Position numbers and translations under genes: made by a program | The notes under the pieces: model-generated | What the model saw: only the letters and a program-made list of their open reading frames with translations | What the model was told of the DNA's origin: nothing | Databases searched by the model: none | In this document: piece after piece, positions 1 to 64,000 of the stretch | How positions within the stretch are numbered: the first letter of the stretch is position 1 | Layout: the number at the start of each line of letters is the position of its first letter | Source: Clostridiaceae bacterium | GTDB lineage: Bacteria; Bacillota; Clostridia; DUPQ01 | Reading direction: 5' to 3' | Assembly (NCBI GenBank): GCA_012838235.1 | Contig: DUPQ01000032.1 | Location: 1-64,000 of the forward strand | DNA: 64,000 nt

Positions 1-1522
1 CGGTCTTCATATACCCGTCAAGCTTACCTGCTATCTCGCTGTAATTCTGGTCAAAGTAATAGAACATGCCTCCGTAGCCTAAAGCTTCCATCTCTTTTTC
101 AAACTCCTCTGTTTTCCCGTTTTCAATAACCACCGAGAAAGAACCGGGTATGCTCGTTCTCTCCTTTTTAACAGACCGTACCTTTCCGTCTCCCGCTCTT
201 CTCAATTCGGCTACAATCGGCTTGGTATTAAAATCACCCTCAATGGATTTTGAGGGAGCTATCAGCACGTTATTAGAAAGTGTCAGTTCTCCTCTGTCTC
301 CCGATCCTTTATTTGTGTATGCTCCGATAATCTCATACTCTACTTCGGTTATGAAATCCTGCCCTCTATATCCCAAAGGAGCAAAGTAATCCTCATTACT
401 TTCCGGCTGCCCGGTATCCTTTCTGATTATCATCTTACTATCTACTGTAAAGTCACTTTCATAAACGGAAAGCTTTATCCTATCGCCTACTCTTAAATCA
501 TTTGTAACTGATACAGGCGCACTTATTACACAGACTTTAGCACCTTGTTCATACTCGTCTTTACTTATCGCCCTGCCTCTGTCTATATATGAATCGCCGG
601 CATTGAACGGATACATACTGTACATATCGTCGGTAAGCAATATCTCCATAGAATGCTTGGTTATCTCACAATTGTCTACCAATCTGTTCCATTTCTGATC
701 CTCGGAGTCTAAAAGAGATTGAGCGTCGGTACTCAGAGCCTGAAACGGGTGTGTGGAATCATCGAAAACACGCCATACTTTATCACGATCTATTTCCGGC
801 CGTTCTTTTTTCTCTTCTTCCGAAAGAGTATAGAGATCTCCGTATACACCCACATCCGGACCAAGAGTTCCGTTGTAATCCAGTCGTCCTGAAAACATAC
901 CTTCTTCGTAATCCCAACCGAACATGTAAGCATGTATTATGTACTTTTCTCCTACTTTGAACGGAAACCGTAAGTCGTTTGTTAGTAGTGTACCCCCTAT
1001 TAATATGTAATCACTATTATATCTCGGACCCGGCTTTTCAACAAAAAGGGGAAATATATTCAAATCATTTTTGTCAATCTTGAAAACCGCCCTATAATTT
1101 GAGTCTCGCCAAAAACCTATGCGCTCACATACTCCCGTAATTATGGCATACGAATACGGATAAAATCTTGTTCTTGTACCGCTGATGATAAAGCTCGTTA
1201 TATCCGGACTATATCCCATCAGATATTTTCGCCTGTCGGTATATTTTGTATATTGCGAGTTCTCTGCGGCTTGTTTTACTTTACCAAGCAACTCGTAATC
1301 ATATTTAGGCTCCTCGGAAGATACATATATCTGTTCCGTAAACTCCAACTCTCTTACAATACCTATCGTGGTGAATGCATCTTTTGAATATTTTATACTG
1401 TCATAAGAATACTTCCACATGCCCACACTTATACTCAATGCACTCGCTGAAAGAGCAATAAGCAGTATGAATATAGAGGTCTTTATGGGCGCTCTGTATA
1501 GTTTCTTAATGGAGTATTTCAT
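1..1522 (-). CDS. ABC transporter permease, FtsX/MacB-like (partial; C-terminus runs off window)
   Basis: Reading frame open on minus strand from ATG at 1522 to the window edge; starts MKYSIKKLYRAPIKTSIFILLIALSASALSISVGMW (N-terminal TM), followed by a long extracytoplasmic domain with 'VGDRIKLSVYES...EYEIIGAYTNKGSGDRGELTLSNNVLIAP', typical of MacB-type periplasmic core. Not in ORF track because it is truncated by the window. Confidence 0.75.
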   Translation of the reverse strand, partial: MKYSIKKLYRAPIKTSIFILLIALSASALSISVGMWKYSYDSIKYSKDAFTTIGIVRELEFTEQIYVSSEEPKYDYELLGKVKQAAENSQYTKYTDRRKYLMGYSPDITSFIISGTRTRFYPYSYAIITGVCERIGFWRDSNYRAVFKIDKNDLNIFPLFVEKPGPRYNSDYILIGGTLLTNDLRFPFKVGEKYIIHAYMFGWDYEEGMFSGRLDYNGTLGPDVGVYGDLYTLSEEEKKERPEIDRDKVWRVFDDSTHPFQALSTDAQSLLDSEDQKWNRLVDNCEITKHSMEILLTDDMYSMYPFNAGDSYIDRGRAISKDEYEQGAKVCVISAPVSVTNDLRVGDRIKLSVYESDFTVDSKMIIRKDTGQPESNEDYFAPLGYRGQDFITEVEYEIIGAYTNKGSGDRGELTLSNNVLIAPSKSIEGDFNTKPIVAELRRAGDGKVRSVKKERTSIPGSFSVVIENGKTEEFEKEMEALGYGGMFYYFDQNYSEIAGKLDGYMKT

Positions 1523-1542
1523 TATTACCTCATTTCCATCAG

Positions 1543-2370
1543 TTATTTCACATTAGGTATGTAGTAAAAGTCATAATCCGTATATACGCAATTCCGACCT
1601 TCTTTCTTTGTTGCACTATCGGAAAAATATTCGTTCATAAGACCATATATTGCGGACACATCGGCTTCCTCTTCATAATATATGCTGAGCGATTTAATCA
1701 TTTTATTCAATTTAGCCTCATCATACTCAAACAGTTCACCATAGGTATACATTGAAACATATATGGTATCTTGGGTATCTGCCTGATAGAAACCGATAAC
1801 CTTGAAATTGCGACTGAGATGATAGGGCTCTAAATTAATCAGCATTATGTCTATATCATCTACCGTATATCCTTTGGCAATATTTTCTTTCATCCATGCA
1901 GGCAAGATTACATATCCCTTTTTTTCCTCCTCATTCTTCTTCATCATATATGAAGAGTCATAACCTTTAATGAAAGTTACCTTACAATTATCTTTTCTCT
2001 CTATAGTTTTGATGCTGGTTATACCCTGATAATATGAAAGCCTGTCAATCGGCCCTATATGCCACGGCTTTTTATATGCAAGAGAAATATCATCACGCTG
2101 CTTCGATAAGACTGTCTGAGCCTCTATATCCTCCGCATTTGCAAGAAAGTCTTCCTGCCTGTTGATCATGCTTCGCACATACTCATACGGCATATTCAAA
2201 TCGATTTCTGCATCTTGTCCTATCCTGCGTACAGGTATTTCATGCAATGAAGGAGCTTCCTCTTTATTTCCCGGCAACAAAAACAGAAACACTGCCGCTA
2301 CAATTATAAGGATAGCGACAATTATGAATACTGCTATTCTTGCTTTGACTTTGGTTTTTTCTTTTTCCAT
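1543..2370 (-). CDS. single-TM anchored extracytoplasmic protein, MacB-ectodomain-like, no permease TM bundle
   Basis: 275 aa ORF with N-terminal TM; shares LNMPY-Y and FKVIGFY...DTIYVS...YF motifs with the 53007-54824 protein; immediately upstream of the permease. Confidence 0.6.
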   Translation of the reverse strand: MEKEKTKVKARIAVFIIVAILIIVAAVFLFLLPGNKEEAPSLHEIPVRRIGQDAEIDLNMPYEYVRSMINRQEDFLANAEDIEAQTVLSKQRDDISLAYKKPWHIGPIDRLSYYQGITSIKTIERKDNCKVTFIKGYDSSYMMKKNEEEKKGYVILPAWMKENIAKGYTVDDIDIMLINLEPYHLSRNFKVIGFYQADTQDTIYVSMYTYGELFEYDEAKLNKMIKSLSIYYEEEADVSAIYGLMNEYFSDSATKKEGRNCVYTDYDFYYIPNVK

Positions 2371-2459
2371 TATCTCACCTCTCGGTTTAATAAAATATAT
2401 ACACGGACTTAAAGCCTTATATTGCTTCTGTTAATATTTTGATTGTTTAGATATGTTTG

Positions 2460-2518
2460 ATACTATCATAACAGGCATTTATGTCAACGCTTTGCAGGAA
2501 AAGTTCATTAAAAGTTCA
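2460..2518 (-). promoter_or_regulatory. promoter with upstream 11-bp phased direct repeats
   Basis: Minus strand: AATGAACTTTTAATGAACTTTT then 15 nt, TTGACA (2482-2487), 16 nt, TAGTAT (2460-2465). Confidence 0.55.
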
Positions 2519-2573
2519 TTTTTACTAATAATTTAGTTACAATAAGCACTAAAAAATCGAGTTTTACCGATAT

Positions 2574-3923
2574 TTACTTTCCCGATAATATATTCTCAAA
2601 TACATCATTCTTCTCCACATCCGGTCCGACTAAACTTCTGTACAATCCGAACCATCTGCAGTCGTACTGACTTTCACCCTGTCTTACGGCAAAGGACCAT
2701 ATGTGCTGACTCTTATGACAGTCATAGCCTTGTACGGCCATTTCAAATGCTGTAAGCCCGTTGAATCGCTCCAGCGGAATATCCCAGTTCATTAAAATCT
2801 TGTTTTCCTCATATAAATGAAGATACAGTTTCGGAGTATCCCATACACCGTATTTTTCATACGATGACATATATTTTGTGCTGTCCGCGGCATATTCCAC
2901 CGCTAAAGTAAGGGCATATGCATTCAACATATGAGCTCCGTGACCGTACTCGCCTTTTAAGTCATGTCCTATCACCACTTCCGGTTTGAATCTTCTTAAA
3001 AGTTCCACCTGGAAATTCAGCACATCCTCCAGAGGATATACGCTTTTAGCATGTTCCAGATTTGAACAATATTTATCCTCAAATTCACTTATAACCGGGT
3101 ATGCGGTCATGCCTACGGTCCATAATCCGTTCAGCAACTCATGAGGCCTGTACGGTTCTCCCCAATGGTTTGTAAGATATGCAATCTGGACTTTGTATTG
3201 CAACTGTCCGGCATAATACGGCATCATACCTCCGAAGTACAGATGTTCATCATCGGCATGAGTGGGTAACAGCAGCATATCGGCATCTTCATACGGGGGA
3301 TTCCATATCTGTACCCATCCGGGAAGATTGCCGTATGTGAAAACATAGACATCACATATTGTTGCACCATCGTTTGTCAACTCAATACTTATTCTTGTGC
3401 AACCGCACGGCAACTCTATATATTCATGTATAAATCCGTTCTTTCCGCACGTCAATTTTTCATCACCTATATTAAGCGTCCATTCTCCCGGTATTTTGTC
3501 CCATATTATGTATAAAGAGTGCATCTTTTCATAAGACGATATCTCTATTTTTGATCCTTTGTTAAGTTTGTGTTTGGAGTAGAAGCTGTAATCGGAAAGC
3601 TTGTCGGAATAATGCCCGTCAACACTTACATACACCTTCTTGGTTATATCCTCCGCATCGGGTTTTATCTCTTCTGTAGGCTCGGGAGTCGGCTCGGGTG
3701 TTGCAGACGGTGTTTCCGTTTCCGGTATAACTGTGGGTGTCGGTGTCGGTGTGGGTGATGGTAAAACTACTGTTGTCCCGCTCGGAGAAATAACCGGTTC
3801 GGCACAACCGCACAGCACAAGCAACAGAGCTGCAACTATAATCAATATAAGCAATTTATATGCTTTCCTTTTCATAAGACAACTAACCTTTATATAACAA
3901 TACCTTTCTTTTCTTTGCCGCAT
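2574..3923 (-). CDS. secreted/lipoprotein PIG-L family deacetylase with Pro/Thr-rich linker
   Basis: LLVLCGCAEP lipobox-like N-terminus, SPTPTPTPTVIPETETPSATPEPTPEPTEE linker, and 'LLLPTHADDEHLYFGG' (PIG-L HPDDE-like motif) plus downstream GHDLKGEYGHGAH. Confidence 0.8.
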   Translation of the reverse strand: MRQRKERYCYIKVSCLMKRKAYKLLILIIVAALLLVLCGCAEPVISPSGTTVVLPSPTPTPTPTVIPETETPSATPEPTPEPTEEIKPDAEDITKKVYVSVDGHYSDKLSDYSFYSKHKLNKGSKIEISSYEKMHSLYIIWDKIPGEWTLNIGDEKLTCGKNGFIHEYIELPCGCTRISIELTNDGATICDVYVFTYGNLPGWVQIWNPPYEDADMLLLPTHADDEHLYFGGMMPYYAGQLQYKVQIAYLTNHWGEPYRPHELLNGLWTVGMTAYPVISEFEDKYCSNLEHAKSVYPLEDVLNFQVELLRRFKPEVVIGHDLKGEYGHGAHMLNAYALTLAVEYAADSTKYMSSYEKYGVWDTPKLYLHLYEENKILMNWDIPLERFNGLTAFEMAVQGYDCHKSQHIWSFAVRQGESQYDCRWFGLYRSLVGPDVEKNDVFENILSGK

Positions 3924-4006
3924 ATCCGCTTAACGGCACCAATATTATATTGGAAATTCCTCTCTTTGTGAATATAATATATGGAGGGTAAGTAAGGAGA
4001 CTTGTT

Positions 4007-5050
4007 ATGACAAACAAACTCGGTGCTGCAAAAAGAGCGGTTTCAGTAATATTGAAAACTCTGGCTGTTTTCTTTACCACTTTAGCTTTAATAGTTGTGG
4101 CTCTGCTGGGAGTTATATATGTATTGGTAAAAGGCCCTTCTCCTACCGCAAAAAAACTGTTTGTGCTGTCGGTAAGAGAAACAAGTGCTGTAGGCTTTCT
4201 GGCCGACATATATCTGTCGGATGAAGAGCTTGCAACCCTTACTGTTTCGGAAATTGTAGAAGAACCGAAAGAAAAAACCGATACCTCCTTAATCGAAATA
4301 CCCACACCTACCTCTTCATTACCTCCTTCGGGGGAGGATGCTGATATTACGGATACCGTTCCGGAGGAAAAAGATATAGAGGTTGTCAGAATAAAGGGAA
4401 GCCTTTATGAAGCGGTTATGCTTATAGTAAAAGATCCCTTAAGAGTATTTGTGGGAACTCCCGACGAATTGGGAGGAAAAGGCTTAAAGCTTACGGAAAT
4501 GGTGGAAAAGTATGATGCCGTTGCCGGTATCAATGCGGGCGGTTTCTATGATCCCTTGGGAGGCGGTCATGAAGGCACTCCCGACGGTATGGTTATATGT
4601 AACGGTGAAGTAGTCTGGGGTGACCCCGATGTAAAACTGAATGTCTCCGCCTTTGATGATAAGGGTATATTGCATGTAGGCATGATGACCACACAGGAGG
4701 CAATGGATGCCAAGATACAGTGGGCGGTCAGTTTCGGACCCCCTTTGATTATAAACGGAAAAGTGCAGAGTTTTGAAAAAGACCTCATAAGCGGATTAAA
4801 TCCCCGAACGGCAATCGGACAACGTGCCGACGGAGCGGTTCTGATGCTGGTGGTTGACGGCAGACGCATGAACTCCCTGGGCGCCACATATGCCGACTTA
4901 GCGGATATTATGCTGGATTTCGGAGCAGTCAACGCTTCCAATTTAGACGGCGGCTCCTCAACACTTATGATTTATGAGGGTGAGGTACTCAATGTCTGTG
5001 CATCGGTAACCGGTCCGAGGGCTCTTCCCACTTCATTTTTGGTAAGGTGA
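4007..5050 (+). CDS. phosphodiester glycosidase family (NAGPA/DUF2233-like) exopolysaccharide protein
   Basis: Motifs 'AGINAGGFYDP', 'RTAIGQRADGAVLMLVVDGRR', 'NASNLDGGSSTLMIYEGEVLN'. Confidence 0.85.
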   Translation: MTNKLGAAKRAVSVILKTLAVFFTTLALIVVALLGVIYVLVKGPSPTAKKLFVLSVRETSAVGFLADIYLSDEELATLTVSEIVEEPKEKTDTSLIEIPTPTSSLPPSGEDADITDTVPEEKDIEVVRIKGSLYEAVMLIVKDPLRVFVGTPDELGGKGLKLTEMVEKYDAVAGINAGGFYDPLGGGHEGTPDGMVICNGEVVWGDPDVKLNVSAFDDKGILHVGMMTTQEAMDAKIQWAVSFGPPLIINGKVQSFEKDLISGLNPRTAIGQRADGAVLMLVVDGRRMNSLGATYADLADIMLDFGAVNASNLDGGSSTLMIYEGEVLNVCASVTGPRALPTSFLVR

Positions 5051-6465
5051 TTATGAGAGATAAAGCAGTTATGCATAATAAAGACAATGCGGGAAAACCC
5101 AAGAGTAAATTCGTAAAAGGCTTGATAATATATTCAATATGCTTTCTTGTTGCGGTGTTTATCGGTTTGGTTTTCTTCTGGCAATATATAAAGTCCTATG
5201 AAATATCCCGACCGGAAAACTATATGAACGAGTTTATCTCTACCGTCAATGACGATACCGTAAGGACCCTGATGACTGAAAACAAGAAGATTGAAGTATC
5301 GGAATTTGAAGAGGAAAACACAGTCATTAATCAATTATACTTTTCACTTCTTAAGAATGAAGAGTATAAATACCGTAAGATGCCGGGGCAATATGCCGAC
5401 ACATCACCGGTCTACATAATCTATACCGACTCGGCAGATTTAGGTAAAGTTGTGCTGACAAGTAAGGGTGATAATTCCGCAAAATACGGTTTCAATCTTT
5501 GGCAGACCGGCAGCTTTACCGTTTTGGATTGGGTACTTTTACCTGAGCAAAAAACATTAAGTATAACGGTACCGGAGTATGCCGATGTGTATGTCAATAA
5601 TATAAAAGTGGGTGAATCATATATCACGGACAATGCCGTAGCATATACAGGTTTTGAATATGTCAATCAGCCTTTTGATAAAAGACCTACAGGAAAGAAA
5701 TATGAGATACCGGGTATATACCTGGAGGCGGAAGTAACGGCTGAAGACGACAAGGGGTTGCCTTTAGAACTTAACAAAACGGAAAACGAGTATGCCTACC
5801 CTTTAGTTATAAAAGAAACTTATTCATATAAAGTCACCGCTCCGAAAGAGGTTAAGGTTTATATAAACGGAGTATTACTTACGGAAAAGTATATTGAAAA
5901 CGGTGAAGCATATTATCCGGGGCAGGAAAATATAACGACATACTCGCAGGTTCCTTTGTTAAACACATACTCAGCCGACAATTTGTATTATAAACCGGAT
6001 ATTGAATGTTATGATGTAAACGGAAAGTCTTTGGAGGTAACGAAGGCCTCCGATAGCAAGAATATATTCTATCACTACCCCGCAGACGAGCAACTGAAAA
6101 ACACTCACGAACAGCATGCTCTGAATTTTGCCAAAACATATATTAATTTTACCGTCAATGCCACAGGCGATATATGGGGATATTTCCCCACATTAAACGC
6201 ATATCTTGTTGAAGGCAGTGTTTTACAGTCCAGGCTTAAGTCGGCATGTGCAAGTCTGTACTGGGTAATGGGCTCCACTTTGGAGTATAAGTATCTTAAA
6301 GTTATTGATTTCCGTCCGGTAAGTGAAACATGTTTCACATGCACTATGTCTTTCAGTGCAATACATAAAACATACTATGAAACGCGATATCTGGAAGATT
6401 CGTTTGACCTGGTGTTTATACTGTATAATAATAAGTGGAAAGTAGCGGAGATGCTTTCGGAATAA
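5047..6465 (+). CDS. membrane-anchored extracytoplasmic protein of unknown function with two internal repeat modules
   Basis: N-terminal TM (GLIIYSICFLVAVFIGLVFFW); overlaps preceding stop; internal repeats 'ITVPEYADVYVNNIKVGESYI' and 'KVTAPKEVKVYINGVLLTEKYI'. Confidence 0.6.
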   Translation: MIMRDKAVMHNKDNAGKPKSKFVKGLIIYSICFLVAVFIGLVFFWQYIKSYEISRPENYMNEFISTVNDDTVRTLMTENKKIEVSEFEEENTVINQLYFSLLKNEEYKYRKMPGQYADTSPVYIIYTDSADLGKVVLTSKGDNSAKYGFNLWQTGSFTVLDWVLLPEQKTLSITVPEYADVYVNNIKVGESYITDNAVAYTGFEYVNQPFDKRPTGKKYEIPGIYLEAEVTAEDDKGLPLELNKTENEYAYPLVIKETYSYKVTAPKEVKVYINGVLLTEKYIENGEAYYPGQENITTYSQVPLLNTYSADNLYYKPDIECYDVNGKSLEVTKASDSKNIFYHYPADEQLKNTHEQHALNFAKTYINFTVNATGDIWGYFPTLNAYLVEGSVLQSRLKSACASLYWVMGSTLEYKYLKVIDFRPVSETCFTCTMSFSAIHKTYYETRYLEDSFDLVFILYNNKWKVAEMLSE

Positions 6466-6480
6466 ATAAGGAGTATAATC

Positions 6481-7560
6481 ATGACATTTAAAGATAACGG
6501 TCTTGGAATAACCGCAGTTATACCGTCATTAAATCCCTCACAGAAACTTCTTACGACGGTTTCGGGATTAATTGAACAAGGCTTTTCCGATATTATAGTG
6601 GTAAATGACGGAAGCAGTCCGGAGTATGACGGTATATTCGATGAAGTATCTTCTACGGAACAGTGCACTCTATTAAAGCATGAAGTGAATAAAGGAAAAG
6701 GAGCTGCTCTTAAAACAGCCTTTTCATATATTCAGCAACGGAACAAAGATATTAAAGGTGTAGTCACAGCGGATGCGGACGGACAGCATCTTCCTGAAGA
6801 CATATTGAAATGTTCGCAGCACATGACCGATGACAAAACGGTTATATTGGGAGCAAGGAATTTCCATCAACCGGATGTTCCCCCGAAAAGCTTTTTGGGA
6901 AACAAGATAACTTCCTTTGTTTTCAAAACGGGATGCGGAATAAATATAAACGACACACAAACCGGACTGAGAGTATTTCCCGTAAAACTTATTCCTTTCC
7001 TTCTTTCAGTTGAGGGTGATCGTTTTGAATATGAAACCAATATGCTTTTAGAGATGAAACCCGAAGGTATTCCGTTTAAAGAAGTGGAAATAACCACCGT
7101 ATATGAGGATAAAAATGTAGGGTCGCATTTCAAGGCGGTTCGAGATGCTTTCAGGATATACAAGCTCATATTCAAGTTTATGCTCAGTTCAATAATATCT
7201 TTCCTTTTGGACAACATTGTTTTCTATGTGTCTTTGTTGATATTTGCAAATTATGTAGAGAATACAAGGATTCTTATAAGTACGGTAATAGCCAGAGCAT
7301 TATCCTCATTTTTTAACTTCAATTTCAATAAAAGTTCGGTTTTCAAACATAAGTGTGATTATAAAAAGTGTCTTATCAAATACTATGTATTATCCGTATC
7401 CGTTATGCTTGCATCGGCAGGTCTTGTAACTTTGCTTTCCTTGATTATCCCTGCCGAAAAAGAAATAATAATCACATTGATTAAAATAGGGGTGGATGCA
7501 ATATTATTCTTTGTTTCTTTTCATGTTCAAAGAGAATGGGTATTCAAGAAGTGTAAATAG
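6481..7560 (+). CDS. glycosyltransferase family 2 with C-terminal GtrA-like membrane domain
   Basis: ITAVIPSLNPSQKLLTTVSGLIEQGFSDIIVVNDGSSPEYDG...VVTADADGQHLPEDI (GT2 DXD), then GtrA-like TM segments ending HVQREWVFKKCK. Confidence 0.85.
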   Translation: MTFKDNGLGITAVIPSLNPSQKLLTTVSGLIEQGFSDIIVVNDGSSPEYDGIFDEVSSTEQCTLLKHEVNKGKGAALKTAFSYIQQRNKDIKGVVTADADGQHLPEDILKCSQHMTDDKTVILGARNFHQPDVPPKSFLGNKITSFVFKTGCGININDTQTGLRVFPVKLIPFLLSVEGDRFEYETNMLLEMKPEGIPFKEVEITTVYEDKNVGSHFKAVRDAFRIYKLIFKFMLSSIISFLLDNIVFYVSLLIFANYVENTRILISTVIARALSSFFNFNFNKSSVFKHKCDYKKCLIKYYVLSVSVMLASAGLVTLLSLIIPAEKEIIITLIKIGVDAILFFVSFHVQREWVFKKCK

Positions 7561-7575
7561 TTATTTAATCGTTTT
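7544..7575 (+). repeat. left copy of 32-bp direct repeat bracketing the catabolic island
   Basis: tcaagaagtgtaaatagttatttaatcgtttt, identical to 18504-18535. Confidence 0.9.
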
Positions 7576-7607
7576 GCTCCTCATCTATGTCATTAAACCA
7601 AAAATCC

Positions 7608-7786
7608 ATGTATTATCCGTATCCGTTATGCTTGTATTGGCAGGTCTTGTAACTTTACTTTCCTTGATTATCCCTGCCGAAAGAGAAATAATAATCATAT
7701 TGATTAAAACAGGGGCGTGTATACAATACTTTTCTTTGTTTCTTTCCATGTTCAAAGAGAATGGGTTTTCAAGAGTTAATATGTAA
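7608..7786 (+). pseudogene. truncated, diverged tandem duplicate of the 3' end of the GT2-GtrA gene
   Basis: LSVSVMLVLAGLVTLLSLIIPAEREIIIILIK duplicates LSVSVMLASAGLVTLLSLIIPAEKEIIITLIK; nucleotide offset about 223 bp from 7385-7560. Confidence 0.85.
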
Positions 7787-7877
7787 AGGGTGGTTTGTAC
7801 CACCAAATACATATGGCTGCGGCTCATTTGTGGTGAATTGGAAAGCAGTTGTAAGAAATGAGTATTGTCTTTTTCTT

Positions 7878-8675
7878 TTATTTCAACAATCCCTCAACAT
7901 AGGACTCTTCAACCGCCATGTCAAAGTAATCCAGAGTATTTTCATCTCCCCACCGGAGATTTCGCATAATGCCTATTCCTGGTATGATAACTGTTGTTGC
8001 CGACTTTGGAAGTTCCTGTCGGATAAGTTCACAAATCCGCAGCAAGTGTGCCTTGGGCAGACCGCATCGGTCATGTGCTGTGTAAATATGATTAATGGGA
8101 AACTCTGCAAGCCCGGCAAGTTTTTTACAATGTTCATCCAGCGGGACCGTAGGCGTTAGACCGTAGAGCAATCGTCTTGAACAGGAATCCCCGCTGAACA
8201 AAAAACCAGACTGCTTGTCCCAAAACAGAACGCTCCCCAGTGTATGCCCGGGCATATGGATAACCTCAAGAATTCGCTCACCCAGATCAATCTTCTGTCT
8301 GTCCTTCAGCGGATTCAGTACGACATTATGTATGGGAAAACATATTCCCGGAATCCCTTTCAGGACCAGATCATAATCATCAGGATGAAGCCATGCTTCA
8401 CCAACCGACTCAAGATTGTAAACATGATCCGGGTGCCCATGGGTTAACAGTACCTGTGTCGGAAGGCCTGTAAGCTGACAAGCATAGGAAAACAAATCCG
8501 GTGTATCTACTGCCAAATCAATTAAAGCAGCCTTTTCCTGTCCTTGTATCAAATATGAATTCTGTGTTGCCCTGCCCGGTGCGTCTGAAAATCCGTCAGA
8601 ATTCGGTCCGTGAAGACTGTCGGAAATCCGATATATCCCTCTTGACAGTTCCGTGTAAAACAAATTACATTCCAA
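7878..8675 (-). CDS. MBL-fold metallo-hydrolase
   Basis: 'QVLLTHGHPDHVYNLE' HxHxDH motif, 'HMPGHTLGSVLFWD', 'LFSGDSC'. Confidence 0.85.
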   Translation of the reverse strand: MECNLFYTELSRGIYRISDSLHGPNSDGFSDAPGRATQNSYLIQGQEKAALIDLAVDTPDLFSYACQLTGLPTQVLLTHGHPDHVYNLESVGEAWLHPDDYDLVLKGIPGICFPIHNVVLNPLKDRQKIDLGERILEVIHMPGHTLGSVLFWDKQSGFLFSGDSCSRRLLYGLTPTVPLDEHCKKLAGLAEFPINHIYTAHDRCGLPKAHLLRICELIRQELPKSATTVIIPGIGIMRNLRWGDENTLDYFDMAVEESYVEGLLK

Positions 8676-8703
8676 TTACATCGTCTCCTTTTATAAATAA
8701 TCC

Positions 8704-9834
8704 TTATGAGTAATCTTCAATTCTCCATTCATCCAGCCAGTCTATGAAGATCATTCCATTCGGGTGCTGCGGAGCCGGTTCCTCAAACCTCAGCGGAAGC
8801 CAGACATAGTCTGCGACGGAAGTGTCCGTATCATTCTGCACAAGAATACTCCGGTAACCTTGTAGCCCGTATTTCCTGATCAGAGATTCCCTGAAATGCT
8901 CGCCTTCGCTGAGCGGGACTCGGCCCGAAAAGAAGCCCTCAAAAATTTCCTCGCAGAAGGCTGCCGGTATTTCCATCGCATTCGGCATCCAGCGGTCTGC
9001 CAACGCTACATACAGATTCTTCTTTCCAGGCATCTTGAACACCGAGGAAATCTGCGAGTGAAAGGATGTGCCGGTCGGATCGCCGGGATGTGGATCTCCG
9101 AGAACAGTAAAAGGGCCATGCCAGCTTTCCGACACTGCAACTTCGCTGCGGTTTGGAAAATACCCGGTCGTTCCGGATGTAATAAGATAGTGCAGTCCAT
9201 TTCGCTTAAAGTGTGCCGGCGCTTCCCGAACAAAAGGCGGATACGGATGCGGGAAATGATGGGAGCAGACATCTGTCACATCTGTGTAATCTGCTGTCAA
9301 CTCTGCGCAAATCAGCTCTGAATGGACTCGTTCAAAGTAATAATAAGCTTTTCCGTTCTCATCATCGACAAGATCAAAATCCCCGGCATTCATGCCAAGC
9401 GGAGATACCCCGCTCTGTACAATCGAATACGGTCCTAAAAAGCTGTCTGCGACCGCTATCGTAACCGTCTGTCGCCTGTTGTCATCTCTGTGCATGATCT
9501 TCATCCAGCAGACATATTTCTCCGTCTTTTGGTTAAACAGGATATGTGGCCGATCCAAACATGCCGTCCGGGGATTGAACGGTGATAACGGATCGTCAAG
9601 CACAGGCTCAACGATCAATCCCTTATCCTCCCAGTTGTAGAAGTCCCTTGACGCATAGGCACGAACTCCCCAGGTCCAGATACCACTACCGGGAACAGAG
9701 AATTCCTTGTTTTCTCCATACAGATAATATGTCTCGGTTTCAGCATCGAAAAAGATACTCCCCCCGTGGGCCTGAATGCGCTTTCCTTCCGTGTCGAGGA
9801 AAGGCTTTCCGGGTCGGATACTATGATTTTTCAT
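8704..9834 (-). CDS. glycoside hydrolase, GH43-like five-bladed beta-propeller
   Basis: 'DTEGKRIQAHGGSIFFDAETETYYLYGENKE...VRAYASRDFYNWEDKG...RPHILFNQKTEKYVCWMKI'; start MKNHSIRPGKPF preferred over longest ORF. Confidence 0.7.
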   Translation of the reverse strand: MKNHSIRPGKPFLDTEGKRIQAHGGSIFFDAETETYYLYGENKEFSVPGSGIWTWGVRAYASRDFYNWEDKGLIVEPVLDDPLSPFNPRTACLDRPHILFNQKTEKYVCWMKIMHRDDNRRQTVTIAVADSFLGPYSIVQSGVSPLGMNAGDFDLVDDENGKAYYYFERVHSELICAELTADYTDVTDVCSHHFPHPYPPFVREAPAHFKRNGLHYLITSGTTGYFPNRSEVAVSESWHGPFTVLGDPHPGDPTGTSFHSQISSVFKMPGKKNLYVALADRWMPNAMEIPAAFCEEIFEGFFSGRVPLSEGEHFRESLIRKYGLQGYRSILVQNDTDTSVADYVWLPLRFEEPAPQHPNGMIFIDWLDEWRIEDYS

Positions 9835-9835
9835 A

Positions 9836-12445
9836 TTATTCGAATCTCCATGTACCACTCCCAACCTCCTTTGTTTCTCCGTTCCATTTGATCACTGCAC
9901 GGGTATTGGGCGGAACTGTTACCGTCAGAACGGAGTCTGTATATTCGACAGAAATAAGGCCGGCCTCGCAGATAAACTCCCGTTTCAGCCGGTCCAGACC
10001 AATCACACGGTCCGGGCTGACCTCAAATCTGGCAAAACCCGGCTCAAGCGGTCTGACTCCCGCAAGAACGGAAAAGAAATATTCATCCACAATACCGAAA
10101 GCATAATGGTCAAAGCTGATCTTTTGCGGTGTTCCGTCAGGTGCTACGGCACTCCAGCTTTCCCATATTGTTGTAGCTCCCATGCTGACTTCATAGAGCC
10201 AGCCCGGGCAGTTCGGGTTCATCAGGACCTTCAATGCCAGATCGTGGCGGCCGATGCTGTCCAGTACTTTCAGAATGTAGGGCGTTGCAAGAAAACCGGT
10301 TCCTATACGATAATCGTTTGAATGAATCAATTCAATGAGTTTCCCGGCGTATTCCTTTTCCAGGTCTCCGTCAACCAATTCAAATGCCAGGGCAAGGATG
10401 TATCGTCCCATATAGTCTGCATATTCGTGTTGTAGAGGAAGCACTTCTGCCTCGATTGCTGCTTTCATTTTTCGGGCGATACTTCCGTAATACGCAGCGC
10501 TCTTTTCGTCGCCAAGCTTTTCACAGATTTCTGCCAGCAGGTTTACCGAACGGAATGCGTAAAAAGGAGCGATATACCAGGCCGTTTCCTTACAAGCTTC
10601 AAATCCGGGCTTTTCCTTCCCCGGAACAAGCCATTCTCCGAAATGGAAGCCGGTATTCCAGAGGTACCGATCGTTTTCATCAAGTGAAGCGCCGCCTCTG
10701 CGCATCGCCGCTGTGCGGATTAGCTGATTAGCGTATTTCTTCATAGCGGGCAGACATTTCTTCAGAATCAGGTCATTGCCTGTCAGCCTGTACATACTGT
10801 ACGGAAGTTCTATAATCACATCGCTCCACCCGGCAACCGAAGGCAGTTCTCCTCCTGCTGCGGATTCGCCTTCCGCGGGCAGAATATCCTCCAGCCCCTT
10901 GGCCGGCTTTGACTTATCATACTCGCGGCTAATCTTTCTAAGCATGAAGTCATACATTTTTGTCGAGGGGCAGGTAATCGGTACCGCCCCGCTTTCCTGC
11001 TGATCTGCAAGGAGGCTGGAAAGCCAGCTTTCATAGAAAGGTGTCATTTCTTCGTTCAGCATGCTTGCGGCATTATAGACCAGAACATCACCTGTCCATC
11101 CTGCTTTTTCGCGCTGCGGGCAGTCTGTCGGGATTGACATCATATTGTTTCTCTGGGAATACCGAATGTTTTGATACAGCCGGTTCAGCTTCGGATTGCT
11201 GCAATTGAATCCGCCTTTGTTCTCCTTTTCCGTGGAAAGAAGGACGGCGGTCACATCTTCAGGGCGGATATTTCTTGCGCCTTCGATCATGATGTAGCGA
11301 AAGCCGTGAAAGGTAAAGATTGGTTCATAGAGAGTCTTTTCCCCGCTGCAGATTACGGTTTCGCGCTGGCGGGAAGATAGCGCCGCGAAATAATTGCCAT
11401 CTTTATCCAGAACTTCCGTATGATGGATGCGCACTTCCGTTCCGCGTTCTTCCCGTAGCAAGACTCGGCATCTGCCGGCAATTACCTGACCGAAATCATA
11501 AATAAGTTCGCCCTTTGGGCTTTGAATGACCTTCTTAACTGAGAAGATTTCAACAGCCCTAACCGGATCAAGCGCCTGAGCCCGGAGAATATCGAAGGGA
11601 TAATCACAGAGCACCGGTCTCAAGGGCTCCGAATAAGGCTTTGTCAGATCGATTTTTTCTCCGACGAACAGATCCGAATACAGGATATTTGTCTGGCGAC
11701 ACTCCTCACTGCCGTCGCTGAAAACAGTCTCGCGGGTTCCATCTGCATATTCAAGTTCCAATTGATACAGGATTGCGGGCTTTTCGTGATCGCAGCCGAC
11801 AGGTACGGTCTGGCTGTTGAAGTACCAGCCGTCTCCCACCAGCATCTCCAGCTTGTTTTTTCCCGTATGCAACAGCCCGGACACATCGTATCTTTGGTAA
11901 TACAAAAGCTTGCTGTAAGCGGTGAACTCCGGAGCAAATTCCCTGTCGTCCGCTCTTTCTCCGTTGATTATCAGATGATAAACGCCATAACAGGTGGCAT
12001 ACATGACGGCTGAGCGAAGTTTCCCGCGGATTTCAAAACCTCTCGTAAAAGAGAGCACCGGATTTTCGATACCGTCAGAGAGCATCTGATGCGGATTTCT
12101 CATAAAGGTGGATTCAACCCAGCATGCTTTCCAGTCTGCAAGGTCAAGACCTGTATAAAAACGTCCGGATGCACCGGAGGAATCACCGTCAGCGGTACAC
12201 ACGGTCACAGTATACCGATATTCAGATTTTGAGGGAAGCTTCGGTCCGTCATATGCGACAAAACTCTGCCGCCTGCTCTCCACTGTACCGCTGTCCCACA
12301 TCGTTCCTTTCTCGCCTTCCACAAGGATTCGGTAAGAACGCTGCACAATGTTCTTGTGTTCAGAACTGATGCGCCAGGAAAACTCAATATCCCCGTCAAC
12401 GCAGGGATTTGTTCTATGATTTACGCGTAAATGATACAGTTTCAT
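9836..12445 (-). CDS. alpha-L-rhamnosidase, GH78 family
   Basis: MKLYHLRVNHRTNPCVD... start; 'QNIRYSQRNNMMSIPTDCPQREKAGWTGDVLVYNAASMLNEEMTPFYESWLSSL' is typical of GH78 catalytic domain. Confidence 0.85.
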   Translation of the reverse strand: MKLYHLRVNHRTNPCVDGDIEFSWRISSEHKNIVQRSYRILVEGEKGTMWDSGTVESRRQSFVAYDGPKLPSKSEYRYTVTVCTADGDSSGASGRFYTGLDLADWKACWVESTFMRNPHQMLSDGIENPVLSFTRGFEIRGKLRSAVMYATCYGVYHLIINGERADDREFAPEFTAYSKLLYYQRYDVSGLLHTGKNKLEMLVGDGWYFNSQTVPVGCDHEKPAILYQLELEYADGTRETVFSDGSEECRQTNILYSDLFVGEKIDLTKPYSEPLRPVLCDYPFDILRAQALDPVRAVEIFSVKKVIQSPKGELIYDFGQVIAGRCRVLLREERGTEVRIHHTEVLDKDGNYFAALSSRQRETVICSGEKTLYEPIFTFHGFRYIMIEGARNIRPEDVTAVLLSTEKENKGGFNCSNPKLNRLYQNIRYSQRNNMMSIPTDCPQREKAGWTGDVLVYNAASMLNEEMTPFYESWLSSLLADQQESGAVPITCPSTKMYDFMLRKISREYDKSKPAKGLEDILPAEGESAAGGELPSVAGWSDVIIELPYSMYRLTGNDLILKKCLPAMKKYANQLIRTAAMRRGGASLDENDRYLWNTGFHFGEWLVPGKEKPGFEACKETAWYIAPFYAFRSVNLLAEICEKLGDEKSAAYYGSIARKMKAAIEAEVLPLQHEYADYMGRYILALAFELVDGDLEKEYAGKLIELIHSNDYRIGTGFLATPYILKVLDSIGRHDLALKVLMNPNCPGWLYEVSMGATTIWESWSAVAPDGTPQKISFDHYAFGIVDEYFFSVLAGVRPLEPGFARFEVSPDRVIGLDRLKREFICEAGLISVEYTDSVLTVTVPPNTRAVIKWNGETKEVGSGTWRFE

Positions 12446-13463
12446 GTCTCTGTTCCTTCCAAAATGTAATTGCTCTTTTAATCCATCCTTCGGCTTCTGT
12501 TTTGCCGCCTCTGCCAAAACCATGCCCGCCGTGTTCAGGTTTTTCTATAACACAGGGGACTTCTGCTGTTGTGAGAGCACGAGCAAAAGCTGAGCTGAGT
12601 TCACAATCCACCGTCTCGTCATCTCTCGCGTGAACAATAAAACACGGCGGATAGTCGCAGTCAATATTCTGATCAACGTTATAAGGTCCACAATAAGATT
12701 CATCGACTCCAGATCCGAGAAGACCTTTAAGCATAAGCTTGCGATACGGTTCCGGCAACTGTTCCAAGGCTTTCCAAACATTAAGCAGGGGATAAGCAAG
12801 GAGCACTGCTTCTGGCGCAGGAAGGTTGAATTTCCGATATCCCAGTTCCTTAATGCCCCCGCAGGCAGCAAGATGTCCCCCCGCGGAAAAGCCCCCGACT
12901 GCGTAATGCTTCATGCTAACATCAAGATTCTGTTCATTGCTGAAAAGGAAACGAATCGCGGCTGCCAGATCCTCCATCGGCTTTGGGAAAAGCGGTGCCA
13001 AAGCCCCGACCCGATATGTCAGACAAAGGCAGTCTATTCCTAGCGCTGCAGCTTCTGCCGCTGCGGGAAATGCCTCGGGCAGATTGCAAACTGCACCGTA
13101 AGCGCCACCCGAGGCGAGTATCAGCGTTCTTCGTACGCAGTCTTTTTCGTAGTTGCATGCGGTTTCTGCCGGAAAATGGACCAGTTTAACATTCGCTTTT
13201 CCGGGGCACGCAGCAGTCTCATCAGACCTGTATACATCATATAAAACCCTTCCTCTTGCAGCATTACGGCACAGTGTGTTCAGACCGAAAACCATATCGT
13301 CCGCATTCCACGCCGGATCTGCAGCCTGAATATCTTTCAGGGTTCTGCTTTCGTCAGAGAATCTGCCGGCTCCCCTTTCTGAAAGGTCATAGATCAACTG
13401 GCTGAACAGATTGTCCTGCAGTATGCTGCGGATTTCTTTTATTGTTGTTTCCGGTGTAATCAT
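12414..13463 (-). CDS. alpha/beta hydrolase (esterase, BD-FAE/DLH-like)
   Basis: 'YAVGGFSAGGHLA' GxSxG nucleophile elbow, 'CFIVHARDDETVD', 'EHGGHGFG' catalytic His region. Confidence 0.8.
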   Translation of the reverse strand: MITPETTIKEIRSILQDNLFSQLIYDLSERGAGRFSDESRTLKDIQAADPAWNADDMVFGLNTLCRNAARGRVLYDVYRSDETAACPGKANVKLVHFPAETACNYEKDCVRRTLILASGGAYGAVCNLPEAFPAAAEAAALGIDCLCLTYRVGALAPLFPKPMEDLAAAIRFLFSNEQNLDVSMKHYAVGGFSAGGHLAACGGIKELGYRKFNLPAPEAVLLAYPLLNVWKALEQLPEPYRKLMLKGLLGSGVDESYCGPYNVDQNIDCDYPPCFIVHARDDETVDCELSSAFARALTTAEVPCVIEKPEHGGHGFGRGGKTEAEGWIKRAITFWKEQRHETVSFTRKS

Positions 13464-13468
13464 AGTTC

Positions 13469-14662
13469 TCAGTCCCCTTCAAAAACCAGTTCTTCGATTC
13501 TCTTGCTGATATAGGACCCTGACCCTTCCAAATCGGCGCGGTTCGTCATAAATACAACGCCCAGCCTGTCAATAGGGCTGATGAAGAAGTGCGTGCCAAA
13601 AGCCCCGCTCCAGCCGTAGGTTCCGGCTGTCGCAGGACTGCCGCCCTTTTCAGGATCCTGACGAATCTTCATTCCCAGTCCCCATACAAAGCCGGGTTCG
13701 GGCTCAAGATGGACGAGAGGCGCTTCACTTCGCATCATTCGAACCGTTTCCGGCTGCAGAATCCGTCTGCCTTTATAGGAACCTTCACAGAGCAGCATCT
13801 GTGCAAAATGGCTATAATCATCAAGAGTGGAATACATTCCGCCACAGCCATGTTCAAAAGAGATGGCCTTCTGGTGCATGGCTCCTGCCACATCATTCTT
13901 TGTTCCGGTGACATCTTTCAGGCTGCCCGCATGCCTTTTATATACCTTGACAAGCCTTTTCTGTCTCTCTTCTGATAGGAAAAAGCCTGTATCAAACATT
14001 TCGAGAGGATCGCAGATTTCTGTGCGAACAAAACCTTCAAGCCGTGTGCCACTCACACATTCAATGAGATATCCAAGCACATCAAAACCGGCGAGAGGTG
14101 AATAACCCGTTCCGGTTCCCGGATCAAAATCCAGGGGTTGAGCAGCAAAATACGAAACTTCTTCCCTGAGCGATCCGAACTGCGGAAGACCTTTCAGAAG
14201 GCTCAGCAGACTGACCGTTCCCTGCTGCATTCCCGAGGAATGGCTTAAGAGATCGCGGACTGTGATGTCGCGGGAGGCAGGTTTTGTTTTCACTTTACTG
14301 ATATTGAAAAACGGAAGAAGCAGAGGTATTCTTTTAAGTAAGTCCGGTCCGTTGGCATATTTCGGATCATGATTCACCTGCATATCCGCGAATTCCGTCA
14401 GATAATGCGAAACAGGATCATCTATGTCGATAAGTCCCCTCTCTGCACAGATCATCACTGCGGCAGCTACGATCGGCTTTGTCATCGACATGAGTCTGAA
14501 AATACTGTCATATTCCACGGATCTCGTTGCTTCAATATCGCTTAATCCCCATTTTCCGCGGAAAATCGTTTCAGCTTCTGAAAACACATGCAACGCTCCA
14601 CCGGCTAGTTCATGTGAATCAATATAGCCTTGCATCACCTGATTGATTGTTTCAGTCTTCAT
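13469..14662 (-). CDS. serine hydrolase, class C beta-lactamase-like family
   Basis: 'FRLMSMTKPIVAAAVM' SxxK motif, 'RDLLSHSSGM', C-terminal 'GTYGWSGAFGTHFFISP'; start at MKTETINQ. Confidence 0.85.
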   Translation of the reverse strand: MKTETINQVMQGYIDSHELAGGALHVFSEAETIFRGKWGLSDIEATRSVEYDSIFRLMSMTKPIVAAAVMICAERGLIDIDDPVSHYLTEFADMQVNHDPKYANGPDLLKRIPLLLPFFNISKVKTKPASRDITVRDLLSHSSGMQQGTVSLLSLLKGLPQFGSLREEVSYFAAQPLDFDPGTGTGYSPLAGFDVLGYLIECVSGTRLEGFVRTEICDPLEMFDTGFFLSEERQKRLVKVYKRHAGSLKDVTGTKNDVAGAMHQKAISFEHGCGGMYSTLDDYSHFAQMLLCEGSYKGRRILQPETVRMMRSEAPLVHLEPEPGFVWGLGMKIRQDPEKGGSPATAGTYGWSGAFGTHFFISPIDRLGVVFMTNRADLEGSGSYISKRIEELVFEGD

Positions 14663-16238
14663 TGTTATGCCTTTCGTCCCGGTAAGGACTCTGGCTGCTT
14701 TCCTCCAGCGTCTCCCCATTCTTTCTGTCCACTCTGACTTTTCGTATCTCTTCCGGAGCCTTTCCCTCTTCTACCCACTTCATCAGAGCAAGCATGCCAT
14801 CTTTTTCGGTAATTCCGGGTCCGTTGCCGAAGCAATTACCATGGTTGTCACCGGGGGTTATGTATAGTCTCATAAAGCGGTCCAACGCACTCTGCGAACC
14901 AAAATGCGTGAGAAGCTTCCCGTAATAGTCCAGCGTCCCTGCCACCGGTATCAGCGGGTCGTCCATACCGTGGTCGATTATGAGTTTGCCGCCGGCATTC
15001 ACAAATGCATCGATTGCAGGATTATCACCAAGGTTATCCGAAAACTTTCTGACGCCTTCTTCAAAAAGCTCGGTGAATTCCCTAATCTTCATGCCATCAA
15101 ACTTCTGACCCGGTGTTTCCGTGATCCATCTGGCGCAGATTGGAGCGAGAAAAAAAGGCTTTACGTGCCGCGACCATGGCATCGGATAATAATAGGTGCC
15201 GATAGGAATCACACACTGCCAATTCTTCACGCCGGGTGCAAAACCGTACCAAAGGAAACTGCCGTCAGCCTTTCTCGGGCCACGGCAAAGTTCCGTCATG
15301 AATCTTGCATCGGCTTCTGTAATGGAATCGCTACCAATATTTTTCCCCACACAGGAATAAAAATCAAATTCAGGGATCTTTTCCAAGTGATAATACTTGT
15401 CCGCACCGCCGTTTGCTTCATGAACGGCGTCAATGAAAAACTGATTCTTTTTAGCTGAAAATGTGATTCCATACTCGTTCATGAGTGTCTGAGCCCAAAA
15501 ACCGGAGACCATCAACTTCTGCCAGTTGATTGCGGGGCAGGATGCCCAGATGCCGTTATAGTCTTTCGGATAATTCTGGACTTCCATGAGCGATTGTCTT
15601 CCGCCTCCGGAACCGCCGTTCATATAGGACCATCTGACAGGGCGGTCATGGAGAAGCTCTGCTATAGCTTTTCCGAAAACAGTCATATTATGAGTGCTCC
15701 GAAGTCTCCAGTTTTCGTACAACTCACGGTTGAGCGTTCCGGTTTTCGGGTCGATGGTGTAATCGTGGAGCCCGCCGTCATTGTTTCCCGCGAACATCGT
15801 CGCTGCAGTAAAACCGTTCATGACGGCAAAGGGGACCGTCAAACCACGCTGGGCGTTATCCGGCTTTGTCAGATAACTTCGTCCTCCGATTCCGGTCCCT
15901 CCTCCGGCGGTTCCCGCAAAACGATCGTTCCAGGCTGCAGGCGACCAAACAATGAGCGTCTCAGTATGGTTACCGGTCAGATGCTCCAGTTCCACTTCAT
16001 AATATGCGGGTAGGCCTTCAATCTTTTTTCCGCCGCCGAACATACGCTGAATCAGAGAAACCTTTGGATGATACTCCCCGCTCCCGTTAAAACTGACACA
16101 TATATTTCTGAACACCTCACCGGGAAACAGCCGTGCAAGGCCGGCTTCGACATACTGACCCGTTGCCCTCCGTTCGATTCCCTGCGTCGGAGAGACAGAA
16201 GTCATATCAAAGAATCTGACGTTGTCTCTTTCAAGCAT
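14652..16238 (-). CDS. tannase/feruloyl esterase family alpha/beta hydrolase
   Basis: 'SYMNGGSGGGRQSLMEVQNYPKDYNGIWASCPAINW' nucleophile region; 'DHGMDDPLIPVAGTLDYYGKL' and 'YITPGDNHG' typical of the tannase family. Confidence 0.8.
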   Translation of the reverse strand: MLERDNVRFFDMTSVSPTQGIERRATGQYVEAGLARLFPGEVFRNICVSFNGSGEYHPKVSLIQRMFGGGKKIEGLPAYYEVELEHLTGNHTETLIVWSPAAWNDRFAGTAGGGTGIGGRSYLTKPDNAQRGLTVPFAVMNGFTAATMFAGNNDGGLHDYTIDPKTGTLNRELYENWRLRSTHNMTVFGKAIAELLHDRPVRWSYMNGGSGGGRQSLMEVQNYPKDYNGIWASCPAINWQKLMVSGFWAQTLMNEYGITFSAKKNQFFIDAVHEANGGADKYYHLEKIPEFDFYSCVGKNIGSDSITEADARFMTELCRGPRKADGSFLWYGFAPGVKNWQCVIPIGTYYYPMPWSRHVKPFFLAPICARWITETPGQKFDGMKIREFTELFEEGVRKFSDNLGDNPAIDAFVNAGGKLIIDHGMDDPLIPVAGTLDYYGKLLTHFGSQSALDRFMRLYITPGDNHGNCFGNGPGITEKDGMLALMKWVEEGKAPEEIRKVRVDRKNGETLEESSQSPYRDERHNNED

Positions 16239-16256
16239 GATACAGTCTCCTGTTTT

Positions 16257-17738
16257 TCAGTATTTCCGCGACAATCTGGTCTCGCATTCCTCGCGGCTAA
16301 TCTCACCGGCATTACATTGAGCCATAAGTTTTGCGTCGTCATCCTTCAGCTTATAGAATGCCATAACCACAACGCTCAGCAGTGTGCCAAGTGCGGGAAT
16401 CAGCATAAAGACAATCCAAAGAGTGTCCAGTGCACTCTGGGTCTGCACTACATTGAGCTCGGCAAGCTCCTCAAAACTGTCTGCCTCAACAGTAATCCAT
16501 TCGGAAAGCCCCAGGATGAACACGCCCAAAGAAGAAGCGATGCTTGTCGTTAACTTGTTAACGAACGCATTGAGGGAGAAGAAAATCCCCGAGCAGTCTT
16601 TTCCGGTCTTATAGCGCGTATACTCAATCGTATCCGGAGTGAAAAAAGTCTTTGCGATATTGGCAACATTGCCCGGCGCAGCCTGCAGCACCAGCAGGAT
16701 TGTAATAACGACAAAATTGTTGTAACCGGCAAAGAAAATAGAACCGTAGATTAGAGCTGCGGTCAACCCGCAGACCATATAAACCTTTTTCTTTCCGAAT
16801 TTGCGGCATAACTTATCGGTATTGAGCTGGGCAATCAGCTGAGGGATAAAGGCGATCGCGATTGGAATGATAAGAATCATCGAGTCACCGTACAGATAGT
16901 ATGACGCATAGGTTCCGAGAGAACTGCCCGTCGCCAGAGCCCCCATAATAAGCGTGCTGAGAAGGATGACAGCCATGTATTTGTTTGTCTTTACGCATTT
17001 AATCATATCACGGAAATTGTAACGCTCCGTGCTCTTTTCGTCCTCGGTGTTTTTCAGTTCGGTATTGTGTTCCTTCACTTTTGTCGCCAGCGGGAGCATC
17101 ATGAAGAAGAAAATGACAGACGAAACAATCGCAACCATTCTTATGGAGATTCCTACATGTTCGCTAATAAGGAATGTCCAGATGATGCCGGCTAAAACCG
17201 TCGCAATGCCGCCGATGATGCCTTTCGTCTGAAGGATTGAGTTACGCTCCTCGGTGTTGTCCGTCAGCGACACAATCATTGAGTTCATGGGGACCTCAAC
17301 AAGCGTATAGCTGATATCATACAGAAGATAGGTCACCATAAACCAACCGATCTTCACGGCGTTTGGCACGCCCTGCGGCATAAGAAAGAAAAGGACCGTA
17401 AAAATCGGGAACAGGAAGAAGGTCGCGCGGTACCAAGGTAGGTATTTGCCTTCACCGGCTATTTTTCCAAAAAGTCGGCTCTTTTTGATATTGAGTTTGT
17501 CGATCAAGAAACCGAAAATTACATCGTCGAGCGCATCGATGACCTTGACAACCAGGATTGCCGCGGAAATCGAAATCAGGTTGATTCCCTGAAACAACAG
17601 AAAGAGCGTCATAAACGCCGTGACGATATAGCCCTCCAATGTGCGCCCCAAATCGCCAACATAGTAGTTGATTCTTTCGCTTTTTGTTGTAAGCCATAAA
17701 GACTTATCGATCTTTGGTTTGCTTTCCTTGCTTTTCAT
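16257..17738 (-). CDS. MFS transporter, glycoside-pentoside-hexuronide (GPH):cation symporter-like
   Basis: 12-TM profile, 'YYVGDLGRTLEGYIVTAFMTLFLLF', 'DALDDVIFGFLIDK', 'YTLVEVPMNSMIVSLTDNTEERNSIL'. Confidence 0.8.
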   Translation of the reverse strand: MKSKESKPKIDKSLWLTTKSERINYYVGDLGRTLEGYIVTAFMTLFLLFQGINLISISAAILVVKVIDALDDVIFGFLIDKLNIKKSRLFGKIAGEGKYLPWYRATFFLFPIFTVLFFLMPQGVPNAVKIGWFMVTYLLYDISYTLVEVPMNSMIVSLTDNTEERNSILQTKGIIGGIATVLAGIIWTFLISEHVGISIRMVAIVSSVIFFFMMLPLATKVKEHNTELKNTEDEKSTERYNFRDMIKCVKTNKYMAVILLSTLIMGALATGSSLGTYASYYLYGDSMILIIPIAIAFIPQLIAQLNTDKLCRKFGKKKVYMVCGLTAALIYGSIFFAGYNNFVVITILLVLQAAPGNVANIAKTFFTPDTIEYTRYKTGKDCSGIFFSLNAFVNKLTTSIASSLGVFILGLSEWITVEADSFEELAELNVVQTQSALDTLWIVFMLIPALGTLLSVVVMAFYKLKDDDAKLMAQCNAGEISREECETRLSRKY

Positions 17739-17764
17739 AGAAACCTCCCGATATTATATTATGC

Positions 17765-17816
17765 TTGACAAGCTCCCAGCCAACTGATACATTTGTTTCA
17801 TGGTGCAAGTGTATCA
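17765..17816 (+). promoter_or_regulatory. divergent promoter region with TetR-type inverted-repeat operator
   Basis: TTGACA (17765-17770), 17 nt, TACATT; inverted repeat TGATACATTTG (17785-17795)-N10-CAAGTGTATCA (17806-17816), one mismatch between arms. Confidence 0.55.
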
Positions 17817-17889
17817 ATCCTTTTTCCTGAAATCAAGAGAAAGGATTGCTTCGTCAAAAAAAGAAACAAAACGGGGAATTTGTATCACT

Positions 17890-18411
17890 ATGAAAGCAGT
17901 AACATCACACGAATTTGTACTTGAAAGCCTTACCAGTGCCTTGATTGGCCTCATGAAAACTAAGTCATTTGACAAAATCACCGTTACGGAGCTTTGTGAA
18001 AAAGCCTGTGTCGGCAGAGTTTCTTTTTATAGAAACTACAACTCCAAACAGGATATTCTTGTTAAGTATCTCGCCGCCTGTACCAATGAATGGTGGCAGG
18101 AGTTTTCCCAAAAGCCGGAAAAGGAATTCTATGAAAACTTCTGGCCGTCACTGTTGGATGAATTTAAAAAACAGAAGGAACTGCTGCTCCTTCTTAATCA
18201 GAATAACTTGAATTATTTATTACGTGATCACATATTCTATTGCTGTGGCCCCTCACCAGATGAAGATGACAATGTGGCCTATATACGGGCTCTTCTCGCA
18301 GGTATGATCTCCGGACTTATAGAAGAATGGGTGCATCGCGGCATGAATGATCTGCCGGAATCATTAAACATCCATTCAATGCTGAAGGAAGCGTTGAGAT
18401 CACATGAATGA
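17890..18411 (+). CDS. TetR/AcrR family transcriptional regulator
   Basis: 'LTSALIGLMKTKSFDKITVTELCEKACVGRVSFYRNYNSKQDILVKYL' TetR HTH; MKAVTSHEF start is downstream of the promoter/operator region, unlike the longest-ORF start. Confidence 0.85.
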   Translation: MKAVTSHEFVLESLTSALIGLMKTKSFDKITVTELCEKACVGRVSFYRNYNSKQDILVKYLAACTNEWWQEFSQKPEKEFYENFWPSLLDEFKKQKELLLLLNQNNLNYLLRDHIFYCCGPSPDEDDNVAYIRALLAGMISGLIEEWVHRGMNDLPESLNIHSMLKEALRSHE

Positions 18412-18503
18412 AACCATTGGAGTCAGATTGAACCGAAATACTCAACTGCATACTTCTTGCGTTTTAATGTAAGGGGTAAAAAATCCCCTTGACAAACCGT
18501 ATC

Positions 18504-18535
18504 TCAAGAAGTGTAAATAGTTATTTAATCGTTTT
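18504..18535 (+). repeat. right copy of 32-bp direct repeat bracketing the catabolic island
   Basis: Identical to 7544-7575. Confidence 0.9.
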
Positions 18536-18662
18536 TCTCATCATTCCACTGCTCATCATCTACATCATTAAACCAGAAATCCATACTGCTTTCACTTGCT
18601 GATAATAAGTCTTCAAATACTTTGCTCTCATCCTTTTGATTCTGCGGTCTTTGTTTACACAT
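18525..18662 (-). CDS. small acidic protein (45 aa), unknown function
   Basis: MCKQRPQNQKDESKVFEDLLSASESSMDFWFNDVDDEQWNDEKND*, 13 nt downstream of rlmH; C-terminal end echoed at 7566-7610. Confidence 0.5.
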   Translation of the reverse strand: MCKQRPQNQKDESKVFEDLLSASESSMDFWFNDVDDEQWNDEKND

Positions 18663-18675
18663 TTTTTAAATCCTT

Positions 18676-19134
18676 CTACTTATGATAACTCTCATTGTTT
18701 GCTATCTTGAATGCTCTGAATAGCTGTTCTAACAATATTACTCTCATCAACCGGTGAGGAAAAGTCATGTCGGAAAAGGACAGAAGCATATCCGCTCTTT
18801 TCTTTACACTGTCCGAAAGACCGAGACTTCCTCCTATCACGAAATCAATAACGGGGTTTGATAAATCGAATACAGATATGACTTTCTCGGAAAAAGCTTC
18901 ACTGTCAAATTTCATGCCTTCTATCGCAAGACATATCACATAGTCTTTGGGTTGGATTTTTGACAGTATTCTTGCTCCTTCTTTTTCCATGGCATCGGGA
19001 ATATCGTCTTTTTCATCACTTACTTCCGTTATCTTCACATCACAAAACCTTGACAGTCTTTTAACATACTCGTCTTGTGCTTCAATTAGATATTTTTCTT
19101 TTAATTTTCCCACACAGATTATGTTTATCTTCAT
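18676..19134 (-). CDS. rlmH: 23S rRNA (pseudouridine1915-N3)-methyltransferase RlmH
   Basis: 'MKINIICVGKLKEKYLIEAQDEYVKRLSRFCDVKITEV...FVIGGSLGLSDSVKKRADMLLSFSDMTFPHRLMRVILLEQLFRAFKIANNESYHK'. Confidence 0.97.
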   Translation of the reverse strand: MKINIICVGKLKEKYLIEAQDEYVKRLSRFCDVKITEVSDEKDDIPDAMEKEGARILSKIQPKDYVICLAIEGMKFDSEAFSEKVISVFDLSNPVIDFVIGGSLGLSDSVKKRADMLLSFSDMTFPHRLMRVILLEQLFRAFKIANNESYHK

Positions 19135-19922
19135 AATAAAAACACTCTGTTATTGCCTTCCCTTACCGCTACAACCAGATTTATGTCTTTGCCGATTACA
19201 TAACCGTTCTCTTCTATGCACTTCCTTACGGTATCATATGCCAGCTGAGGCACATTGTTCTGTGCACTCATATGTCCGAGCACAACGGTCTTTAGCCCGA
19301 ACTCTATGAACTTAACAACTATATCTCCGCAGTCCTTGTTACATAAATGCCCTTTTTCTCCCTGTATTCTTTTTTTCAACTTCAGCGGATAGCGACCGTT
19401 TATGAGCATATCCAAATCATGATTGGACTCCAATAACAGCAGGTCGCTGCCTTTGATGTTTTCCGCTATGGTTTCAGTAAGATGCCCCATATCCGTCACT
19501 GATGTGATTTTCTTTGAGTCTAAAAAGAAACTGAATCCTACCGGATCGGCAGTATCATGCGGTATGGAAAAAGGCATTATCTCTATATCTTTAATAACAA
19601 ATCTCTTTCCCGTTTCAAATGTTTTCTTGTTTTCCTCTCTTATTCTTCCGAATATTCTCGGCATTTCTTTCCACGTAGAGGTATTTGCATATATCGGTAT
19701 GTTATATCCTCTCTCCATAACGCCTATGCCGGATATATGGTCGTAGTGTTCATGCGTTATTAATATTGCATCCAATTCCGATGCATCTTCACCGATATCC
19801 GCTATAGCCTGAGTAATCTTTCTTTTAGACAACCCCGCATCTATCAGTATCGATGTATCCCTATATTTAAGATAAATAGCGTTCCCGCTGCTTCCGCTGA
19901 ATAAAGGACAAAATTTTATCAT
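19131..19922 (-). CDS. MBL-fold metallo-hydrolase, YycJ/WalJ-like
   Basis: 'MIKFCPLFSGSSGNAIYLKYRDTSILIDAGLSKRKITQAI...AILITHEHYDHISGIGV'. Confidence 0.88.
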   Translation of the reverse strand: MIKFCPLFSGSSGNAIYLKYRDTSILIDAGLSKRKITQAIADIGEDASELDAILITHEHYDHISGIGVMERGYNIPIYANTSTWKEMPRIFGRIREENKKTFETGKRFVIKDIEIMPFSIPHDTADPVGFSFFLDSKKITSVTDMGHLTETIAENIKGSDLLLLESNHDLDMLINGRYPLKLKKRIQGEKGHLCNKDCGDIVVKFIEFGLKTVVLGHMSAQNNVPQLAYDTVRKCIEENGYVIGKDINLVVAVREGNNRVFLL

Positions 19923-20473
19923 TATATCCCCTTTAGCTGACATGCAGTCAATATACCTACAACCGCCAGTCCGTTTTTTATCTTGCCTTCCATAACCATT
20001 TTTTTAGCATCGGATAGCGGTTCTTTCCATACTATCAACCGCTCTTCCTGATTCCATTTCATTTGTGTCCGGGTAAGCCCTTCCGCTAAAAATATATGCA
20101 CAACTTCATCGGAAAAACCCGGTGATGATGCTACCGTAATCATATGAGTCATTTTATCGGCTACATAACCGGTTTCTTCTTCCAGTTCTCTTACAGCACA
20201 CTGCAAAGGCTCTTCGCCCTCTTCTTTTTTTCCTGCAGGTAATTCAATGAGAATATCGTCAAAAGCAATCCTGTACTGCTTCTCCAGTATGATGTTCATA
20301 TCTTCGTCCAGCGCCACTATGGCACAGGCACCGCTGTGCCGAATCACATCCCGGTACACTTCCTTTCCGTCGGGAAGAAGCGCGGTTACTTTTTCCACCT
20401 CCAGAATTCTCCCTTTATACATAACTTTTCTATCCGTTATTTTCTCTTTTATATCCACAATCTTTACCTTCAC
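19922..20473 (-). CDS. NUDIX hydrolase, ADP-ribose pyrophosphatase-like
   Basis: Nudix box 'GEEPLQCAVRELEEETGY'. Confidence 0.92.
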   Translation of the reverse strand: MKVKIVDIKEKITDRKVMYKGRILEVEKVTALLPDGKEVYRDVIRHSGACAIVALDEDMNIILEKQYRIAFDDILIELPAGKKEEGEEPLQCAVRELEEETGYVADKMTHMITVASSPGFSDEVVHIFLAEGLTRTQMKWNQEERLIVWKEPLSDAKKMVMEGKIKNGLAVVGILTACQLKGI

Positions 20474-20588
20474 CGATATATTATACCATCTAAAAGATTC
20501 TATAAATGATTGTGTATATAAAATAGTTTGGTTAGTATTTGCATTTATATGCCTGTATAGGTTAAAATCTATTTAGGTAGAGGTTAAT

Positions 20589-21272
20589 ATGACAGGTGTA
20601 TTTATTTGTTTGGCAATTTTTTTCATAACGTTGTGCGTTTATCTGTATCACATTATATTCAAAGAAAATCCTCGTGAGAAGATAACCAAGACGGCTCCGA
20701 GCATTATGTTTTTTGCTACAGCCGTTGTGTCGGTCATCCTTACCGGCAATTACACTGCAACCGCGCTGTTTTTATGCGCAGGTCTTTTCTTTTCCATATT
20801 CGGTGACTTCTTCCTTATCAGTGAGGTAAAGATAAAGAACAGCTTTCTTATAGGTGTGGCATTCTTCTTTATTGCGCAAATCTGTTATATAGTCTCTTTT
20901 TCCATATTGGTTCCGATTACCTGGTTGGATATTCTGCTTTTTATAGGGCTTGAGGGTTCTATCCTGCTCGTTTACAGGTTTATGGGTTATGATGCCAAGG
21001 AGCTTAAGATACCTATGTTGCTGTACAGCAGTGCTATATCTTTTATGACGGTAAAAGCCGTTTCACTGGCATTTGCAAAACCTTTCGGTTTTTATCACGG
21101 TATCACCGTTGTGCTGGGTGCGGTACTTTTCCTGTTTTCCGACTGGCTGATAGCACGCGGTATTTTAACCGGAGGTAGGACATTAAGAGCTCGTGTCTTA
21201 AACCTTGTTACCTACTATTTGGGACAGATAATGCTGGCATTCAGTATATTCCTTATGTTCATGAAGTACTGA
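20589..21272 (+). CDS. YhhN-family (lysoplasmalogenase-like) membrane protein
   Basis: Multi-TM; 'AGLFFSIFGDFFLIS', 'GAVLFLFSDWLIA', 'YYLGQIMLAFSI'. Confidence 0.75.
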   Translation: MTGVFICLAIFFITLCVYLYHIIFKENPREKITKTAPSIMFFATAVVSVILTGNYTATALFLCAGLFFSIFGDFFLISEVKIKNSFLIGVAFFFIAQICYIVSFSILVPITWLDILLFIGLEGSILLVYRFMGYDAKELKIPMLLYSSAISFMTVKAVSLAFAKPFGFYHGITVVLGAVLFLFSDWLIARGILTGGRTLRARVLNLVTYYLGQIMLAFSIFLMFMKY

Positions 21273-21354
21273 TTTCTTTGCTTTCATAACTATATTTATT
21301 TATCTTTTCAAGGGTTGACACACAACGGTGCCCTTCATTGACTTAACCTGCTTT

Positions 21355-21525
21355 CTATGTTACTATTTTGTGGATATCCGAATATCTGTTTTGATAGTGG
21401 GGGAACCGACTTATTGGGGTGAATCTTTGTAAGATGAGTGTCTTGGTGGCTCAAACCCGACAGCTAATCCCATAGGATTGCACCAAGCAATGTAGTACAT
21501 GATGATTTTTATGCGCTTTGTTAAG
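21355..21525 (+). ncRNA. ydaO/yuaA-type c-di-AMP riboswitch (boundaries approximate)
   Basis: gtgggggaaccgacttattggggtgaatc ... caaacccgacagctaatcccatagg matches the conserved ydaO core (GGGGGAACC-N-UGGGGUGAAUC ... ACCCGACAGCUAA); lies directly upstream of a cation antiporter. Confidence 0.88.
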
Positions 21526-21581
21526 TTGTTGCCAAAAACATGATGGACTGCATATGAAATATATACTGTGGGAGGTCTTAT

Positions 21582-22841
21582 ATGAATGTTTTGCTGAAGA
21601 TTGCTATTGTTCTTGTCGTAGGAATAATAGGAGGAAGGGTAGCCAGACTGGTCAAGTTGCCTAATGTTTCCGGCTATCTGGTATTCGGGTTGCTTTTAGG
21701 TCCTTCATTCTTTAACTTTATTAGCCCCGCGGATGTTCAATCCTTCAACATTATAAACGAACTGGCATTGGCAGCTATTGCTTTCAGTATAGGAAATGAA
21801 TTTGTCTTGAAAGAAATGAAAAAGATAGGTAAATCCATTTTCATAATCACTCTTATGGAAGTAATAGGTGCGGTGTTATTGGTTTTTTGCATTTTATTCT
21901 TTGTTTTCAGACAACCTTTCGCATTCAGTATAGTAATCGCTTCCATGTCGGCTGCTACCGCTCCTGCAGCAACATTATTGGTAATGAAGCAGTATAACGC
22001 TAAGGGTCCGCTCACAAGAACCATTCTCCCCGTAGTAGCTCTTGATGATGTCTTCGGAATAGTGGTATTCGGTATTGCCTTGTCGGTTGCTAAGATTGTT
22101 ACATATAAGCAGCAGTTATCGGTTGTTTCCATGATGTTCGGTCCTCTTATTGAAATAGCGGGATCTGTAGGAATCGGCTTCGTGTTGGGATTATTATTAT
22201 CCTGGCTTTCACAAAAAGCCTCGGGAAGAGACGAACTTCAGGCAATAGCATTGGCAGCCATAGGTGTAGCTACCGGAATCTCTCTTCTTTTGAATATGTC
22301 TCCGCTGCTTACCTGTATAGTTATGGGAACGGTTTTAGTTAATATACAGCAAAACTCCATAAGAGTATTTGATTCGGTAAACAGCTTTGCGGCGCCGATA
22401 TATATACTCTTCTTTACACTTGCCGGTGCAAGCTTGGATCTTTCGATACTTAAAACGGTCGGTCTGATGGGCATTGCCTATGTTCTGGCAAGAGGTTTAG
22501 GAAAAATAGCGGGTGCCTGGGCAGGTGCAGCCATGGTGAAAGCCGAACCTGCTGTAAGAAAATATCTGGGTTTGGGACTGCTTCCGCAAGGCGGCATATC
22601 CATAGGACTTATGGTACTGGTGCGTCAGCAACTTCCCGACTATGCGGTAGCCATCAATACCATTATCATGTTCTCCGTTCTCATATATGAAACAAGCGGA
22701 CCGATATTCGCAAAGATAGCGCTTAAGAAGGCGGGAGAGATAGGAATTGAAGAAAAGGTCAGAAAGCCTCGCAGAAAAGGCAAAAAGAAAAGTAAAGTAT
22801 CTTCACAAAAAAGTGAATCATGTATAATAGATAAGGGGTGA
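21582..22841 (+). CDS. cation:proton antiporter, CPA2 family (KefB-like)
   Basis: 'MNVLLKIAIVLVVGIIGGRVARLVKLPNVSGYLVFGLLLGPSFF...LALAAIAFSIGNEF', 12-TM pattern. Confidence 0.88.
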   Translation: MNVLLKIAIVLVVGIIGGRVARLVKLPNVSGYLVFGLLLGPSFFNFISPADVQSFNIINELALAAIAFSIGNEFVLKEMKKIGKSIFIITLMEVIGAVLLVFCILFFVFRQPFAFSIVIASMSAATAPAATLLVMKQYNAKGPLTRTILPVVALDDVFGIVVFGIALSVAKIVTYKQQLSVVSMMFGPLIEIAGSVGIGFVLGLLLSWLSQKASGRDELQAIALAAIGVATGISLLLNMSPLLTCIVMGTVLVNIQQNSIRVFDSVNSFAAPIYILFFTLAGASLDLSILKTVGLMGIAYVLARGLGKIAGAWAGAAMVKAEPAVRKYLGLGLLPQGGISIGLMVLVRQQLPDYAVAINTIIMFSVLIYETSGPIFAKIALKKAGEIGIEEKVRKPRRKGKKKSKVSSQKSESCIIDKG

Positions 22842-22845
22842 GATT

Positions 22846-23199
22846 ATGTACGTTTTGTTCATAGTATTAAATGAAACCTGTTGCTTGGAAGATATCCTTG
22901 CAGGATTTTTAAGAGAAGGTATAGGCGGCGCTACAATTATAGACAGCCAGGGAATGGGCAGAGCAATTGCTCATACCAAAAATGAGGATATACCTATGTT
23001 CGGCACATTAAGAATGATGCTGGGTAATACTCATCCTTACAGCAAAACAATTTTCACCGTCCTGAATGATGAACAGATGGTGGAGAAGGCCGTATCTACC
23101 GTTCGTGAAACAGTGAAAGGTTGTACCTGCAGCGGTGTAGGCCTGATGTTTACCGTACCTATCGGTAAAGTTTACAGAATGGTTGAGGAAGATAAATAA
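22846..23199 (+). CDS. PII-like (nitrogen regulatory P-II superfamily) small protein
   Basis: 'MYVLFIVLNETCCLEDILAGFLREGIGGATIIDSQGMGRAI...VSTVRETVKGCTCSGVGLMFTVPIGKVYRM' resembles P-II ferredoxin-like fold with T-loop region. Confidence 0.65.
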   Translation: MYVLFIVLNETCCLEDILAGFLREGIGGATIIDSQGMGRAIAHTKNEDIPMFGTLRMMLGNTHPYSKTIFTVLNDEQMVEKAVSTVRETVKGCTCSGVGLMFTVPIGKVYRMVEEDK

Positions 23200-23305
23200 T
23201 CTATCAATTAACTGTTAAATATAGAACGGCTGTATTAACAAGTTTAGCTGTTAATATCACAAATCTATTAGCAAAACTTGCTGTTCAATCTTTAATATAA
23301 CCGGC

Positions 23306-23333
23306 TTAATGCCAGGCATTAAAGTTAAACTTT
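23306..23333. promoter_or_regulatory. two adjacent overlapping palindromes upstream of malQ-like gene
   Basis: TTAATGCCAGGCATTAA (23306-23322) and AAAGTTAAACTTT (23321-23333), both perfect. Confidence 0.4.
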
Positions 23334-23407
23334 CGTGTATTAAATAGCATAAAGAACACTTTACAAACTAAGTAATCTCGGATATATTCATTGTTAAGAG
23401 GTTTATT

Positions 23408-24871
23408 ATGAGAGCATCCGGAATATTACTTCCCGTCTTCAGTCTTCCTTCACCTTACGGTATAGGGACCATGGGTAAAGCGGCATATGAGTTTGTAGAT
23501 TTTCTGGTTTCGGCAAAACAAAAATACTGGCAGATACTTCCTTTGGGACCTACCGGTTACGGTGATTCTCCCTATCAGTCTTTCTGCAGTTTCGCATCCA
23601 ACAGTTACTTTATAGATTTGGATATTTTGGAGAGCAAAGGTCTGCTGCTCAAAGAAGAGTATCAGAACGAGCCATGGGGCGAAAATCCCGACAAGGTCGA
23701 TTACGGCTTGTTATATAGGAAGAGAAATAAGGTGTTGGAGAAGGCTTTTAACAGGTTTGATAAAGAAAATCTCTCATTTAAAGCCTTTTGCCGGGATAAC
23801 GCATATTGGATTAATGATTATGCAATATTCATGTCGCTGAAAGAACATTTTGGCGGAAAAGAATGGCAGTCCTGGCCGGAAGATATAAGGATGAGGCATA
23901 ACGATGCTTTGGTGAAATACGGAACTCACCTTTCGGAAAAAATATTGTTTCATAAGTTCTTACAGTTTGAGTTTTTTACCCAGTGGACACAATTAAAAAA
24001 ATATGCAAATGAAAAAGGCATAATGATAATAGGCGATATACCCATATATGTATCACCGGACAGTTCCGACGTGTGGTCCAGACATTATCTGTTCCTGACC
24101 GATGAGGACAGAAATCTTACATCGGTTGCGGGAGTTCCTCCCGATGCTTTTTCCGCGACGGGTCAGCTATGGGGAAATCCTCTCTATAACTGGGATGCCA
24201 TGGAGCAGGAGGATTTTTACTGGTGGAAACAAAGAACAGGTATGGCTTCTCTACTTTATGATTATGTACGCATAGATCATTTTATAGGGATTGAGCGATA
24301 TTTCTCCATCCCCGCCGGCTCCGATACCGCTGCAACGGGAGTATATCATCAGGGCCCCGGAATGAAATTGATTGATGCAATAAACCAATCCAGAGGTAAC
24401 ATGGGTATAATTGCCGAGGATTTGGGAGTGTTGACGGATAATGTGAGAAAATTGTTGGAAAAAACCGGTTATCCCGGAATGAAAGTGCTGCAGTTCGGTT
24501 TTTCCGGAGAGCCTTCCAATGACAATCTTCCCATGCACTATAAGAAAAATCTTATTGCATATACCGGCACACATGATAACGATACAATACTCGGATGGTA
24601 TAAAAAGCTGGACAGAAAAAACAAAGACTTCTTAAGAAAATACTTAAACAGGTCGCGTGTTCATGTGTACGACTTGATTTTTGAAACAATGAAATCCGTG
24701 GCAAATACCGCTGTTGTACCCATACAGGACTGGCTGTGTCAGGGTTCAAAAAGCCGTATTAATTTTCCTTCCGTAGCTTTCGGAAACTGGACTTACAGAA
24801 TTACCGATAATATGCTTACCGAATCGCTTGCACAAAAGATTTCCGACATGACCACACTCTGTGCCAGATAA
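23408..24871 (+). CDS. malQ: 4-alpha-glucanotransferase
   Basis: 'MRASGILLPVFSLPSPYGIGTMGKAAYEFVDFLVSAKQKYWQILPLGPTGYGDSPYQSFCSFASNSYFIDLD...YVRIDHFIGIERY...IIAEDLGV...YTGTHDNDTILGW'. Confidence 0.97.
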   Translation: MRASGILLPVFSLPSPYGIGTMGKAAYEFVDFLVSAKQKYWQILPLGPTGYGDSPYQSFCSFASNSYFIDLDILESKGLLLKEEYQNEPWGENPDKVDYGLLYRKRNKVLEKAFNRFDKENLSFKAFCRDNAYWINDYAIFMSLKEHFGGKEWQSWPEDIRMRHNDALVKYGTHLSEKILFHKFLQFEFFTQWTQLKKYANEKGIMIIGDIPIYVSPDSSDVWSRHYLFLTDEDRNLTSVAGVPPDAFSATGQLWGNPLYNWDAMEQEDFYWWKQRTGMASLLYDYVRIDHFIGIERYFSIPAGSDTAATGVYHQGPGMKLIDAINQSRGNMGIIAEDLGVLTDNVRKLLEKTGYPGMKVLQFGFSGEPSNDNLPMHYKKNLIAYTGTHDNDTILGWYKKLDRKNKDFLRKYLNRSRVHVYDLIFETMKSVANTAVVPIQDWLCQGSKSRINFPSVAFGNWTYRITDNMLTESLAQKISDMTTLCAR

Positions 24872-24875
24872 ACAG

Positions 24876-26558
24876 TTATTTCTCGCACTTTGCCAAATAG
24901 TCCGATATATCCTCGGTGAATACTTTCACCAGGTCGTCGGCTTCTTTCCTTGAGTGTCCCATTGCATTTATATATACTTTCAGTTTCGGTTCGGTACCCG
25001 AAGGCCTTAAAGCATACCAGGAACCGTCTTCAAACTCATATTTAAGAGCATCCTGAGCGGGCAACCCCTCATATCCGTTGATGTAGTCCTTACATACCGA
25101 ACATTTAATGCCGTTAATTTCCAGAAGAGGTTCCTTTCTCCATTGTGACATTACATGCTTTTTGACTTTTGCTCCTTTAATACCGGGATATTCCACAGAT
25201 ATCTGGTTTTCCGTCATATAGCCGAATCTCTCATATATATCGGTCAGCACTTCATAAAGAGTTATACCGCGCTTTTTGTAATATCCCGCCATTTCACACA
25301 TCATCATGGCCGCACTGACTCCGTTTTTATCTCGCGTAAATGTTTCTATACAGTATCCGATGCTTTCCTCATAACCGAATACGTATCTGTATTCACCGGT
25401 CTTTTCAAATTCATTTGCCAGACCGCATATATATTTGAATCCGGTGAGCGTTTCAAAGAAATGTGTTCCGTAATGCTTTGCTATTTTGGGTACAACCGAA
25501 CCGCTTACTATGGACTGCACAACAGCATCTTTCGGCGAATACAGTCCTTTTTCCTTTCTTTGCGACAACATGTATTCCGCAAGCAATGCACCCGTCTGAT
25601 TGCCTGTGCAGAAGACAAACTCATTGTTGTCATTCTTAATCATCATGGCTATCCTGTCACAATCGGGATCGGATGCTATTATCATATCGGCATCCGTCTT
25701 TTTGCCATATTTCAGAGGTATTTCAAAAACCTTAACATTCTCCGGATTGGGATAAGGAGTGGTGGGGAATGTTCCGTCGGGTTCTTTTTGCTCTTCCACT
25801 ACGGTCACATTGTGGAATCCTCTTTCTCTGAGTATCCTTGTTACCGGAACCAATCCCGTACCGTACAGAGGTGTATAAACAATTTTAACATCCTTGTCTA
25901 TATCGTCATTCAAAGTTAAGGACAGAACCTCTTCGATGAACATATCATCCATGTCCTTACCGAGCATTGTTATCTGTCCCGATTTAACCGCCTTGTCAAA
26001 GTCCACGGTTTTTACATCGTTAAAAGGATCTATTCGGGAAATGTTTTCGGCTATAGCATCAGCTATGTCGTCCAATATCTGTGATCCTTCTTCCCAGTAC
26101 ACTTTATATCCGTTATACTGCTTGGGATTATGGCTGGCGGTTATGTTAATACCGGTTGCGGCATTCAGTTTCCTTATCGAATAGGACAGCTGCGGTGTAG
26201 ATCTCAGACTCTCGTACAGATACACCTTTATTCCGTTTGCCGCCAATACCGTTGCCGACTGTTTTGCATATTCATCGGATTTAATCCTGCAATCATACGC
26301 TATAACCGCTCCTCTTTTCTCAATGCCCTGCTCTATAACATATCGGGCAAGAGCCTGTGTGGTCTGTCCTATTACATACTTGTTCATGCGGTTGGTTCCG
26401 GCACCCATTACGCCTCTCAATCCCGCAGTTCCGAAATCCAGAGTTTTATAGAATCTGTCTTCTATTTCTTTTTCATTTCCTTTAATAGCTTCCAATTCCT
26501 TTATAGTATCGGAATCGGCTTTTTTTAACCAATCATTATACTTATCCTTGTATGTCAT
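24876..26558 (-). CDS. phospho-sugar mutase (phosphoglucomutase/phosphomannomutase family)
   Basis: '[19 protein letters not shown]', '[24 protein letters not shown]', '[10 protein letters not shown]', '[12 protein letters not shown]'; start at MTYKDKYN. Confidence 0.95.
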
Positions 26559-27583
26559 CTTTGTACCCTTCCTGAACCGTCTCCTTTCATAAGTCTTTCC
26601 ACTTCCGCCACCGTGAATCGTGAAAAATCGCCGTACACGGTATGCTTTAAGCAACTTGCGGCAACCGCAAACTCCAGTGCTTTTTTACTGTAACCATATG
26701 TGTTAAGTCCGTATATCAGTCCTGCGGCAAAAGAATCTCCTCCGCCTACTCTGTCCACAATGTCCGTAATCTCATATTTTTTGCTTACATAAAAATCTTT
26801 TCTGTCGTTTATACATGCTCCCCATCCGTTTATATTTGCATTTCTGCTTTCTCTCAATGTGATGGCAATGACCTTTATATTGGGATAGGTCGACAGAACT
26901 TTATCGGAAAGCTCCTTATATTTGGAATCATCCAACTCGCCTTTTGTAACATCGGCATCGTTGTGTATCTCCAGGGTTTTTTGTACATCCTCTTCATTTG
27001 CAACACAGACATCTGTAAACTTAACTATGCCGGGCATTACCTCCGATGCCTTTTTACCGTATTTCCACAGATTTCCTCTGTAATTAAGGTCTATGGATAC
27101 CGTAAGTCCCGCCTGCTTTGCGGCAGTCACCGCGTCTAAAGTAACCAATGCGCTGTTTTGCGTCAATGCCGGGGTAATACCTGTAACATGCAACCATGAA
27201 GCCCCGTTAAATACCTTTTTCCAATCAATATCTCCCGGTTTTACCAGGGATATGGCGGAATACTCTCTGTCATATATTACTTTTGAGGGTCGCTGCACCG
27301 CTCCGGGTTCCAGAAAGTATATGCCCATACGTCCGTTTCTGTAATAAATGTCGTCTGTATTTACTCCGAATCCTCTTAACTGCCTGACGCATGCTTTTGC
27401 TATGTCGTTATCCGGCAGAACCGTTACATATGATGTATCCATTCCGAAATTGGCACAGGAAACTGCTACATTGGCTTCTCCTCCGCCGAAAGTGGCTTCC
27501 AGTTTATCCGACTGTAAAAGCCTCTCTCCGTAAGGAGATTTCAGTCTCAGCATTATTTCTCCGAAAGTAACTATCTTACCCAT
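26555..27583 (-). CDS. PfkB-family sugar kinase (2-keto-3-deoxygluconate kinase-like)
   Basis: '[31 protein letters not shown]' and '[18 protein letters not shown]'; adjacent to KDPG aldolase. Confidence 0.88.
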
Positions 27584-28229
27584 TCAACTCCTCCTTGGCC
27601 TGCTTTATACTTTCCAATATCTGTCCGGCTATGGCGGTCATCTTTTTATACTCACCCGTCTTGGCATACTTTGTTATATTTCCGCCCACTCCCACTCCGC
27701 ATGCTCCCGCTTTTATCCAGTCTTTTGCATTATTTTCGTCCACTCCTCCGTTAACCATAAGATTGAGATACGGCATGGGACCTTTTACCGCTTTTATGAA
27801 CTTGGTTCCCAATACTTCTCCGGGGAATATCTTAACTATATCCACTCCCGCTTCGGTAGCCGTTACTATCTCTCTCGGTGTCATGCATCCCGGCATTGCA
27901 GGAACTCTGTAACGGTGACACATGGTTATTGTAGGCAAATCCAGATGTGGTGCGATTATATACTTAGCTCCGGACAGTATGGCTATTCTTGCAGTCTCCT
28001 CGTCCATAACCGTTCCCGCTCCCAGTATCAAGTCTTTTTCATCGTACTTTTTCGACAACTCCTCTATTATGCGGTGAGCTCCGTCGACAGTGAAAGTTAT
28101 CTCTATCAGCTTGACTCCGCCTTCTAAACATGCGTCTGTTATCCTGTATGCTTCTTCGGCACTTTGCGCTCTCACAACAACTATGAGTCCGCTTTTCATT
28201 ACATTTTCTATTACCTGCAGTTTTTTCAT
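27576..28229 (-). CDS. eda: bifunctional KHG/KDPG aldolase
   Basis: '[38 protein letters not shown]', '[29 protein letters not shown]', '[10 protein letters not shown]', 'DIVKIFPGE'. Confidence 0.92.
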
Positions 28230-28270
28230 TTAGTTTCTTCCTTTCGGTTATACATCCTTTTCATTATATC

Positions 28271-28891
28271 CTAATCTTCAAAAAATTCACATTCCAGCAT
28301 GGCACATAAGCAGTGATATACCGGAAGGTGCAGTTCCTGAACTTTGTATGTTTTTGAAGCGGGAACTTTTATGCACACATCGGCCAGCGAATTGAGCTGC
28401 CCGCCTGTTTCCCCGGTTAAACCTATTACCGGTATTCTGCATGCCCTTGCGGTTATTGCCGCATTATTGACATTGCTTGCATTGCCTGAGGTACTTATGC
28501 ACAGTATGACTCCCGCAAGTTTTCTGAAAGCATAAACCTGCTGAGCATAAATCATTTCAAATGAGGCATCGTTTCCTATGGCGGTTATGAGCGAGGTATG
28601 GCTGGATAAGCAGATTGCCGGCAGTCCTTCCGAAAGCCTTTCGCTTATTGATTGGTCCAGCATGGGGTTGGGTTCAATCGGTCTTCTTTTATTGAATCCT
28701 TTCATAAGTTCCCCCACTATATGCTCACTGTCGGAAGCCGATCCGCCGTTACCGCAGATAAGCAGCATTTTGCCGTATCTGAATGTCTCCTCCGTTATCT
28801 CAAATGCCCTCATTATATCAGCCTTGCATTTTTTCAATGAAGTATAACTTCTCAACAACTCTTCAAAAACTTCCAATGTCTCTCTTTTCAT
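28271..28891 (-). CDS. SIS-domain protein (phosphoheptose isomerase GmhA/DiaA-like)
   Basis: 'LLICGNGGSASDSEHIVGELMKGF', 'CISTSGNASNVNNAAITAR'. Confidence 0.88.
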   Translation of the reverse strand: MKRETLEVFEELLRSYTSLKKCKADIMRAFEITEETFRYGKMLLICGNGGSASDSEHIVGELMKGFNKRRPIEPNPMLDQSISERLSEGLPAICLSSHTSLITAIGNDASFEMIYAQQVYAFRKLAGVILCISTSGNASNVNNAAITARACRIPVIGLTGETGGQLNSLADVCIKVPASKTYKVQELHLPVYHCLCAMLECEFFED

Positions 28892-28906
28892 ATCAATTAC
28901 CTCTTA

Positions 28907-29896
28907 TCAGTTGTTTGCCACATAATCCGCTGCAACCGCTAAAGCTTCATAATCTCCTATGGCATCTCCCAGTGAAGAAGGCAGAATATCACATACCTGT
29001 GAGGATATTGCCAGACTCTCTTTACTTAAGACTCTCTTTGCATGCGGCCAAAGCAGATTTCTTTCTTTTGTAAATATGCTTCCTATTGTTATGGCGTCGG
29101 GATTCAATACATCCACAAGTATTGCCAATGCTCTTCCCAACATCTCTCCGCTCCTTGCATATATCGCTTTTGCAAGATTATCACCCTTTGCTGCGGCCCT
29201 TGCCACAATCAGCGCATCCAGTTGCTCTATTTCGGTCTCACTGCTGCAGAAGGATACTTTTCCACCCGATTGCAGCTCTTCCCGTACCATAGATTTTGCC
29301 AGTTGTGCGATTCCTCCGCCCGAACAGAAGCCTTCCACCGAACCCATTTTCCCATATCCTACGGGACCGTAATCCGCAAGTCTTACATGTCCTATCTCTC
29401 CCGCCATGTTGTTTGTTCCGGTATACAGTTTACCGTTAAGTATCATTCCCGCTCCGAAACCCGTTCCGAATGTGCAGAATATGAAATTTCTGTATCCGAA
29501 TCCCGAACCCCATAACCATTCCGCCAGCGCTCCTGCATTGGCATCGTTCTGTAAAACGGCTTTTACTTTAAATCTTTCTTCGAAAATATCCGTTATGGGC
29601 ACACTGTCCCAGCCTATAAGGTTGGGGGGTGAAAGTATAAGGCCTTTTTCACTGTCCAAAGGACCTCCGCAACTTATGCCTATGCAGGATAAATCATTAC
29701 TAATCAAAAAGTTTTTTGCAAGTATACTCTCCAGACCTAAGATAAGTCTGTCTATTACCGCGGACGGTGAGTCACAGGATTTGGTCTTGAATGAAATCTT
29801 GTCCACAATGTCCACTCGAATAATATTATTGTCTACGCATTTTCCCAATACCGCCGCACATTTTGTGCCGCCTATATCTATCCCAGCAATATACAT
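28907..29896 (-). CDS. ROK-family sugar kinase
   Basis: 'MYIAGIDIGGTKCAAVLG', 'LQNDANAGALAEWLWGSG', 'GTFGAGM'-like glycine motif, 'MAGEIGHVRL'. Confidence 0.9.
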   Translation of the reverse strand: MYIAGIDIGGTKCAAVLGKCVDNNIIRVDIVDKISFKTKSCDSPSAVIDRLILGLESILAKNFLISNDLSCIGISCGGPLDSEKGLILSPPNLIGWDSVPITDIFEERFKVKAVLQNDANAGALAEWLWGSGFGYRNFIFCTFGTGFGAGMILNGKLYTGTNNMAGEIGHVRLADYGPVGYGKMGSVEGFCSGGGIAQLAKSMVREELQSGGKVSFCSSETEIEQLDALIVARAAAKGDNLAKAIYARSGEMLGRALAILVDVLNPDAITIGSIFTKERNLLWPHAKRVLSKESLAISSQVCDILPSSLGDAIGDYEALAVAADYVANN

Positions 29897-29971
29897 GACG
29901 TACCTCCGTCCTATAAATGATCCGCTTCAATTATATCATCTGTACAGCTACATTAGGAAATTCTATAAAGC

Positions 29972-31045
29972 TTAATTTTCCGCCACTCTTCTTAACCTTC
30001 TGTACAGCTCTTTTGCCTCTTCAACGGTCTTGTCGGGTCCTCTTAACCGGAATATGATATTTCTTTTCTTGAACGGCCATGTCTTGGAAGAAAGTATCTT
30101 CTTTGCTACATCGGTGGATAATCCCAAAGGTTGCAGAATGGTCAAGTCTTCCGGCACATTTTCCATAGTCTCCTCAATATCATGCAAGAGGCTCTCATAA
30201 TCAATACCGGTAATGCCGGGTATTTTTGCCATTTCTTCTATTACATTCTTTGCCGAACCGCAATAATGTATTCTGGCCCCGTTCAGTTCTCTAATAAACC
30301 TTACATCATGTTTAATCACATGGTTTAAATACAGCTCTCTTCCTATCATATGTAAAGAACAGTTGGATATTCTGGCATTACCTTTCCATAAAGCTGACCA
30401 GTCATACAGCCATCCCTCTTTCGCATTTGTCCACTGTCTTGTGGCTTTTGCATATTCTATGGTGGCATCGGTAACCACCTCCATAAGTTTATCAAAGGCT
30501 TCTATATCGTCATACATATCAAAAAATATATCGTTGCCTCTTATGAGGTGTGCATTGTTGAACGGTCCCTGAATATCGGGAAATTCCATATGGTATCCTT
30601 CCGGCAGTTTCTCAACAAAGTATTCGCTCCATTCCATCACTTTTCTGTAAGGAGCAACATTGATATCGGGAGCTTTCAGAGAAAAAATCTGTTCCCGCGT
30701 TTTCACCACATGGTCTTTTGCACAGGGCAGACTGTTAGTCGGATAGAACACTTCACAGCCGAAAGCGTTTGCAACAACGCATGTTCCGAAATCCACTCTT
30801 ACATTCAAAGTGGAATCATCTCCGACTTCAACATGGCGTGCATTTCTCTCCAGATGATTTTTAAGCATTACATCTTTATCGGCAAGTATTTCCTCCCATG
30901 TGGGATTAAACGAAGTTTTTATAGGAATAGTGAATTTAGGTATGCAGTTTTTAGGATCGGTAAACATTTGCATATATTCTTTTTCCAGCTCTTCATATCT
31001 TCTTAATTGTGCATCATTAAGAGCATAAACCGATGTGTCCAGCAT
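29972..31045 (-). CDS. uroporphyrinogen decarboxylase (URO-D) family protein
   Basis: 'IQGPFNNAHLIRGNDIFFDMYDDIEAFDKLMEVVTDATIEYAKA', 'IHYCGSAKNVIEEMAKIPGITGIDYE'. Confidence 0.65.
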   Translation of the reverse strand: MLDTSVYALNDAQLRRYEELEKEYMQMFTDPKNCIPKFTIPIKTSFNPTWEEILADKDVMLKNHLERNARHVEVGDDSTLNVRVDFGTCVVANAFGCEVFYPTNSLPCAKDHVVKTREQIFSLKAPDINVAPYRKVMEWSEYFVEKLPEGYHMEFPDIQGPFNNAHLIRGNDIFFDMYDDIEAFDKLMEVVTDATIEYAKATRQWTNAKEGWLYDWSALWKGNARISNCSLHMIGRELYLNHVIKHDVRFIRELNGARIHYCGSAKNVIEEMAKIPGITGIDYESLLHDIEETMENVPEDLTILQPLGLSTDVAKKILSSKTWPFKKRNIIFRLRGPDKTVEEAKELYRRLRRVAEN

Positions 31046-31162
31046 AAGCCGCTCCCTTCCCGTACTGAATAAATTATACCATTACCTGCTGTTTTATACA
31101 TTATGTCATTGACGTTTGGAATATATATTCCGGAAAACTGCGTATAATCCGACATGACATGT

Positions 31163-31183
31163 TGCATTATACGAAATAATGCA
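31163..31183. promoter_or_regulatory. perfect inverted repeat upstream of AAA ATPase gene
   Basis: TGCATTAT-ACGAA-ATAATGCA; preceded by GTATAAT...ATTATAC overlapping dyad. Confidence 0.4.
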
Positions 31184-31223
31184 TTAAAATATATGTGGAA
31201 TATAAATATACAAGGAGGTTACC

Positions 31224-32474
31224 ATGAACTGGATTGACAGAACCATTACAAATCATCTTCTTCATGCAATGGATTTTTTCCCTGCCGTTTTATTAACAGG
31301 TCCCAGACAGGTAGGAAAGTCCTCTTTGTTACAAATGGTTGCAAAGGATTTTGAGTATATAACCTTTGATAACGCCCTTATTCTGCAACAGGCAAAAAGC
31401 GATCCTGAGTTGTTTCTTATGAGCCATTCACCAAAATTGATTCTTGATGAAATACAATATGTTCCGGAATTGTTTTCTTCTTTGAAGATAAGAATCGACA
31501 ATATGAGATTTGAGGCATTAAGTAACAACAAACCCAGAGAATGCTTATATCTGTTGTCCGGTTCGCAAGCATTTGAATTAATGCAGAATGTCAGCGAATC
31601 TTTAGCGGGAAGATTGGCAATATTGCCTCTTCAAGGGATATCTTATCGTGAGCAAAAAAAGATATCCTGTGCACTTCCTTTTCTTCCTACCGAGCAATAT
31701 CTTTCCGTCCGCGAAAAAGAAAGCGTAGATTTATCAGACCTTTGGGAAATAATACACAGAGGATATATGCCGAGACTGGTTTCTTCAAACGATGATTGGG
31801 AAACCTTTTATGCAAGCTATGTTTCAACATACATTGAGCGTGATGTTAACAAGATTTCACATATTGATGATAAAACGGATTTTGTTCGCTTCATGGCATC
31901 GGTAGCAGCAAGAAGCGGCGAATTATTGAACTATGACAGTATATCGAAAGATATCGGTGTTTCTTCCACAACAGTAAAAAGATGGCTTCAAATACTGCAA
32001 ACAGCAGGCATCATTTTCCTGCTTTATCCGTATTACAGTAATCATCTGAAACGTATGATAAAAACGCCTAAAGTATATTTTATGGATACGGGATTAATGG
32101 CTTGGCTGACAAGATGGGTTACTCCCGATACCATAAAATACGGAGCTAAAGCAGGCCAATTCTTTGAAACCTTCGTAGTTTCCGAAATTATAAAGTCATT
32201 ACTTAATGCAGGCAAATCCACACGTGATTTATATTTCTACAGAGATGCCGACCAAAAAGAGATTGATCTTATTATCCAGGACGGCAGAACAATATATCCT
32301 GTCGAGATTAAAATGACTGCCAGACCTCATAAAAAAATGGCATCGGCTTTCAGTGTTTTGGAATCAGTGAGGGCGGATGATATACAGATTGGAAACGGAG
32401 CGGTTATTAATCTGTATCACAAACCCCTGTTGATTGACAGAAATGTACTTTCCATACCGGCAGGATATTTGTAA
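31224..32474 (+). CDS. AAA+ ATP-binding protein with DUF4143-like C-terminal domain
   Basis: 'VLLTGPRQVGKSSLLQ' Walker A, 'LILDEIQYVPELFSSLK', 'YFMDTGLMAWLTRW', 'IDLIIQDGRTIYPVEIKMT' (nuclease-like core). Confidence 0.85.
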   Translation: MNWIDRTITNHLLHAMDFFPAVLLTGPRQVGKSSLLQMVAKDFEYITFDNALILQQAKSDPELFLMSHSPKLILDEIQYVPELFSSLKIRIDNMRFEALSNNKPRECLYLLSGSQAFELMQNVSESLAGRLAILPLQGISYREQKKISCALPFLPTEQYLSVREKESVDLSDLWEIIHRGYMPRLVSSNDDWETFYASYVSTYIERDVNKISHIDDKTDFVRFMASVAARSGELLNYDSISKDIGVSSTTVKRWLQILQTAGIIFLLYPYYSNHLKRMIKTPKVYFMDTGLMAWLTRWVTPDTIKYGAKAGQFFETFVVSEIIKSLLNAGKSTRDLYFYRDADQKEIDLIIQDGRTIYPVEIKMTARPHKKMASAFSVLESVRADDIQIGNGAVINLYHKPLLIDRNVLSIPAGYL

Positions 32475-32475
32475 A

Positions 32476-34827
32476 TCAGCTCACGCTAAACTCCGTTTCG
32501 GCGGTTACATCCTTTCCGATTACTCTTAAAACCGCCTTGCCGCTTTGTTTATCGGTTTTTACATATACCCCGGCACAACCTCCCTTTAGCGAGATAAGTT
32601 CGGGACCTATAAGCTTTATAGGACCTTCGGTAACAATTCGTAAAGGCTCGTTGCAGTAATTTAAAAGGTTCATATTCTGATCCACCGCCCTTATGGTTAC
32701 CGATGCGGTATCGTAAGTTTCTTCTTCTTTCAATTCATGAGCATCTGCCGATAAGACTAATTGCATCTTATTCATAGGTTCTTTAATTTCGGTTATTACC
32801 GTTTTTCCGTCCTTAATACCTTCAAACACATACTGTTTTACATTGTCTCCCCAACCCGCCACATGAGCAGTGATTATTTCCGTCAGTTTGTTTATTGTAA
32901 GTTTTTCTTTTATAAGTACCGTCACAAGCATCAGCATATATCCAAGCGGAAGATTTTCCGGTCCGTTTACATATATATATGACAAAAGTTTTTTAATTAC
33001 CCTTGATGAATATTCGGAAAAATGCAAATCGTCAATTAACATATTTCCCGTGAAGTCATCTATTTCTATAGGAGGGTGTAATAAATGTTTGAATCGCTTT
33101 CTGTCGGGATAAAAGTCTTTTATATGCTTTCCGTTTATGCTCATCTTTATATAATCGCAATTGGTGAAGGCCCATACGCTTTTTGTCATTGCCATGGGAT
33201 AATCGCCTTTCGACATGGATGTGGCTACATGCATTACCGGATATTTATCGGTCTGTGATGCGTATACATATGCGGCATCTTTCGGATTTCTGAACATGTC
33301 CAGCACCCCATGATAACATATCCTGTCACCGCTTCCGAAATCCTTATGTGTATTGTAGTCGTTCATGCACCAGCCGAAACTTCCTGCCACACCGTCATCT
33401 CCCATGACGGCATTCAGCACTCTTGCGTGGCGTAGGGCATGTTCTGTTCTGTGCGGTTGGTCATCAAACATTTTGGTAGGATACATATGTCCGTTATACT
33501 CGGTTATGAGATACGGCACATCACCTTTTGTCACATCTTTTTTCTTTGCTATTACCTGCTTTGTACCGTTATGGGTAAAATCATTGTAGGTATAGACATC
33601 CTCCAAAAAGCTGCTTTTTTTAATACATCTCACTCCGCCGGTCTGCCTGTACGAATCATATTGCTTAGCAACCTTATTGGTTTGCCTGTAAAAGTCGTCA
33701 TCATCAGGTGATTCGTTTATTCTGACCCCCCACAATATTATGCTCGGATGATTTCTGTACTGTTTTACCATGTTTTCGGTATTTTCCACGGCCTTTTTCT
33801 TCCACTGCTCATCACCTATATGCTGCCATCCCGGTATCTCGGTAAACACCAACAACCCTATTTCATCACATCTGTTTATGAAATGTTTACTCTGGGGATA
33901 ATGCGATGTCCTGACCGCATTTACATTCAGCATATTTTTCAGTATATCGGCATCATTTATCTGTACTCTTTTGCTCATTGCATATCCTGTATATGCATAA
34001 GACTGATGTCTGTTAAGCCCTGTTACTTTGACCTTTTTACCGTTAAGATAAAAACCGTCATTCTTAAAAATCGCATCACGGAATCCGAACCGGTCACAAT
34101 ACTCATCTGAAAGCTTTTTGTTACGGTAAAGTTTTACTGTAATTCTATAAAGGTTAGGATTGTCGATATCCCAGTTTTCCGCCGGGACTTTTTCAGACAA
34201 ATGAATAATCTCTTTCCTCACCGGATAGTATTTTTCAAAAACACATTCATTATCTTTAACCGCAAAGATTGAAAGTTGTATCTCACAATCCTCCGTACAG
34301 TTAACTATTTGCACTTCCGCAAAAAACTCGCATAATCCGTCAGCCGCTTTGGCCTTACCGGATACAAACACATCGGAAATGTGTGTCTTCTCTTTAATAT
34401 CAATGTATGCTTCCCTGTAAATACCTCCGTAAGTCATATAATCTATAACATTACCGAAGGGAGGCTGGTTTAATGTTTCATAAGCATCGGCAATAACAGT
34501 TATTCTGTTTTCTTTCCCCCATTCAATATATTGAGATATGTCAACGGTGAATGAAGTATATCCGCAACTGTTACTATATACATGCCTGTCATTTATATAC
34601 ACCTCGGCTTCATGAGCTACTGCTGAAAAAGTGAGTAATATAGTTTTGTTTTCCCACGAGTTATCCGCATGAATAATCTTTTCATATTTCGATATTTTCT
34701 GATAAATTGCTTCGTCAAAACAATTATATGGCATATCGACATTACTGTGCGGCAGTCGCACGGTAAAAGATTCGGAAGATTCAACCGACGGATAAAATTG
34801 CCAGTCATCATTTATATGTATTCTCAT
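32476..34827 (-). CDS. glycoside hydrolase family 2 (beta-galactosidase/beta-glucuronidase-like)
   Basis: 'VTGLNRHQSYAYTGYAMSKRVQINDADILKNMLNVNAVRTSHYPQSKHFINRCDEIGLLVFTEIPGWQ', 'HPSIILWGVRINES', 'LITEYNGHMYP'. Confidence 0.92.
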   Translation of the reverse strand: MRIHINDDWQFYPSVESSESFTVRLPHSNVDMPYNCFDEAIYQKISKYEKIIHADNSWENKTILLTFSAVAHEAEVYINDRHVYSNSCGYTSFTVDISQYIEWGKENRITVIADAYETLNQPPFGNVIDYMTYGGIYREAYIDIKEKTHISDVFVSGKAKAADGLCEFFAEVQIVNCTEDCEIQLSIFAVKDNECVFEKYYPVRKEIIHLSEKVPAENWDIDNPNLYRITVKLYRNKKLSDEYCDRFGFRDAIFKNDGFYLNGKKVKVTGLNRHQSYAYTGYAMSKRVQINDADILKNMLNVNAVRTSHYPQSKHFINRCDEIGLLVFTEIPGWQHIGDEQWKKKAVENTENMVKQYRNHPSIILWGVRINESPDDDDFYRQTNKVAKQYDSYRQTGGVRCIKKSSFLEDVYTYNDFTHNGTKQVIAKKKDVTKGDVPYLITEYNGHMYPTKMFDDQPHRTEHALRHARVLNAVMGDDGVAGSFGWCMNDYNTHKDFGSGDRICYHGVLDMFRNPKDAAYVYASQTDKYPVMHVATSMSKGDYPMAMTKSVWAFTNCDYIKMSINGKHIKDFYPDRKRFKHLLHPPIEIDDFTGNMLIDDLHFSEYSSRVIKKLLSYIYVNGPENLPLGYMLMLVTVLIKEKLTINKLTEIITAHVAGWGDNVKQYVFEGIKDGKTVITEIKEPMNKMQLVLSADAHELKEEETYDTASVTIRAVDQNMNLLNYCNEPLRIVTEGPIKLIGPELISLKGGCAGVYVKTDKQSGKAVLRVIGKDVTAETEFSVS

Positions 34828-34842
34828 AGTAGCCTCCTTCTG

Positions 34843-36045
34843 TCAGATTGCTTTTTCTTTTTCTGTAAAGACAACAACCAACAGGGAGCCTGCGGCGGAT
34901 ATTATGGTTGCTATCAACAGCATTGAAGGTATTGATAATGCATCTATCAATGTTCCTCCCAGCAGACTTCCGAAAACACCGCCTAATGTCATGGTTGTAG
35001 TCAGATATGCCTGACCTTTTATTCTGTCATTATCCCGCATCAGGTTGTTTATATAATAGACTGTTGCCGGAACAAATACGGCATAGGAAAACATCTGTAA
35101 TGAATAGCTCGCATATATGTGATTAATATTCTTTGATAAAAGAATTCCCAGTTTTTCTATTGTAAAGAATACTGCGGAGATTTGTACCAGCATACTGCAT
35201 TTTAATCTCTTTGATATTATGAGATACAAAATCATACCTATAACTTCAAATATTGCAGCTATACCCAACACGTTTCCCAGTTCGGCAGAACCGTGCCCCA
35301 ATCTCTTTACGATATTAATAAGGAAATTTATATTCATGTTGTGGCTTGTAAATATCAGGGTTGAACCTATTAAAAGCCCGGTAAACTTTTTATACTTCGC
35401 AAAAAACTTAAACACTCCCGTAGCAGGTGCATGCGCATATTTGATAACTTCGGAGGATATGCCCACATCATGTGCAGGCTTGAAAGACAGTGTAACGGGA
35501 ATTAACAGCAGGAACATAGCAAAGTATATTACGGGAACCGAATCCGCTCCCAATTTCGCAGTAATATATCCTACACCGAAAGAGGCAAAAGCCGCACCTA
35601 ACGAACCGACAGCTCTTGCGATAGTGAAATTGAGTTGTATGCCTTTGTTGGCGTATTCCATGGCAAAGGAATTAATGAATGAGTGCAATGTATGTACGAA
35701 GGTTATTATGAGCAATAACAATATGGCTGTTAGATAAGGATAACTCCTTATAGCCACAATCAAAACAGTCAATACAACAATTGCAGAGGTTAACGCCAAT
35801 ATTATTCTCTTTAATTTCGACTCTTCCGCTTTGTCTGCATAGGCCGCTATAGGCGGTTGTAATAAGGCTGCCAATATGCTTGCTACCGCAAGTATGATTC
35901 CTGTCTGTGAACTGTTAAATCCTTTATCCGAAAGAAAGTATGCGGCATAATTGTATACGGTTATAAAGCCCATCCAGTAGAGAGCCTGCATTACCCCGTA
36001 CTTTATATTCAACCTCAATGTTACCTTCTTCAGTGACATGTTCAC
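34843..36045 (-). CDS. MFS transporter (oligosaccharide/nucleoside:H+ symporter-like)
   Basis: 12-TM hydrophobic pattern, 'YWMGFITVYNYAAYFLSDKGFNSSQTGIILAVASILAALLQPPIAAYADK'. Confidence 0.8.
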   Translation of the reverse strand: MNMSLKKVTLRLNIKYGVMQALYWMGFITVYNYAAYFLSDKGFNSSQTGIILAVASILAALLQPPIAAYADKAEESKLKRIILALTSAIVVLTVLIVAIRSYPYLTAILLLLIITFVHTLHSFINSFAMEYANKGIQLNFTIARAVGSLGAAFASFGVGYITAKLGADSVPVIYFAMFLLLIPVTLSFKPAHDVGISSEVIKYAHAPATGVFKFFAKYKKFTGLLIGSTLIFTSHNMNINFLINIVKRLGHGSAELGNVLGIAAIFEVIGMILYLIISKRLKCSMLVQISAVFFTIEKLGILLSKNINHIYASYSLQMFSYAVFVPATVYYINNLMRDNDRIKGQAYLTTTMTLGGVFGSLLGGTLIDALSIPSMLLIATIISAAGSLLVVVFTEKEKAI

Positions 36046-36243
36046 CTCTATGAAAATTGTAACAGAAAAAGATAAATAGTCTATAAGGAGTTGATTAACA
36101 GAATATCTTTTATGTTTTTAGAATGATTACTTGTCTTTAAGTTGTACTCACATACAAAACATAACATATTTTCCGCATTGTAAAGAGGTACGGATACTCA
36201 ACAGTTTCATTGAACATTGTAAAATTCTATCACTCTATTCATA

Positions 36244-36274
36244 TTGACATTATATCGGCGCACCGATATAATGT
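36244..36274 (+). promoter_or_regulatory. consensus promoter embedded in 28-bp perfect palindrome
   Basis: TTGACA (36244-36249)-17 nt-TATAAT (36267-36272); palindrome ACATTATATCGG-CGCA-CCGATATAATGT at 36247-36274. Confidence 0.85.
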
Positions 36275-36292
36275 GTGTGATAGGAGGTAATC

Positions 36293-36862
36293 ATGATGCT
36301 TCAGGAACTGCTTGAAAGAGAAAATATGACTCTGTATAAACTGTCAAAAAACAGCGGTGTTCCTTATACTACCGTTAATGACATATATCACGGAAGAACC
36401 GGCTTGGGCAAATGTACGGCGGAAACGGTGTATAAACTGTCCAAGGCACTTAGTGTGAGCATGGAAGAACTTCTCCTGCCTTATCTGATAGAGCGAACAG
36501 ACTTTGAGCTTTATAAAAGCAGTGTTTGTCATAGATTAAAAGAATCGGGCGATATGGCTTTTATTGCCGAAACTCTTCAGCAAGACAATATCAGTAAGTT
36601 ATACCGACGCAAAATGTATCCGGAGAGTCTCTACTTGCTTGCTATGCTTGACTATGTGAGTAGAGAAAACAATATTCCTTTGTGTACAAAGTACGATGCA
36701 TTGCGCAATGTTAAACTGGAGGAAACGCTTTATCCCGCCGGAGTACTTGTCATGAATACGGTAATCGGAAACAATAAAATTAAGGAAGATGCATTATCTC
36801 AAGCCATTCCGGAATTCATGCGCCACAATATTGTAGAAAGCGAGGTGCGTAATGTCATCTGA
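36293..36862 (+). CDS. XRE-family HTH protein (putative antitoxin)
   Basis: 'MTLYKLSKNSGVPYTTVNDIYHGRTGLGKCTAETVYKLSKALSVSMEELL' HTH; 11-bp overlap with next gene. Confidence 0.8.
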   Translation: MMLQELLERENMTLYKLSKNSGVPYTTVNDIYHGRTGLGKCTAETVYKLSKALSVSMEELLLPYLIERTDFELYKSSVCHRLKESGDMAFIAETLQQDNISKLYRRKMYPESLYLLAMLDYVSRENNIPLCTKYDALRNVKLEETLYPAGVLVMNTVIGNNKIKEDALSQAIPEFMRHNIVESEVRNVI

Positions 36863-37583
36863 TACAGTTTATTCATTTAATAAAGACAATTTAGATATTT
36901 ATTTAAAAGAGTTGGCAAAGCTCTTTCGCAAACAAAACGGCAAGAAAGCTACAGCGGAAATCATTCTGGTAGGCGGAGCAGCCGTTTTGGTTAACTACGG
37001 TTTTCGTAATATGACAGCAGACATAGATGCCATCATTCATGCTTCCTCTTCCATGAAAGACGCTATCAACCAAATCGGTGATAAGTATAATTTGCCTAAC
37101 GGTTGGTTGAATACCGACTTTATACGTACCGCTTCTTATTCAGATAAACTCAATGTTTTTTCTGTGTATTATAAAACCTTTTACGGTGTTCTTCAGGTGC
37201 GTAGTATATCAGCAGAATATCTCATTGCAATGAAACTTAAGTCAGGTCGGAAATATAAAAATGATATGTCAGACATCATAGGCATTTTGGCAGAACATAA
37301 AGAACGTAAAGAGCCTCTGACTTGGGAAAAAGTAAATCAAGCCGTAGTAGATCTATATCAAGACTGGGACGGCATTACTGAGGAAGTCAAAGTCTTTATC
37401 AAGAATGCTATTGACACCGATAACTATGATACAGTGTTTCAGCAAATAAAAGAACAGGAACAGCTCTCCAAAAATATATTAATTCAATTTCAACAGGAGC
37501 ACCCGCATACTGTAACGGAATCAAATGTTGACAGTATATTAAGAATGCTTGAATCCAAAAAGACATCCGATGCTCTTGAGTAA
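36852..37583 (+). CDS. DUF6036/AbiEii-like nucleotidyltransferase (putative toxin)
   Basis: 'EIILVGGAAVLVNYGFRNMTADIDAII' NTase GG(x)nDxD-type motif; 'EYLIAMKLKSGRKYKNDMSDI' typical of AbiEii/DUF6036 families. Confidence 0.75.
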   Translation: MSSDTVYSFNKDNLDIYLKELAKLFRKQNGKKATAEIILVGGAAVLVNYGFRNMTADIDAIIHASSSMKDAINQIGDKYNLPNGWLNTDFIRTASYSDKLNVFSVYYKTFYGVLQVRSISAEYLIAMKLKSGRKYKNDMSDIIGILAEHKERKEPLTWEKVNQAVVDLYQDWDGITEEVKVFIKNAIDTDNYDTVFQQIKEQEQLSKNILIQFQQEHPHTVTESNVDSILRMLESKKTSDALE

Positions 37584-37754
37584 GAATAAAAGTTTTGTCT
37601 GAAATATCACAATTAATGTGAAATCAAAACATTTATAAGGTGCATGAAAAGAAATGTTTTGAGACCAATGGTGCTCCAACATATCATCCTCCTATAAAAA
37701 TCAGCAATATATACTTTCCAAATGCTTAGATAAATTAAATACACTATGCATATA

Positions 37755-39458
37755 CTAAACTATACTACCTATTGCATTCAATGCACTGGCAAGTTCCTTC
37801 TTTGGTCTTTTTATTTTTCCGGTATAGCCGAGATTGTGAACCAAAATGTCAATACAATCGTTGTCTGAAAGTTGAGTTATAACATCAAGCTTTAGCCTAG
37901 CCCTTGAAGTTCCAACATAGTAAATCAGAACATTCTTGGAATTAAATGAATCGCTATCAACATCAATAAGAATTATCGCATCTGCTTCAAGTCCTTTAAA
38001 TTTTCGGCATGTTGTAAAACGATATTTGTTTCTATATAAACCATCTTTACATTTTGAATTAAATACGCTCTCCTCCTCAGTCTTGCAAGTTAAAATAACT
38101 ATGTCGGAAAAACCATCCTTGTTCAAGTTGTTGATTGTATGGTCAATTCGTGCCAATACACTTTCAGGGGAAGAGCAAAAATGGATTTTTGCAGGTACTC
38201 CTTTTAAGCATCCCTCAATCAGAAGTGGCTTTTTGACAGTTATGGGACGCAAAGAAGTAGTAGCAATATTTTCGGTATTTCTGCAATTTTTGTAGAGAGT
38301 CAATTTACAGTCTGCTTCTTCAATAAATTTCGGAAAATGATTTGCTTGAATCATCTGTAACTTATCATAAAAGACATAAAAAGTACCAAGTGGTTTTGTA
38401 TCAGTTATAATATCTTTCATCAACTGCAGAATATCAGCCTCATTTATTGTATCAATTCCGAAATCTTGCCCCTCATCAACTATTATGTGTTGATAAGGAA
38501 AAGACTCCGACAAATACATATCTTCAAGAGCCGCTTTAAATCTTTTATAGTCAGGTACAGCAGTATCACATACTTTACAAGCGAGACCTGCAACGGTGTA
38601 GAAATCAATTTTTTCATTTTGATAGCACTTACTAAGATGGGTTTTTAACTGGTTATTAAAGCATAAAAATAAAACTTTTTCACCTGATGAAGCATGCCGT
38701 TGCGCTTTTTCAATAGCAATCATTGTTTTTCCAGTTCCTGCCACACCATTTATAACTGCTGTTCTCTGTTCCGTAAGGAAATTTAATATTCCCTCTTGTT
38801 CCTTCAGAAACCTGTGAAAAACAATTTTCTTCAAGTCGTTTTCAAATGAGGCTGACGGGAAAACATTGAACTGTGGACAGAAAATTTCTCGTATAATTTT
38901 CTTCTCTTCATATTCACTTAAATCCGTGGTTATTCCATTGGGTAATTCTGTGCTGAAAATTTTATTCAAATACTCATCCGGACTTTCAAGTGCTTCTTTT
39001 GTCATAATCAGATTTCTATCAGCTTCCGGTGGAAGTGTCATAGTCCTCAACCTTATATCTGTTACCGATGGAAACCATACACCATGGAGAAATTTGCAGC
39101 GACTCAATATCCCGGAACAACTGCTTCTTTCAATATAGCGAATTAATTTATATTTATTAGACGAAGCTTGATTGAACGGACCGCCATTATGCATAGGTTC
39201 TCCACTTGAATAATACCAGTAACCGTTTTCATATATAACTTGTCCGGCTTTTGCCTCGATACAAAGTACGCCTTTTCTGCGATTAAATATCACAAAATCA
39301 GTTTCACTCTCATGAAGAATATTCTCAGTCACACTGGCAATTCTAAATGAGTGGAAAACATAATAGTCGTCAGGTAATAATTTCAATGCATCAAACATTA
39401 ATCCTTCAAGGCTTACTGAATCAAATTGGTGAGGCTTTTCAGGAATCATTATTGCCAT
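37755..39458 (-). CDS. NERD nuclease-domain + SF1 (UvrD/Rep-like) helicase fusion
   Basis: N-term 'ESETDFVIFNRRKGVLCIEAKAG' (NERD, D..ExK), 'INGVAGTGKTMIAIEKA' Walker A, 'IIVDEGQDFG' Walker B, 'CRKFKGLEADAIILIDVD...YVGTSRARLKLDVI' C-terminal SF1 motifs. Confidence 0.88.
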   Translation of the reverse strand: MAIMIPEKPHQFDSVSLEGLMFDALKLLPDDYYVFHSFRIASVTENILHESETDFVIFNRRKGVLCIEAKAGQVIYENGYWYYSSGEPMHNGGPFNQASSNKYKLIRYIERSSCSGILSRCKFLHGVWFPSVTDIRLRTMTLPPEADRNLIMTKEALESPDEYLNKIFSTELPNGITTDLSEYEEKKIIREIFCPQFNVFPSASFENDLKKIVFHRFLKEQEGILNFLTEQRTAVINGVAGTGKTMIAIEKAQRHASSGEKVLFLCFNNQLKTHLSKCYQNEKIDFYTVAGLACKVCDTAVPDYKRFKAALEDMYLSESFPYQHIIVDEGQDFGIDTINEADILQLMKDIITDTKPLGTFYVFYDKLQMIQANHFPKFIEEADCKLTLYKNCRNTENIATTSLRPITVKKPLLIEGCLKGVPAKIHFCSSPESVLARIDHTINNLNKDGFSDIVILTCKTEEESVFNSKCKDGLYRNKYRFTTCRKFKGLEADAIILIDVDSDSFNSKNVLIYYVGTSRARLKLDVITQLSDNDCIDILVHNLGYTGKIKRPKKELASALNAIGSIV

Positions 39459-39459
39459 A

Positions 39460-41811
39460 TTATTTCCCCCCTATTGCGTTTAAAATATCAGTTGCATCAA
39501 TTATCTTATTGTCACCGCAAAAACATTTCCACTTCTCGGTAGTAATTTTTTCGAAAGTATCTTTGTAATCCGAAGAAAAATACATAACTTTAGATTTTTC
39601 CCACAATAATGTTGCCCTATATTTTTTTGAATCCCCTGCAATAATAAATGAGCACTCATAAACCGGTTTTTCCTTTGAATCACATATATCTGCAATATTA
39701 ATCAATTTATCAAGCAAAGACCGTTCTGTCAGATTATCTGTCCATTCTTTAACTGATTTCCATATATCAGCATAACTGACATCACTCATATCGGTACCCT
39801 TTTCCGGAATAATCACTTGAAGATTTGTTTTTCTGTTCGCTGAAGAATCCTCTGTATGTGTAACAAAACTTTCCCATCGCCTGTTACCATGCAATTGTTC
39901 ATAAAAAAATCCGAGACGGTAGTTATTAATCACTCCTGCAACAGTTCCTCTGTCAAGAAAGATGTTGAATTCTTCGCAACTTGTTTCAGGAATAAGTGCA
40001 CATGAATAGCATGCTGCTAAATTAAGCGAATCTCTTCCTTGTCCCAAACTTAAACTGCAAACCGGATCATTTGAACACACTTCGCTTGATTTAATTGCCT
40101 TTTTAAAAATGTTCGGAAATGTATCCGGATACCCTTGGCGAACAAGTCCTCCCAATGTTCCTTCTGAATCTCCGCTTGCGGTATAGATAAGTATACCCGC
40201 CATCTCTTTTCCTTCACTTCCCTCACTGCAATAAATTCTTTCTTTCAATGAGGCAATACTATAGCCGCATTCGAAACTCAACTGTTTAATCAAAAGATGT
40301 GAAATAGTATGCAAAAGAACATACTTACTTGTCACTGTACGCGGGTTACCAGAGCTGATAAATGATTTGCTGTAATTCTCGTTCAGTCTGTCTATTCGTA
40401 ATTGTAAATCACGGTTTTCGCTACGCCAATTATTGATTGCTTCTTGATTGAATTCAATAAAAATGCCTTCACCGCGTACTTCATATGCAGGATACCAGTT
40501 TGTTGTCGGTTCTTTTATCGGTACATCATTCACCTGTTTCCCAACAGGTTCTGTTCTGTCAACAGGTCTGATTCTTGAAAACCCTGTCAAAGCTTGTACT
40601 TCACGAACCTTATGAATCAGTGAAATACGCTTAATATATGGCAAATTGTATGCAACGATATCAGTTGATTCTCTTTGAAAATCGCCATATATGTCTTTAC
40701 CTAACGATATTTCTCCGCTCAAAGCGTCATATTCTTCCGCACGATACTTTACACTCAATGTACTGTATTCTTCTTCTGAAGGTTGGCGCCATTTTCTTTC
40801 AAGTACTTGTTTTATTTTTTCAGGCGATACATTGATTTCCAGGCTCATCTGGTTTGAGTAATGGTCAATTTGGTTAACAATAATGGCATCTTTACTCTCC
40901 TGTGCGGTGTAGGGATTACGCATAAATGCAGAAATAACGTTCTTGCACTCAGAAAATGCAGAGCTCTCCTCTATTTTTCTAGTTAACATACTTGAATACG
41001 GTGGAATCACTAATGAACTTACGATGACGGGAAAGTATACTGAGGAACTGCCTCGTTGCAAGACCTTCGGGTAGAGCGAGCAACTTTCCTTTTGATTTTT
41101 CCAAGGATGCCTTCCCGAGCAAGTGAAATTGTAGTAATTGTTGTGTTTTTTATCAAGTTCTTCAAATATTTCCCTGTCAAAAGCTTCTTTTAATGTCGTT
41201 TTCGCGCCGCAAGTTTCACATGTTATAACTAACCCCTCCAGACCTTCCGTTGAAGAAGCTCCAGTTTTGAAAGTAAGTGACGGGCGATTACAAATAATTT
41301 TAGCCCCGCCTGAATTTTTACAATGAACCCATTTAACCCATGGAAAATCATCAATATGTCCATGCTCACATACAGTCACTATACGAGCTACTACCAAGTC
41401 TTGATTGCATATCGGACAACACATATGCTTAACCATATACGGATCTGATTCTATTGCTCGTTTTCGACCCTTTCTTTTGTACTCATCAATCCAGTGTTTT
41501 ATAGGCTGAAACTTTCTGCATTTCGGACAAAAATACCACTCGGGAAAGCGAGCATACGATATGCCTTCTTTACATAATTCATTATTCTTACCTGCCGGTA
41601 TCCCAAAAAAATCTACACGGAGGGCTTTTTCAAGTCTCTCATCATGTATTTCTATAATTTGTTCACGCCAGTATTCGGGAGCAGCGGTCATTAAGGTCTG
41701 ATCCTTAAAATCAACCATAGCACCGACCCCATATTGCAATACAGCCTGTGAGGCTCTGACAGAATGTGTAATATGATTTAACCGTATTCTTTCAGCATTT
41801 TCGAGTTCCAT
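39460..41811 (-). CDS. drmB: DISARM protein DrmB (DUF1998-like, Zn-binding Cys motifs)
   Basis: 'NHITHSVRASQAVLQYGVGAMVDF', 'CPKCRKFQPIKHW...CCPICNQDLV..RIVTVCEHGHIDDFPWVKWVHC', 'LLHTISHLLIKQLSFECGYSIASLKERIYC', 'CSLSLGQGRDSLNLAACYSCALIPETSCEEFN'. Confidence 0.88.
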   Translation of the reverse strand: MELENAERIRLNHITHSVRASQAVLQYGVGAMVDFKDQTLMTAAPEYWREQIIEIHDERLEKALRVDFFGIPAGKNNELCKEGISYARFPEWYFCPKCRKFQPIKHWIDEYKRKGRKRAIESDPYMVKHMCCPICNQDLVVARIVTVCEHGHIDDFPWVKWVHCKNSGGAKIICNRPSLTFKTGASSTEGLEGLVITCETCGAKTTLKEAFDREIFEELDKKHNNYYNFTCSGRHPWKNQKESCSLYPKVLQRGSSSVYFPVIVSSLVIPPYSSMLTRKIEESSAFSECKNVISAFMRNPYTAQESKDAIIVNQIDHYSNQMSLEINVSPEKIKQVLERKWRQPSEEEYSTLSVKYRAEEYDALSGEISLGKDIYGDFQRESTDIVAYNLPYIKRISLIHKVREVQALTGFSRIRPVDRTEPVGKQVNDVPIKEPTTNWYPAYEVRGEGIFIEFNQEAINNWRSENRDLQLRIDRLNENYSKSFISSGNPRTVTSKYVLLHTISHLLIKQLSFECGYSIASLKERIYCSEGSEGKEMAGILIYTASGDSEGTLGGLVRQGYPDTFPNIFKKAIKSSEVCSNDPVCSLSLGQGRDSLNLAACYSCALIPETSCEEFNIFLDRGTVAGVINNYRLGFFYEQLHGNRRWESFVTHTEDSSANRKTNLQVIIPEKGTDMSDVSYADIWKSVKEWTDNLTERSLLDKLINIADICDSKEKPVYECSFIIAGDSKKYRATLLWEKSKVMYFSSDYKDTFEKITTEKWKCFCGDNKIIDATDILNAIGGK

Positions 41812-41812
41812 T

Positions 41813-44800
41813 TTATTTTTCCTCCCAAATCAGAATATTACCTTTGACCAAACTGTCGACATTACGCATAGATGTCATTGTATCAAAAGCTGCATCATAA
41901 TATCCCGAATTATAAACTTTCATCAAACGGGCTTCTCCGTCTTTAGGACTTTTTATCATATACTTTTCGCCGTATGTGAAACAATCTTTTCCATAACTTT
42001 CAGCCATTCGTTCCCATTCGTCTACAATTCTATCTATCTCTTCAGAAATAAGCACACTGTCACTTGTCATCCCCGAATTCATGCGTGTGATGATTGAAGC
42101 ATCACGATTTATAATGTAGTCACGAATTTTTTCAATTGAATCAGTGTATTTTTCTTTTGAAAAATTTGCAGCACCATTTTCAGGCAAAAGATCTGTATTT
42201 GTGTGCCTGAGCAACGCAATAACTACAGCATGCAATGCTCTTTCTCTTGCAGGATTAGAAAACGGTGTAGCACCTGTAGGTTCAACATATTTGTAAAAGG
42301 ATTCATGATAGGGTTTGAATTGTTCGTAATGTGATCGGTCTCTACTTTTTGAGCCATCGTACAATATAAAAGCTATACCGGGATTTGAGCGACCTATACG
42401 GCTTGATGCTTGAATATATTCACTTGTCAACTTGGGTTGACCGACCAACAACATCACATTCAAGCGTGCTACATCAATACCTACCGAAATCATATTTGTT
42501 GCCAATAGCACATTTGATGCATATCGTTTGTTTTCGATATTTTCCTTAGAATATTCCAGTTTTTCAAGTTTATCAAGAGTTTCATTCAATTCAGTTGTTG
42601 AAACGCGACTTGTTAATTCGTCTGCACCAGCTATCATTCGAGCATCTTTTGCCGTACCGAGACGATACGCAGTTCGCTTAATAAAGTCTTTTACGTCATC
42701 ATCAACCAATGTTGAGCATTTCCCGAGATCTTTAAGACTGTTGAAATACACTGTTAAAGTCCAGAATTTATCCTTAATACTGTCAGGCAAATCCATCACA
42801 TTAATTTTTTGCAGTAATGCTGCAATAGAACGAACCTGCATCATTGCCTTTGTTTTACCGGATGGCATCAAACCGATATATAGCCTTCCATACTGGTTTA
42901 TATCATAGTTAATATTTAATTCCCTCGCAAAAAAAGAATCTTCCGCATCAAGCCCGGGTTGCGGGAACTGAGCGACCTCACGATTGTATAGTGCAGAGCA
43001 TTGTTCTGCTGCTCTTCTGATTGTCGCCGTAGAAGCAACTATTTTTGCTTTTATGCCCTTAGAACTGCACAAAGCATCAATTGCTGTCTCATAGAGCCCG
43101 ACCATCGTGCCAAGGGGACCGGAAATCAAGTGCAATTCATCCTGAATAATTAATTCCGGCGAACGATTACTGTTGTTTAATCCGAAAAATGAGCCGATTT
43201 CTTTTTTCCATGGCAACATAGCAAATTTGTCAACTGTACCAAACAGCAATGTAGGTGGTGATTTGTACAATTCCTCGTCAATTATTTGTATCGGCAATTT
43301 GCCAACTTGATTAAAGAAACAACTTTCTTGAGGACAAAACAACTCAAAATAGTTACCATTTCTCATCCTATAACCGAATTGTCCGTCAAGGCGCTGGTTA
43401 ATTCTGTTTTTATCTTTAACTAATTTTGTTCCACACCAAGGACATTTAAGAACTTGAAACTTATTATACTTGTCCTTGTTTTCACGAATATTGTCGGCTG
43501 TGGATTTAATTAACTTTTCTAAACAATCTTTTGCTTCTTTGTTCTTATTAGGTGTATGTTCGCCCCCAATCCACAATCCGATTGTTATATCATCCTCTCC
43601 AAGCGGATATGACTTATAACGAGGGTTTCTTCTCAAAGAGTCTCTTCGTATGTACTCGCACGCACAAATCAAGGTCGATGCTCTCGTAAACTGTTGTGCA
43701 GCCAACAGTCGTAAAGTATATCTCATAATAACAGAAGTACCTGCATAACTGTCGGGATGTGCAAGCCTTCTGTAAAATATGGTAAAAGCTGTTAAACCAA
43801 GATATGCTTCTGTCTTACCACCACCGGTAGGAAACCAAATTAAGTCAACAATATCCCGTTCTGCAGATGCATCTTCCGATACCGAATTTATACTCATTAA
43901 AAGAAATGCCAACTGGAAGGGGCGCCAAAAATATTTATCTGCAGTAATATCTTTATTATCTCCGTAATCAAGCTTGTTTAACATATCCGATATCTCTGGA
44001 TCATCAGGATAGCGATCAATATCCGAGGTTACTTCTTGTAGTTTCAGATGAATTCTTTGCATCAACATTGCTCTATTGGCCAATGCAAATGCATTCCATT
44101 TCATTTCGGAGGACTCCAGTGCTTTTATTCCTTTTTTAATTCGATTATATGAGATTCGGCACTTGGTTATATTGGTTTCTGCAATCTTATTATATCTTCC
44201 GTTATATTCAGCATCTATAACTGAAAGCTTTTCAGTCAGTTCATCAATCCATTTTTTGTATGCGTCAGCAAATATATTCAGAAGTTCTATTTTCTCTTCC
44301 TTTGGAGAGTCACAAAAGTCTGATAAGTAACGCATTGACAGTGTTTTTTTCTCTACTGCATATTTTGGCGGTAATTCAAAATCCATTTGCGGAACTTCTA
44401 ACATAGGGAAAAAATCGCTAAATAATTCTCCATTACCATTTCCGTCAACATTCCAGTTAATTGATGTGCCAAGCCCTGTTCCGTAAACTTTTTTGTTACG
44501 ATACTGAAGTTCCAAAGATTGCTCTTCGGAATCAAGAGCAGAAAACTCAGCCACACCGGAATAATCCCTAAAAGTAAAACTATTATCATATGAACTTACT
44601 CTTATTTCAGGCTGAAAGACACAACGCAATCCGTTAGATTTACCCTCCAAGTCATTAACAAGCATTATAGTAATCGAGTATAAGTCATCACTGATTCTTT
44701 TTCGAAGGGCAGTTAATTTTGCTTTTGTCCCATCCAATTCTTTGTTTTTATCAATGTAATCCGAATTCCCAAATTTCAGTTTAACTTCCAGCGAATGCGG

Positions 44801-45502
44801 TACACGTACAAACCCTCTTTGTCCTTGATCGGCAAGTTTGTACATTAAATCGTAAATGTTAGATTCGTCAAACTTCAGAAGGTTCTGCTTTTTCAGATTA
44901 TGAATTTCTCTTCTGCTGATTTTACTGTCTTTGAATTTAAGGCACCTTTCGGATACATCATAAACTAAATAGTTACTTAGTGGTTCAGGTACGGTATATG
45001 TCTCAGGATTTTGAGGAGAGAACGGAATTCTGCAATCATTTAATTCTGCACGAATATATGTAGCAAATGTAATTTTGCATTTGATTTCGCTCGAATCACC
45101 TAATGCAAAAAAAGTTATTCCCATTGAAGAAGGCATATTCTGTGCAGCTAAACCGATTTCTTCGTCAAGATTTTCCTCGTCCGCGGGATTCACGGAGTCA
45201 CCTTTATAACTTGTTGCTTCATTCGTTATCTCGCTATTAAGGTCTTCTTCAAAAACTTCTTCATTTTCTTCAGAGACAGATTCTTCTACTCTAACACTGT
45301 CGTCATTATCTGCATTAATCATATTATTACGCGGGAAAAGAATTCCTATTGAATAACGAATATCCGGCGAACTGGTAATCAACTCATGTTCTTCGTCGGG
45401 TATCGATATTTCCGAACCCGGACCCAACATTTCCTGTTTAATAAGTTTAACATACTCGTTTCTTGCTTCTATTAACAGCTTTATTTCATCCGCATTTGCC
45501 AT
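41813..45502 (-). CDS. drmA: DISARM helicase DrmA
   Basis: 'LIWFPTGGGKTEAYLGLTAFTIFYRRL' Walker A, 'LIIQDELHLISGPLGTMVGLYE', 'LLATNMISVGIDVARLNVMLLVGQPKLTSEYIQASSRIGR' helicase C; 1 nt from drmB. Confidence 0.88.
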   Translation of the reverse strand: MANADEIKLLIEARNEYVKLIKQEMLGPGSEISIPDEEHELITSSPDIRYSIGILFPRNNMINADNDDSVRVEESVSEENEEVFEEDLNSEITNEATSYKGDSVNPADEENLDEEIGLAAQNMPSSMGITFFALGDSSEIKCKITFATYIRAELNDCRIPFSPQNPETYTVPEPLSNYLVYDVSERCLKFKDSKISRREIHNLKKQNLLKFDESNIYDLMYKLADQGQRGFVRVPHSLEVKLKFGNSDYIDKNKELDGTKAKLTALRKRISDDLYSITIMLVNDLEGKSNGLRCVFQPEIRVSSYDNSFTFRDYSGVAEFSALDSEEQSLELQYRNKKVYGTGLGTSINWNVDGNGNGELFSDFFPMLEVPQMDFELPPKYAVEKKTLSMRYLSDFCDSPKEEKIELLNIFADAYKKWIDELTEKLSVIDAEYNGRYNKIAETNITKCRISYNRIKKGIKALESSEMKWNAFALANRAMLMQRIHLKLQEVTSDIDRYPDDPEISDMLNKLDYGDNKDITADKYFWRPFQLAFLLMSINSVSEDASAERDIVDLIWFPTGGGKTEAYLGLTAFTIFYRRLAHPDSYAGTSVIMRYTLRLLAAQQFTRASTLICACEYIRRDSLRRNPRYKSYPLGEDDITIGLWIGGEHTPNKNKEAKDCLEKLIKSTADNIRENKDKYNKFQVLKCPWCGTKLVKDKNRINQRLDGQFGYRMRNGNYFELFCPQESCFFNQVGKLPIQIIDEELYKSPPTLLFGTVDKFAMLPWKKEIGSFFGLNNSNRSPELIIQDELHLISGPLGTMVGLYETAIDALCSSKGIKAKIVASTATIRRAAEQCSALYNREVAQFPQPGLDAEDSFFARELNINYDINQYGRLYIGLMPSGKTKAMMQVRSIAALLQKINVMDLPDSIKDKFWTLTVYFNSLKDLGKCSTLVDDDVKDFIKRTAYRLGTAKDARMIAGADELTSRVSTTELNETLDKLEKLEYSKENIENKRYASNVLLATNMISVGIDVARLNVMLLVGQPKLTSEYIQASSRIGRSNPGIAFILYDGSKSRDRSHYEQFKPYHESFYKYVEPTGATPFSNPARERALHAVVIALLRHTNTDLLPENGAANFSKEKYTDSIEKIRDYIINRDASIITRMNSGMTSDSVLISEEIDRIVDEWERMAESYGKDCFTYGEKYMIKSPKDGEARLMKVYNSGYYDAAFDTMTSMRNVDSLVKGNILIWEEK

Positions 45503-45513
45503 ATTCTTCCTCC

Positions 45514-48126
45514 TTATAAGTTAATCGGACGATTTGTCAGATTCATCGGTACAGAACGCTCAACAAATACAATCGATTCTAAGTAAAGAATCTTAGCAAC
45601 AGAATCAATTCTGTCATATATATAAGCCTCTAATGTACCCTCTTTAGGTGTTCTGCCGCTTATTTTTTTGATAATTGCTTCACCTATCCAATCCAAAATT
45701 TGTCGTCTTATTTTTCTAATAGTTTTACATGCATTGAAATAGTTTTGGGCATTATCAAACATTTCTTCATCTCCTACCAATAAAGCAATTTGTTTAATGG
45801 AGTCAACTTCTCTTGGTCCTACTGTATGAGAATCCTCATCCAGCCATCCTCGAATTGTTGCTTCTTGGACATTAACTCCGTTTCTTATCATTCTTTTGGC
45901 AATTTCTCCTGCCGAGAGACCTGTTATTTGCATATACTTCTGTAATATTTGTTTCCACTTCTTTGATTTTGAATAACTTTCAATAATCTCAGAACCGACT
46001 CTTCGTTCGTCAACTAACTTTGTTAAAACAGTATCCACAATATCTCGTGTTTCATCGGTATTATGCGTAAAGATTAAAGAATCTCCTTCTTTCAAATCAG
46101 AAACATTAACTTCATTAACAATACCGTCACTTTCATCAAAAACATATGCTTTGTAAAACTTTGTGAAAAAGATTCTCTCTCCGCTATCAAATATACCGGC
46201 TGCAATCACATCAGCATTAGGAGTATATCCAGATTGATTTTCAAATGCCTCAATTCCACTGAACGCTGCTATTTCATTTAACTTACTGATATAGTCATCA
46301 ATACTTTCCTCTATTTGCGCAACTTCTTCAACATCTTCTACATTATCTGTACAATACGTTTCATCTGTTATAAACTCATCTGACATACCCGCTGATGCAG
46401 TGTTCATAGAATTCAGTTCTGCTTCTTCACGGTGGAATTTCCCCGCTCTATATTTATAGATATTGGATTCAAATGAATAGAGTATTGTTTCAATATGTGG
46501 AGATGATGAACACTTAAATGCATTAAATCGTTTGCCGACAAAATTTCCCATGACAATTACCAAATCATATAGAACAGAATTGTCAAAACTGTTAGCATTT
46601 ATGATAGTCAGAAAGTGTTTATTATCCATAATGTCGTAATATCCGCATTTTGTCATAACAGTTACATAGTACGTCTTCGGTACAATAATTGCTATGCGCT
46701 TATCTTTGTTCTTTTCGAGTAAATCACGAAGATATTCTTCTTTTTCACATTTATCACTGAGATACAGATATGAAATTTCAAGAAGCAATATTACATTTCT
46801 TGCTCTTTCCTGCAATTGTTTGGGTAAAGAAGCTGCAGCGGAATGAAGATCTTTAAGTCTTTGTTTAACAGAGGATATCGTCAGTAATCCTAATGAAACA
46901 CAATTATCTATTTCAGTTATCTTAAAAGCTACAGTCATAAAGAGATTCATCAAGAACCATGCCGTAATAATAAAATTCTCTTTTTCTTCTGTAACATAAT
47001 CCGAGTTTTTGATGTCATAAATAGCTTCCCTGAAAATTTTATACTCTTCCCAATTCATCCATCCTTCAACAGAATGTGAAATTACTTGTCTGTCTAAAAC
47101 TGCTGAAACCTGTTTTTCAAGTTCACGGGTATATTTATTTTTAATTTCACACGGAAGAGTATTAGACAAAAGAAATCCTTTTGAACAGAGAAAAACATTT
47201 GGATTCTCTACCTGTCTGATTAAAGTAATTGCGTTTTCCGAATCAAGATTCATCATAACATAAATATATTGAAGTGATTTTCTGTTCAGGAGTTCAGGCA
47301 ATTCGGAAAGACTCTTTTCCACTGTTTCATTTCCGAAAACAATTACGCCGACATGTCTATTTCCCTCTCTTGATATAATCAATTGTCTTGCAACTGATAT
47401 CTTCCCGCTTACCTTTAGAATCGCTTCGGTTTTTGCCGTATTTCCCCTATAGTGATATTCATCGTTTTCGGAAAAGTAAGATGCAGTTATCAAGTCAAGT
47501 AACCGGATGTTCTTGCCATTAAATGATAATGCCAATTTATCAATCAGAAAGTCAGCCATGCTTCGAGGCATAACTAAAGCAACAGAAGCGTTAATAACTG
47601 CGGGAATATCTTCTGACTTGTAGTTCAAAACATCCTTATAAAAATCTTCTCGAATAGTACCCTTTTTGTGCACTCCGCGACCGTCAAGTTTTTGTGATTT
47701 TCCAAAATAAGGTTGAATTTTCCCCCATAATTTTTTAGGCACATAATCCCTGCTCCCATTTTGAGAAATTAGTATATATTCTTCTTTTTTGCCTCTGTTA
47801 AAAAAGTCTTGTTTTGTATAGCCTTCATAGGCATATCTCTTCCCTTTATAAAGAACCAAATCGCCTTCTTGTAAAGAAGCAATAATATCTTCTGTATCAT
47901 ACTCGTTATAAACCAAACAAGTAGCTGCCGCATAGACAACAGCAACAGCATTATAACAAACCGAACCTGTATGTAAAACAAATCCGGCATTATGTTTTTC
48001 TTTATTGGTTGTTTCTATTAGAAAGTCAGCAAATGTCTGCATCAATAATTCTCTTGAAATAACATTGCCCTCCAAGAGCAAATCGCATCTTTCAATTATT
48101 TTTTTGAGTGCATTTATTGCTTTCAT
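45514..48126 (-). CDS. drmE: DISARM protein DrmE
   Basis: 870 aa between drmA and the C5-MTase; 'SELPELLNRKSLQYIYVMM', 'ILLLEISYLYLSDKCEKEEYLRDLLEKNKDKRIAIIVPK', C-terminal 'YMQITGLSAGEIAKRMIRNGVNVQEATIRGWL..PREVDSIKQIALLVGD' HTH-like region expected for DrmE; assigned by size, position and sequence character. Confidence 0.75.
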   Translation of the reverse strand: MKAINALKKIIERCDLLLEGNVISRELLMQTFADFLIETTNKEKHNAGFVLHTGSVCYNAVAVVYAAATCLVYNEYDTEDIIASLQEGDLVLYKGKRYAYEGYTKQDFFNRGKKEEYILISQNGSRDYVPKKLWGKIQPYFGKSQKLDGRGVHKKGTIREDFYKDVLNYKSEDIPAVINASVALVMPRSMADFLIDKLALSFNGKNIRLLDLITASYFSENDEYHYRGNTAKTEAILKVSGKISVARQLIISREGNRHVGVIVFGNETVEKSLSELPELLNRKSLQYIYVMMNLDSENAITLIRQVENPNVFLCSKGFLLSNTLPCEIKNKYTRELEKQVSAVLDRQVISHSVEGWMNWEEYKIFREAIYDIKNSDYVTEEKENFIITAWFLMNLFMTVAFKITEIDNCVSLGLLTISSVKQRLKDLHSAAASLPKQLQERARNVILLLEISYLYLSDKCEKEEYLRDLLEKNKDKRIAIIVPKTYYVTVMTKCGYYDIMDNKHFLTIINANSFDNSVLYDLVIVMGNFVGKRFNAFKCSSSPHIETILYSFESNIYKYRAGKFHREEAELNSMNTASAGMSDEFITDETYCTDNVEDVEEVAQIEESIDDYISKLNEIAAFSGIEAFENQSGYTPNADVIAAGIFDSGERIFFTKFYKAYVFDESDGIVNEVNVSDLKEGDSLIFTHNTDETRDIVDTVLTKLVDERRVGSEIIESYSKSKKWKQILQKYMQITGLSAGEIAKRMIRNGVNVQEATIRGWLDEDSHTVGPREVDSIKQIALLVGDEEMFDNAQNYFNACKTIRKIRRQILDWIGEAIIKKISGRTPKEGTLEAYIYDRIDSVAKILYLESIVFVERSVPMNLTNRPINL

Positions 48127-48153
48127 TTTGTTCCCTTTCCGTTGAAAAACACA

Positions 48154-49551
48154 TTAAATGAAACAATACCTCTTATTCTCTGTTTTTCTAATACATTCCA
48201 CACTAATCAATTGGTTTAATATCTGTAAGGTCCTTGCTTCTGTACACCCAAGCAACTCCGCCATCTCTTGTTTACTGAAAGAGGTTCTCCCTGCAAAATG
48301 ATGTACCACATCAAAATACTTATACAAAGTCTTTTTATGTAATCGTGATGATAATTTTGCTTCAATTTTTTTGCATAGTCGTAATTCATCACCATACATG
48401 GAATATAAACGTTTTTCAGAATCATCAAAGTTCCCCTCCATTACTGATAAACAATCTTTTATAAATAGTGCCATTTCTTCTATTACGGGAATAGTAACCG
48501 AATTCCCTAACTGTTTGTATTGCTGGGTAATCGATATATTTCTAGGAAAAGAAAATTTTTCGTTTCCTTCTGCGTCTTTGAAGGCATATCCTACAAATCC
48601 CTGTAAGCGTCCCCACTCAGTAGGGGTCATAACACGAATGTATTTATCATTAATGGGTGATTGCTTTCCTTTTACCATTGTGCCAGCATATTTTTTTCCG
48701 TTCTTTTGATCATAAATAAGGTTCCTCTCTTTACCTGAACCTCCAGTAGCCAGCAAAGTGTTTGCAATCGGGTTATTAATCTCCGGAGAGTTTACTATTC
48801 TGTATCCGAATCCGTTTCCTTTACTCTTTTGTCTTATAATATGATTTTCAAGAGTTTGGAGATAGCCGGAAGAAAGAAAAAATCTTGCAGGAACATCTTT
48901 TTCAAGTACTTGCTTTAACTGTGAAAAAATAGCAGGTCGCTCTCTTTTCTTAGGCATGGCATCAGGCAATGATGATACATGCTTTCCGAAATATGCACGA
49001 CTGAATGCAATAATATACACCCGTGGTCTATTTTGGGGTAATCCGAAAAACTTACTGTTGCGAATAAATGATCTGGAATATTTTTCTAAATTATCATACT
49101 CTCCATGCGGAAATCCGACTATTTCATAATCTAATTCTTCATCAAGTGTCTTAATAATTGTCTTAAATGTATTTCCTTTATCATGTATTACAAGGTTTTC
49201 GACATTTTCAAGGAAAACAACTTTAGGAATTGTGTTTTTTATTATTTTTGCTATCTCAAAAAAAACTGTTCCTCTCGTAATATCCTCAAATCCGAGTTTC
49301 TGGCCGACACTGCTAAATGCCTGACATGGAAATCCGGCCATCAAAATATCATATTGTTTTTTTGTTATTTCTTTTTGGAATTCTTCAGATGTCAAATCAT
49401 TTTTCGGATTTTCATTAAATAAGTGCTCATAAGTAATACAGGCAAGTTCATCAATTTCCGCTGATATAATGTTTTCGAAGTCTCCTGCAAGCTCAAACCC
49501 TCGTCGTATTCCCCCGATTCCCGCACACAAATCAATTGTCTTATAAAGCAT
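48154..49551 (-). CDS. drmMII: DNA (cytosine-5-)-methyltransferase, DISARM drmMII-type
   Basis: 'MLYKTIDLCAGIGGIRRGFELAG' motif I, 'MAGFPCQAFSSVGQKLGFED' motif IV, 'VFLENVENL' ENV, 'QYKQLGNSVTIPV' motif X; C-terminal winged-HTH-like extension. Confidence 0.93.
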   Translation of the reverse strand: MLYKTIDLCAGIGGIRRGFELAGDFENIISAEIDELACITYEHLFNENPKNDLTSEEFQKEITKKQYDILMAGFPCQAFSSVGQKLGFEDITRGTVFFEIAKIIKNTIPKVVFLENVENLVIHDKGNTFKTIIKTLDEELDYEIVGFPHGEYDNLEKYSRSFIRNSKFFGLPQNRPRVYIIAFSRAYFGKHVSSLPDAMPKKRERPAIFSQLKQVLEKDVPARFFLSSGYLQTLENHIIRQKSKGNGFGYRIVNSPEINNPIANTLLATGGSGKERNLIYDQKNGKKYAGTMVKGKQSPINDKYIRVMTPTEWGRLQGFVGYAFKDAEGNEKFSFPRNISITQQYKQLGNSVTIPVIEEMALFIKDCLSVMEGNFDDSEKRLYSMYGDELRLCKKIEAKLSSRLHKKTLYKYFDVVHHFAGRTSFSKQEMAELLGCTEARTLQILNQLISVECIRKTENKRYCFI

Positions 49552-49965
49552 TTAGCTTTCCTCCAAGCATTTAACAACAAAATCAGCACAAGCAGAAACA
49601 TTTTCCTTAATATCTTTGCCCCAAAATCTGATTACTCTCCATCCTTCTGACTCTAATCTTTTATTCACTTCAGCATCTCTTTGCATATTTCTCTCAATCT
49701 TCGGTATCCAAAACTCTCTTCTCGATTTAATTTCCTCCTTTTTGTTTTCCCAATCATAACCGTGCCAAAATTCACTGTCGCAAAACACAACTACTTTCTT
49801 ACCGATAAAAGCAAGATCGGGATGTCCGTAAATTGTCTTTACATTTTTTCTATAACGAACTCCACGTGCCCACAATTCCTGCCTCAGTTTCCGTTCGATT
49901 TCTGAATCTTTGTTTTTAACGGCTTGCATATTCTTTCGGCGCTGTTCCGGAGTAAGTCTGTCCAT
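49552..49965 (-). CDS. vsr: very short patch repair (Vsr) endonuclease
   Basis: 'MDRLTPEQRRKNMQAVKNKDSEIERKLRQELWARGVRYRKNVKTIYGHPDLAFIGKKVVVFCDSEFWHGYDW'. Confidence 0.95.
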   Translation of the reverse strand: MDRLTPEQRRKNMQAVKNKDSEIERKLRQELWARGVRYRKNVKTIYGHPDLAFIGKKVVVFCDSEFWHGYDWENKKEEIKSRREFWIPKIERNMQRDAEVNKRLESEGWRVIRFWGKDIKENVSACADFVVKCLEES

Positions 49966-49973
49966 TCTTTTTT

Positions 49974-50069
49974 CTATAAATCGAGAAATATAAACCCCTC
50001 TTCTCTTTCCTGTTCTTCATACTCTATATTATCATTTTGTAATGTTGCTAATATCACTATTAAAAGCAT
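49974..50069 (-). CDS. small ORF (31 aa) immediately upstream of vsr
   Basis: MLLIVILATLQNDNIEYEEQEREEGFIFLDL*, stop 8 nt before vsr ATG; frame stays open further upstream without an ATG (…ITKLDLDKKTIQEHIQII). Confidence 0.35.
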   Translation of the reverse strand: MLLIVILATLQNDNIEYEEQEREEGFIFLDL

Positions 50070-50661
50070 TATAATCTGTATGTGTTCTTGTATTGTTTTT
50101 TTGTCAAGGTCGAGTTTTGTTATCGCTCAAATGTTTATGCAAAAAACTGAAAGTGCATCATTTTCTTGTTAATCAGCAGTTCCCACAACTTATTGCAAAA
50201 AGTAAATATAACTACTAATTATTTATGCAATATAATAACATTGTGTATATCATAAATTTTGCTATATATCAATAAAATTCATAAATTATTGATGATATTT
50301 GATTAAAAAAGATAGAATTTAATTGAAATGTCCCATGGCTCATCAATAATTTCTTTGGTCTTCTTTCAAGACTTGTCAATACAAATTTTGATTAGTGATA
50401 ACTCTTAAAATCAATTTCCTTTCAATCATAGTATGCCCAACAATTACTGAATAAGTCAATTATAGCAATGTACAAAATCTATATATAACTATTATAGAAA
50501 TGTGTTTGTGCAAATTATATAAACAGTTTGAAATTTCTTTTCAACAAATATCGTATTGCATAAATCACGAAAAAGCAACCTCGTTCAATTTTCTTTTCAA
50601 AAAAAACAATATTAGTGAATAAATAAACGGCAACTGAAATACTTCAATCACCGTCTTTTGG

Positions 50662-50745
50662 TGCGGATGACAGGACTTGAACCTGCACAATCTCGCAATC
50701 ACTAGAACCTGAATCTAGCGCGTCTGCCAATTCCGCCACATCCGC
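50662..50745 (-). tRNA. tRNA-Leu (anticodon CAG)
   Basis: GCGGATGTGGCGGAATTGGCAGACGCGCTAGATTCAGGTTCTAGTGATTGCGAGATTGTGCAGGTTCAAGTCCTGTCATCCGCA; 7-bp acceptor GCGGATG/CATCCGC, anticodon stem CTAGA/TCTAG, long variable arm. Confidence 0.97.
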
Positions 50746-50886
50746 TTGCTTTACCATTTTAGAGCATAATCACCGTATAGTCAATGATTTAATTGTGTTG
50801 ACTATATTCTCAAATATGCAGTTTTGTGCTTGATTACTTTGTACATTATGTTATTGTTTACATATATCAATTAAGGAGTTTCCGTC

Positions 50887-52959
50887 ATGAATGCAAAGAT
50901 TAAAAGTTACAACAACAGACCGACAATATTTATTGATGACAAGCCGGTACCGCCTATCATTTATGCTCTTACCGACTGGATAGGTGGAAGATTAAGTTAC
51001 GATGAGATAACCAGGTTTTCCATAAAGAAATTTGCAGCCGCAGGTATAAGGCTGTATCAGCTGGATATCTCCTTTCAGGATATGTGGTTTGAAGACGGTA
51101 CTTTTGATATCTCCATAGCGTTAAAGCAGATTAAAGGAATAATAGATGTCCGACCCGATGCGGCAGTATTCTTCCGACTGCACATCAATCCTCCGAGATG
51201 GTGGTATAAAGGCAAAGAAAGCGAGTGGGTCAGATATGCAAATACCGAAGTTTATCCCGAGCCTGATATAGAGTTGGCCAGAACCTATATTCTTAATGAT
51301 CTGAAACCCGTACCCAGAGCAAGCTTCGCTTCGGAAAGATGGATGAACGACATGACAATCATGGTAAGAAGGTTCTTAGAGGAACTCTATAAATCACCTT
51401 TATCCGAGCATCTTGCAGGAATACAGGTAGCAAACGGAGTGTACGGAGAACACCATTACTGGGCTTTTATGAGAAATGATCCCGACCTTTCTGAACCTAT
51501 GTTAAAAAGATACAGAAAGTTTAAAAATGATCCGAACGCACAAATTCCCGGAATGGAAGAGCGATACAATCCGAAGGACGGCATATTCTTTGACCCGGAG
51601 AAAGACTCCAATCTGATTGATTATCTTACCTGTCAGCATGAGGCCGTTGCCGAATCCATCATTCACTTCTGTAAGCTTGTTAAGGACACATGGAAAAGAG
51701 AGATAATAACCGGCGTTTTCTACGGTTATTATGTTTCCATGTTCGGAAGAGCAGGATTGGGCGGTCATCTTGCGGAAGAGATGATACTGCAATGTCCCTA
51801 TGTGGACTTTTTATCGGCACCTCAGGCATACAACAGCAATTTAAGGCATATAGGCGGAGCAGGTGTTGCCAGAGGCTTGCTGGAATCGGCAAGACTCAAC
51901 AACAAACTGTTCCTTGACGAGATGGACCACCCTACCGAATTAGGGGTTCTTCACGGAGGAATGAAAGTATATCCTCCTTATGAATCATTGCAGATACTAA
52001 GAAGAAATACTTTGGTTTCCTTCCTTTCGGGAATGGGCTTTTGGTACTATGATTTCGGACCGTTTAACACATCGGGCTGGTGGTATGAACCGTATTATCT
52101 GGATGAGATAAAGTCGTTACAGAAGATATACAACAAATACTATGAGAAGGAGTATATAAAGAGGGCGGATGTGCTTTTGGTGTTTGATACCAAAGTCCAG
52201 AAATATACCGCTCTTACGGAAAATGCCGACCCCATTACCGATAAAGCCTGTATAAATGTAGCCTATCCGATGGCATTGAGATCGGGAGCTTCCATGGACA
52301 CCATATACTTAAGCGATTTGGGAAAAACAAATTTGGATAAGTATAAATGCATAATATTCATGAACACATTCGCACTTACCGATACGCAGAAGCAGTATAT
52401 AGCCAAGAAAGTTTATAAGAAAGGCCGTTCAATCGTATGGTTCTTTGCTCCCGGATATACAGATAAAAAGAGAAATGACATAGCTTTCTGTAAGCAGGTA
52501 TCGGGATTTGATCTGGATGTTATTGCACCTGCGCCGCAGATAACCGTACAGTGTAAAGACTTTTCCTATTCCGTAGATAACAGTGATAAAGAGAGCAGAT
52601 TGAATAAGCTGTTTGTACCAAAAGACGGAAATATATTGGGATATATAGGCAAGACTCCGGCATTGGCACATAAAACAATTGACGGCTGTGATGTATATTT
52701 CTCCTCAATACCCTTTACCACACCGGAATCCTTCAGATACATCTTTGAAAGAAGCGGAGTGCATATTTACGATAGCTGTAATGATGCGGTTATTGAAGGC
52801 TCCAATCTTCTATTGATACATGCCGAACATAAAGGAGAGAGAGTTATAAAGTTCAGGGACTCGGAAATCACCGTGGATTTCCAAGCAGGAGAAACCATAT
52901 TATTTGATATTAACACCAAGGCTATATTAAGAAGAGGTGAACAGGGACTTACGGTCTGA
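50887..52959 (+). CDS. beta-galactosidase-like (GH42/GH-A-like TIM barrel) glycoside hydrolase
   Basis: 'ITRFSIKKFAAAGIRLYQLDISF', 'FFRLHINPPRWWYKGKESEWVRYANTE', 'HLAGIQVANGVYGEHHYW', C-terminal Rossmann-like trimerisation region 'ADVLLVFDTKVQKYTAL'. Confidence 0.7.
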   Translation: MNAKIKSYNNRPTIFIDDKPVPPIIYALTDWIGGRLSYDEITRFSIKKFAAAGIRLYQLDISFQDMWFEDGTFDISIALKQIKGIIDVRPDAAVFFRLHINPPRWWYKGKESEWVRYANTEVYPEPDIELARTYILNDLKPVPRASFASERWMNDMTIMVRRFLEELYKSPLSEHLAGIQVANGVYGEHHYWAFMRNDPDLSEPMLKRYRKFKNDPNAQIPGMEERYNPKDGIFFDPEKDSNLIDYLTCQHEAVAESIIHFCKLVKDTWKREIITGVFYGYYVSMFGRAGLGGHLAEEMILQCPYVDFLSAPQAYNSNLRHIGGAGVARGLLESARLNNKLFLDEMDHPTELGVLHGGMKVYPPYESLQILRRNTLVSFLSGMGFWYYDFGPFNTSGWWYEPYYLDEIKSLQKIYNKYYEKEYIKRADVLLVFDTKVQKYTALTENADPITDKACINVAYPMALRSGASMDTIYLSDLGKTNLDKYKCIIFMNTFALTDTQKQYIAKKVYKKGRSIVWFFAPGYTDKKRNDIAFCKQVSGFDLDVIAPAPQITVQCKDFSYSVDNSDKESRLNKLFVPKDGNILGYIGKTPALAHKTIDGCDVYFSSIPFTTPESFRYIFERSGVHIYDSCNDAVIEGSNLLLIHAEHKGERVIKFRDSEITVDFQAGETILFDINTKAILRRGEQGLTV

Positions 52960-53006
52960 TTACTGTTTTCTCAAATACATCTGTTTTACATATACCCAAA
53001 TTGTTG

Positions 53007-54824
53007 CTAATTCGCATTTTTCGTAATAGTAAAACAGTATTCATATGCTAAGCCCAATTCGTTCTTCTGCCCTACATAACCTGCAGCTTCCTCCGCAGGA
53101 GCAAAATACTGCTTTAAATATTTTATCAACTCGGTAATGTCGGTATCGCTTCTTGTTTCTATAGTTATTGCTTCTATGTGCTCGTTCTTGAATGCTTCCT
53201 TCTTATACTTATCATTATATCCCGTATATGTCAGAAATATCGTGTCATACCCGTCAGGTACAGACTCACGCATCTCTATCTTGTTACCTTCCTTGTCATA
53301 CACAGCTATAATTTTTTCCTCTTTTTCATCCTTTTCTACCTTATCTTTTGTCTCTTCCGGCAATTCGTAATATCCGATTATCTTGAATCCGACACGCATT
53401 GCCTCAAGAAAATTAATGCTTCGGTCCGACTCACTCATTGTAACAATATGGTGGTCTATACTTCGATTATTGCGAGTAGCCTCATGCATTGCTACAGGTA
53501 CTATGGCATATCCTTTTATATCCCCTTCCAATTCTTTTTCTTTCCTATAGTCTTCATTTCTTAATGCTGCAAGATCCTTACTCGTATAGTTGGTATAAAA
53601 TGTTATTTCACAGCCTTTTTTCATTCTTTCTATTTCACTTACACCGGTAACAGCTTGATGAAACCACGGCCAGTTCTTACCGCTTTTTTTAAGGTAATCA
53701 GTTATTTCTCTGCCGTAAGTTCCGGGAAGTGTTATCGAAAAGCTATAAGACGGCACCTTTGTAAATGCAGGGTAATCACTCGGATTCACTCCTTTTCTGC
53801 CCGTACTTATATTTAAATCCGTTATATACTGTGAATATCGGGAGTAGTCATTTATTAGGGCGTCGGCGTATACATGCGACATTTCCAGTTTGTCCTTCCC
53901 GTCAATCCGGGATATTGTTATTATATTCTTCTCGGAGCTTTTCTCTCCCGAAAGATCAATAGGCTTTAAATCCACCGTGTTTACAAACATATACGAATAC
54001 GGCTCATTAAACCTGTTTATCCTTTTTTCATACTGGTTAAGCATATTCATATCTGCGAAATATTCGCTTAAGAAGTATGAGAAATTTGTAAGGTCGGCCT
54101 GCTTATTCACATTAATCTCCATACAATCAATATGATCCGGTACATCTTTTTGAGCTCCGAGAACCACCGTACTTAATCCCGAATAGGACAGATACAAAGT
54201 ATCACTCTCACTTTTTGTAGTATACTCTCCTATTACCGTGAAATATGCCAAGCCGCTTGTGCCGGGGTTTATTATAAACAACACCTTCTCGTTATCAGGT
54301 AATTCTTCATTGATATGACTACTCAATGTAGAGGGAATGATAACATAGTGCTGAAAGTTTTCCGCCAATAAATCTGCGGAATATCCTTCATAAATGGTTA
54401 TTTTACTGTCTTTTTTATCGGATATTATACCGCTTAATGCGGTAATACCTTTGCAGTACTTAATTGAACCTATAACCTCTTCGACATTACTGCTGTCCGG
54501 ATTTTTCAAAATATCATTGTAGTTATACAAACTTAAGCCCTTATCGCTCATCTCATACCTGACGGAAGATATGTTGATACTGACTATTTCTTCTTTAAAT
54601 GCCAACCTTTTATCCATTAGAACTTTTGAATATCTGTACGGCATATTAAGAGGCTCCTGAGCATCCGACCTTTTAAAAACAATGTCGCTGTTAGAAGTCG
54701 TAACATTGAAACGCTCTGTTTTACCGAAAAGACTGTCACGGAATATGAACAGTAAAGCTGCCGCAACAATCACAACCGATACTATGATGATTATAGTAAC
54801 ACCTGTTTTTTTCTTGTTCTCCAT
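53007..54824 (-). CDS. single-TM anchored extracytoplasmic protein with two tandem MacB-ectodomain-like modules
   Basis: N-terminal TM (VTIIIIVSVVIVAAALLFIF), LNMPYRYSKVLMDKRLAF; repeated 'FTVIGEY..SDTLYLSYSG...LSEYFAD' and 'FKIIGYY...DTIFLTYTGY...LKQYFAP'. Confidence 0.65.
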   Translation of the reverse strand: MENKKKTGVTIIIIVSVVIVAAALLFIFRDSLFGKTERFNVTTSNSDIVFKRSDAQEPLNMPYRYSKVLMDKRLAFKEEIVSINISSVRYEMSDKGLSLYNYNDILKNPDSSNVEEVIGSIKYCKGITALSGIISDKKDSKITIYEGYSADLLAENFQHYVIIPSTLSSHINEELPDNEKVLFIINPGTSGLAYFTVIGEYTTKSESDTLYLSYSGLSTVVLGAQKDVPDHIDCMEINVNKQADLTNFSYFLSEYFADMNMLNQYEKRINRFNEPYSYMFVNTVDLKPIDLSGEKSSEKNIITISRIDGKDKLEMSHVYADALINDYSRYSQYITDLNISTGRKGVNPSDYPAFTKVPSYSFSITLPGTYGREITDYLKKSGKNWPWFHQAVTGVSEIERMKKGCEITFYTNYTSKDLAALRNEDYRKEKELEGDIKGYAIVPVAMHEATRNNRSIDHHIVTMSESDRSINFLEAMRVGFKIIGYYELPEETKDKVEKDEKEEKIIAVYDKEGNKIEMRESVPDGYDTIFLTYTGYNDKYKKEAFKNEHIEAITIETRSDTDITELIKYLKQYFAPAEEAAGYVGQKNELGLAYEYCFTITKNAN

Positions 54825-55089
54825 CTGTTAACCTCCATTCGTATATTTAAAATATAGATGTTTATGCAAACCGTATTAATTACTAACTAACGGTACTATA
54901 TAAACTATCTCGGATAATGCTCATACTGAAAATATGCGAATCACCAAACTTGTTGCCGTTATAACAACAATGATACATAACACTAAAAACCGTATTTTCT
55001 TTTTTTCTTCTTTCATTATTAATGCCTCTTCTCTTTCGTAAAAAATGATAAAACTGTTTTCCTGTGTTTTTTGCAGTTAATATGTCCCG

Positions 55090-55171
55090 AGTATACTTTC
55101 AACATGGGCATAAGTCAACAAAGGAGCAAAAGAATTCATGGAAAGTTAATTTTTTGTTCACACTTTATTAA
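55090..55171 (-). promoter_or_regulatory. promoter with four 11-bp phased TGAAC-like repeats
   Basis: Minus strand TTAAT-N6-TGAAC-N6-TTAAC-N6-TGAAT, 15 nt, TTGACT, 17 nt, TATACT. Confidence 0.6.
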
Positions 55172-55304
55172 CACTTTCTTCTTATACTCATGTTGTATTA
55201 CTAGCATTTACTTCAATAATTCCTTCCTCCTCTAAAAAAATCAAAAAACATGCTAATAATACCGAAACAATATTAACAACTCCTCATACAAAGTTTCGCT
55301 CCGT

Positions 55305-55330
55305 AAAATAGCACCGTGAGTGCTATTTTT
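55305..55330 (-). terminator. intrinsic terminator-like hairpin downstream of GH127 gene
   Basis: AAAATAGCAC-CGTGA-GTGCTATTTTT perfect 10-bp stem, 27 nt after the minus-strand stop. Confidence 0.6.
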
Positions 55331-55356
55331 CAGTGTCCGCTTTTCTTTGAATCGGC

Positions 55357-57162
55357 TCATAACCACACCCTCATCTCCGTTTCCCCCCTGTTGGCAAAGC
55401 AGTAATAGGGAATCATTCTCAATGTTTTCTTTCGGTATTTGAACGGGGTAAAGGTATAAAGGTCGTCAATGCTTTGCGGTATTTTAATATCCACATCCAG
55501 CATATATGCGTCCAGTTGATCGGACTTTACTGTTTTGTAATTGAGCTCTTTCCCGAAAACTATATTGTTAAGAGGAAAATCGTTATCGACAGCTTCCGCA
55601 CAATATACCACAGGACCTCTCATTACGGCGGTCTTATGGGAATTGTCATACACTTTCGGGTTACTGTATACCAGTCTCGGTGTAATATCCATTTCCAATC
55701 TGATTCGGTTCTGTCCTTTTGGCAGATTGATGTATATGTAACCTTTTTTCGAAGAATATTTGCTTCTTACATCATTGATTACCAATTTTAAATATTTACA
55801 CCAATAAGGTTTTCTTACGGCAACTTTATTTATTCCGGAAACTTTAATATATACTTTCCCGCAGTTCGGAAACTCCGTACTGATTTCTGCCCTTATATTT
55901 TCATACTCCAGATTGGAGGATATGAACTGGTTTATAAACAGGGTATCCTTATTATATGAATATATGTATTCGTTAATTGCTCCTATAAATCTTATTACAT
56001 TAGGAGGACAGCAGGAACAGCCGAACACTTCCTTTCTCTGAGTAACGGCATTTCTCTCGGTAAGTGTCGTGGCCACATTCCTGTTGTTCAAAACGGGCTG
56101 AATCTCCAAAGGATTTTCATAAAAGAACGCTTTCCCGTCCAGAGATACTCCCGAGAGCATTCCGTTGTAAATAATCCTTTCCACCGTGTCCGCATATACG
56201 GAGTCGGCATCAGATAAAAGCATGCGTTGCGCAAAGAATGCCAACGCTATTGCCGCACATGTTTCGGCATATCCTTTGGTATTGGGAAGATCGTAATCCA
56301 ATGTATATGCTTCACCCAGGTACGATGATCCGGTTCCCCCGGTAATATACATTCTTTTGTTCACTATATTGGAAAAAATGGCTTTACATGCAGCAAGAAG
56401 TTCTTTGTCTTTGTATCTGTACGCAATATCCGCCATTCCCGAATAGAGATAAGATGCTCTTACTGCATGTCCTTCCGCCGTCCTCTGTTGCCTTACAGGC
56501 AGAAAATCCTGTGTGTTATATCTGTTGTAGTTGCTGCCTATCCAAGGCTCTTCTTCAACACCTCTTCGGTCAATAAAGTGCTTGGAAAGTTCAAGATACT
56601 TCTTTTTTCCGGTCGTGTCGTACATCTTGACAAGAGCAAGTTCTATTTCCTCATGACCCGGTGTTTTAAATGCGGCGGATTTTTCCGTTATAAACACTTT
56701 GTATATGTAGTCGGCATAATCTTCCATCAGTTTTAGAAACTTGTCCTTTCCCGTCGCTTTATAGTATTGCACGGCGGCTTCCATAAGATGACCTGCACAA
56801 TAAAGTTCGTGGTCCGAACGGTGCTGCCATCGTTCTTCCGGTTTTCTTAAAAAATGCGAGTTATAGTAACCGTCATCCGACCTGTTCTTTTCAATGAGAT
56901 CTACTATGCGGTCTATGAATGCCTCCAGCTCGCTGTTTCTCTCTTTATGTAGTATGAAAGATACACCTTCTATCCATTTGGCTACATCGGAATCATAGAA
57001 GATGTGTGCTATCTTCTCATTTGTAAAATCAAACGCATCAAACCTGCCTGTTTCCAGAAACCTGTTTTGAACGGCTTTTACCGTAATATCCTTATTTATA
57101 TCCTGGCGCTTCTTCCAGAAACCGTCGGTTATATCCACATGCTTGGTACCGATATGCAGCAT
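55357..57162 (-). CDS. GH127/GH146-like beta-L-arabinofuranosidase (DUF1680 family)
   Basis: 'EVFGCSCCPPNVIRFIGAINEYIYSYNKDTLFINQFI', 'YITGGTGSSYLGEAYTLDYDLPNTKGYAETCAAIALAFFAQRML'. Confidence 0.92.
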   Translation of the reverse strand: MLHIGTKHVDITDGFWKKRQDINKDITVKAVQNRFLETGRFDAFDFTNEKIAHIFYDSDVAKWIEGVSFILHKERNSELEAFIDRIVDLIEKNRSDDGYYNSHFLRKPEERWQHRSDHELYCAGHLMEAAVQYYKATGKDKFLKLMEDYADYIYKVFITEKSAAFKTPGHEEIELALVKMYDTTGKKKYLELSKHFIDRRGVEEEPWIGSNYNRYNTQDFLPVRQQRTAEGHAVRASYLYSGMADIAYRYKDKELLAACKAIFSNIVNKRMYITGGTGSSYLGEAYTLDYDLPNTKGYAETCAAIALAFFAQRMLLSDADSVYADTVERIIYNGMLSGVSLDGKAFFYENPLEIQPVLNNRNVATTLTERNAVTQRKEVFGCSCCPPNVIRFIGAINEYIYSYNKDTLFINQFISSNLEYENIRAEISTEFPNCGKVYIKVSGINKVAVRKPYWCKYLKLVINDVRSKYSSKKGYIYINLPKGQNRIRLEMDITPRLVYSNPKVYDNSHKTAVMRGPVVYCAEAVDNDFPLNNIVFGKELNYKTVKSDQLDAYMLDVDIKIPQSIDDLYTFTPFKYRKKTLRMIPYYCFANRGETEMRVWL

Positions 57163-57206
57163 ATTCGATTCTCCTTTGCAGCTTTTATATCCTTCAGTAA
57201 TAAATG

Positions 57207-59567
57207 CTAATCCTGCATTTTGAAAACATTAGCTCTGAGTGTATAATCAAAGTCAAAAGCATCATTTTTAACCGCCACTGCTTTGAGGTAGTAAGTACCG
57301 TCCGCAATATCGATAAAATTGGAGATATCGGATATCTTGGCAACATGAATATGCTGAGCTCTTGAGCCGTAATTCAGAAGATCCACCTCTCTGTATACAT
57401 AGATGTTAATAACATCCTTCATCATATACTTCGAACTCACATTAAAAGTAAGGCTCATCTTGTTCATACCGCTGCTGCTTATCTTGAACCAGTCGGCATC
57501 ATTTGCGGCTCTTATGGTGAAATCAATCTTTTCAGTGGGGGTTAACGGTGTCGCTTTATCCCATGTGTCGTTATTCTCATGCTTATCCGATTCTCTGATT
57601 GTATACTCTAAGTGTATATCATCAAAAACGGGTAAAGCGGAATCTATCTTGATGTAATATTTTCCCGCCTTGTCCAGCTTATATGCCACCCTCTCATCAT
57701 ACTTGTCGGAGGTAAATAACGGAGCGGCATATTCTTCATAACTGTCCAATTCCGCTTCGCTGTATATTGATACTTTAGCATATTTGTTGAAATCCGATTG
57801 CATTATGTAATCTATTACACTGTTATCTTTTTCCACGTTGAAATAGAACCAGTCGGTATCATTAACTCCCGATATTGTAAAGGTTTTTCTTTCACCGGCC
57901 GGGAAATAGGTTGCAGTATCTCTGGTGTTGTTCAGTTCGTTGGCATCGGAGTTCAGCAACGAAAGATACAATATACAGTCATCGGAAATAATTGTATCGG
58001 ATACTATTTTAATGTAATAGGTACCCTTTTCCTCCAGCATGTATATGTAGGGAGCCTTGGCGCTGTTAAAGGTGAAAAGAGGAGCGGCTTCTCCGTACGA
58101 TTCCACATCATCCTGTCTGAAAACAAATATATTTACCGATGCTCCGGTCTTGGGAATATATGTGTTAAGTCTCAATGCCTGATTTTCTTTGTATGTTTTA
58201 ACTGCAAACCAGTCCTGATCATTCAATGCGGGAAGCGTGAAACGTGTTTCACTGTTGCCCGATATGATTTTTGCACTTTGATAATCATTGTTGGGTTCAT
58301 ATCGGTCTGCCGGAATCACAGTATAACTTATCTCTATCGGAGTAGTTATTACGCTGTTATCGACAGTGTACAGTTTGAAGTAATATGTGCCTGCCTCTTC
58401 CATATACACATACGAAGTTCCCGTTCCTCTTGTTTTATACAAGATTTCCGCCGCTTCGCTGGCGGCAATTAATCGTGCACCTTCATACCAGTCGCATACA
58501 AGTTTTGCTCCCGAGAAAGATGCATTACGTATGCTGAGCTTGACCGTCTGCCCGGGCTTGTCCGTCTTTACCATTAACCAGTCCACATCGTTTGATGCGG
58601 ATATGGTAACGGTTTTGGCAACTCCCGGAGTAAGCATTACCGCCTGTTCATAAGAATCATTTCCTTCCAGGCTGTCGGGAGGGATAATGTCGGTTATAAG
58701 GGTGACTTTATTGAGAACCGCTTCTCTTGCGGACGGTGTCACCTTTAAGTAGTATGTCTGCGTCTTATCACTCTTATGGGTATAATATTTGTTGAATTCG
58801 TCGGATGTGAACAATACCGGTGCGGTATCCCCGTTCTTAATCAGATCTTCTTCTCTGTAAAGTGCGACATTTACTCCTTTACCGGAACTGATATCATTCC
58901 TTATTATATATTGCAAAGCCTGATCTTTTTGTAAGGATATCTTAAACCAGTCTATATCATTTATGGCCGAGATATCTATAATGTACGGTTTCTTTATATC
59001 TATCGGCGTTGCTCTTTCCCAAACATCATTGTCTTCATATATATCATTTACGATTGTAGTGTAATTCAATTTAATATTGCTGCCGATTGCACTGTTTCCT
59101 ATTACCGAAACTTTCAGATAATAAGATCCGCCTTTGCTTATCTTATATGCCGACGGTTTGTTCAGCATGTAGGTTCCGAACAGTCTCTCCGCATTATTGC
59201 CCTGACTTAAAACATCGTCTTTGTAATACAGAGCCGATATAACGCCGGTTGCAGCCTGATCGTCGCAACTTATCGTCAGAATGACGGATTTACCTTCCGT
59301 CACGGGTTCCAGTTCAAACCACTTTTCACTGAACGAATCACTGAAGGATAAGGAATGTGTCGTATTGCCGTATATTTTTACGGCATTTTCCCACGGTCCC
59401 TTTATCACTTCCTCGGTTGCAGATTGTTGAACGGTAGCCTGTTCAGACTGTACTCTTTCTTCAGTGTTAACTATTACGGCATCATCAGTAGGAAATGATG
59501 CTAATGTTATGACGCTAAAAGTAAGAACTAATAACAGAATTCCTATGCGAACTGTATTTTTTTTCAT
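57207..59567 (-). CDS. secreted multi-domain protein of tandem PPC-like (bacterial pre-peptidase C-terminal) beta-sandwich repeats
   Basis: Signal-like MKKNTVRIGILLLVLTFSVITLASF; repeated 'E.ND.(W/Y)..A.........F.I.A.NDxDWF' modules (5 clear plus one diverged first copy). Confidence 0.8.
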   Translation of the reverse strand: MKKNTVRIGILLLVLTFSVITLASFPTDDAVIVNTEERVQSEQATVQQSATEEVIKGPWENAVKIYGNTTHSLSFSDSFSEKWFELEPVTEGKSVILTISCDDQAATGVISALYYKDDVLSQGNNAERLFGTYMLNKPSAYKISKGGSYYLKVSVIGNSAIGSNIKLNYTTIVNDIYEDNDVWERATPIDIKKPYIIDISAINDIDWFKISLQKDQALQYIIRNDISSGKGVNVALYREEDLIKNGDTAPVLFTSDEFNKYYTHKSDKTQTYYLKVTPSAREAVLNKVTLITDIIPPDSLEGNDSYEQAVMLTPGVAKTVTISASNDVDWLMVKTDKPGQTVKLSIRNASFSGAKLVCDWYEGARLIAASEAAEILYKTRGTGTSYVYMEEAGTYYFKLYTVDNSVITTPIEISYTVIPADRYEPNNDYQSAKIISGNSETRFTLPALNDQDWFAVKTYKENQALRLNTYIPKTGASVNIFVFRQDDVESYGEAAPLFTFNSAKAPYIYMLEEKGTYYIKIVSDTIISDDCILYLSLLNSDANELNNTRDTATYFPAGERKTFTISGVNDTDWFYFNVEKDNSVIDYIMQSDFNKYAKVSIYSEAELDSYEEYAAPLFTSDKYDERVAYKLDKAGKYYIKIDSALPVFDDIHLEYTIRESDKHENNDTWDKATPLTPTEKIDFTIRAANDADWFKISSSGMNKMSLTFNVSSKYMMKDVINIYVYREVDLLNYGSRAQHIHVAKISDISNFIDIADGTYYLKAVAVKNDAFDFDYTLRANVFKMQD

Positions 59568-59754
59568 TATGTCCCTCCGAATGATGTATAAAGGATACAT
59601 CAATATACTAAAATTGTAAACACAAAAGGCGCCATTCCGGACATAGTTCAGAAAAAGTTCACAATTAACCGTAACTATCAAGTGAGTCTTTGAAGCAATG
59701 TCTTCGGTGTTTAAAAATAATACGGTTTATGCTAACATATCGATAGGAGGCAGC

Positions 59755-60465
59755 ATGAGAACTGTTTTGATAACCGGTGCTTCAAAGGGGATCGGGCGAC
59801 AGACAACTGAGGATTTTTTGGCAGCCGGGTACAATGTTATCGCTAATTTCCATACTACAAAAATGGATAAATCGGAATATCCCTCGTTTCAGGAGCATAT
59901 CGAGGTGATAAAAGCCGATGTCTCCGACTATGGTCAGGTTGAAGAAATGTTCAAAAAAGGCAAAGAACGATTCGGCAACATTGACGTTGTTATAAACAAT
60001 GCCGCCGTAAACTATGCGGGCCTTCTTTCTCAGATGGAAGAAAAAGACTGGGACAGAATTATCAATGTCAATCTTAAGGGAATATTTAACGTATGCAAAT
60101 GTGCGATACCTTCCATGGTCAACAGAAAAGCGGGGCATATTATAAATATATCTTCCATGTGGGGCATAACCGGTGCTTCCTGTGAGGTTGCCTATTCGGT
60201 ATCCAAAGCCGGTGTCATAGGCTTTACAAAAGCGCTGGCAAAAGAACTGGCTCCTTCAAATATATATGTCAACTGCGTCGCACCCGGCATAATACAGACC
60301 GATATGAATAAAGCCTATACTCAACAGGAATTGGAAGAGATGATTCCTTTGGGAAGAATAGGTAAATGCAGGGATGTATCGGAAATGCTTCTTTTCTTAG
60401 CCGATGAGAAGACCTCGTTTATAACCGGGCAGGTCTTTTCGGTAAACGGGGGAACGGTGATTTAG
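59755..60465 (+). CDS. SDR-family oxidoreductase (FabG-like)
   Basis: 'RTVLITGASKGIGRQTTEDFLAAGYNV', 'DVVINNAAVNYAG', 'YSVSKAGVIGFTKALAKEL', 'ITGQVFSVNGGTVI'. Confidence 0.93.
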   Translation: MRTVLITGASKGIGRQTTEDFLAAGYNVIANFHTTKMDKSEYPSFQEHIEVIKADVSDYGQVEEMFKKGKERFGNIDVVINNAAVNYAGLLSQMEEKDWDRIINVNLKGIFNVCKCAIPSMVNRKAGHIINISSMWGITGASCEVAYSVSKAGVIGFTKALAKELAPSNIYVNCVAPGIIQTDMNKAYTQQELEEMIPLGRIGKCRDVSEMLLFLADEKTSFITGQVFSVNGGTVI

Positions 60466-60529
60466 TTTAAGGACAGTTCATAATTTCCATCTATTATATG
60501 ATACTATTAATGTCGGGAGATTAAAATTA

Positions 60530-60922
60530 ATGATGAGAAGAATAAGAGAATTCTTTATGAACAGATACGGAACGGACCAGCTGAACAGGGCTTTAATGGT
60601 TGTGTATGCCCTCTTCTTTTTTGTTTACCTGATAACCAAAAATAATGTGTTTTTGTTTATTGCCCTGGCTGTTGCCTTGTATCAGGTATTCCGTACTCTA
60701 TCAAGGAATTTCACTCAAAGAGCAAAGGAAAATCAGTTTTTCTTAAAATACTGGAATCCCGTTAAAAGAAAATATAGCTCAATTAAAAAGAAAGTTACCG
60801 ATAAAACACACAGATACTATAAATGTCCCAAATGCAAAACCGAGGTTCGCGTACCTAAAAACAAAGGCAAGATAAGAATCACCTGCCCCAAATGCAGTGA
60901 GCAGTTTATAAAAAAGACTTAA
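60530..60922 (+). CDS. small membrane protein with C-terminal zinc ribbon
   Basis: Two TMs then 'YYKCPKCKTEVRVPKNKGKIRITCPKCSEQF' CxxC...CxxC. Confidence 0.8.
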   Translation: MMRRIREFFMNRYGTDQLNRALMVVYALFFFVYLITKNNVFLFIALAVALYQVFRTLSRNFTQRAKENQFFLKYWNPVKRKYSSIKKKVTDKTHRYYKCPKCKTEVRVPKNKGKIRITCPKCSEQFIKKT

Positions 60923-61028
60923 AATAAGCGGTTTAACCGCTTCAATAGGCGTCTACCTTGTATAGAAATAATTGGTGTCATAAGTTAAAATAGAATTGAA
61001 ATAATAATAAATTAAATGGGGGGTTGTT

Positions 61029-61928
61029 ATGGAATTTCTAAAAACATTGGAACAGCTGAGGACTCCGTTCTTTGATCAGTTTTTCCTGTTAGTCACAAAA
61101 ATGGGTGAGGAACTTTTCTTCACCGTAGTAATATTGATTGTCATATGGTGTATAGATAAAAAAACCGGGTACCGGATGTTTTTCATATTCTTGCTGGGTT
61201 CCTTTGTCAATCAGATGCTTAAATTAATCTTTAAAGTCCCGCGCCCCTGGACATATGAGAATGCCGCAAAGCCGGTGGAAGGCTCGGTGGAAGCGGCAAC
61301 CGGCTACTCTTTTCCTTCGGGACACACCCAACAGGGCATCGGTCTTTTCGGATCGGTAGCCATGTTTCTTAAGAAAACCCGGGTGTATATAGTTATGGTA
61401 ATTCTTACACTTCTTGTGGCCTTTTCCAGAATGTATCTGGGAGTCCACACTCCTGCAGATGTATTTACATCTTTAGCTATCGGAGTAGTGCTTTTATTGC
61501 TCTGCTACTATGCTTTCCGTGTTGCAGATAAGCATAAATACGGGGACGTATATCTTTACGGTATTGTTGCATTTGCTATCGTAATTTCACTTATAGTGCT
61601 CTCGTTTGACAAAACCGGCTCTCCGGAATATCTGCACGGAATAGAAAACGGATGGAAACTTTTAGGTTGCTGTATCGGTATTATAGTCTCCATAATCGTA
61701 GACATCAAATACACAAACTTTGAAGTAAAAGCCAAGTGGTGGCAGCAGATTATAAAGTTGGTTGTGGGTCTCGGAATCGTATTGGTTATAAAATCCTTCT
61801 TAAAACAGCCTCTCCTGGACCTGTTCAACCAAAGTCCGGTTGCCGACGGAATAAGGTATCTTCTTATAATTCTGTTTGCAGGATGCCTGTATCCTATGCT
61901 TTTCAAAGTATTTAAAAGGAAACAGTAA
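61029..61928 (+). CDS. PAP2-family phosphatase, membrane
   Basis: 'KVPRPW...YSFPSGHTQQGIGLFG...AFSRMYLGVHTPADVF' PAP2 signature. Confidence 0.92.
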   Translation: MEFLKTLEQLRTPFFDQFFLLVTKMGEELFFTVVILIVIWCIDKKTGYRMFFIFLLGSFVNQMLKLIFKVPRPWTYENAAKPVEGSVEAATGYSFPSGHTQQGIGLFGSVAMFLKKTRVYIVMVILTLLVAFSRMYLGVHTPADVFTSLAIGVVLLLLCYYAFRVADKHKYGDVYLYGIVAFAIVISLIVLSFDKTGSPEYLHGIENGWKLLGCCIGIIVSIIVDIKYTNFEVKAKWWQQIIKLVVGLGIVLVIKSFLKQPLLDLFNQSPVADGIRYLLIILFAGCLYPMLFKVFKRKQ

Positions 61929-61930
61929 AA

Positions 61931-61956
61931 CAGACAGCTGATGCTGTCTGCTTTTT
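61931..61956 (+). terminator. rho-independent terminator
   Basis: CAGACAGC-TGAT-GCTGTCTG-CTTTTT, 2 nt after the PAP2 stop region. Confidence 0.85.
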
Positions 61957-61983
61957 GCTATATATTCTTTTGTTAAGTTTTAC

Positions 61984-63078
61984 TTATTCCGCTTCATACT
62001 GTTTGATGTATATATTTCCCGTAGAAGTCTTAAGATTAATGTTTGCATCTGCCGAATGAGAAACCAATACGGGGATTTCCGCATCAAATTTACCTACGCT
62101 TGTGCTGTACGAAACAACAAGTTTATCGGTTTTCACCGTGTACAGGTTTATAGATCCGGTATCGGTCTCCGCATATATACTCTCGGGTGGAGTAGCACAT
62201 TTCATTGTGATACTTCCGGTATTACTTCTGAACTCGCCTGTCCTGAAGGAGCCTTCGGTTTCCACTGTGCCTGTGTCGGATTTTTGTGTAACGGACTTTA
62301 CTTTGTAATTTTTGCATATTACTCTGCCGACATCCGATTTGCAGTACAGCGTTTCCGCTATTATGTCTTTTGCTTCAATTCTTCCGGTATCGGTCTCCGT
62401 ATTGATTTTTTCCTCCGCTGTTATCCCGTTTAAAGATATATTACCCGTATCGCTTTTAATCACAATATTCTTAGCTTTTAATTCCGATGCGGTTATCGAA
62501 GAAGTATCCGTAATAACAGTAATGGTGCGACTTGCAGCAAGATTGCTTACATTAATCCTTCCGGTATGTGTTTCCAGATAAATAGTATCAGCCGTTACAT
62601 CCTGTGCTGAAATATCGGAAATCTGACCGTCCGCTTTCAGTGCGGATAATGACTCGGATAAGGTTTTCGGAATCCATATAACTACTTTCTTGGGAGCTAT
62701 CCTGAATATTGACTCATCTTCCAGCTCACTGATTTTCAAAATTCCGTCTTTTACGGTATAAGTAAGATTCTCTCCTTTGGACAAGTCTCTCTGGCAACTC
62801 TCTATAAGCAATATCTTGTCCTGATTATGTACCTTAAATTCCACCGCTTTAGTTATCCAGTTTACCTCTATCTCTTTTATTCCGGAAGTTCCCGTCTCAT
62901 ACCTTGCCTTTTCTTCATACTGCCCTCTGCGAATCTCAATCCTGTGCCCGTCGACAAAGGAAAAAGTAAAGCAGCTGAACCCGTGTTCCACTACATACCA
63001 TGCTCCCAGACCTATAACTACGAATATGATTACCAGTATCGCTATGGTTCTGATTATTTTTGATGATGTTGCATTCAT
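61984..63078 (-). CDS. DUF4097-like beta-repeat (pseudo-adhesin) membrane protein
   Basis: N-terminal TM and repeated 'DTGxI' strands (SDTGNISLNG, TDTGRIEAKD, SDTGTVETEG, SNTGSITMKC, TDTGSINLYT). Confidence 0.85.
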   Translation of the reverse strand: MNATSSKIIRTIAILVIIFVVIGLGAWYVVEHGFSCFTFSFVDGHRIEIRRGQYEEKARYETGTSGIKEIEVNWITKAVEFKVHNQDKILLIESCQRDLSKGENLTYTVKDGILKISELEDESIFRIAPKKVVIWIPKTLSESLSALKADGQISDISAQDVTADTIYLETHTGRINVSNLAASRTITVITDTSSITASELKAKNIVIKSDTGNISLNGITAEEKINTETDTGRIEAKDIIAETLYCKSDVGRVICKNYKVKSVTQKSDTGTVETEGSFRTGEFRSNTGSITMKCATPPESIYAETDTGSINLYTVKTDKLVVSYSTSVGKFDAEIPVLVSHSADANINLKTSTGNIYIKQYEAE

Positions 63079-63089
63079 ATTATTTCACC

Positions 63090-63716
63090 TCACTTCTTTG
63101 CTTTCCCAAGCCATATATCCAATATACATTCGACTGCAGCTCCGAACAGGAATATAAGCCATGTAAGATGCCATGCATGTGTCTGGAAACTTATTATGAA
63201 ATACATTATCAGGATTATAAGCCACAAAAATCCAGATACCGATTTTCTTATGCTTCTTTTCCTCTCAATTTCCGCCATTCTGTCGGTTTGAGTACTGATT
63301 TGTGTATATCCCGGTTTGTTCGTCCTGTTGTATATTGCAAGTATTACACCTATGGCTACCAATATTACCGCAATCATAATATTTATGAGCACACTCCTGT
63401 ATGACAGCGCCATTACCACCGGAACCGCTGCAAGTACGAAAATCATTGCAACCACCGCTCTCAATGCGAGATATTTCTGCCTCTTGGAATCATCGGGAGT
63501 TATCTCCTTTTCCAGTTCGGCAAAAAGTTCCGATAAGTCACCTATGCTCTCCACCGCTATCTTATATGCTTCTTCCTTGCTTTTTCCTTCTGTTACAAGA
63601 TCATTGTATTTATCCTTGAGATTCTGAAGTATTTCTTCTTTAACCTCATAAGCCTTCGCCGTCGCAGGCGCATCTCTAAACAGATTATTAACGTACGCCT
63701 TTAACTTATTCTCCAT
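63090..63716 (-). CDS. HAAS/permease-prefix-domain membrane protein
   Basis: N-terminal 'LKAYVNNLFRDAPATAKAYEVKEEILQNLKDKYNDLVTEGKSKEEAYKIAVESIGD' followed by four TMs; downstream of PadR. Confidence 0.75.
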   Translation of the reverse strand: MENKLKAYVNNLFRDAPATAKAYEVKEEILQNLKDKYNDLVTEGKSKEEAYKIAVESIGDLSELFAELEKEITPDDSKRQKYLALRAVVAMIFVLAAVPVVMALSYRSVLINIMIAVILVAIGVILAIYNRTNKPGYTQISTQTDRMAEIERKRSIRKSVSGFLWLIILIMYFIISFQTHAWHLTWLIFLFGAAVECILDIWLGKAKK

Positions 63717-64000
63717 TTACTATCACCCCCGTATCAATTAGTTTCTCAATCATGTTCTTTGACTTATTCCAGTCATTTAATAGCTTTATATATTCCTCTT
63801 TTCCTCTCTCGGTAATGGAATAGTATCTGCGCCTTGCAGTCACATTATCTTCACCCCAGTAGGAAGTAATGAATCCGCCTTCTTCCAGTCGCTTGAAAGC
63901 CGTATACAGCGTCGCTTCTTTGAATTCGTATTCGCCGGCGGTTTTTGCAGATATATCTTTATTTATCTCATAACCGTAACTGTCCTTTTTCATCAAGCTT
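63706..64000 (-). CDS. PadR-family transcriptional regulator (partial; N-terminus beyond window)
   Basis: 'DSYGYEINKDISAKTAGEYEFKEATLYTAFKRLEEGGFITSYWGEDNVTARRRYYSITERGKEEYIKLLNDW'; frame remains open to the window edge. Confidence 0.88.
   Translation of the reverse strand, partial: SLMKKDSYGYEINKDISAKTAGEYEFKEATLYTAFKRLEEGGFITSYWGEDNVTARRRYYSITERGKEEYIKLLNDWNKSKNMIEKLIDTGVIVNGE

Follow-up and report, generated by a model that had tools for sequence, protein, structure and literature searches.

We describe a DISARM operon in a gut-type bacterium whose last gene encodes a NERD nuclease fused to an SF1 helicase (NERD-helicase). The interpretation that we favour, with modest confidence, is that this protein is the DNA-cutting effector subunit of a class-2-like DISARM system, that it docks through a C-terminal extension of DrmB and takes the place that DrmC has elsewhere, and that extension and NERD-helicase form a transferable cassette from a Druantia-III-like operon. 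As judged by sequence comparison, what appears to be new is a DISARM system with a different effector, drawn from a protein family known in other defence loci, together with a DrmB extension that is homologous to DruE C-termini.

The operon and its terminal NERD-helicase

The window (the whole stretch of 64,000 nucleotides that was analysed) carries the operon on its minus strand, with the following features:

49552..49965, minus: Vsr mismatch endonuclease (TIGR00632, 7.8e-43)
48154..49551, minus: 5-methylcytosine DNA methyltransferase, DrmMII role (PF00145 3.6e-66; PADLOC MTase_II 7.9e-79, DrmMII 3.4e-50)
45514..48126, minus: drmE, 870 aa (NF038316, 685 bits; DrmE_C 3.3e-12)
41813..45502, minus: drmA, 1229 aa, YprA-family SF2 helicase (NF038325; PADLOC DrmA)
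39460..41811, minus: drmB, 783 aa, core to about aa 636 plus C-terminal extension (NF038324, 471 bits; MZB/DUF1998 2.7e-9)
39469..39846, minus: DrmB C-terminal extension, aa 656-781 (HMM cross-matches, AF2 model)
39466..39471, minus: GGGGGG Shine-Dalgarno-like run inside drmB (sequence)
37755..39458, minus: NERD nuclease-SF1 helicase fusion, candidate effector, 567 aa
39132..39398, minus: NERD (PD-(D/E)xK) domain, aa 21-109 (Pfam PF08378 1.5e-9 and alignment)
37869..38813, minus: SF1 helicase domains, aa 216-530, with motif VI R519
38724-38747, minus: Walker A, GVAGTGKT, aa 238-245
38463-38477, minus: DEGQD, aa 328-332

The gene order is vsr, 5mC methylase, drmE, drmA, drmB and NERD-helicase, with gaps of 0, 27, 11, 1 and 1 nt at the successive junctions. 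The last gap is as an earlier note on this DNA had given it: the drmB stop codon occupies 39462-39460 and the NERD-helicase ATG 39458-39456. The G-run (39471-39466) forms a Shine-Dalgarno-like site 7 nt upstream of that ATG. The terminator scan found no terminator on the minus strand between the two genes; promoter and terminator scans came out near the shuffled expectation.

The core of DISARM is present, as drmA lies next to drmB, which encodes a DUF1998 protein, and a DNA methyltransferase gene is in the operon. The model cut-offs are 240 bits for DrmB (NF038324), 80 for DrmE (NF038316) and 950 for DrmA (NF038325); DrmA, at 930 bits, falls just below its own, and matches the PADLOC DrmA model at 1e-213. 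The PADLOC rule for DISARM class 2 consists of DrmA, DrmB, DrmC, DrmE and DrmMII. DrmE is recognized by NF038316 and the methylase by DrmMII, although MTase_II models score above DrmMII. No DrmC (PLD nuclease) is encoded in the operon, and the genome (85.6% complete) has no PLDc_2 protein to stand in for it, whereas 12 of 14 control genomes have one. In relation to class 2 (drmE-drmMII-drmA-drmB-drmC), therefore, the operon shares drmE, a 5mC methylase, drmA and drmB, but has a NERD-helicase instead of drmC, a C-terminal extension on DrmB, and vsr at the 5′ end. It is not a Druantia III operon (a single-polypeptide DruE with DruH), because the helicase is split between DrmA and DrmB, and the only DruE-like part of the pair is the DrmB extension. 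There is also no reverse transcriptase among the six genes, all of them identified, unlike the context of the PADLOC RTasNERD-Hel model.

No obvious defence island surrounds the operon: its flanks (31224-36045 and 50887-57162) include GH2, MFS, GH127 and AAA_14/DUF4143 ATPase genes, and PADLOC gave no match in ten other genes of the window. For two large neighbours (50887-52959 and 53007-54824) Pfam gave no match. At the operon edge, convergent with NERD-helicase, an HTH_26 (Cro/C1) gene overlaps a DUF6036 nucleotidyltransferase gene by 11 nt (36293-37583, plus strand), and the two look like a toxin-antitoxin pair.

The NERD-helicase reading frame, from 39458 down to 37755 on the minus strand, is real and complete by ORF calling and Pfam, in agreement with the earlier note. 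Its Pfam matches are NERD (1.5e-9), UvrD_C_2 (3.4e-6), AAA_19 (1.1e-5) and SLFN-g3 helicase (1.3e-5); ESETDFVIFNRRKGVLCIEAKAG corresponds to aa 50-72 and IIVDEGQD to aa 325-332. The active-site residues, which had been described as apparently intact, are invariant in 26 homologues with identities down to 23%, both in the NERD domain (E52, D54, E68, K70, Q97) and in the helicase (K244, D328, E329, Q331, D332, R519). The AlphaFold model that the earlier note had called for was built (best AlphaFold2 model, mean pLDDT 89); its structural matches are Schlafen 11/14, Upf1-like, RecD2 and UvrD helicases. The term “UvrD-like” used for the helicase is loosely right: UvrD is among the nearest relatives by sequence, along with HelD and Schlafen, whereas by structure the helicase part is nearer to Schlafen, Upf1-like and RecD2. 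The family is already known as defence-linked, because the best PADLOC model is the reverse transcriptase-associated RTasNERD-Hel (3.2e-57; profile 1-511 of 519, protein aa 1-529), with the CRISPR-III-associated “NERD+UvrD” model C3a187 a more distant match. These models have the same full-length domain architecture as the window protein, but PADLOC places them with reverse transcriptases or with type III CRISPR, and not with DISARM.

Relatives and their gene neighbourhoods

Relatives were collected by a family-alignment scan of one genome per species; the best 80 loci were kept, ORFs were called, HMMs built and neighbours labelled, with PADLOC identity checks for DruE in L010, L011 and L012 and for the Tiamat and BrxC loci. 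Among the 76 usable loci from these best 80, the neighbours are DISARM in 18, DruE in 14, Tiamat in 5, BREX in 3 and none of these in 36, many of the last on short contigs. The closest relatives (L020, L021 and L025, all Lachnospiraceae) have the exact order of the window, drmE-drmA-drmB-NERD-helicase, with DrmB proteins of 779-782 aa, and the next closest (L010, L012, L022-L024, L026-L030, L035) follow druE at -8 to +5 nt. The spacing to drmB is -68 to +6 nt in 14 loci, and in nearly all of 15 loci NERD-helicase lies within about 25 nt of druE. In plasmid records drmB adjoins NERD-helicase in Rhizobium, Azospirillum and Shinella; a search of plasmids with DruE yielded distant DruEs only, viral contigs gave only distant NERD-helicase relatives (8 loci), and phage records gave none. 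Purifying selection on NERD-helicase is much the same as on drmA and drmB in a related sibling operon, with dN/dS values of 0.167, 0.148 (DrmA) and 0.132 (DrmB) for the pair L151/L153.

Because many DISARM, Druantia-like, Tiamat and BREX operons have a related helicase-nuclease in the corresponding place, NERD-helicase is probably a swappable DNA-cutting effector. Against an effector role, some 23 of 96 NERD-helicase genes appear to stand alone, with no same-strand neighbour within 150 nt, and so the protein may act alone. It could then be a defence protein complete in itself, comparable to Nhi or to the helicase of Gabija with a nuclease added, that has its gene cluster and its expression in common with DISARM but no physical contact; the 36 loci without a DISARM, DruE, Tiamat or BREX neighbour and weak matches of the PADLOC Nhi, AbiO and GajB profiles are consistent with this. 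We consider such independence unlikely, if well worth keeping in mind, because the gene directly follows a DrmB or DruE with the same extension in almost all complete neighbourhoods of the window's clade, because another clade has it inside drmE-NERD-helicase-drmA-drmB, and because the extension co-diverges with it (see below).

Several other arrangements were observed. In five loci (L055, L072, L093, L094, L097) NERD-helicase comes directly after the Tiamat gene TmtA; these form one clade with full support, possibly a two-gene Tiamat variant. In three Chloroflexota loci (L057, L081, L043) it lies just upstream of BrxC. The Tiamat and BREX loci have other core proteins than the window and occupy other branches of the NERD-helicase tree. 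In two alphaproteobacterial loci (L088, L098) the NERD-helicase comes after a DruE of 2059-2114 aa; these belong to an independent branch of the family, in which the C-terminal extension is missing. In L137 a complete DrmC-type DISARM lies directly upstream of a DruH-DruE pair on the same strand.

DISARM lineages and the DrmB extension

A survey was led by the DrmB model alone, to avoid selecting loci through NERD-helicase, and sampled Bacillota and the phyla of genomes G775 (L069, Pseudomonadota), G778 (L053, Cyanobacteriota) and G776 (L070, Chloroflexota). NERD-helicase was in the operon in 12 of 83 loci, DrmC in 34 of 83 and both in 0 of 83, an exclusion significant on counts (Fisher p 9.5e-4). 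The DrmA tree, which takes in loci found through NERD and has some joins flagged for long branches, has a DrmC-bearing half (DrmC in 34 of 55 rows) with a single NERD locus; the rest are without DrmC, and about two thirds have NERD. The single locus is L049 (Vibrio hepatarius, 2889-11599), the sole case of a DrmC-like gene together with a NERD-helicase, the latter after drmB. The exclusion follows DISARM lineages and not repeated swaps. One-for-one replacement of DrmC by NERD-helicase was considered and dropped, as the DrmA tree consists of two lineages and independent pairs give no support.

It has been reported that DrmC is dispensable for DISARM and proposed that DrmAB blocks replication unaided (PMC9142583), which raises the question of whether NERD-helicase is an optional accessory, such as a repair or counter-counter-defence helicase, on a DISARM whose DrmAB core blocks phage alone. 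The window's close relatives in the DrmA tree (L139, L140, L154) have drmE and neither DrmC nor NERD-helicase, so that DISARM can exist without extension and NERD-helicase, a further point against the effector reading. On the other side, NERD-helicase is kept in 7 of the 10 DrmE loci of the DrmB-led survey, in the order drmE-NERD-helicase-drmA-drmB, and its dN/dS in the sibling operon is near the DrmA and DrmB values. An accessory role is in our judgement improbable, and we continue with the reading of NERD-helicase as an effector subunit.

The protein does not appear to have been inherited with its operon. In the NERD-helicase tree the window protein and those of L020, L021 and L025 fall among DruE-associated proteins (a set of 14 rows, 99% SH-aLRT, nine of them following DruE), and the proteins of drmE-NERD-helicase-drmA-drmB loci form a separate DISARM clade (15 rows, 99%); the Tiamat proteins form one clade. 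Host systems are clustered on this tree yet change repeatedly, because there are 20 host changes (17 with DISARM pooled) versus a shuffled mean of about 49. No NERD-helicase relics were found by tblastn in L139, L140 or L154. The grouping of the window protein with DruE-associated ones speaks against vertical inheritance within DrmE-type DISARM. Most simply, the window's DISARM sublineage would have received NERD-helicase from a DruE-type operon and placed it after drmB; the transfer would have run from a Druantia-III-like (DruE) operon to DISARM.

The DrmB extension is ~125 aa long; the nearest NERD-less DrmBs end about 125-150 residues earlier in the alignment, and those of L139, L140, L154 and L147 stop before it. 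It can be aligned to the C-terminal end of those DruEs whose genes stand directly before a NERD-helicase of the window's clade. An HMM of ten DruE C-termini matches four DrmB extensions (L020, 4e-17; window, 1.2e-15; L025, 5e-14; L021, 2.5e-5) and nothing else in 2,077 ORFs, including 80-odd other DrmBs, and among these ORFs the extension occurs only directly upstream of the window's NERD-helicase clade. A decayed Mycoplasmopsis locus (L016) retains the same set, with a DruE piece, the extension and a broken NERD-helicase. In L011 (9806-15402) two overlapping truncated ORFs remain, with the DruE C-terminus and NERD N-terminus both gone; a single deletion appears to have taken them together.

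Distances between extensions and between NERD-helicases are correlated (Mantel r 0.78, p 2e-4, n=13 loci). In the DruE loci (n=9) extension and NERD-helicase have a partial r of 0.83 (p 2e-4) when the helicase core is controlled for, versus -0.13 for core and NERD-helicase with the extension controlled for; because of this difference the extension, in this small sample of 9-13 loci, seems to behave as part of the NERD-helicase unit and not of the protein to which it is fused, although physical linkage of the tail and the next gene could alone give the same signal. We read the pair as a putative adaptor and effector that entered DISARM together, as a cassette, from a Druantia-like system.

The AF2 model of the extension (core pLDDT about 90 or more) has two helices, three strands, a helix, a strand and a helix. 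This order resembles a PD-(D/E)xK core and is suggestive of an inactivated nuclease-like domain, which would fit a report that the helicases of Druantia I and II end in inactivated Vsr domains (Bell et al., PMC12458937). Database searches gave no significant match (Pfam nothing; best Foldseek E 0.24, to PvuRts1I; hhalign to Vsr, probability 2%), and the alignment has only P90, W111 and F119 invariant and no conserved catalytic residue. An active Vsr nuclease was rejected on these same grounds.

Proposed function and implications

That NERD-helicase is a passenger or decaying gene is very improbable, as the earlier note had also held: decayed copies exist elsewhere, in Mycoplasmopsis L016 and in L011, but here the ORF is full-length with a ribosome-binding site, all motifs are invariant and synteny is conserved. 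Conserved synteny, coupling, purifying selection as on drmA and drmB, the lack of DrmC and the co-evolving DrmB extension argue for a DISARM effector. Of the note's phrase “new DISARM effector”, comparative genomics gives good support to the second part, as against a passenger; the family itself is neither new, having PADLOC profiles, nor specific to DISARM, occurring also with DruE among the nearest relatives and with Tiamat and BREX among more distant ones.

A mechanism can be outlined. DrmAB binds single-stranded 5′ overhangs, its ATPase is lowered by methylation, DrmC is often missing, and other nucleases may be recruited (PMC9142583). DrmA-DrmB would load onto exposed single-stranded phage DNA without the system's 5mC mark; the DrmB extension would dock NERD-helicase at DrmA-DrmB; the SF1 motor would then translocate or unwind, and the NERD PD-(D/E)xK site would cut the DNA. 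We infer complex formation, the docking role, nuclease activity, the DNA substrate, phage defence by the operon and the direction of transfer. In ARMADA type II, defence depends on ArmD, a fusion of a nuclease domain and a UvrD-type helicase encoded beside a YprA helicase, and on the Walker A lysine of that protein (PMC12458937). By analogy, we propose that the DrmB extension recruits NERD-helicase, which may supply unwinding and cutting. Both proteins are SF1/UvrD-type helicases that carry a nuclease domain at the N-terminus, and their genes lie just downstream of one for a YprA-family helicase. ArmD is essential in ARMADA; it differs in having a RelE-like RNase instead of NERD, BrxHII/PglX partners and a GajB-like helicase (Bell et al. 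2025, PMC12458937).

Druantia III and III-like systems (DruH-DruE) are related in that DruE is a YprA-family helicase and many Bacillota DruEs found here share the extension, followed by a NERD-helicase. They differ in that DruE is one protein versus DrmA plus DrmB in the window, and the canonical E. coli DruE has its own PLD domains (PMC13192584). A more general scheme, which we put forward tentatively as somewhat less probable than not, is that the extension (probably inactivated nuclease-like) and NERD-helicase form a portable docking-domain and effector cassette that moves between YprA-helicase systems such as DISARM and Druantia-like ones, the docking domain being grafted onto whichever protein ends the helicase core. 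Portable effectors common to unrelated systems are also seen in the nuclease-protease pairs that defence systems have acquired again and again (PMC12799240), but those are other proteins and are activated by proteolysis.

We found no paper in the open literature that links NERD-helicase to DISARM or Druantia; the original DISARM paper, outside that search, may list such genes. Bell et al. mention NERD solely for TALON (PMC12458937), and a BREX survey solely for PglW-type proteins. Nuclease recruitment by DISARM has been called a mystery (Bravo et al. 2022, PMC9142583). For the question of how DISARM destroys phage DNA, the NERD-helicase in the other half of the DISARM tree is a concrete candidate, with its active-site residues named. 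Loci of this kind would be overlooked or misassigned by detection rules in which DrmC is obligatory. The extension common to DrmB and DruE is a candidate docking site, and its presence in both suggests an exchange of effectors, as cassettes, between DISARM and Druantia-like systems; if the portable cassette is real, effector modules would be predictably swappable.
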